Source of the DNA: a bacterium
Lineage (GTDB): Bacteria > Fidelibacterota > Marinisomatia > Marinisomatales > JAHJCW01
Direction of reading: 5' to 3'
DNA: 34,803 nucleotides
NCBI GenBank assembly: GCA_030606865.1
Contig: JAUWFQ010000007.1
Location: 1-34,803, forward strand
The notes under the pieces were generated by a model. The model was given only the letters and a program-made list of their open reading frames with translations, ran no database searches and had not been told where the DNA came from. Of the stretch, positions 1-34,803 are shown in pieces. Within the stretch, counting starts at the first letter, position 1. Each line of letters starts with the position of its first letter. Made by a program: the position numbers and the translations under genes.

Positions 1-588
1 AGAATATTAATATTTTTGAGTGATATGATCACAACATATTGGGCAATTACCCTGTCAGTTACGGTGGTTATAATATCACTATTAAAGTTTTATTTAAGCA
101 AGCCGGGCGGAGCTTATCAGTTTGATACCTTGAAATTGATGATGCCGGTGTTTAAAAATATTGTATTGGAGTCATCCATAGCACGGTTTGCACATGTATT
201 GGAAACATTAAGCAAAAGTGGTGTTAAAATAATCCAAGCTTTAGAAATTACTCGGGAAACTATCGAGAATCGTGTAATCTCCAGAGATATTGAGAAGGCT
301 ACAGAAAAAGTTTCTAAAGGTATCTCAATTGCTGAAGCTTTATCTGATAGTAAACATTTTCCACAAATGACTTTAATGATGATTGGAGCCGGTGAACGAT
401 CTGGGGCTTTAGAAGCAATGTTGGGCAATATTGCAGAGCAATATGATACATCGGTAGATTTGAAAATAGAAGGGTTATCAGCAGCTATAGAACCACTTTT
501 AACAATTATTATTGCGGCATTTTTATTAGTATTTGCATTGGCAATATTTTTACCAATGTGGAGTATGACGGAAGTAATTGGGGGTTAA
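1..588 (+). CDS. Type II secretion/type IV pilus inner-membrane protein, GspF/PilC family (5' truncated by window edge)
   Basis: T2SSF-like sequence ('FAHVLETLSKSGVKIIQALEITRETIENRVISRDIEKATEKVSKGISIAEAL...MIGAGERSGALEAMLGNIAEQYD') and C-terminal TM; frame stays open to base 1, so the TTG start at 16 is probably internal. Confidence 0.9.
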   Translation, partial: RILIFLSDMITTYWAITLSVTVVIISLLKFYLSKPGGAYQFDTLKLMMPVFKNIVLESSIARFAHVLETLSKSGVKIIQALEITRETIENRVISRDIEKATEKVSKGISIAEALSDSKHFPQMTLMMIGAGERSGALEAMLGNIAEQYDTSVDLKIEGLSAAIEPLLTIIIAAFLLVFALAIFLPMWSMTEVIGG

Positions 589-600
589 TATTCGCTTAAT

Positions 601-1092
601 ATGAAAGTATTTTATAAAAGTCATTCTGGTGGTTTTACATTAATAGAAATCATTATTGTAATTGTTATAATAGGTATTATTACTATTGTTGCCGTACCAC
701 AGATGACTAATACATTAAGAACAAAACGATTATATGATGCGGTTGAAAAACTGAATGATGACTTAAATTATTGCAGAGATTATGCAATATCTCAACATAC
801 TAATACTTGGATCGTTTTTAATATTGCCACCAACAGCTATCAAATGTCCTTCGGAACTACTCCCCCTCCAGCAAGTACTCCCTTATATGATCCCGCTCGA
901 AATACGACTGGTGCTTTTATGATTAACACAGATTTCATTGGAATTGCACTTCAATCGGTTTCATTTGCAGGGCTTTCAATTTCATTTAACTGGTGGGGAA
1001 CACCTAGTGAAGGCGGAACTGTTGTTTTGAACAATGGGATCAATACCCATACAACTACAGTTAATGCAGAAACTGGTTATGTTCAAAGGTAA
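601..1092 (+). CDS. Prepilin-type N-terminal methylation protein, GspH-like minor pseudopilin
   Basis: 'GGFTLIEIIIVIVIIGIITIVAVPQM' class III signal peptide; position in an H-I-J-K-like order. Confidence 0.88.
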   Translation: MKVFYKSHSGGFTLIEIIIVIVIIGIITIVAVPQMTNTLRTKRLYDAVEKLNDDLNYCRDYAISQHTNTWIVFNIATNSYQMSFGTTPPPASTPLYDPARNTTGAFMINTDFIGIALQSVSFAGLSISFNWWGTPSEGGTVVLNNGINTHTTTVNAETGYVQR

Positions 1093-1579
1093 TTTTCGAT
1101 CACAATCTGGTTTTGCGTTAATGGACTTAGTGATTGGTATCACATTTTTATCATTTGCTTTTTTAGCAACAATGCGGATTATGGATGATTTACAACAAAA
1201 GCTTGACCACAGAGATCTACAAATTCGTGCTACATCTTTAGCAAATAGTATGATGTCAATCATCCGTTCGGTAAATTTTGATGAAAATGCAACATCGCCA
1301 TGGATAATTGCTAGTAACCTAGGTATGGATGGATCGGGCTTATATGATGATGTAGATGACTTTATGCTAAACCCTGCAGGACAAGCTAATTTTGGAGTAG
1401 CCGGAGTCGGATTTGCGATTACAGTAATTGTATTCTATGTTGATCCTTTTAATCCGCCGATGGTACCTTTAACCGGTAATATTTCATCTAATTTTAAAAG
1501 AGTGACTGTGACCGTTAGTCATCCATTATTAACAAACACTATAATACTTTCAGCTATTGTAACGCCTAATGTTTTTTAA
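1079..1579 (+). CDS. Minor pseudopilin, GspI-like
   Basis: 'SGFALMDLVIGITFLSFAFLA' prepilin-like leader with Asp at +5; likely ATG at 1079, overlapping the previous gene (track start 1034 less likely). Confidence 0.72.
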   Translation: MFKGNFRSQSGFALMDLVIGITFLSFAFLATMRIMDDLQQKLDHRDLQIRATSLANSMMSIIRSVNFDENATSPWIIASNLGMDGSGLYDDVDDFMLNPAGQANFGVAGVGFAITVIVFYVDPFNPPMVPLTGNISSNFKRVTVTVSHPLLTNTIILSAIVTPNVF

Positions 1580-2114
1580 AAATAAAAGTGACGGATATAC
1601 GCTCATTGAGCTAGTTGTAACTACAGTTATAGTGGGAATTGTGTCTACAATTTTAGTTTATTTATTAGTCTCAATATTCGGTATATTACAAGAAAATAGA
1701 ATTAAAAAACAATTACTTATGGATGGATATAATGCAACAATAAAATTTGTACGAGAGTTTGAACTTATAAACAATGAACCACATTTAACTTTAGCCACAG
1801 CAAACCAAATCCAATTTAATACTGTTATAGGTGGTGTATTGACAACCATCACATATCAAATTGTAGGTAATGAGTTACAGAGGAGTGTTGGTGTTGGCGC
1901 ACCGGTTGTCTTAAGCACAAATGTTACGGGCCTATTTGAGTATTATCAAAAAAGTCATTTTAATATGCCACCTCCACTTGGTTCTCCAGATAGGTTAAGA
2001 ACCCGTCGTGTTAGACTTACGCTCAACATGCTCGATAATCAGGGTAATAGGAATTATACTTATGTTGCAGATGCGTTTCCTGAGAATTATAGATTTTCCG
2101 GGGGAGGATCATAA
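1569..2114 (+). CDS. Prepilin-type protein, GspJ-like minor pseudopilin
   Basis: 'SDGYTLIELVVTTVIVGIVSTILVYLLV' prepilin leader; overlaps flanking genes. Confidence 0.82.
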   Translation: MFFKNKSDGYTLIELVVTTVIVGIVSTILVYLLVSIFGILQENRIKKQLLMDGYNATIKFVREFELINNEPHLTLATANQIQFNTVIGGVLTTITYQIVGNELQRSVGVGAPVVLSTNVTGLFEYYQKSHFNMPPPLGSPDRLRTRRVRLTLNMLDNQGNRNYTYVADAFPENYRFSGGGS

Positions 2115-3511
2115 TGATAAAATTCAATTATAGATCTAAATTTATAACGGATGAAAGTGGTTTTGCCTTCACTGCCACGGCAACAGTCATTAGTGTTATA
2201 CTTGGTTTAACTATATTGTTTATGGCAAATACTGTAAGAACAGAAAATGTTCGTGTATCGGAATTATATTCAGGGCAAGGTGCCTATTGGGGAGCAGTTA
2301 CCGAAGTGCAGATGGCAGCTGATATGATAAGTACTAATGGAGTTGGAATACTTCCAACCATTACTGCCAATTTTCCCAATATTACTGTTACTAGTATAGA
2401 TCAAAATAATATTTTAATAGAAAGCCAGGTGATTATTGGTAGTGACAGGGGTGGCGCTCAACGAGCTGCTTCCATAAACATTACAAGCCCACTTTATTCT
2501 ATAATACAAAATGTTGGTGGTGCCACTTTTACTATTACCGGTTTTTCTGAGATAGATGGCGGTAATCTATATATAGGCGATAATGTCAGAATACAATCTT
2601 TTTGGGGCTGGTCATTGGCACGAGTTGGGCGAGATTCTGTGGTTAATTTTTTTATTCCTAATGGGCACACTTTAACTCCTCCCCCCCCCGGCCAAAGTGG
2701 AAATAATTATACAGAAACCAGAATTCCTCCACTGACTATGCCTGTATTTAATCATACTGCTTATAACAATCTGATCACCACAGCCAGCAATATAGCAATA
2801 GATAACTCTGTTGCAGGTGAATATTTTGGTAACACAACTTTGAATATTGGTACACACCCCGGAGGTATTGATCTGCAGGATGTAAACTTTACCAATAGTG
2901 GAATATTTGTTAATGGTGATTTAATAATTGACGGTACCGTTGGTTCAGGAACAAGTATTATAGATAATAATACTGCTGGAAGTCCAGGTTTAATTGTTGT
3001 AAATGGAAATGTTACTCTTAATGGCGATTGGTTTTGGATGGTACCTTCGTTTACCGTACCCGATAATATAATTATTATTTCAAGTGGCAATGTAAATAAA
3101 AATTATGTGAATTTTGGAGAGAGTGTTAATTATCCAAAGAGTACTTGGTCAAATTATGTAAATGAAATATATACATTGGGAAATCTTACAACACCGGGAT
3201 GGTCTCTTGGCTCTAAAATGTTTGGTCAATTTTATGTATTTGGAACATTCGCTTCTATTGGTTGGCTTAGTCGTACGAGCGGTGTTCTTTATTCTCCTAA
3301 TTCACCGTATAATTTTGGAACATTATTCAGTGCATTTCCAAGATTTGATGGTACATTTTTTATTCTGAGTGCTACAAATGACAGAATATCATGGTTTGCT
3401 GATATTAATCTTAATGAAAGAGTTCTTTTAGGTAGAGGGTTAGGCGGTGGACTTACACAGCCTCTTACCATACCCTGGGTAGTTTTACCCGGTACAATAC
3501 AAGAAATTTAA
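2114..3511 (+). CDS. Large pilus/secretion-associated protein with PilX/GspK-like N-terminus and repetitive extracellular region
   Basis: 'SGFAFTATATVISVILGLTILFMA' N-terminal TM lacking Glu+5, as in GspK; K position in the cluster; Asn/Gly/Thr-rich C-terminal part. Confidence 0.65.
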   Translation: MIKFNYRSKFITDESGFAFTATATVISVILGLTILFMANTVRTENVRVSELYSGQGAYWGAVTEVQMAADMISTNGVGILPTITANFPNITVTSIDQNNILIESQVIIGSDRGGAQRAASINITSPLYSIIQNVGGATFTITGFSEIDGGNLYIGDNVRIQSFWGWSLARVGRDSVVNFFIPNGHTLTPPPPGQSGNNYTETRIPPLTMPVFNHTAYNNLITTASNIAIDNSVAGEYFGNTTLNIGTHPGGIDLQDVNFTNSGIFVNGDLIIDGTVGSGTSIIDNNTAGSPGLIVVNGNVTLNGDWFWMVPSFTVPDNIIIISSGNVNKNYVNFGESVNYPKSTWSNYVNEIYTLGNLTTPGWSLGSKMFGQFYVFGTFASIGWLSRTSGVLYSPNSPYNFGTLFSAFPRFDGTFFILSATNDRISWFADINLNERVLLGRGLGGGLTQPLTIPWVVLPGTIQEI

Positions 3512-3521
3512 AGGAATTATT

Positions 3522-3773
3522 ATGGAAAACAATTTAGCAATTATTCTATTTATTATATCAGCAATATTGATGATTGGAGGATTATTAATATTTTTTGCGC
3601 CAAAGTTTTTAATCAGAATTAGCGAACCTTTGAATAAAGAGTTTGGTGTGAAAAGAAAAAGTAAAACTCTTATACTCGCCGATGAAAAAGTTTTTCTGAA
3701 CCGTCATATATTTGGTCCGGTTTTAGTCCTAATAGGATTGATACTACTATATTTTTCATTTTATTTAGTATAA
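3522..3773 (+). CDS. Small two-TM membrane protein, unknown function
   Basis: 83 aa ORF with two hydrophobic segments, close downstream of the minor pilin cluster, RBS 'aaggaattatt'. Confidence 0.6.
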   Translation: MENNLAIILFIISAILMIGGLLIFFAPKFLIRISEPLNKEFGVKRKSKTLILADEKVFLNRHIFGPVLVLIGLILLYFSFYLV

Positions 3774-3783
3774 CCACACATTA

Positions 3784-3876
3784 TCATTGCGAATACCTCG
3801 CAGGATGCGGGGGTGAAGTAACCCCCTGATCTCATGATGGTAGGAGATTGCCGCGTCGCTACGCTTCTCGCAATGA
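3784..3876. repeat. Short palindromic (REP/MITE-like) intergenic element with 9-bp terminal inverted repeats
   Basis: TCATTGCGA (3784-3792) ... TCGCAATGA (3868-3876), internal GGGGGT/ACCCCC stem; far more GC-rich than surroundings. Confidence 0.6.
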
Positions 3877-4012
3877 CTCTATTAATTTAACTCATTAATA
3901 TTTTATCAATACATGTTTCCAAACCCTTGCTCGTCCATCGTCTATCTACGCTAAAGCTACGATAGATAAATATTCCGCATTTTGCGGAAGTAGATGGGAT
4001 TTTATATTAAGT

Positions 4013-4039
4013 GTGTCATATTGACACAGAGTGTATCAA
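4013..4039. promoter_or_regulatory. Candidate enhancer (UAS) dyads for a sigma-54 activator
   Basis: Perfect palindrome GTGTCA-TAT-TGACAC (4013-4027) overlapping a second dyad ACAC-AGA-GTGT (4024-4034); about 80 bp upstream of the -24/-12 element. Confidence 0.5.
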
Positions 4040-4102
4040 TGTAGTACGGAATTAAGTTTTAGTATATTTACGTAATTCAATTAATAACAACAACATGACT
4101 GT

Positions 4103-4119
4103 TTGGCACGGTATTTGTT
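4103..4119 (+). promoter_or_regulatory. Sigma-54 (-24/-12) promoter for the pilin gene
   Basis: TTGGCACGGTATTTGTT against consensus YTGGCACGRNNNTTGCW: one mismatch (C to T in the -12 GC), correct spacing, upstream of the ATG at 4214. Confidence 0.75.
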
Positions 4120-4213
4120 TGAATAATGGTAACGATAAGATATAATTGGAAATTAGGACCTATTGATATATAAAGAATTTTCAAATGGTTTAAATTAACA
4201 AAAGGAGAGAATA

Positions 4214-4597
4214 ATGAAAAGAGAACAAGGTTTTACGTTAATAGAATTAATCGTAGTTATTGCGATTATAGGAGTTTTAGCCGCCGTTGCGGTTCCTGCC
4301 TTTATTAATGTAGTAGATGATGCACAACAAGCAAATATGGATGCAGTTGAAGGTACAATGAGAAGCGCTGTTACAATGTGGGCTTCTGATCAATTAATGA
4401 CAGCTGGTACCTATGCATATCCACCTGCAGCTACTGTTACGATTGCAAATATGACAGCAGAAGGTTTCATTCCTGATTGGACCGATAATGGAGCCGGTAC
4501 ATGGACCTATGCACCAGCACCTACTGGAACATTAGTTTATGCTCCTGTTACAGTGGGCGGTGTAAATACAGGTTATACAATTACGCCAACCTTCTAA
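4214..4597 (+). CDS. Type IV major pilin / GspG-like prepilin
   Basis: 'EQGFTLIELIVVIAIIGVLAAVAVPAFINVVDDAQQANMDAVEGTMRSAV'; RBS 'aaaggaga'; own promoter and terminator. Confidence 0.9.
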   Translation: MKREQGFTLIELIVVIAIIGVLAAVAVPAFINVVDDAQQANMDAVEGTMRSAVTMWASDQLMTAGTYAYPPAATVTIANMTAEGFIPDWTDNGAGTWTYAPAPTGTLVYAPVTVGGVNTGYTITPTF

Positions 4598-4616
4598 TAT
4601 AGTAATTTGATAAAAA

Positions 4617-4646
4617 GACCTGCACTGTTCAGTGCAGGTCTTTTTT
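4617..4646 (+). terminator. Rho-independent terminator after pilin
   Basis: GACCTGCACTGTTCAGTGCAGGTC stem followed by TTTTTT. Confidence 0.92.
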
Positions 4647-4696
4647 ATAAATAAATTCATAATTATTAAATTTAAAAATACTCTCGGGGGAAATAT

Positions 4697-5071
4697 ATGT
4701 TTTGGTTACGAGAAGACGGTATAGCCGGAATAGAAATGGTGGTGCTTTTTGCAATAGTTGGCATTCTTACTTTTACTGTAGTTCCATATTACACCAGTTT
4801 AACAAATCATGCTCATGATGCCAAAGTAAAGGCAATGTACAGTATGATCAATGCTTCTGTTATAGGATCTTCGGTTGATAGTGTGGCTGTAGGGTGGGAC
4901 AAATCTGTTCCTGACCCCTCACAATTAACAATAAAAAATACTGCAGCGTGGTTTGATTCAAAAAATTGGTCTGATAATAAATCATGAAAATGGAAGTATC
5001 TTCCAACAGGTGCGACAATAGTTTATAATAAAATTAGTCAGGATGATTACTCGCTTGTGCTCAATTTATAA
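4697..5071 (+). pseudogene. Second pilin-like gene, interrupted by in-frame TGA (4985-4987)
   Basis: Prepilin-like 'DGIAGIEMVVLFAIVGILTFTVVPYY' with Glu+5; ORF stops at 4987 but the same frame continues 'KWKYLPTGATIVYNKISQDDYSLVLNL' to TAA 5069-5071, resembling the C-terminal part of the 4214 pilin. Confidence 0.65.
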
Positions 5072-5130
5072 AATAAATTTTTTCCTCTACTAACAAAAAG
5101 ATCATAGCTATTCCAAGTTATGAATAAAAA

Positions 5131-5156
5131 GACTCTACGAAAGTGGAGTCTTTTTT
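5131..5156 (+). terminator. Rho-independent terminator
   Basis: GACTCTACGAAAGTGGAGTC stem-loop followed by TTTTTTATT. Confidence 0.85.
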
Positions 5157-5271
5157 ATTGTCGTATAACTGAATATTTAAGCGGGCAATACAATCTTTGC
5201 GTTAAATTAACTGGTTAAATATAATATAGACTATTAACAAAAGAACAGTTTTAGCTTAAATATAACATTTA

Positions 5272-8200
5272 ATGAAATTTATTAGAAATCAAACTGCCGG
5301 ATTGCTATTAATCATAATTACTAATGTATTATTTGCGGGCGCAATTGATACTAGTTGGGTTAGCAATATGTTTTCTAGAGAGGATGGTAATATTTCCATC
5401 ATTCCGGAATTTGATGATGCTTATGGCGTCGCATTCCGCGATATTAATAATGACGGTTTACCCGATTTGTATGTAACGCGCTTCCGTGAATTAAATCGAT
5501 TGTTAATAAATCGTGGTCTTGGTTTATCTTTTAGAGATCAAACGATCCGAACCGGTTTAGGTGGAAATTTAGCGCCGCATAGATTGCAAAATTTAGAATT
5601 GGGTGCCGGTATTATTGATTTTAATAATGATGGTTTGCATGATGTATTAACTACTGGTTGGGGTGTAACAACTACACTTTATAAACAACAAAAAGTGTTT
5701 GATTATAATAATGTGACTGGTAACATCGGTTTGGAACACCCTATCAGCGGAAATGCAGGAATATGGGCGGATATAGATATTGACGGTGATTTAGATTTAT
5801 TTATTACTGATGAACATGGCAAAAATCATTTATATGTTCAATCAAAACCGGAAGTATTTACTGAATTAGCGGATGAGTTTGGTTTGGATGGTCATCATAT
5901 TAGTCAGGGAGCCGCTTTTGGCGATTTGAATGCCGATGGATACCCCGATTTATATATTTGCAATTGGTTCGAACCCGATATGTTATTTATCAATAATAGG
6001 GGTAATAATTTCGAAAGAGCGTCTGTACTTATTACTCATTTAACCGATTCATTGAATTCAAATGGTGTTACCTTTGGTGATTTGGATAATGACGGTGATT
6101 TAGATATTTTGGTAACTGATCGTAATAATTCCAGCAAATTATATCGTAACGATTTTAATTCTACAACAACTACTATCGGGTTTACCGATGTAACCGATAA
6201 TTCATTACTATTTAATAATTATCCGGCATATTCCGGAAATATTGCTGATTTCAATAATGATGGATTACTTGATATATTTTTTACAAATATTGGACCAAAT
6301 CTGTTATTCATTAATCAAGGGAATATGAAATTTCAATTAGCTTACGAAGAGCAGATCAAGGATCACGAATACCCTGATGCAAATTACAGCACAGGTGCAG
6401 CAGTAGCAGATTTGGAAAATGATGGAGATTTGGATTTATTTGTATCAAATAAAGATACGTATAGTAAACTATATGTAAATCCTTTGGAGAATAGTAATTA
6501 TCTTAGATTTGAATTGGAAGGGATTTACAGTAATCGAGATGCTGTAGGTACCAAAGTATGGTTATTTGAGGAATCTGATTCTGTCGGAAGTAACCAATTA
6601 ATAGGATATAGAGAGATTTCAAGCAGTTCTGGTTATTTATCAGCGAGTGAATTAACTGCACATTTTGGAGTAAAATTAAATAAAACATATGCCCTTAGAG
6701 CGCTTTTTCCTTTGGGAAGAGAGATCAAATTAAATAATATAATCCCTAATCAGATTATCAAGATTGATGAAGTTACCGGAATATTAAAATATTCAAAACG
6801 TGCACAGCAATTTATTGCTTCGGTTATTCGACAGCCTTCCTTTTTAAATAATTTAGGATTGATACTTTTATTAATTATTATGATAGGTATATTTACCTCT
6901 CTCGCTATTAAGCGATATTTATGGAAATCAAAACAGACCGCAATATTTTTAGTAATAATTCTATCAATTTTATATATTTTCTGGTCTGGAATGCGCAATC
7001 GTCCCTTGGCGGAAACACTGGGAGTGCAAATCTTTGTAATATTGGTAATATTTATTTTTACAACCGGATTTATGGAAAAGTTACGGCAAGTGAATAATAA
7101 GCGGTTTGAATACAGACGTGTCCTACATCGATTTTCAGAAGACCTTATTTTTATCAGGAATAATTCAAAATTATATAATCAGTTGGTTACCATGATTCAA
7201 AGTTCTTTAGGAGCAAGATTTACCGGTGTTGTTGAGATAAAAAACGGAAAAACAGGCAAACAATATTTTTCAACACCGAATAGTATAAAATGGGATACAA
7301 TCACTTTTTCAGACGAGCAGATTAGGATTCTTTTAGCAAATAATAGCATCACAGAGACAAAAATAGTTAAGGAGTTGCAACAATTCCCTGCTGATATAGA
7401 TCTTGTTATTCCATTAAAAAGACAGGCAAAACTATACGCGATTCTAATTTTAATCAGTAATGAAAACACTAAATTCTACCAATCAGAAGATATTACTTTA
7501 TTGGCAACTGTAGCCAATCAAGCTTCGCTAGCAATAGAGAATAATTTATATATCGAAGAGACTAAAGCATTAACCAAATCATTGACGGAATCGCAAGTGC
7601 AAAAGCGCTATGTTAATGAATTAGAAGAAAAGAATCGTAATTTGGAAGAATTATTTACTGAATTAAAGGAAACTCAATCTCAATTAATTCAGAGTGAAAA
7701 GATGTCAAGTTTGGGTCAATTGGTAGCCGGTGTTGCTCACGAATTGAACAATCCAATTGGGTATTTATATGCCAATATGAAGGAACTGCAAAAATATATC
7801 GATTTACTGAAACAAAGCGAAGGAGGAAAGATCGGAGATTCCGCGGAATATGTTAAAGAGGATATTGATCAATTAATTTTGGAAAGTATCGAAGGCAGCG
7901 AGCGTGTAAAAACAATTGTAGAGAATCTGCGTAAATTTTCTCGCTTAGACGAAGCGGAGTTCAAATATGCAGATATTCATGAAGGATTAGATTCTACCAT
8001 TATGTTAATTGAAAAGGAATTGGACAATCGCATTAAATTGCATAAAAATTATTCTGATATACCACAAATCAGTTGTATGCCAGGGCATCTAAACCAAGTG
8101 TTTTTAAATATGCTGCTGAATGCAATACAAGCTATCGAAGGTGACGGGAATATTTGCATTTCAACTGCAATTAAAGATGATAAAGTTGTTATTAAATTTA

Positions 8201-8412
8201 AAGATGACGGAAAAGGAATTTCTAAGAAATATATTGATAAAATATTTGAACCATTTTTTACAACAAAACCGGTTGGAATGGGAACGGGCTTAGGCTTGAG
8301 TATCAGTTATGGAATTATTCAAGAACATGGCGGTGATATAAAAGTAAAAAGTAAAAAGAAAAACGGAACAACATTTATCGTTTCAATTCCATATAAACCA
8401 AAGAAAAAATAA
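5272..8412 (+). CDS. Sensor histidine kinase with extracytoplasmic FG-GAP/VCBS-like propeller + ASPIC/UnbV domain, three TM helices, GAF-like domain, HisKA/HATPase
   Basis: About seven 'DxNxDGxxD' FG-GAP-type repeats; 'GTKVWLFEESD...SSSGYLSASELTAHFGVK' ASPIC/UnbV-like; H-box 'LVAGVAHELNNPIGYL', N-box 'LNMLLNAIQAI', G-boxes 'DDGKGIS' and 'GMGTGLGLSISYGIIQEHGG'. Confidence 0.9.
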   Translation: MKFIRNQTAGLLLIIITNVLFAGAIDTSWVSNMFSREDGNISIIPEFDDAYGVAFRDINNDGLPDLYVTRFRELNRLLINRGLGLSFRDQTIRTGLGGNLAPHRLQNLELGAGIIDFNNDGLHDVLTTGWGVTTTLYKQQKVFDYNNVTGNIGLEHPISGNAGIWADIDIDGDLDLFITDEHGKNHLYVQSKPEVFTELADEFGLDGHHISQGAAFGDLNADGYPDLYICNWFEPDMLFINNRGNNFERASVLITHLTDSLNSNGVTFGDLDNDGDLDILVTDRNNSSKLYRNDFNSTTTTIGFTDVTDNSLLFNNYPAYSGNIADFNNDGLLDIFFTNIGPNLLFINQGNMKFQLAYEEQIKDHEYPDANYSTGAAVADLENDGDLDLFVSNKDTYSKLYVNPLENSNYLRFELEGIYSNRDAVGTKVWLFEESDSVGSNQLIGYREISSSSGYLSASELTAHFGVKLNKTYALRALFPLGREIKLNNIIPNQIIKIDEVTGILKYSKRAQQFIASVIRQPSFLNNLGLILLLIIMIGIFTSLAIKRYLWKSKQTAIFLVIILSILYIFWSGMRNRPLAETLGVQIFVILVIFIFTTGFMEKLRQVNNKRFEYRRVLHRFSEDLIFIRNNSKLYNQLVTMIQSSLGARFTGVVEIKNGKTGKQYFSTPNSIKWDTITFSDEQIRILLANNSITETKIVKELQQFPADIDLVIPLKRQAKLYAILILISNENTKFYQSEDITLLATVANQASLAIENNLYIEETKALTKSLTESQVQKRYVNELEEKNRNLEELFTELKETQSQLIQSEKMSSLGQLVAGVAHELNNPIGYLYANMKELQKYIDLLKQSEGGKIGDSAEYVKEDIDQLILESIEGSERVKTIVENLRKFSRLDEAEFKYADIHEGLDSTIMLIEKELDNRIKLHKNYSDIPQISCMPGHLNQVFLNMLLNAIQAIEGDGNICISTAIKDDKVVIKFKDDGKGISKKYIDKIFEPFFTTKPVGMGTGLGLSISYGIIQEHGGDIKVKSKKKNGTTFIVSIPYKPKKK

Positions 8413-8415
8413 TAG

Positions 8416-9846
8416 ATGAATCCAACAATATTAATAGTTGATGATGAACAACATGTCCTGAATTCTATCAATCGCACTTTGCGGCATGATTATAATGTTA
8501 TTTTATCATTAGATGGCAAATCGGCATTACAAGTATTACGTGAACAAGAGGTATCAGCAATTTTAGCCGATCAGCGTATGCCGGGACTTACCGGTTCGGA
8601 ATATTTTCACGAAGCAAGAAAAATTCAACCCGATACAACTCGCGTATTAATAACGGGTTACTCCGATATTGAAGCGGTAATACAAGCTGTTAATGACGGA
8701 CAAATATATTATTACATCGAAAAACCTTGGGAACCGGAAGATTTAAAATTGGTGATGATAAGAGCGGTTGAACGTTATCAGTTAATTAAAAAAAATAAAG
8801 AGTTATTGTATGAGTTGGAAGTCGCCAATCAGTTGTTGAGTAATGAAAACATTATATTAAAAAAAGATGTAGAACAAAAATACAATTTTTCAAATATAAT
8901 TGGTGAAAGTAAAGCCATGAAGGATGTGTATGATTTAATGAGAAAAGTCATACCAACTGACACCACGGTTTATATTTCGGGTGAAACCGGAACGGGGAAA
9001 GAATTGAGTGCCAGAGCCATTCATTTTAACGGACCTCGTAAAGATAAAATATTTGCAGCTCAAAATTGTGCCGCCTTACCCGATACTTTACTTGAAAGCG
9101 CTTTATTTGGACATAAAAAAGGTTCTTTTACCGATGCTACATCGGATAAAAAAGGATTGTTTGAAGTAGCTGATGGAGGAACTGTATTCTTGGATGAATT
9201 ATCGGATACATCTCCGGCTTTACAACAACGATTATTGCGAGTGATCCAGGAAGGAGAATTTCAATCTGTTGGATCAAATAAAACAATAAAAGTTGATGTA
9301 AGGATTCTTTCTGCAACCAATAAAGATTTGCTGTATTTAGTCCAACAAGGAAAGTTCCGAGAAGATTTGTATTATAGAATTAATGTGTTTCCAATCCGGG
9401 TTCCACCACTTAGAGAGCGAATGGATGACATACCTTTACTCGCAAATTATTTCCTAAATAAATATATGATTCAAGCCGGTAAAGAGATTAAAGGTTTTTC
9501 TGAAGACGCTATAAAATATTTGTTATCCAATAAATTTCCGGGAAATGTTCGCGAATTAGAGAATATGATCCAACGCGCTGTAATATTATCCGGCAATGAG
9601 CAAACATTATCTTTAAGCCATTTGCAAACAGAATGGGAAGCGGGTAAATCAATAATAAGCACAATACCTGATTTTCAGTCTGATATTCAATTATCATCAT
9701 TACCAAAACTTGTCGAAGAATTTGAAAAAAAATACATTTCACAATCACTTGAATCAAATCAAGGGAATATTAGTAAAACTGCTATTGAGCTAGGTTTAAG
9801 CAGAGCAGGTTTATATAAAAAGTTAAAACGCTATAACCTTGATTAG
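8416..9846 (+). CDS. NtrC-family sigma-54-dependent response regulator (REC-AAA+-Fis HTH)
   Basis: REC 'ILIVDDEQHV...ADQRMPGLTG...KPWEPEDL'; Walker A 'GETGTGKE'; GAFTGA-equivalent 'GSFTDA'; 'FLDELSDTSPALQQRLLRVIQEGEFQSVGS'; C-terminal Fis-type HTH. Confidence 0.96.
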   Translation: MNPTILIVDDEQHVLNSINRTLRHDYNVILSLDGKSALQVLREQEVSAILADQRMPGLTGSEYFHEARKIQPDTTRVLITGYSDIEAVIQAVNDGQIYYYIEKPWEPEDLKLVMIRAVERYQLIKKNKELLYELEVANQLLSNENIILKKDVEQKYNFSNIIGESKAMKDVYDLMRKVIPTDTTVYISGETGTGKELSARAIHFNGPRKDKIFAAQNCAALPDTLLESALFGHKKGSFTDATSDKKGLFEVADGGTVFLDELSDTSPALQQRLLRVIQEGEFQSVGSNKTIKVDVRILSATNKDLLYLVQQGKFREDLYYRINVFPIRVPPLRERMDDIPLLANYFLNKYMIQAGKEIKGFSEDAIKYLLSNKFPGNVRELENMIQRAVILSGNEQTLSLSHLQTEWEAGKSIISTIPDFQSDIQLSSLPKLVEEFEKKYISQSLESNQGNISKTAIELGLSRAGLYKKLKRYNLD

Positions 9847-9849
9847 ATT

Positions 9850-9888
9850 GTATACTATGTATACAGTTGATGCGCATACATAGTATGC
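9850..9888. promoter_or_regulatory. Paired dyad operator, candidate UAS
   Basis: GTATAC-TAT-GTATAC (9850-9864) and GCATAC-ATA-GTATGC (9874-9888), centres 24 bp apart; related half copy ATACATAGTAA at 9914-9924. Confidence 0.6.
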
Positions 9889-9950
9889 ACATTGTTCTCA
9901 TAATCCCTTATAAATACATAGTAAATAATAGATAAATACTTGATATATCT

Positions 9951-9974
9951 ATATTTACATGGATATGTAAATAT
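9951..9974. repeat. Perfect 10-bp inverted repeat just upstream of -24 element
   Basis: ATATTTACAT-GGAT-ATGTAAATAT. Confidence 0.65.
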
Positions 9975-9983
9975 TATTTAACT

Positions 9984-10000
9984 TTGGCATAGTTATTGTG
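9984..10000 (+). promoter_or_regulatory. Sigma-54-like (-24/-12) promoter for the Tyr-rich lipoprotein gene
   Basis: TTGGCATAGTTATTGTG: GG and -12 G at canonical spacing; T for C in the -12 GC; 40 bp upstream of the ATG. Confidence 0.6.
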
Positions 10001-10039
10001 TCTAATAAAGTAGAATATAAAATTCGATGAGGTGAAAAA

Positions 10040-11467
10040 ATGAAAAAGATAAAATATTCAATAACTTTAATCGCTACCTTAGGTGCAGTATTGATTTTGC
10101 AAGGATGTTACACACAGATGGAATTGACTAAAAAAGTTAAGGTTACTAGACGACCTGCATATGAAACAAGAACCTATACTTATACGTTACCGGCGGAAAT
10201 TGATTCGTTGGTTTATTATCAAGATGAAGATGGAAACATTTACTATAAAGATGTATATGGAAATATAAATTATGTAGAAGATGATTCAAGTTTTTCGGCA
10301 GCTTACCAAAAAGGTTTTGCAATTAATACTCCTGTTACAAAAGTAAAGGAATATCATCATTATTATTACGATGATCCTTTCTATTATGATAGTTATGACC
10401 CATATTATAATGATTTATGCTGGAATATTAGTTTCTCATGGGGTAATCGTTATTATAGACCATATCGCTATTATAATTACTCACCCTATCACTGGGATAG
10501 ATATTATACAGGTTGGTATGGGGATTACTCTTATTACGATCCATATTGGGGTTACAGCCCATGGTATTCCTATAATCATGGATATTATTGGTCACATCAT
10601 TATTCAAACAACTGGGGTGGTTATTGGTACGGAGATTACTACGGGTATTATAAATATAACAAAAATTATAACCGCGATAAACGCGATTGGGATCGCCGTG
10701 GAAGCAATACTAGAGACAGAAACAGCTATCGCAACCGGAACAATACCAATAATGATTACGAATATACAAAAAGAGTATCTAATCCGGTAAGTGGAACTAA
10801 AACGAAGGTTACAAAGAAACGAACTGTGATTAAAAGATCTAATAGCAGTATAGAACAACGAGCTCCAAGAAAATCTTCTGGCACAGAAATTAAAAGAACT
10901 CGTACACGAACAGATGATGTGCAAAGAAATAACAGTAAACAGAATACGAAATCGAATACAAGAGTCCGCTCTACTACCAGAAAAAATACTAGTAGTAATT
11001 TAAATCGGACTTCACAAGTGAGTACTAATTCTGTACGTGTTAGAACTCAAACTACGATTAGACCAAGTACTCAAAAAAGCAATAATAGGACACAAACTGT
11101 AAAGAGAGCAACATCTCGAAAACAGATGGCAGTAAATCGTTCATCAACACAGAAATATGTAAGGCAACAAACCGTTTCAAATAAAAGAAGTACCATTAAA
11201 AGTAATTATACGAAACAGACGCGCTCTGCGATTAAATCTACGAAAGCAATAACTACAAAATCAAAGACGTATGCTTCAAAAACACCGAGTAGAAAATCGA
11301 CATCGGCAAAGAGCTACAACAGGACTAGTTCAAACCGTAGCTCCTCGAGTCGGTCAAGCGGATCGTTATCATATCGCTCAAATAGCGGTAGCCGATCTTC
11401 TTCAGCAGCCTCCAGCTCACGTAGCTCGTCAAGTGGTAATTCTAGCAGTAGATCACGAAGAAAATAG
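10040..11467 (+). CDS. Lipoprotein with Tyr/Trp/Gly-rich central segment and Ser/Thr/Arg/Lys-rich low-complexity tail
   Basis: Lipobox 'LILQGC'; 'YYDDPFYYDSYDPYYND...'; tail 'SSNRSSSSRSSGSLSYRSNSGSRSSS...RSRRK'; RBS 'gaggtga'. Confidence 0.82.
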   Translation: MKKIKYSITLIATLGAVLILQGCYTQMELTKKVKVTRRPAYETRTYTYTLPAEIDSLVYYQDEDGNIYYKDVYGNINYVEDDSSFSAAYQKGFAINTPVTKVKEYHHYYYDDPFYYDSYDPYYNDLCWNISFSWGNRYYRPYRYYNYSPYHWDRYYTGWYGDYSYYDPYWGYSPWYSYNHGYYWSHHYSNNWGGYWYGDYYGYYKYNKNYNRDKRDWDRRGSNTRDRNSYRNRNNTNNDYEYTKRVSNPVSGTKTKVTKKRTVIKRSNSSIEQRAPRKSSGTEIKRTRTRTDDVQRNNSKQNTKSNTRVRSTTRKNTSSNLNRTSQVSTNSVRVRTQTTIRPSTQKSNNRTQTVKRATSRKQMAVNRSSTQKYVRQQTVSNKRSTIKSNYTKQTRSAIKSTKAITTKSKTYASKTPSRKSTSAKSYNRTSSNRSSSSRSSGSLSYRSNSGSRSSSAASSSRSSSSGNSSSRSRRK

Positions 11468-11481
11468 AAATAAGGAAAATA

Positions 11482-12852
11482 ATGAAAATGTTTATAACTA
11501 AGCTGACAATAGGAATACTATTTACCATTGGAATGGTGAGCGGACAAAGTGCCTATGATGCAATACATATTACGGAAAATGAAGAAGGATTTGGTACGCG
11601 CGCTTTAGCGATGGGCGGTGCTTACACTGCTTTGGCAAATGATTACTCGGGAATTTATTGGAATCCGGCTGGTTTAGGTTCCATAGATAAAACCGGTATT
11701 TATGCTGAATTGTCTCACATGCAATTTTCTAATGATGCATTATATATGGGGAATTTAACATCAAATAATCAAGGATTTACCAAACTCAAATCACTCGGAT
11801 TTGTGATGCCACTACCTACTAACCAAGGTAGTTTTGTAATAGCCGGCGGTTATAACAGAGTATTAGACTATGATGATCACTTATATTTTGAAGGATTTGG
11901 AGATATTTCTAATGACATCGGTTTTGAGATTGAAGATGATAACGGTGATATCTACTTTTATCCATTTGATCAGGGTGTTTATAGACAAGAAGAAGTCCGT
12001 AGCGAGGGTGGTTTACGTCAGTGGAGCCTCGGTGGAGCCATTGCGCTTTCTCCTAACTTTACAATTGGGTTAACAACATCATTGGTACATGGTAAAGAAG
12101 AATACAATTTTGGATTTTCCCAATTTGACGATGATGATCTGTATTATGAATATCCCGGTGATTTTGATGAATATACAGTTAATCAGTATTTACAGTCAGA
12201 TTATTATGCTCTGAATCTAAAACTTGGTGGTATGGTTGACCTTAATAATATGTTGAGAGTTGGAGGAGTTATTACTTTACCGTCCAAATATTATGTTGAG
12301 GAAACTCATTCTTTTAGTGATGACTTAGTCTTTGATGATGGTACTAGTGATCCAACTGAGGATACTGGTAATTTTGATTACCATGTTAAAACACCGTTTA
12401 TATTTGATGCGGGATTGGCGTTTACGAATAAACTGATTACCGTATCAGCCGCTGCGCGTTATCGCGATTGGTCACAGACACGTTTTGAGGTTTCAGAATG
12501 GGAATTGGATGACCAAGATTATCGTGATATCGTTAATGAGAATAATATATTAGCACGTGATTATGATCAAGTCCTTGAATATAGATTAGGTGGCGAAGTA
12601 ACCTTACCCGGATTAAATACAAAATTACGGGCTGGCTACACGTTGATACCACCGCCATTGCGTGATTCAACTGACGAGCGCATTACTTATAGTGTCGGTG
12701 TTAGTTTTAAGGTTGATAAAAATGTTAGTCTTGATTTTTCATATCTAAAACGCGATTGGACGCGCGATAGCTGGGATATTTATACTCCTGCTGGAGTTAA
12801 TGAAAATATTGAAACACACAAGGTGTTGGTAGGTTTGACGTATAACCTCTGA
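11482..12852 (+). CDS. Outer membrane beta-barrel protein, FadL/OmpP1-like
   Basis: Signal peptide, 'GTRALAMGGAYTALANDYSGIYWNPAGLGSI' motif, alternating beta-strand pattern, C-terminal 'GLTYNL'. Confidence 0.82.
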   Translation: MKMFITKLTIGILFTIGMVSGQSAYDAIHITENEEGFGTRALAMGGAYTALANDYSGIYWNPAGLGSIDKTGIYAELSHMQFSNDALYMGNLTSNNQGFTKLKSLGFVMPLPTNQGSFVIAGGYNRVLDYDDHLYFEGFGDISNDIGFEIEDDNGDIYFYPFDQGVYRQEEVRSEGGLRQWSLGGAIALSPNFTIGLTTSLVHGKEEYNFGFSQFDDDDLYYEYPGDFDEYTVNQYLQSDYYALNLKLGGMVDLNNMLRVGGVITLPSKYYVEETHSFSDDLVFDDGTSDPTEDTGNFDYHVKTPFIFDAGLAFTNKLITVSAAARYRDWSQTRFEVSEWELDDQDYRDIVNENNILARDYDQVLEYRLGGEVTLPGLNTKLRAGYTLIPPPLRDSTDERITYSVGVSFKVDKNVSLDFSYLKRDWTRDSWDIYTPAGVNENIETHKVLVGLTYNL

Positions 12853-12883
12853 TAATCACCGTTCTCAGAGGACACGGTAAAAA

Positions 12884-12908
12884 GGGAGCAAATTATTGCT
12901 CCCTTTTT
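12884..12908 (+). terminator. Rho-independent terminator
   Basis: GGGAGCAA...TTGCTCCC followed by TTTTT. Confidence 0.88.
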
Positions 12909-12982
12909 ATTATATTGTAAAATTGGTGTGTTAATAATTAATATAAGATATATTAATCCTCAATATTTATGTAGGTTCATAT

Positions 12983-14611
12983 ATGTATGTTACTCGTCGC
13001 ATATTCGCAATATTATTTATAATCCTATTTATTTTTTCTTGTAAAAAAACATCAACCGGTTCAGATCCAATTGTAGTAACCTTTCTGGATGCTAATTTTG
13101 AAGCACTAATTCGAGAAGTACTGGAGAAACCAACAGGAGATATCCTGAGTACAGATTTACTTACATTAACAACATTAATTGGCAGTACCCGAGAAATAAA
13201 TAATATTTCAGGTATTGAATATAGTACAAAATTAGATACGCTTGATTTAAATGGTAACAATATTAGTGATATTAGCCCCCTCTCTGATTTGATAAATTTG
13301 ACTAAACTGTATTTACATTATAATCAAATCACAGACATTGTTCCGTTAGTTAATAATAGCGGAATTAATAGTGGTGATGAAATATGGCTAGAGAATAATC
13401 CACTAAGTGATATATCAATAAACACATACATTCCACAACTAGAAGCACGTGGTGTGATGGTTCATTACGATGAGCCAGCAACGGTTGTAACATTCTCTGA
13501 TGCGAACTTTGAAGCGATAATACGAGAAACATTAGTAAAACCTAGTGGTGACATCACCAATCTCGATCTTGCAACAATCACCTCCCTAAAGGGGCGCTAC
13601 AAAGATATTAACGATATTTCCGGAATAGAATATTGTACAAATTTAACCTTCCTTGATGTATATAATAATCATATTAGTGATATTAGCAAATTATCAGGTT
13701 TGACTAATCTTGCAGACCTTTATATTGGACGAAATGACATTACTGACATTAATACTCTTATGAATTTGACTGGCTTGACCACACTTGTAATAAGTAATAA
13801 CAATATTAGTGATATCAGTATTATTTCCGGTTTTCAATATTTAACATATTTAGCTATTGGTGGGAATCCATTAAACGATCTCTCTGTAGTAGAAGGTTTA
13901 ACAAGCTTAGAAAGTATTAGTATTAATTCTCTGCAGTTACCGGATTTAAGTATTCTTTCAAACTTAACGAACTTGACCAGGATCGAGGCTAGATATAGTC
14001 AGATAAATGACATTTCTGCCCTGTCTAATCTAATTGCCCTAGAATATTTATGTTTAAATGGAAATTCAATAGCAGATTATTCTCCTATTGCAGGATTAAC
14101 AAATCTTAGAAATCTTTCACTTGATAATAATCATATGACTGATATTAGCTTTATAAGCAATCTGACTAACATTGAATCTCTTAATATCTTTTATAATGAC
14201 ATAACCGACATAAGCGTAGTATCAAATTTGACAAAATTGGAAAGACTATATTCTGGACATAACCAAATATCTGATATTGGTGCTTTATCCAATTTAACTG
14301 AATTGGAATATCTTGATTTTTCTGCAAATTCTGCTGTGTCGGACATTAGTGCGCTCGCAGTTTTGGTTAATCTAAAATATTTATATATGTTCCATGATGA
14401 TGTTGTAGATATAAGTCCCTTACTGAATTTGGTGAACTTAATTAAACTAAACTTACATGATAATGATATAGTTGATATTGAAACTTTAGTCAATAATAGC
14501 GGAATTAATAGCGGTGATGAAATATGGCTGGAGAATAATCCACTAAGCAACACATCAATTAACACTTATATTCCTGCTCTTGAGGCACGGGGAGTAACGG
14601 TTCATCAGTAG
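12983..14611 (+). CDS. Leucine-rich-repeat lipoprotein (internalin/SDS22-type LRRs)
   Basis: Lipoprotein signal 'IILFIFSCKK'; many 'LTNLxxLxLxxNxIxDIS' repeats. Confidence 0.88.
   Translation: MYVTRRIFAILFIILFIFSCKKTSTGSDPIVVTFLDANFEALIREVLEKPTGDILSTDLLTLTTLIGSTREINNISGIEYSTKLDTLDLNGNNISDISPLSDLINLTKLYLHYNQITDIVPLVNNSGINSGDEIWLENNPLSDISINTYIPQLEARGVMVHYDEPATVVTFSDANFEAIIRETLVKPSGDITNLDLATITSLKGRYKDINDISGIEYCTNLTFLDVYNNHISDISKLSGLTNLADLYIGRNDITDINTLMNLTGLTTLVISNNNISDISIISGFQYLTYLAIGGNPLNDLSVVEGLTSLESISINSLQLPDLSILSNLTNLTRIEARYSQINDISALSNLIALEYLCLNGNSIADYSPIAGLTNLRNLSLDNNHMTDISFISNLTNIESLNIFYNDITDISVVSNLTKLERLYSGHNQISDIGALSNLTELEYLDFSANSAVSDISALAVLVNLKYLYMFHDDVVDISPLLNLVNLIKLNLHDNDIVDIETLVNNSGINSGDEIWLENNPLSNTSINTYIPALEARGVTVHQ
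13346..13465 (+). repeat. 120-bp direct repeat, copy 1, within LRR gene
   Basis: Ungapped match to 14486-14605; core 13352-13407 differs from 14492-14547 at 2 of 56 positions. Confidence 0.85.
14486..14605 (+). repeat. 120-bp direct repeat, copy 2, within LRR gene
   Basis: See copy 1; encodes 'LVNNSGINSGDEIWLENNPLSNTSINTYIPALEARGVTVH'. Confidence 0.85.
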
Positions 14612-14620
14612 ATAAAAAAG

Positions 14621-14694
14621 TACCCCGGACAGGATTCGAACCTGTGGCCCACAGCTTAGAAGGCTGTTGCTCTATCCAGCTGAGCTACCGGGGC
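14621..14694 (-). tRNA. tRNA-Arg (anticodon TCT)
   Basis: Minus strand GCCCCGGTAGCTCAGCTGGATAGAGCAACAGCCTTCTAAGCTGTGGGCCACAGGTTCGAATCCTGTCCGGGGTA: cloverleaf, T-loop GGTTCGAATCC, anticodon loop CTTCTAA. Confidence 0.95.
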
Positions 14695-14784
14695 AATTTT
14701 GAGGCGGAAATTAGCGTAAATTATAAAAATATTTAAATAGAATATCGGTTAGAATCAATATATTAAAATATTAAATAATAGTTA

Positions 14785-14812
14785 AAAAACTCTCGTCGGT
14801 ACTCCGACGAGA
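14785..14812 (-). terminator. Minus-strand rho-independent terminator-like hairpin
   Basis: TCTCGTCGG-TACT-CCGACGAGA perfect 9-bp stem with AAAAAA to its left on + (poly-U on the minus strand). Confidence 0.6.
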
Positions 14813-14903
14813 AATATCTTGCTATTTTTCGTAGATTGTAGTACACTTATCCTAGAGAGAAGGACATTAGACTTATAATATAATAACAAATAGGAGAAAA
14901 ATT

Positions 14904-15134
14904 ATGGCTGAAAAAGTAAAAACTTGCGGAGTAAAAAAAGAATCTGGCTTTCTTTATTATTTAGATAAACAGGGTGATGTATCACGTTCAAAGATGGCTC
15001 GTGCAGGAAAAGGCGGAGGCAATGCAGAAAAAGTAGTAACTGTCAATGTAAAACGTGAAAGTGGATACTTATATTTTATTGATAAAGATGGTGATGTATC
15101 ACGCGCAAAAATGGCTCGTGGTCGTAAAAAATAG
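14904..15134 (+). CDS. Small basic protein of two tandem copies of a ~35-aa module
   Basis: 'EKVKTCGVKKESGFLYYLDKQGDVSRSKMARAGK' / 'EKVVTVNVKRESGYLYFIDKDGDVSRAKMARGRKK'; RBS 'aggagaa' and terminator. Confidence 0.8.
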   Translation: MAEKVKTCGVKKESGFLYYLDKQGDVSRSKMARAGKGGGNAEKVVTVNVKRESGYLYFIDKDGDVSRAKMARGRKK

Positions 15135-15157
15135 GTCAATCAAAAAACTCAAAAAAA

Positions 15158-15180
15158 GCCTTCTTTCGAAGGCTTTTTTT
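15158..15180 (+). terminator. Rho-independent terminator (likely bidirectional)
   Basis: GCCTTCTTTCGAAGGC flanked by A7 and T7. Confidence 0.92.
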
Positions 15181-15229
15181 ATAAATGTTAATTAATCATT
15201 AATTACATTATCTAAATTCCCTCTGCACT

Positions 15230-16510
15230 ATGAATATTTCTTTGTCTATTAGATTATCTACTATAATACTATTTTTGTTATTTGTTGGAGTTTTTGGTCA
15301 AAACCCAATTGTAAAAAAAATTGTGTTTATTGGTCAGAGTAAAACAAAACCGTATATATTAAAACGAGAAATTCAGCATCTTAAAAATGTTCCATTAGAT
15401 TTTTCACTAGCTGAAGCAGATAGACAACGTCTTGAAAATCTAGGAATATTCAGCATGGTGACATTGCAAGTATTCAATCAAAATCAAAATGAAGTTGTGT
15501 TACGGTATACATTAATTGAATCATGGCGGTTTTTTCCGATGATAACACCTATATATGATGAGAAATGGGGTTGGTCGGTTGGTGCAATGTTAATGATCAA
15601 TAATTTTCGAGGAAGGAATGAATCCTTTTCAATTCAAGGTCAATATGGCGGACAAAACACACTTGGTATTGAATTTATTAACCCTTGGATTGCAGGTGAC
15701 CATATATCATTTCAATTTGGAGCAGGGAATAATATTTATGATCATACTTTTTTGCCCTATGATATTAATAGTAATAATTTTCAATTTGGATTAGGCAAAT
15801 ATTTTACGAATGAAATTAGGGCAAAAATAGGATTAAAAGTAATTGATAGAACTTATTCTAATGAAACGATTACTAAGAACTACCAGTATGTTATTCCACA
15901 TCTAAATATAATGTATGATACAAGGGATTTATATGCTAATCCAAGTGAGGGAATTATCAGTGCGAATAGTATCTTTTATAGATTAGGTATTAAAGGTGAT
16001 AAAAATAACCAATTGGTATGGAATCAATCGACTAGCTATTTTAAGGAACTGATTGGTGGTAGCAGGAACATGGTCGCAGGTGTTAATCTTGCCAGTTTAT
16101 TATCGTTCAGTAAAAATCTTGATGTTTGGTATGATTACCTTGGAGGAGCATATACAATTAGAGGATGGATGGTACCGACAGTTGAATTATATACTAATAG
16201 TGATCAATCTTATAGATTTGGTATGAACTGGATTACGGCTTCAGCTGAAATAAGGCAAATAATTATTCCTAAATTTGCAACTAAGTATAATAATGAATTC
16301 GGACTATCAATTGCGGCATTCGCCGATATTGGAACAATTGATAATAGTATGTCTGAACTAATTCAGCAAGCACCATTGATAGGACTCGGTATTGGAATAC
16401 GCATTCCTTGGCCCGTTATTAAATCTTTAAGATTGGATTATGGTTGGTCCTTTTACCAAGGAAAATATGTAGAGCAGTCACTCCATTTCGCATTTGGCGA
16501 GAAGTTTTAA
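15230..16510 (+). CDS. Omp85/BamA-like outer membrane protein with a POTRA-like domain
   Basis: N-terminal 'IVKKIVFIGQSKTKPYILKREIQHLKNVPLDFSLAEADRQRLENLGIFSMVTLQV' POTRA-like; C-terminal barrel with 'YLGGAYTIRGW' and 'LHFAFGEKF'. Confidence 0.82.
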   Translation: MNISLSIRLSTIILFLLFVGVFGQNPIVKKIVFIGQSKTKPYILKREIQHLKNVPLDFSLAEADRQRLENLGIFSMVTLQVFNQNQNEVVLRYTLIESWRFFPMITPIYDEKWGWSVGAMLMINNFRGRNESFSIQGQYGGQNTLGIEFINPWIAGDHISFQFGAGNNIYDHTFLPYDINSNNFQFGLGKYFTNEIRAKIGLKVIDRTYSNETITKNYQYVIPHLNIMYDTRDLYANPSEGIISANSIFYRLGIKGDKNNQLVWNQSTSYFKELIGGSRNMVAGVNLASLLSFSKNLDVWYDYLGGAYTIRGWMVPTVELYTNSDQSYRFGMNWITASAEIRQIIIPKFATKYNNEFGLSIAAFADIGTIDNSMSELIQQAPLIGLGIGIRIPWPVIKSLRLDYGWSFYQGKYVEQSLHFAFGEKF

Positions 16511-16511
16511 C

Positions 16512-17174
16512 CTATTTTTTTCTTTTGAATATCATCGCTTTTTCAAAGCGATTTTCAGTTCCGTCTCGTAAGCGTACAATATTACTACGATGTGTAAAAA
16601 TTGCAAACCATGGTATTAACAAAGCGAATATCAATAATGATAATGAACTTTGCTGAATTCCAAAAAGAGGAAGTATAAGTAAAATTATCGGTAAAGCGAC
16701 TGTTGCTAAAATTGAGCTAAGAGATACATATCCGGTGGTAATAAGCGTAATGACAAATACTATAATACAGAGTGGTAAAGCAATAGGGAATAATGCAAGT
16801 AGCATTCCAGCGAGGGTGCCGATACCTTTTCCACCACGGAATCCGGCAAATATTGTATAAGTATGACCTAATACTGCAGCAAAGCCACATAAAATCTGAA
16901 TTACTCCAATATCAATAATTGGCTGACCTTGGAAAAGTGCCGTGGCATAAATTGCTGTTGGTAACCATCCTTTAAATATATCAATCAATACTACAATCAA
17001 AGCCGGTTTCCATCCTAATACCCTGAAAACGTTAGTGCCGCCGGCATTACCGCTGCCATGTTCCCGAATATCAATCCCTTTTACTATTTTTCCTAAAATA
17101 ATACTTGTTGGAATTGAGCCGGTAATAAAGCTCAGCAAAAGTAATAAAAGTAGTTGTATATATGATTCAATCAT
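16512..17174 (-). CDS. plsY: Glycerol-3-phosphate acyltransferase PlsY
   Basis: 'GSIPTSIILGKIVKGIDIREHGSGNAGGTNVFRVLG' and 'FRGGKGIGTLAG'. Confidence 0.96.
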   Translation of the reverse strand: MIESYIQLLLLLLLSFITGSIPTSIILGKIVKGIDIREHGSGNAGGTNVFRVLGWKPALIVVLIDIFKGWLPTAIYATALFQGQPIIDIGVIQILCGFAAVLGHTYTIFAGFRGGKGIGTLAGMLLALFPIALPLCIIVFVITLITTGYVSLSSILATVALPIILLILPLFGIQQSSLSLLIFALLIPWFAIFTHRSNIVRLRDGTENRFEKAMIFKRKK

Positions 17175-18966
17175 TTATTTGATTATCTTGTATTTGGACT
17201 GCAATCCCCATTGCATTAGTACCTGCGTGAGTTCCCAATCCCGGGCCAATTTGTGAAAAGAATACACTGCTTTTACCAATTTTATTAATAAAATGTTTTT
17301 CGAATTTACGAGCACGTTGTTCACAATTTCCATGTGCAATTCCAATTCGATATTGTGAATTAGGGGGTATTTTTTTCTCAATATATTTAAGAAATCGATC
17401 ATATAGGTTTTTTTTACCAAATATTTTACCATCGGTTACTATTTTACCTTTTTCATCTAAAGATAGAATTGGGTGAGCGTGTAATAGATCAGCAATAGTT
17501 TTTTTAGATTTAGAGATACGACCACCACGAACAATATATTCAAGTGTGTGTAATAAAATATAAATTTTTGTATTCTTGATTGCATTATTTATATCGTTAA
17601 TAATTTCATCATGAGTTTTATTTGCATTAATTGCTTCTGCAGCGCGAATTGCAATTAATCCTATTCCAATAGATAGACTGTTAGAATCAATCACGGTAGT
17701 AGGAAAATTAGTTAGCGTCTTTGAAGCTGTTAAAGCAGATTGCATAGTTCCACTATTTATTGCCGGTAAATGAATTGAAATAGCGGACTCATAATGTGTT
17801 GCTAAAAACTGATACTGCCTTCTAAAGTCTCCGGGAGATGGTTGACTTGTTTTTGGATGAATTGGATTATTTTGTAACTCATCCCAAAATTCCTCACTTG
17901 TCAGTGTGACTTTATCAATATAATGTTTATCTCCAAAATTTAATCGTACAGGGACAACATGTATATTTCTATCTTCTAATATGCTGTCGGGAAGATCTGC
18001 TGTTGAATCAACAACTAAGGCAATGCGTTTATGTTGCCTATGTGCATCTTTTTGTTGTTGAAGCATATCATCAGCTTTATCTTTAGATACCTTACCAAAA
18101 CTCTGACATATTTCAAATACTGTTTTTGGTCTATCTGTATGAATATGCACTTTAGCTTTGTGTTTTGATCCGGCGATAATTAACGAATCTCCAAGCACCA
18201 TGAGTTGGTCTTTTAATTTAATTCTATTAATACTGTCTCCAATAATAATACATTCGGTACAATATTGATATTTTTCGTTAAAACTTATTTCCTTAAGATT
18301 AGGTTTTTTAAATAAACTTGGAATACTTATACTTATCTTGCGTATTTTACCTTCGCTTATGAATTTTTGAATTCCTTGTAATAGATCAGCAAAACCTTGT
18401 CCACCCGCATCCACAACACCAGCTTTTGCCAACACTTTTAATTTTTTTGGTGTTTCTTTTACTGATTTTTGGGCAATTTTTAAGGCACGAGCGAAAACTT
18501 CTACAAAATCAGAATATTTATCACTAAATCTATGTAGTGCATCAGACCAATCACTTATGACAGTTAAAATTGTTCCTTCTACCGGATTAAGTAAAGCTTG
18601 ATATGCATATTGTTTTCCAATTTTTACTGCTTCTGCAAATTGTTGTGTTGTCACTTTAGTATGGTTTTGTAATCCTTCAGCTAAACCAACAAGAAATTGA
18701 GCAAGAATTGAACCCGCATTACCTCTAGCACCGTCTAAGGAAGAATCAGCAATGAGATTGCTCATATCAGCAATATTGGAATGAACATTTTGTTGGATAT
18801 CGTCTTTAATAACTGACAGTGTATATGCCATATTTGTTCCGGTGTCTGCATCGGGAACGGGAAAAACATTTATTTCATTTAGATAGTCTTCTCTCTCAAG
18901 CACCCTCAGCAATCCTGCCGATAATACACGGTATAGCCGAATTCCATCTAAATATTCAATACTCAT
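17167..18966 (-). CDS. DhaL/DAK2 (FakA-like) kinase domain fused to DegV (FakB-like) fatty-acid-binding domain
   Basis: 'NEINVFPVPDADTGTNMAYTL' and 'LDGARGNAGSILAQFLVG' DhaL motifs; 'IALVVDSTADLPDSILEDRNIHVVPVRLNF' and 'TSQPSPGDF' DegV motifs in one ORF. Confidence 0.93.
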   Translation of the reverse strand: MSIEYLDGIRLYRVLSAGLLRVLEREDYLNEINVFPVPDADTGTNMAYTLSVIKDDIQQNVHSNIADMSNLIADSSLDGARGNAGSILAQFLVGLAEGLQNHTKVTTQQFAEAVKIGKQYAYQALLNPVEGTILTVISDWSDALHRFSDKYSDFVEVFARALKIAQKSVKETPKKLKVLAKAGVVDAGGQGFADLLQGIQKFISEGKIRKISISIPSLFKKPNLKEISFNEKYQYCTECIIIGDSINRIKLKDQLMVLGDSLIIAGSKHKAKVHIHTDRPKTVFEICQSFGKVSKDKADDMLQQQKDAHRQHKRIALVVDSTADLPDSILEDRNIHVVPVRLNFGDKHYIDKVTLTSEEFWDELQNNPIHPKTSQPSPGDFRRQYQFLATHYESAISIHLPAINSGTMQSALTASKTLTNFPTTVIDSNSLSIGIGLIAIRAAEAINANKTHDEIINDINNAIKNTKIYILLHTLEYIVRGGRISKSKKTIADLLHAHPILSLDEKGKIVTDGKIFGKKNLYDRFLKYIEKKIPPNSQYRIGIAHGNCEQRARKFEKHFINKIGKSSVFFSQIGPGLGTHAGTNAMGIAVQIQDNQIND

Positions 18967-18993
18967 AATCTCATTTTACTATATATTACCTAT

Positions 18994-19617
18994 TTACGGA
19001 AGTTGATTTTTATCTGGCGCGATCATACCTCCGGAAATGAGGGTTTTTAGTCCTTCCTCAATGCTCAATCCTGATGGTCTTACATCCTTCTCTTTTACAA
19101 ATAACATAAATCCTGACGTAGGATTTGGTGTAGTCGGGAGAAATACATGAACATATTGTACGCCGTTTTTACTTTTTGAATATGCAGTTACAAATGCTAA
19201 TGTCCATAAACCTTTTCGAGGATATTCTATCAAAACAACTTGTTTAAAGTTCCCTTTGCCGGGCATTGTTAAAGTTTGCATGATTTGTCGGGATGAAGTA
19301 TATATCGTATTGATTAACGGTAATTTTTCCATGATACCTTCAAAGAAGGCAAACAATCGTTTTCCGACTACATTACTAACTACAAGCCCGATAAAAATTA
19401 TAACTAATAGAGCAACTAGAAATTCTATTATACTTGCCATGACTTCATTATTACTAAAAAATGGAATTGTTTTTAAATATGGGATATCAGGTGCAATTCC
19501 AACGATGAAACGTATTAATAGGTATGTAATGTAAATAGGTAATAGTGTGAGAATTCCGGTCAGAAATTTATTTCTTACTAACCTTACAGGTTTTTTTCTT
19601 TTGTTTTTTTTTGCCAT
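18994..19617 (-). CDS. DUF502 family membrane protein
   Basis: 'FLTGILTLLPIYITYLLIRF' and 'LPLINTIYTSSRQIMQTL...VVLIEYPRKGLWTLAFVT'. Confidence 0.88.
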   Translation of the reverse strand: MAKKNKRKKPVRLVRNKFLTGILTLLPIYITYLLIRFIVGIAPDIPYLKTIPFFSNNEVMASIIEFLVALLVIIFIGLVVSNVVGKRLFAFFEGIMEKLPLINTIYTSSRQIMQTLTMPGKGNFKQVVLIEYPRKGLWTLAFVTAYSKSKNGVQYVHVFLPTTPNPTSGFMLFVKEKDVRPSGLSIEEGLKTLISGGMIAPDKNQLP

Positions 19618-19618
19618 G

Positions 19619-20122
19619 TTAGTGTGTATTTAAATTTTCCTTTTCAAATTCAAGAAGATATTTTTTCATATTTAATCCACCGCCATAACCTCCTAATTTA
19701 CCATTATTTGCAATTATCCTGTGGCATGGAATAATTATTGGAAAGGGATTGCGAGCATTAGCGCTGCCAACTGCTCGGGCGGCTTTTGGATTATTTAGTC
19801 TATGTGCAATTTGGCTATATGATACTGTCTCACCGTAGGGGACTTTTGCGACTTCCGCTAATGCTTTTTTATAGAACTGAGGCATTTCCATTTTTGTTTT
19901 GATTGTAAAGTGTCTTCTATTTCCATCAAAATATTCGGTAAGCTGACTGATTACGTCTTCAAAACCGGATTTATCTTCAATAATATCTACATTTGGATAT
20001 ATTTTTTGTAATATTTGTTCCGAGATATCTTCATTTGGTAAATATACCCTCAAGAAACTGTTGTCGTCCCGTACTAACCCTAAGTTTCCAATCTGTGTTT
20101 TAATTTGAGTATAATAAATCAT
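19619..20122 (-). CDS. ogt: Methylated-DNA--[protein]-cysteine S-methyltransferase
   Basis: 'VPYGETVSYSQIAHRLNNPKAARAVGSANARNPFPIIIPCHRIIANNGKLGGYGGGL'. Confidence 0.95.
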   Translation of the reverse strand: MIYYTQIKTQIGNLGLVRDDNSFLRVYLPNEDISEQILQKIYPNVDIIEDKSGFEDVISQLTEYFDGNRRHFTIKTKMEMPQFYKKALAEVAKVPYGETVSYSQIAHRLNNPKAARAVGSANARNPFPIIIPCHRIIANNGKLGGYGGGLNMKKYLLEFEKENLNTH

Positions 20123-20123
20123 A

Positions 20124-20999
20124 TTATTTCCTACGATAATTTACTAACACGGCACCTAAAATAATTAAACTTGCACCAATTAATATCATAAATGATAATT
20201 GTTCGTCTAAAAATATCCATCCAATAAAAATAGCAATAATGGGTGAAAAAAAAGTAACATACGTAATCTGCGTCAAAGATAAATATGAGAACAGCCAAAA
20301 ATAGAGCGAGAAAGTAATTACCGATCCAAATAGAATTAAGTATGCTGTAGCCAAAATATTGGTTTTAGTCCAGATCATAACTTGACCCGGTTCAGTGAAA
20401 ATTGCGATGCACAATAGAAATATACCGCCAATAGTTTGTGCCATTGCATTTAATTGAAATGTATTTACTTCAGACTTGTATTTCTTAAGATAGGCATTTG
20501 GCCAGGATGCAACTATTATTGCAATTAATATTACAACAATACCAATACTTACATTTTCACCACCTAAGTTTCCGCTTTGAGAAATAATGAAAACAGTTCC
20601 TGCTATACCCAATGCTAAACTTATAATTTTCTTTTTATTTAGCTTTTCATTTGGTAAATAAAAATGAGCCATTAGTGTAGTAATTATTGGAAAACTTGTC
20701 CACAATATTGATGCTAGATTGGAATAAATAAATTGCGTCGCCCAATATGTTAAGGCATAACTAATACCAAAATTCAGGAATCCAAATTGCAGGTAAAGTG
20801 ATATGGCTCTTTTATTTAGCGGTAATTTTTCACGACGGAAAAACATGATTCCCCAAAAAATTAATCCGCTAAGTAAAAACCGTATTCCGACTGCATACGA
20901 AGGTACCATTCCTTCGTTTAGACTAACTTTAAGTGCGAGCCAAGTCGTTCCCCAAATTATTGAGAGCAGGGCATAAGCAATATATATTTTGGTTTTCAT
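20124..20999 (-). CDS. EamA/DMT-superfamily transporter
   Basis: Ten-TM pattern, 'YALLSIIWGTTWLALKVSLNEG' and 'PIIAIFIGWIFLDEQLS'. Confidence 0.9.
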   Translation of the reverse strand: MKTKIYIAYALLSIIWGTTWLALKVSLNEGMVPSYAVGIRFLLSGLIFWGIMFFRREKLPLNKRAISLYLQFGFLNFGISYALTYWATQFIYSNLASILWTSFPIITTLMAHFYLPNEKLNKKKIISLALGIAGTVFIISQSGNLGGENVSIGIVVILIAIIVASWPNAYLKKYKSEVNTFQLNAMAQTIGGIFLLCIAIFTEPGQVMIWTKTNILATAYLILFGSVITFSLYFWLFSYLSLTQITYVTFFSPIIAIFIGWIFLDEQLSFMILIGASLIILGAVLVNYRRK

Positions 21000-21021
21000 A
21001 CTAAATTATGGTAGAAATTTA

Positions 21022-21046
21022 ATCGCCCTGCGATATACAGGGCGAT
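21022..21046 (-). terminator. Probable terminator after secF
   Basis: ATCGCCCTG/CAGGGCGAT 9-bp stem between secF and the DMT gene; weak U tract. Confidence 0.55.
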
Positions 21047-21075
21047 GTAAAAGTTTATGATATATTTAGTTTGTG

Positions 21076-22002
21076 TTACTTTTGTCTTGTGTGAAGTAAT
21101 GCTACAATTGGACTGGCAATATACATACTGGAATATGTACCTACTATTACACCAACCATCATTGCGAAAGCAAAATTATGTATTACTTCACCACCGAATA
21201 AACACAATATTAACACCACGAAAAATGTTGTTAATGATGTAATAATTGTTCTACTTAAAGAAGCGTTAATACTAGTATTAATAATAGTTAAATAATCATC
21301 ACGGCGGCGAGTTTTGATGTTCTCACGAATTCTATCAAAAATAACGATCGTGTCGTTCAGCGAATATCCAACAATTGTTAAAAATGCAGCAATAATCGGT
21401 AATGATATTTCCAGACCGAGAATTGAAAAGATACCAAGAGTTATTAGAACATCGTGAGCGAGTGCTGCAATTGCACCTAAAGCGAATTTAAACTCAAATC
21501 TAATCGAAATATAAATGAGGATTAAGGCGAGAGCAGAGATAATTGCCATGATCACTTTACCACTAAGTTCTGCACCGACTTTAGGACCGACCTTATCAAT
21601 GCTTAATATAAAATCTTTAGTGTTTTCTGGCACACTTTCAGGAAATGCTTCATAAAAGTGGTCAATCACAGCTTGAGCTAAATTACCGTGTTCCTCTTCC
21701 TGGCTTGCAAGCCTTACAGAAATACTTGAAGGACTGCCAAAATGTTTTATTTCCTGTTTGCTGTAATCGTAATTAATACCCTCGACATTAACACTGCTTA
21801 ATGAACTACGAATATCGTTTATATCCATTTCTTTTGTGAAATTAACTGCGACCATAGTTCCACCTTCAAAGTCAATGCTAAGTTTTGGTCCACCATGTAG
21901 TAATAGAGAAGCCAAACCTATAAAAATAATTACTCCGGATAGGATAAATCCTAACCGCATTTGTCTCATAAAATCTATACTTGTGTCTTTTATAATTCTC
22001 AT
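21076..22002 (-). CDS. secF: Protein translocase subunit SecF
   Basis: 'LSIDFEGGTMVAVNF' and 'GYSLNDTIVIFDRIREN'. Confidence 0.96.
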   Translation of the reverse strand: MRIIKDTSIDFMRQMRLGFILSGVIIFIGLASLLLHGGPKLSIDFEGGTMVAVNFTKEMDINDIRSSLSSVNVEGINYDYSKQEIKHFGSPSSISVRLASQEEEHGNLAQAVIDHFYEAFPESVPENTKDFILSIDKVGPKVGAELSGKVIMAIISALALILIYISIRFEFKFALGAIAALAHDVLITLGIFSILGLEISLPIIAAFLTIVGYSLNDTIVIFDRIRENIKTRRRDDYLTIINTSINASLSRTIITSLTTFFVVLILCLFGGEVIHNFAFAMMVGVIVGTYSSMYIASPIVALLHTRQK

Positions 22003-23915
22003 ATGCTTAGTTTCTGTAAATTTTTACGGTTTGTCATTGACATAAATATTGTGCGTGTTACGAAAATCGCTGTGAACATGCTAATTGCAATTCCCCAAAA
22101 TAGAACTGTTGCGAATCCGCGAATTGGCCCTGTTCCGAATTGATATAATACTAACGCCGCAATAACAGTAGTCATATTTGCGTCGATAATAGTTGTAAGT
22201 GCACGGTTATAACCGGCATCAATTGCGGCACGAGCAGTTTTACCTTTACGTAATTCTTCTCTAATCCGCTCAAAAATAATTACGTTTGCATCGATGGACA
22301 TACCCATCGTTAAAATTAATGCTGCAATACCGGGTAGCGTTAATGTCGCTTGTAATAGCGCTAAAATAGATAATACTAAAATCAGATTCCATATGAGGGC
22401 AAAATTAGCAATAGAGCCGGCGATTTTATAATAAATCAACATAAAGATCATAACGATGATCAATCCGATAATTACAGAACGAGTTCCTTGTTTAATTGAA
22501 TCTGCTCCCAAGGATGGTCCGACAATTCGTTCTTCGATTATTTGCACAGGTACCGGTAATGCACCAGCTCGTAACACAATTGCGATATCCTTAGCCTCGT
22601 TTAAATCAGCAAAACCCTGAATACGCGTACTGCCACCAGATATTTTTTCTATAATATTTGGTGCCATGTGAACTTTATTATCGAGGACAATCGCGATTCG
22701 ACGATTTACGTTGGCACCTGTGATCCGTGACCATTGTTTGGTGCCATCGCTATTCATTTCTACCAAAACTACTGGTTGTCCTGAAATATCACTTCCCATG
22801 CCGGAGATGCTTTCTTTAGCATCAGAGATTACTCCGCCGGTCAATTCCGGTTCATTTTCCAAATGATATAATCTATATATTTTTACTTGATTTCCGTTGG
22901 CATCAGTTATTTCAACAACTTTATTACTTAATAAAAATTTACTTGAAGTAGACTCAAGAAGTTCTACAACTTCCGGTAGAGCTGATATCTTATTTACTGC
23001 ATAAACATTGGACTCAGGTACACCGAGATCTCTGTCGAAATCTCTTAATAATGATGAAAACGGACGATCTTCAAACAATCGCTGATCTATTACAGCACTA
23101 GTATCTCCGTTTACTGCAATATCTTGTTCAGAATCACCAAATAATTCACTTACAGTTATTATTTTATCTTCGCTTACCTGCTCCACTTTTTCTTCTTGTG
23201 GTTCTATTTGTTCAGGTAATTCATTAGAAACTTCAGCTAAGTCCTTATTTCCTTTTAAAATATTATCTACTCGAATTAACATATCTTGTGTGATTTCTGC
23301 ATCTTTGACTAAATAGAATTCTAATAGTGCAGTGCTTTGTAATAAATCACGAGCCCTCTCTGAATCCTGAATTCCGGCTAATTCGATGATGATACGCTGA
23401 CTGCCTTGTTTCTGAATTGTCGGTTCGGCTACACCGAATTGGTCAACCCGGTTTTGAAGAATTTCGAGTACTCGATTAATTGCATCGTCCGATTCATCTC
23501 GTAGTTTACTAATGATTTCTTCGGTAGAAGCGCCGTATTCATGAAAATATCGCGCTAAGCGAAGATTATTTTCCTTGGAAATACTTGTAAATAAATTAAA
23601 GAAGTCCGCATCAGGCTCATTTAACCTTTTAGTTACTTTGTTTAGAGTATTTTCTAAATTTTTGTCTTTATTAATTGCAAGACCACTAATGAGAGTGGGT
23701 AAATCGACTTCTAAGACAATATACATTCCGCCTTTTAAGTCAAGTCCCTGCTTAATTATCTTAGATTCAATTGCTCTTAATTTTCCTTCTTCACGAAACG
23801 TTTCTTTCTTTTCCTCGGACATTTGTTGAAAAGAAATTGAAGGCCATAGGGAATAAATTGCCCATGCAAGTATGATTGTAATAATTATATATCTTGGAGT
23901 TAGTTTTTTGTTCAT
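21999..23915 (-). CDS. secD: Protein translocase subunit SecD
   Basis: 'GLDLKGGMYIVLEVD', 'GMSIDANVIIFERIREELRKGK'; ATGA overlap with secF. Confidence 0.96.
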   Translation of the reverse strand: MNKKLTPRYIIITIILAWAIYSLWPSISFQQMSEEKKETFREEGKLRAIESKIIKQGLDLKGGMYIVLEVDLPTLISGLAINKDKNLENTLNKVTKRLNEPDADFFNLFTSISKENNLRLARYFHEYGASTEEIISKLRDESDDAINRVLEILQNRVDQFGVAEPTIQKQGSQRIIIELAGIQDSERARDLLQSTALLEFYLVKDAEITQDMLIRVDNILKGNKDLAEVSNELPEQIEPQEEKVEQVSEDKIITVSELFGDSEQDIAVNGDTSAVIDQRLFEDRPFSSLLRDFDRDLGVPESNVYAVNKISALPEVVELLESTSSKFLLSNKVVEITDANGNQVKIYRLYHLENEPELTGGVISDAKESISGMGSDISGQPVVLVEMNSDGTKQWSRITGANVNRRIAIVLDNKVHMAPNIIEKISGGSTRIQGFADLNEAKDIAIVLRAGALPVPVQIIEERIVGPSLGADSIKQGTRSVIIGLIIVMIFMLIYYKIAGSIANFALIWNLILVLSILALLQATLTLPGIAALILTMGMSIDANVIIFERIREELRKGKTARAAIDAGYNRALTTIIDANMTTVIAALVLYQFGTGPIRGFATVLFWGIAISMFTAIFVTRTIFMSMTNRKNLQKLSI

Positions 23916-23951
23916 TTAAATGTGAATTTTATTACCTAAAAAAGTCTGCGA

Positions 23952-23981
23952 ATATACCTTAAATGCGGTTTGGCAGTCAAT
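23952..23981 (-). promoter_or_regulatory. Candidate sigma-70 promoter for secDF
   Basis: Minus strand TTGACT-N18-TATATT upstream of secD. Confidence 0.45.
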
Positions 23982-24005
23982 TTCTATTTATATTGTGAAA
24001 TATAA

Positions 24006-24356
24006 TTATAGCCGTTTTCCACGGTCGGCTTTTTTAAGTCCCTTTACAACTAAATTATAAGAATCATCAATTAATTTGTAAATCAATTTATCAGGAAAGC
24101 TCCCATCAAGGATTATTGTATTCCAATGTTCCTTATCCATGTGGTAGCCCGGTATAATTGATTTATGCATCCCACGCAAAATCTGTGCTTTTTCCGGATC
24201 ACATTTTAAGTTAATGCGTAAAGGAGTTTCATCTTCGGCAATTAGCGCGAACATTTTGTTGATAAATTTGAATACTAAAGTTGTATCGTCAAAAGGATAT
24301 CTGGAGGTGACGGTTTTTTTGTGGCGTATGTATTGTTTTAATTGATTAGTGTCCAT
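24006..24356 (-). CDS. MmcQ/YjbR family protein
   Basis: 'VTSRYPFDDTTLVFKFINKMFALI...LRINLKCDPEKAQILRGMHKSIIPGYHMDKEHWNTIILDGSFPDKLIYKLIDDSYNLVVKGL'. Confidence 0.9.
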   Translation of the reverse strand: MDTNQLKQYIRHKKTVTSRYPFDDTTLVFKFINKMFALIAEDETPLRINLKCDPEKAQILRGMHKSIIPGYHMDKEHWNTIILDGSFPDKLIYKLIDDSYNLVVKGLKKADRGKRL

Positions 24357-24467
24357 TAAAACTCCCGGATAATAGAGTAATATTAATTTTATATTTATTT
24401 ATCATTTGTATATATCAATTTACTAACCGTATCTTTTAAATAGTTTAAGAATATTATGATTTTTATG

Positions 24468-24905
24468 CACAAACAAATCATTTTGATAATATTAATTTGT
24501 TGTATTTCTTGTAGAAGCCCAACAATAACACAATATATAAAGCATGAATTAACGATATGGAATTATTATGAAAGCAATGGATATGATAATTATAACGGTG
24601 AAGTTGGTGTAAACTTCCGTTTTGAACATAGCGGATGGTTCTGGCGTTATACATTTGGCAATAGACCAATGATTCAAACTAATGACTCAAGAAAATGGGC
24701 GATTTATCTTCCTGAAAACGAAGATAGTGTATATATTAATGTACGTTTCTTTTACCAAAGAGCTATTGAAATAAAAATTGTTGATGCCGACACTACAATT
24801 CGCCTAAATGAAGACAAAGTATTTAAATTTTGGAATTGTGGTAATTCAACAGTTATTAAATACCCTTTCCCAGCTTGTTTAACAGAGATTACTAAAACTG
24901 ATTAA
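24468..24905 (+). CDS. Small putative lipoprotein, unknown function
   Basis: 'MHKQIILIILICCISCRSP' lipoprotein signal; no recognised domain; stop overlaps the stop of the convergent gene. Confidence 0.6.
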   Translation, partial: HKQIILIILICCISCRSPTITQYIKHELTIWNYYESNGYDNYNGEVGVNFRFEHSGWFWRYTFGNRPMIQTNDSRKWAIYLPENEDSVYINVRFFYQRAIEIKIVDADTTIRLNEDKVFKFWNCGNSTVIKYPFPACLTEITKTD

Positions 24906-25915
24906 TTTACGAGTCTTTTATAATATTTAGCCAATTCACTATTTAATTCCTTTTTAGTATTTGTGGGACACCAGGCAGATTCAATACTATTTTGAGCAAG
25001 ATTATAAATATCAAATAAATTAAGATCAAATATCTCAATCAGGGAAATATACTCTTTTTCCATAGTAGTATTAAACATTTTAGGATCATCAGTATTAATT
25101 GATACTAGCATTCCACTTTTGTAGAAGTTATAAATAGGATGTTCATCCAAAGATGTTACTGCTGATGTTCTCACATTGGAAATAGGACACATCTCAATAG
25201 GGATTTTATGTTCTAATAAATATTTAACTAGTTTTTTATCCTTTATTGCACTGGTTCCATGTCCAATTCTATCTACTTTTAAATCTCTAATAGCTTGCCA
25301 AATATAATCGGGACCGGCAGCTTCACCCGCATGACAAGTGATATAAAATCCCATTTTCTTTGCTTTTCGAAATACTTCCGTAAACAATTTCGGAGGAAAT
25401 TGTAATTCATCACCACCCAAACCAATTCCGATTATTCCTTGGTCTCGTACTTCCGATATTTTATTCAGGAGCGGAAGTTTTGGTTCACTATCACGTACTA
25501 AATCAGCTATAAGATTAATTGTAATTCTATCAGAATGTTTGTTCAATCCTTTGCGAATTGATGTTGCAATTTCCTGAGGTTGTGAATCAATTTTAGTAAA
25601 ATCGGAGGGGGAAAAATAAATTTCAGCATAACGAATATTCTGTTCAGCTAGATTTAGAGCTACTTGTTCCGCAATAAATTGGTAATCATCATATTCGCGA
25701 ATAAAACTATTCTTCCAATACCATGTATCTATAAAATTATCAAAATTGGTGTACGTAAATTTTTGTTCTAATTCATTGAGCGTAATATGTTTTTTCCCCA
25801 TATACTTTTCAATTAATTGTAAAAGGGTATTTAATGGGATAGCGCCTTCTAGGTGAAGGTGCAGTTCAACTTTAGGAAGGTCCCTAATAAACGATTTTAT
25901 ATTATTAGAAACCAT
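24902..25915 (-). CDS. add: Adenosine deaminase
   Basis: 'LPKVELHLHLEGAI', 'CHAGEAAGP', 'RIGHGTSAI', 'EMCPISNVRT', 'VSINTDDPKMFNTT'. Confidence 0.93.
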   Translation of the reverse strand: MVSNNIKSFIRDLPKVELHLHLEGAIPLNTLLQLIEKYMGKKHITLNELEQKFTYTNFDNFIDTWYWKNSFIREYDDYQFIAEQVALNLAEQNIRYAEIYFSPSDFTKIDSQPQEIATSIRKGLNKHSDRITINLIADLVRDSEPKLPLLNKISEVRDQGIIGIGLGGDELQFPPKLFTEVFRKAKKMGFYITCHAGEAAGPDYIWQAIRDLKVDRIGHGTSAIKDKKLVKYLLEHKIPIEMCPISNVRTSAVTSLDEHPIYNFYKSGMLVSINTDDPKMFNTTMEKEYISLIEIFDLNLFDIYNLAQNSIESAWCPTNTKKELNSELAKYYKRLVN

Positions 25916-25933
25916 TCCTATAATTAATTGAAA

Positions 25934-27163
25934 CTAATGCGTTTCTTTATAATTTTTAAGAACATCAATTACATAGTCAATATCTGCTTCGGTATGATTC
26001 CCATTGACTTGAAAACGAATTTCTTCATCTCCTTTGGGAACAACCGGAAAGTTTAAACCAGTTGCCATTATTCCATACTCAGTTAAATAATTGACCATAT
26101 CAGCCGTTTTTGGTGTATCTCGTACCATTAGCGGAACTACCGGATGATCGCCTTCGATTGTTTCATATCCGTTTGCGTGCAAACCTGCTTCAAATCTTTT
26201 TGTCATTTTTCGGAGATGTTTGAGTATTTCTATTCCTTCCGGACTATCCAATATTTCTAGTGCTTTTAAAGCAGCTGCAGTTTCAGATACAGTTATTGGG
26301 TTAGAATAAATATACATAGGCGCAGTTTGACGTAAGTATTCGGTAATTGCTTTAGAAGTAACCACGTAGCCGCCGTTTACGCCGAATCCTTTACCAAGCG
26401 TTCCGATAATAACATCGACATTAGCGCCACAATACTCTTCAGTACCTCGACCTGTCGGGCCGAAGCCACCTACTCCATGCGAATCATCAATTATTGAGAT
26501 AAGTCCTTCTTCAAATTGATCATCGTATTTCTCACAAAGTTCGGCAAATTCTTTAAGAGGTGCATTATCACCGCGCATACTGAAAATACCATCAGTTACA
26601 ACCAACGCTCTTTTTGCTTTGCCTGCCCATTCCTTTATTTTGGCTTCTAAATCAGCCATATCATTATGTTTATAAATGGCTTTACCCAACGGACGAGAAA
26701 GCCGCATTGCTTGAATTATACAGTTATGATTCAATTCATCACTGATATAGACAGTTTCCTTGGTGGCAAGCGGCATTAAAACACCCAAACTTGTAACATA
26801 AGCAGAGCTAAAAATCATACCGGATTCTTTACCATGGAATTTTGCTAACTTTTCCTCAAGTTCAATATGATGTTTATATGTTCCACTGATGAATCTTACT
26901 GCTCCGGGTCCAACTCCAAATTCCCTTGTAGCCTCTTCCTCAGCTTTCATCACTTTAGGATGTAAAGACATGCCGAGATATGAATTTGAATTCATTTTTA
27001 CGAATTCTGTATCTCCATAACCTTCAACAAAATAGCGTACGCCTTTTTTCCCTTCGGCAGGTTTCATACCGGTGATTACCATTTCATCGCCTTTTGCACT
27101 TCCCTTTGCTTTGAGTTCTGCAACAGAATCATTTAAAATTTTATTTAGTTTTGTAATTGACAT
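25934..27163 (-). CDS. Alpha-oxoamine synthase family; likely glycine C-acetyltransferase
   Basis: 'MNSNSYLGMSLHPKV', 'GVGPGAVRFISGTYKHHIELEEKLAKFHGKE', 'IIDDSHGVGGFGPTGRG', 'GTLGKGFGVNGGYV'; adjacent to threonine dehydrogenase. Confidence 0.87.
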   Translation of the reverse strand: MSITKLNKILNDSVAELKAKGSAKGDEMVITGMKPAEGKKGVRYFVEGYGDTEFVKMNSNSYLGMSLHPKVMKAEEEATREFGVGPGAVRFISGTYKHHIELEEKLAKFHGKESGMIFSSAYVTSLGVLMPLATKETVYISDELNHNCIIQAMRLSRPLGKAIYKHNDMADLEAKIKEWAGKAKRALVVTDGIFSMRGDNAPLKEFAELCEKYDDQFEEGLISIIDDSHGVGGFGPTGRGTEEYCGANVDVIIGTLGKGFGVNGGYVVTSKAITEYLRQTAPMYIYSNPITVSETAAALKALEILDSPEGIEILKHLRKMTKRFEAGLHANGYETIEGDHPVVPLMVRDTPKTADMVNYLTEYGIMATGLNFPVVPKGDEEIRFQVNGNHTEADIDYVIDVLKNYKETH

Positions 27164-27178
27164 TAATTTCTCCGAAAA

Positions 27179-28126
27179 TTATAATTTTTTTGATAATACT
27201 TCTATCATATCCTTAGTCATTGTTTCAAGATCGTATTCAGGTTCCCATCCCCATTCTGCTCGAGCAGCGGAATCATCCATACTGTTAGGCCAAGTTTCTG
27301 CAATAGCTTTTTTTACCGGATCTACGTCATAATCTATTGTGAATTCCGGGATATGTTTTCTTATCGCTGCTGCGATGATTTCTGGGTCAAAACTCATCGC
27401 AGTTACATTAAACGCGTTGCGATGTTTTAATCTTGTGGGATCAGCTTCCATTAAATCAATTCCGGCTTTGATTGCATCAGGCATATACATCATATCGAGG
27501 AAAGTTCCTGCCGGAAGATTACATGTATATTTTTTATGCTTAATTGCTTCATAATAGATTTCTACAGCGTAATCGGTTGTACCGCCGCCTGGTAATGTTT
27601 CATTTGATATTATTCCCGGATAACGAACACCTCTTGTATCAACTCCAAATCTTTTAAAATAATAATCGCAAAGTAATTCACCGGCTACTTTAGTTACTCC
27701 GTACATGGTATTTGGTCTTTGTATGGTATCTTGAGGAGTATTATCTAATGGGGTCGTTGGTCCGAATGCTCCGATGGAACTTGGTGTAAAAACAGCGCAT
27801 TTCAAATCACGTGCAACCTCTAAAACATTGTATAATCCATTGATATTTACATTCCATGCTAAAACCGGATTTGCTTCGGCTACTGCCGATAATATGGCAG
27901 CGAGGTGGTATATTGTATCAATATCATGTTTTTTTACAACATTTGCGATTTCTTGAGCATCGACACAGTCGACTATTTCAAAGGGTCCCGAATTTAACAG
28001 TTTTTCACTTGGTTTTGTTTTACGACCGCCTGCCACTACGTTATCATTTCCAAATCTTTCTCTAAGTGACATAGTAAGTTCTGAACCAATTTGTCCGACT
28101 GCTCCGGTAACTAAAATATTTTTCAT
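27179..28126 (-). CDS. L-threonine 3-dehydrogenase, SDR/epimerase type
   Basis: 'ILVTGAVGQIGSEL', 'TIYHLAAILSAVAE', 'YGVTKVAGELLCDYYFKRFGVDTRGVRYPGIIS'. Confidence 0.87.
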   Translation of the reverse strand: MKNILVTGAVGQIGSELTMSLRERFGNDNVVAGGRKTKPSEKLLNSGPFEIVDCVDAQEIANVVKKHDIDTIYHLAAILSAVAEANPVLAWNVNINGLYNVLEVARDLKCAVFTPSSIGAFGPTTPLDNTPQDTIQRPNTMYGVTKVAGELLCDYYFKRFGVDTRGVRYPGIISNETLPGGGTTDYAVEIYYEAIKHKKYTCNLPAGTFLDMMYMPDAIKAGIDLMEADPTRLKHRNAFNVTAMSFDPEIIAAAIRKHIPEFTIDYDVDPVKKAIAETWPNSMDDSAARAEWGWEPEYDLETMTKDMIEVLSKKL

Positions 28127-28271
28127 TTACATCCCTATTATAATGAGGTTATTCGAATTGTATTTTTGTATTAAAATTGTAATAAAAGATATATTTATCT
28201 CAGATATTTAAGTATAAATATTAATTCATTTAGTTAATTAATTTCAATTATATAAGTGTATAAAATCGAAA

Positions 28272-29165
28272 TTATAGCGAGCGACGTTCCCGTATAATGA
28301 GATTAGGAAAAAGCAGATTCAGTAGTATTCTGAAAGGAATTAAAGCTAAAAGAAATATTCCAACTAATATGTTTAAAACATTATCTAATAATTTAGTTTT
28401 GTATTTATTAAAGTATTGCCAAAATGAAAAGTGGGAGCTTACAATCATTTTAATGCGTTTTCGATACACACTTGCTCCGCTTTTATGAGTTATAAAAGAA
28501 TTGGTAGTGTATTGCACATTATAGCCTGCATCCCATATTCTTTTACATAGATCGACATCACTGAAAAACATTGGAAATTGTTCATCAAGTAGACCTATTT
28601 CATCAATAACCTTTTTGGAAATTAATAAAGCGGCTCCTGCTGGTTGATCTACTAATCTAGATTTATTATGATCAAAATCACCCATTTTCCAATAATTGAA
28701 TTCTTTTGAATTTTTAAAAATTTTACTTAACCCAATTGATTCATAAATTATATCTCTCCGACGGGGAAAACGTCTGCAAGAATTTTGGATCCTCCCATCA
28801 GAGAAACGTAATTGCGGAGCAATTGCACCCCAATTACTATTATCTTTTATTTCATTTAATAAATTATTAATTGTACTATTTGGTACAGTTGTATCAGGAT
28901 TGAGTAAAAGTATATAATCACCGTTGGCGTTTTTGATACCTTGATTATTGGCTTTAGTAAAACCAAAATTTTCTTTGTTTTGAATTATTGAAATGTTATT
29001 ATTTTCAATATCATTAATAAGGGAAATTGTATTATCAATAGAATTATTATCAATTAGTATGATTTCCCTATTTACTTCATTCAATTGAGGCAGGAGAGAA
29101 TTAATACAATTAACGATTTCCTTCTCAGAATTATAAGTTACGATGATAATTGAAACGGAAGTCAT
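28272..29165 (-). CDS. Glycosyltransferase family 2 (rhamnosyltransferase-like)
   Basis: 'SIIIVTYNSEKEIVNCINSL', 'NNQGIKNANGDYILLLNPDT', 'PAGAALLISKKVIDEIGLLDEQFPMFFSDVDLCKRI'. Confidence 0.93.
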   Translation of the reverse strand: MTSVSIIIVTYNSEKEIVNCINSLLPQLNEVNREIILIDNNSIDNTISLINDIENNNISIIQNKENFGFTKANNQGIKNANGDYILLLNPDTTVPNSTINNLLNEIKDNSNWGAIAPQLRFSDGRIQNSCRRFPRRRDIIYESIGLSKIFKNSKEFNYWKMGDFDHNKSRLVDQPAGAALLISKKVIDEIGLLDEQFPMFFSDVDLCKRIWDAGYNVQYTTNSFITHKSGASVYRKRIKMIVSSHFSFWQYFNKYKTKLLDNVLNILVGIFLLALIPFRILLNLLFPNLIIRERRSL

Positions 29166-29193
29166 ATATCAATTAAAAGGGGAAAATGATTCT

Positions 29194-30825
29194 CTAATTC
29201 TTTTTGATAAATTGATTAATTAGTTTTGATATTTCTTTCTTATCAAACCGGTGTTCAACACCAAACCAGAAAACATTGGATTTTCGCTCATGGAACGCTT
29301 TATCAGCCCATGCGCGGAATTGGTCATTATGTATTTTTTCTCTTTCGTAATAAAAATTAATGTTGAATCCTTTATATTTATATCGCAAGTCTAAGCGGTA
29401 TTCAATTTTCACTTCAGACCAAAAATCATAATTACCACCAATTTTCAACCATTCATCTTGATAGGAATACTCACGTTCCGGGATTTTATTATCAATTACG
29501 CCATGTCGTTCATAATTAAAAGATGGAATCACAGTTAATTTGTCACTCATATATCCAAAATAGATATAGAAATCATCGGAATCAGGTCCGCTGTGAGCGC
29601 CCCAATGGCGACCATTATAACTCCAATAATCATAATTAATTCTGTCATACCAGTCGGCATTGGGGCGGTCATTCCAATATTTTGTTTTATTTAAATTGGC
29701 GTATTCAATACCGCCAACCAAATAGGGGTTATTGAAAAAACCGTATTTTCGTAATCCGATGATACTTGCTCCCGTGTGATCGGGTTGTCTGATAAAATCA
29801 TCTTGACCCCAAGCATGATCGTTCCTTCCGTACTCAACATATACTTTTAATCCTACCTGCGGGAAAGTCATAGTTAAATAACCGGTAAGCGTCTGATCCC
29901 AAATATCAACTTCTTTATCTTTAAGATATAGTTTTTCAAACGGTAATAGCATGGCTTCTTTGCGAGTGATTGTTTCTCCTTCGGCATATCTCCCACCGGA
30001 TAAATAATTACGTGAGAAGCCTAATGTGATAATCGGTTTTGAATAATAGGTAATTGAAAATAAGATGGAAGTAAAGTGCGGTAACGCGTGATTTTCTTTG
30101 AGTGTGTCAGCATAGAAATAGCGGAAATTAATTCCGAAATCTTTATAGCGTTGTTCCTTGATTGTGCCAATCATTAAATGGGGAAAGCCTGTGGTATTAT
30201 TTGTCATGCTAAGGCTTGAATGATAACCCGAGCCCCACCACATATTAGCATTTGAATAGCCTATGCCTAAACCCTTATAATGTAAATATATTTGCGCCTC
30301 ACGAACACCCGTCTTACTATATACTCCATCGCCATGTGGGCGATTATCATTTAGTCTAGAAAATTTTAGCTCACGATATGGTTGGTCAAATCTTTTTGGC
30401 TTAACTGTATCATGCAGACTATGAAAAAAATCCTGCCAACGTTTAGCATAATCTTTATTTTGATTTGTAAAATAATATGGTTCAAAGCTAAGAGATAAAA
30501 ACTTATTGGTATATGCAAATTGTAATCCTTGGAAAAAAGACATACCTTTGCCAATCCATCTGTCAGAAGTATTTTCTAAATTAGGAGCGTTGTCGTTAAA
30601 AAATAATTCGGTTCTAAAACCAACAGACCAGGAACCATACAAATTGGTATCAGCAATATTTAAAAAAGGTCTTATGAGAAAATTCTTTGAAATAGTTTTT
30701 TGCGAAGCGAATAACTTCTTCTCTTGTTCTAATAAATAGAAAGGATCTGCTTGTACGAATATTTGAGCATTTGGAAATGAAATTAAAATTAGGTTAATAA
30801 TGGTCAATAATTTGAATTTTAGCAT
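29194..30825 (-). CDS. Outer membrane protein, capsule assembly Wzi-like
   Basis: Signal peptide, long beta-barrel pattern, 'ANMWWGSGYHSSLSMTNNTTGFPHLMIGT'; polysaccharide-locus context. Confidence 0.65.
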   Translation of the reverse strand: MLKFKLLTIINLILISFPNAQIFVQADPFYLLEQEKKLFASQKTISKNFLIRPFLNIADTNLYGSWSVGFRTELFFNDNAPNLENTSDRWIGKGMSFFQGLQFAYTNKFLSLSFEPYYFTNQNKDYAKRWQDFFHSLHDTVKPKRFDQPYRELKFSRLNDNRPHGDGVYSKTGVREAQIYLHYKGLGIGYSNANMWWGSGYHSSLSMTNNTTGFPHLMIGTIKEQRYKDFGINFRYFYADTLKENHALPHFTSILFSITYYSKPIITLGFSRNYLSGGRYAEGETITRKEAMLLPFEKLYLKDKEVDIWDQTLTGYLTMTFPQVGLKVYVEYGRNDHAWGQDDFIRQPDHTGASIIGLRKYGFFNNPYLVGGIEYANLNKTKYWNDRPNADWYDRINYDYWSYNGRHWGAHSGPDSDDFYIYFGYMSDKLTVIPSFNYERHGVIDNKIPEREYSYQDEWLKIGGNYDFWSEVKIEYRLDLRYKYKGFNINFYYEREKIHNDQFRAWADKAFHERKSNVFWFGVEHRFDKKEISKLINQFIKKN

Positions 30826-30961
30826 ATTATTCCTTCTACAATAATTTTAATGAATCTAAATTACTGTTTTACTTTCGTAAATAATAAAAGATAACTTACT
30901 AATTATTGTTGAGTAAAAATAATTAAATTCAATCAATGCTTAATATCATCTTGATATAAAT

Positions 30962-31585
30962 ATGTTTAAAAACGCAATCATATTAATTATTCTATCGGTT
31001 ATGCCGTTATTTTCTTCAGGTGGTTATGATCATGGTACGTCTACCGGCAAAGGTCAATTAGAACTTGATTTTACTTGGAATCCATTTGACCTCATAGAAT
31101 TTGGTCAAACATACATTGTAATTGGTTATGGATTGACTAACCATCTTGATATCCATGGCTATTATGCCCACCAAACTGATCATCAGGACAATTACTATTA
31201 TGGCTTATTTTATCAATTTATTGATTCTAAATATCTAGATTTGGCTTCAGCAATCGGAAGGCGCCATTACACAGTCAGCGATGTAGATGATCTATTTTTT
31301 CCACAAATATTGTATAATATAAAATTTAGCAAATTGTTAACTGTTGGTGGTGCTTTTGTAAATATACTAAGAATTACAAATAGTACACTTAAATCCAGAG
31401 GAACAGCTTTTGATGTTGCTCTTTACTTACCACTCTCAGGTATTATAAAGTTACCGAAGTTTATTCACGAATTAAAATTAGCGTTTGGTATTTTTAATCC
31501 GGGAGTGTTTGAGTCAGATCATGGAGATTTTTTACCAACCTACAGTATAGATATTACTTTTAAAAAATTCTCTAAAAATAAATAG
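30962..31585 (+). CDS. Putative exported beta-barrel-like protein, unknown function
   Basis: Signal peptide plus alternating strands ('IVIGYGLTNHLDIHGYYAHQ'). Confidence 0.55.
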   Translation: MFKNAIILIILSVMPLFSSGGYDHGTSTGKGQLELDFTWNPFDLIEFGQTYIVIGYGLTNHLDIHGYYAHQTDHQDNYYYGLFYQFIDSKYLDLASAIGRRHYTVSDVDDLFFPQILYNIKFSKLLTVGGAFVNILRITNSTLKSRGTAFDVALYLPLSGIIKLPKFIHELKLAFGIFNPGVFESDHGDFLPTYSIDITFKKFSKNK

Positions 31586-31591
31586 AGATAT

Positions 31592-32287
31592 TTATTTATT
31601 TAAACAAGCAGTTAAAACATTTTTCGCACTATCATAAGATCTGTAAGCACTTGCATCTTTTAAAAGAAGTAAAATTATAGTTGAAAAGAATATATATGCA
31701 TCGGCTTTTAAGATGTTACCCTCATGATAGACTTTAGAATATAAGGATTCCAATTCTAGTCGTTGTTCAGAAGTAAGATTAAATTTTCCTGCAACTTGCG
31801 CAATACCTGTCATACCTGCGGGTGATTTGAATCTTTCTTGCCAGGTATTGGGAAATTTCTTTTTAAGTAATTCAACATTCTTTTCAGGTAATGGTCTGTT
31901 CCCAACAAAGCTCATATGGTTTAAAAGTATATGAAATACTTGTAAAATTTCGACAAGTTGAGTTTTTTCCAAAAGTCTTCCGAACGGAGTATATACCTCT
32001 GAATATATTGGTACATCCAAATATCCATCTCTCATATATTTCTCTTCGAGTCCCCATTTTGGGTTTTTAGCATCTTTAACCATCGTTCTAAATTTTATTA
32101 TATGTATCTTTTTCTGAAGACCAACTATACGTTCAGAAATATAAAAAATTGGCCTGCCTTGAATAAAAAAAGATAAGATAATTATTATAATGATGATGGG
32201 TAGAAAAATAATTAAAATAGAAAGGGCAAATACAATATCTTCAACTTTTTTAATAATTCTATAAAAGATTTGTTTTTTTGATTTCAT
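31592..32287 (-). CDS. Undecaprenyl-phosphate sugar phosphotransferase (polyprenyl glycosylphosphotransferase family)
   Basis: 'GRPIFYISERIVGLQKKIHIIKFRTMVKDA', 'LVEILQVFHILLNHMSFVGNRPLPEKN', 'RFKSPAGMTGIAQVAGK'. Confidence 0.85.
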   Translation of the reverse strand: MKSKKQIFYRIIKKVEDIVFALSILIIFLPIIIIIIILSFFIQGRPIFYISERIVGLQKKIHIIKFRTMVKDAKNPKWGLEEKYMRDGYLDVPIYSEVYTPFGRLLEKTQLVEILQVFHILLNHMSFVGNRPLPEKNVELLKKKFPNTWQERFKSPAGMTGIAQVAGKFNLTSEQRLELESLYSKVYHEGNILKADAYIFFSTIILLLLKDASAYRSYDSAKNVLTACLNK

Positions 32288-32397
32288 AAAATTTTTAAAT
32301 TATATTTGTTACTTAAACGATTCAATAAATTGAATAACGGGTATGTAAATATAAAAATATAAGTATTAATTACATATATTTATGATTGTATAAAAAA

Positions 32398-32426
32398 GGC
32401 ATAGATTGTTTTGTCTATGCCTTTTT
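32398..32426. terminator. Bidirectional rho-independent terminator
   Basis: GGCATAGA...TCTATGCC flanked by A6 and T5. Confidence 0.85.
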
Positions 32427-32433
32427 ATTATAC

Positions 32434-32908
32434 TATATCCGTACAATTATTATTTGATCTTAATTGTTTTCCTTCAGGATAAATGCAAGCAGAAGATGAA
32501 TAAAATCTTTTTTTATCCCATGCTTAATAGCTCATCCGACCACATTAAGATTAATAAGTGCTGAATTATGCATAATTTTTGCATCATTATCTCAGCTAAA
32601 AACAAATCCAGCACCGCTCATATCTGTTACGAATTAATACATATAATCAAGACCATTTCCAATATCTGACCTACTTCCTAATTTGTTTGTAAGAGAAATA
32701 TTTTGAAATGGTCCAAACACTACTTTACTTACAACAACGGGTTTACTTACAACAACGGGATATCTTAAATCCCCAATAATGAATTAGTCTGCTACAGTTT
32801 GGGCAAACTCTGGATATTTAAGATATATTCCTCTTACAAAATTTTTAATCTCTTTACTAAATGACTCCCTATAAAGGCACCGGCACCACATACTAATGCT
32901 GTTTTCAT
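32434..32908 (-). pseudogene. Decayed NAD-dependent sugar epimerase (GDP-mannose 3,5-epimerase-like) fragment
   Basis: Minus-strand reading across frames: 'MKTALVCGAGAFIGSHLVKRLK', 'VRGIYLKYPEFAQTVAD*FIIGDLRYP', 'DMSGAGFVFS*DNDAKIMHNSALINLNVVG*AIKHGIKK', 'FYSSSACIYPEGKQ'; several stops and at least two frameshifts. Confidence 0.85.
32724..32759. repeat. Two tandem copies of an 18-bp unit inside the pseudogene
   Basis: TTTACTTACAACAACGGG at 32724-32741 and 32742-32759. Confidence 0.95.
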
Positions 32909-32926
32909 TCAAACCTACATATTATT

Positions 32927-33676
32927 TTATTTATTTATTGATTCTTTTATTAATAATGGTAGTAATAAAAAACCTTTTAAATATCTAGGTATAAACTTTT
33001 TTGGATTTTCAAAACATCTATAAAGCCAGCCTAAGTGGAACTTTTCTGCAAAGTTTGGGATATTTGCTTGTCTACCTGTTAAAAAAGCTATTGCAGCTCC
33101 TGTACAAATAATTCCAGGATAATAAGATAAGTGGTTCTTTAGATACAAACCTAATCTTTCTTGAACTCCCCCTCCTAAATTAATTATAATATATTTTGGT
33201 TTTTTCTTTTCAATGATATCAAGCAATTTAGTGTCTATAATATTATCATTATTGTAAATGGGGGCAATATAATGATTAGATTTTCCTAATATAATCCCAT
33301 TTTTTCTTAAAAATTCATTATTAATTAAGGAATCTTCCAATGTTGGATCAATAAAAAAAATACCATTAGATTGCTTTAACTTTTCTTCATTTAGAAATTT
33401 TTTCAAGAATTCTAAACCAGATAATTTTTTTATTTTTATTCCTTTAAATAATCTTAAAACTAAAATCATAAAACCACTATCAGGAATCGCAAAATCACTT
33501 TTTTGTAGTGCTTGGTAATACTTCGCATCTGAATTAATCATTGCAAGAGCTGGAGCCGCCGGCACAACCATCAACGCACCATGATTCAGTCTATATATTG
33601 CATCTTCATATTCTCCATAAATGAAATTTATGCCAAATATCTTTACAGTTTTATTATTATCTATATTTTCGCGCAT
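32927..33676 (-). CDS. WecG/TagA/CpsF family glycosyltransferase
   Basis: 'PDSGFMILVLRLFKGIKIKKLSGLEFL', 'YIIINLGGGVQERLG', 'CTGAAIAFLTGRQANIPNFAEKFHLGWLYRCFENPKKFIPRYLKG'. Confidence 0.85.
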   Translation of the reverse strand: MRENIDNNKTVKIFGINFIYGEYEDAIYRLNHGALMVVPAAPALAMINSDAKYYQALQKSDFAIPDSGFMILVLRLFKGIKIKKLSGLEFLKKFLNEEKLKQSNGIFFIDPTLEDSLINNEFLRKNGIILGKSNHYIAPIYNNDNIIDTKLLDIIEKKKPKYIIINLGGGVQERLGLYLKNHLSYYPGIICTGAAIAFLTGRQANIPNFAEKFHLGWLYRCFENPKKFIPRYLKGFLLLPLLIKESINK

Positions 33677-33784
33677 TAGTACTTATGATACTGTGTTGTA
33701 ATTTATTAAGTAATAAGTGATTTATTGCAGTGTATAGTTTACTTTCTGAATTAGGATTTTCATATAAATTTATAAGTTAAAATA

Positions 33785-34333
33785 TTATTTGTTTTGCCGC
33801 AGTTTTATCGGTTTGGCGGGATTTCCATAACAAATCATGTCAGGTGGTAAATCTTTATTAACCGTACTCCGAAAACCCACGACTGTACCTTGTCCGATTG
33901 CAACACCGGGGGCGATAAAGACATCTGACGCTACCCAAACTTCGTTCTTAATGTCAATCGGTTTTGCAAATATATCAAAAGAAGATTTAGTATGGTCATG
34001 AGAGCTAGTGCACAAATATGATTTTTGAGATATAACACAATTCTTACCAATATTGATATTTGCCATATTATATAGGGTTACATCATCGCCAACCCATGAC
34101 CAATCGCCGATAGTTAATTTCCACGGATAAAGGATTTTTGCAGTAGGACGAATTAATACGTTTTCTCCAATTTTTGCGCCAAACAGGCGAAGCAGAAAGC
34201 GTCGCCATCCATACATAAACTGCGGTGACAAACGAAATAGTGTACCTCTTATAATCCACCAAAATTGTATATAAATTTTTGTTTTACCTCTAAATCCTTT
34301 AGGAATTTTAAATGTTTTAAGAACTTGATACAT
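33785..34333 (-). CDS. WcaF-like acetyltransferase (left-handed beta-helix)
   Basis: 'GENVLIRPTAKILYPWKLTIGDWSWVGDDVTLYNMANINIGKNCVISQKSYLCTSSHDHT...VAPGVAIGQGTVVGFRSTVNKDLPPDMICYGNPAKPIK'-type hexapeptide repeats. Confidence 0.92.
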   Translation of the reverse strand: MYQVLKTFKIPKGFRGKTKIYIQFWWIIRGTLFRLSPQFMYGWRRFLLRLFGAKIGENVLIRPTAKILYPWKLTIGDWSWVGDDVTLYNMANINIGKNCVISQKSYLCTSSHDHTKSSFDIFAKPIDIKNEVWVASDVFIAPGVAIGQGTVVGFRSTVNKDLPPDMICYGNPAKPIKLRQNK

Positions 34334-34335
34334 AA

Positions 34336-34803
34336 TTATTTACTACTATTATTCGTGATTTGAGATATAATGTTTTCTAATGTCACTTTCGATTTATTTT
34401 TGGTTCTAATATAGCTGTTATGGGAATTTGTTTTTATTAGATCAAAAATTTTAGGATTATTAATCCAATTATTTATTAGCTTAACTGCATAATTAATAAA
34501 ATTCATATTTAATTCTACAACTATTCCTGAATTTTGTTTTAAAATTTCTTTTATACATCCTTTATTGTATGCAATAACTGGAATGCCATATGACATTGCT
34601 TCGTGTATTACTAAAGGTTCAGCTTCTTCAAGAATAGAAGGCATTAGCAATACATCTATTGTATTGAAAAATTTATCCTTATCCTTATCATATATAGGAC
34701 CTAAATACGAAATAAAAGAAAATCTTTTCAATTCATTTCTTGTGAATATTTCACTTTTACTATCTTGGAATGGTCCTCCAATTATGCCGTTAACAGATCT
34801 TTG
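34336..34803 (-). CDS. Glycosyltransferase family 4, N-terminal part cut by window edge
   Basis: 'IDVLLMPSILEEAEPLVIHEAMSYGIPVIAYNKGCIKEILKQNSGIVV'; the frame is open upstream of the TTG at 34731 to the window end. Confidence 0.88.
   Translation of the reverse strand, partial: QRSVNGIIGGPFQDSKSEIFTRNELKRFSFISYLGPIYDKDKDKFFNTIDVLLMPSILEEAEPLVIHEAMSYGIPVIAYNKGCIKEILKQNSGIVVELNMNFINYAVKLINNWINNPKIFDLIKTNSHNSYIRTKNKSKVTLENIISQITNNSSK

Follow-up and report, generated by a model that had tools for sequence, protein, structure and literature searches.

A histidine kinase encoded on the 34,803-nucleotide window (the whole stretch of DNA analysed, on a contig of a 2.03 Mb draft genome in 185 contigs) combines a periplasmic sensor with the fold of CRTAC1, three transmembrane helices and a HisKA-type catalytic core in a single open reading frame. 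The computation establishes this architecture, its conservation, and its linkage to genes for an NtrC-type regulator, a lipoprotein and an outer-membrane barrel, while conserved DNA signals suggest that the kinase switches on one neighbouring lipoprotein/barrel operon. We consider it likely that, after ligand binding, the CRTAC1-fold sensor drives this one sigma54 operon via the regulator and a pair of DNA dyads. The kinase core, regulator and circuit belong to familiar types (ZraSR, AtoSC); it is the sensor that differs. The kinase comprises the following parts:

5272..8412, + strand: sensor histidine kinase, whole ORF (1046 aa, ATG start, frame open)
5272..5343, + strand: N-terminal hydrophobic signal segment MKFIRNQTAGLLLIIITNVLFAGA, aa 1-24 (sequence hydrophobicity)
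5404..6507, + strand: seven-bladed FG-GAP propeller, aa 45-412 (Pfam FG-GAP_3, DxNxDGxxD loops, AlphaFold2 model, Foldseek match to CRTAC1)
6541..6759, + strand: ASPIC/UnbV domain, aa 424-496 (PF07593 above cut-off)
6841..7080, + strand: three transmembrane helices, aa about 524-549, 553-573 and 579-603 (AlphaFold2 secondary structure, hydrophobicity)
7174..7542, + strand: GAF-like region, aa 635-757 (sub-cut-off Pfam matches)
7711..8397, + strand: HisKA and HATPase_c catalytic core (Pfam; phospho-acceptor His823 at 7738-7740)

The order of elements in the original prediction (a signal segment, about seven DxNxDGxxD repeats, ASPIC, three transmembrane segments, a GAF-like region and HisKA/HATPase) is confirmed, the GAF assignment being weak. 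FG-GAP_3 covers six stretches of the ORF (E 1.8e-44), which contains exactly seven DxNxDG loops with their first residues at aa 57, 116, 167, 218, 270, 326 and 380; UnbV_ASPIC matches aa 424-496 with E 1.4e-6 and 28.5 bits (cut-off 23.4). GAF_3 attains E 9e-5 and 23.3 bits against a cut-off of 27, and every GAF match lies under its cut-off. HisKA (aa 814-894, 29.5 bits vs a cut-off of 26.9) and HATPase_c (aa 939-1042, E 1.6e-24) make up an orthodox HisKA-class kinase with the H-box histidine and the N, G1 and G2 motifs of the HATPase. His823 lies within the motif VAHELNNP and, like the catalytic motifs, is invariant in 12 orthologues. FG-GAP_3, ASPIC, HisKA and HATPase_c were matched in all 12 full-length members, GAF_3 in seven of them. 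The N-terminal segment, whose position but not sequence is kept in orthologues, is probably a signal peptide.

A sequence search of the PDB recovered CRTAC1 (9etn) with E 4e-15 for the whole protein and 2.5e-16 for the ectodomain. The AlphaFold2 model of aa 24-632 (ectodomain and transmembrane region, from an alignment of 14 sequences; mean pLDDT 82.8, pTM 0.80) shows a beta propeller and a beta sandwich, together with a juxtamembrane helix and three long hydrophobic helices, the third of which continues into a cytoplasmic helix. The top Foldseek match of this model in the PDB was murine CRTAC1 (9etn, E 9.8e-28, 524 columns), with further matches to a BBSome subunit, GlcNAc-binding fungal lectins, integrin alpha heads and the heparin sensor BT4663, the last among the ten best structural matches of the ectodomain model. 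The ectodomain thus displays the seven FG-GAP blades and following ASPIC/UnbV domain that define the CRTAC1-type fold, and the original reading of the protein as a HisKA kinase with a CRTAC1-like propeller sensor is upheld both by sequence and by AlphaFold2/Foldseek; Pfam likewise identifies the N-terminus as an FG-GAP/ASPIC propeller. The propeller and ASPIC fold is common to CRTAC1 and the secreted CRTAC1-like FG-GAP/ASPIC proteins, but CRTAC1, unlike the window ORF, is without a kinase, and the loop residues of the kinase protein (RFR..NR, GWG, EH, CNW, DR, KD) differ from those of kinase-free CRTAC1-like homologues in the same phylum. The FG-GAP/ASPIC module, familiar from secreted and adhesion proteins, would here become a transmembrane signalling sensor.

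In a survey of 245 genomes of the phylum, which counted matches that span both propeller and kinase or are ended by a contig end, 15 genomes from seven families of the kinase's own order were found to carry an orthologue: its own genome and 14 further ones of this Marinimicrobia order, with identities of 37-85% and some sequences ended by contig edges. The fragmentation of the source genome into 185 contigs might raise the question of an assembly chimera or a degenerate gene; since full-length relatives occur in several other genomes with intact catalytic motifs, the ORF is not such a chimera, the chance of this explanation is negligible, and the architecture survives the test that the original prediction had set for it.

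Immediately downstream, the window encodes a set of partners and control elements that were absent from the original prediction and are more telling on function:

8416..9846, + strand: NtrC-type response regulator (receiver, sigma54 AAA+ with GSFTDA loop, Fis-type HTH)
9849..9865, + strand: candidate upstream 17-bp dyad TGTATACTATGTATACA (locus comparison, genome-wide dyad search)
9873..9889, + strand: candidate second 17-bp dyad CGCATACATAGTATGCA (24 bp downstream of the first dyad)
9984..10003, + strand: predicted sigma54-type promoter TTGGCATAGTTATTGTGTCT, -24 GG, -12 TTGTG (locus comparison, pattern search)
10040..11467, + strand: gene X, lipoprotein (LQGCYTQ lipobox)
11482..12852, + strand: FadL-superfamily outer-membrane barrel, closest to BamG (NCBIfam, AlphaFold2, Foldseek)

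The regulator gene, starting 3 bp downstream of the kinase gene, encodes the receiver, Walker and GSFTDA motifs of an NtrC-type sigma54 regulator; most orthologous regulators have GSFTDA or GAFTDA in the AAA+ loop, and that of locus L046 has GAFTGA. Kinase and NtrC-type regulator follow one another in all 12 orthologous loci whose contig extends that far, the window being a further case, and after the regulator come X and then the barrel wherever the orthologous contigs continue. In G026 a regulator-X-barrel block is also present on another contig. X is a low-complexity protein whose middle is rich in Tyr, Trp and Pro and which also has a KRDWDRR motif and a basic Arg/Lys/Ser tail; it matched no Pfam family, and its identity among orthologues is 25-47%. 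The model of the barrel (pLDDT 84.6) has BamG (9hiv_F, E 4e-19) as its best Foldseek match, followed by FadL/TodX. Its scores against the NCBIfam models for BamG (NF053685: E 1.6e-14, 53.8 bits, cut-off 250) and PorV (NF033709: 46.4 bits, cut-off 90) leave it far short of both cut-offs, and a better BamG match is found on contig C8 of the same genome. In the BAM of Bacteroidota, BamG2/BamH2 are reported to pair a FadL-type barrel with a lipoprotein in a likely operon (PMC12611786, PMC12578637). The window pair shares this arrangement, and BamG is the best structural match of its barrel; but with the barrel under the BamG family cut-off and X in no family, the likeness to BamG/BamH is a structural, works-like one only.

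The X-barrel pair is also found without the kinase in other families, and is thus not dependent on it. Loci L106-L108, from families without the kinase, have sigma54-like sites upstream of X. The pair looks like an older output module that has been fitted with different sigma54 activators. Near the kinase-free pair, L106 (8152-10164) and L108 (12996-14975) also encode AAA+ sigma54-activator-like proteins of about 660-670 aa; a receiver domain was not matched in the L106 activator.

Both dyads and the -24/-12 site lie between the regulator and X. The -24/-12 pattern is present at 10-11 of its 11 positions in seven of the 11 loci compared, 29-39 bp ahead of the X start, as scored with a pattern partly tuned on the same loci, most sites having already been placed by the textbook pattern; the -12 element reads TTGTG as against the textbook TTGCW. 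The promoter of L046 aligns at nine of 11 positions, and the matches in L037, L038 and L043 are not above chance, p values being derived from 300 first-order Markov resamplings for each of the 11 loci. Genome-wide, the pattern occurs at one or two places each in G000, G001, G004 and G012; a promoter-like match on G000:C157 falls within a gene of the opposite strand and was put down to chance. The genome encodes sigma54. The dyads are found 119 and 95 bp upstream in the window, 118 and 94 bp in L035 and 120 and 97 bp in L038, with similarly placed pairs in L041 and L045; in the AT-rich f10 loci the dyads read TGTAAAT..ATTACA and, as in the case of those in L043 and L046, are not clearly significant. 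With at most one mismatch, the dyad occurs solely at the orthologous locus in G001 and G014, and in G000 twice at the locus and once elsewhere, the reversed control giving no match. Judged by sequence, the putative dyads and promoter appear to be kept at the majority of orthologous loci, with hardly any other occurrence in the genomes.

These elements can be assembled into a candidate circuit. A specific ligand would bind the top face of the propeller, formed by the D-A and B-C loops, and the ASPIC domain and juxtamembrane helix would relay the resulting change through the three transmembrane helices. The kinase would phosphorylate the adjoining NtrC-type regulator, a step for which the adjacency of the two genes in orthologous loci is circumstantial evidence. 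The phosphorylated regulator would bind the two 17-bp dyads and activate sigma54 polymerase at 9984-10003, with a predicted output of one operon for the secreted Tyr/Arg-rich lipoprotein and the FadL/BamG-like outer-membrane barrel.

The pattern of conservation in the sensor bears on the nature of the signal. The propeller has a mean column identity of 0.70, close to the 0.73 of the kinase core, as against 0.52-0.54 for the GAF and transmembrane regions. When the seven blades are averaged, conservation has peaks at -6 (1.00) and +14 (0.99), counted from the calcium loop's first Asp, which is itself invariant; by the secondary structure of the model, the two peaks fall in the D-A and B-C loops, and in propellers of this kind, such as those of integrins, the D-A/B-C face binds ligands. 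Since the invariant residues lie on the ligand face, recognition of a specific ligand is more probable than calcium sensing, and the conservation points to one conserved ligand, arguing against plain Ca2+ sensing. The latter had been put forward in the original prediction, and would have the seven DxNxDG loops bind Ca2+, its loss or gain altering the propeller and kinase. The seven loops are indeed near-canonical, and their Asp residues rank among the best-conserved positions; but DxNxDG A-B loops are general to FG-GAP proteins, where Ca2+ is usually structural, whereas the excess, family-specific conservation is found on the opposite face, in the D-A and B-C loops. Moreover, loop 1 is changed in two orthologues (DINGSG in L045, DFNGDD in L046), and Ca2+ would be near-constant if the organism is marine. 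A calcium sensor is hence quite improbable. The other original suggestion, a surface or polysaccharide ligand, is possible in view of the GlcNAc-binding fungal lectins and BT4663 among the structural neighbours of the model, and a glycan or other envelope or surface polymer is our preferred, if tentative, guess. Alternatively, the propeller could be a feedback sensor that binds misplaced or excess X or barrel and adjusts their expression, akin to an envelope-stress switch. Such a role would fit the conserved linkage of X and barrel as the predicted main target, the ZraPSR-like layout, and the pairing of a strongly basic X tail with an Asp-rich propeller. We regard it as unlikely, as X is fast-evolving (25-47% identity) while the propeller face is near-invariant, unlike a co-evolving pair, and the X-barrel pair is also present without the kinase.

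A different target was suggested by the pilins of the window: the kinase and regulator might form a PilSR-like system controlling the type IV pilins just upstream, with pilin genes at 601-2114, 4214 and 4697 and a sigma54-like site at 4104-4119, one mismatch from the textbook pattern, ahead of the pilin gene at 4214. The comparison of neighbourhoods decided against this reading, which we hold to be highly improbable: pilins are present at the locus in the kinase's own genus only and absent from it in other families, the pilus cluster of G001 contains a separate sigma54 activator, and the dyad before the 4104 site is GTGTCA/TGACAC, not TGTATAC. As for the pilin genes themselves, the site lies about 95 bp ahead of the type IV pilin gene (4214-4597) and its dyad at about 4014-4028; 601-3511 and 4697-4987 hold a minor pilin-like cluster (GspH/ComGD-like at 601, prepilin motif at 1569) with unassigned neighbours, and the G001 pilin cluster has T2SSE and T2SSF genes alongside the sigma54 activator.

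The proposed circuit, from CRTAC1-fold sensor to lipoprotein/barrel operon, can be set against known signalling systems. The nearest solved relative of the kinase core in the PDB sequence search is ZraS (9jfj); among named NCBIfam models, the kinase core is nearest to AtoS, and the regulator is nearest to AtoC. ZraSR and AtoSC pairs are alike in the kinase core, the NtrC-type regulator and the adjoining of a sigma54 regulator to an envelope operon, and by layout (kinase, NtrC-type regulator, sigma54-driven envelope protein) the locus may be an analogue of ZraSR-zraP. However, their sensor domain is unrelated to that of the window kinase, and the output here is a lipoprotein and barrel rather than ZraP. 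A periplasmic propeller joined to a HisKA kinase is also seen in the Reg_prop hybrid sensors of Bacteroides typified by BT4663, which have two propellers plus a Y_Y_Y domain, cross the membrane once ahead of the kinase and carry their regulator (receiver and HTH) fused to it. In contrast, the window kinase has another repeat family, one propeller, ASPIC, three transmembrane helices and a separate NtrC-type regulator encoded by its own gene. Neither Reg_prop nor Y_Y_Y was matched in it by Pfam, which sets it apart from the Reg_prop hybrid systems and agrees with the initial reading that Reg_prop is a different repeat.

Surveys at depth covered the Marinimicrobia and a sample of 297 Bacteroidota genomes; in the latter the full profile drew mostly the kinase cores of other proteins, and a profile of the ectodomain plus transmembrane region was adopted. 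Kinases with two FG-GAP propellers were recovered in the window's phylum (L048, L049, L063) and in one of the 297 Bacteroidota genomes (L077). They likewise combine FG-GAP repeats, transmembrane helices and a kinase, with ASPIC above cut-off in L063 and L077, just under it in L049 and not found in L048; in L048, L049 and L063 an NtrC-type regulator comes next after the kinase, as at the window locus. They differ in an additional N-terminal region of about 300 aa, with YCF48/BNR-like matches in L063 and L077, and L077 has a HisKA_3 core. The presence of such kinases in the phylum and of a HisKA_3-core one in Bacteroidota suggests that the module was joined to kinases repeatedly, or that the core was changed. 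Searches of the open-access literature for FG-GAP or ASPIC together with a histidine kinase or sensor found no relevant paper, in line with the original remark that no characterised kinase of this architecture is known.

With a predicted target operon at hand, a simple reporter could serve to look for the ligand. In its likeness to the BamG/BamH pairs described in 2025, the output may show regulated outer-membrane assembly outside Bacteroidota. Taken further, though on a rather doubtful footing, glycan or surface-ligand sensing by the CRTAC1-fold propeller might bring about an alternative BamG-like barrel and surface lipoprotein, i.e. outer-membrane assembly would be remodelled under environmental control in an uncultured marine phylum.

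The remainder of the window holds several further genes. A lipoprotein-like leucine-rich repeat protein with internalin-like LRRs is encoded at 12983-14611, and the other genomes of the genus have a relative after the barrel. At 15230-16510 lies a gene for a short Omp85 protein (426 aa, one POTRA match) that is BamA-like, too short for BamA, and has 80% identity in G003. A tRNA gene (Rfam RF00005, 71.4 bits) is located at 14621-14694 on the - strand, and surface polysaccharide genes occupy 27179-33676, also on the - strand, coding for an epimerase, a glycosyltransferase, a protein with a weak Wzi-like match, a sugar transferase and WecG/TagA.
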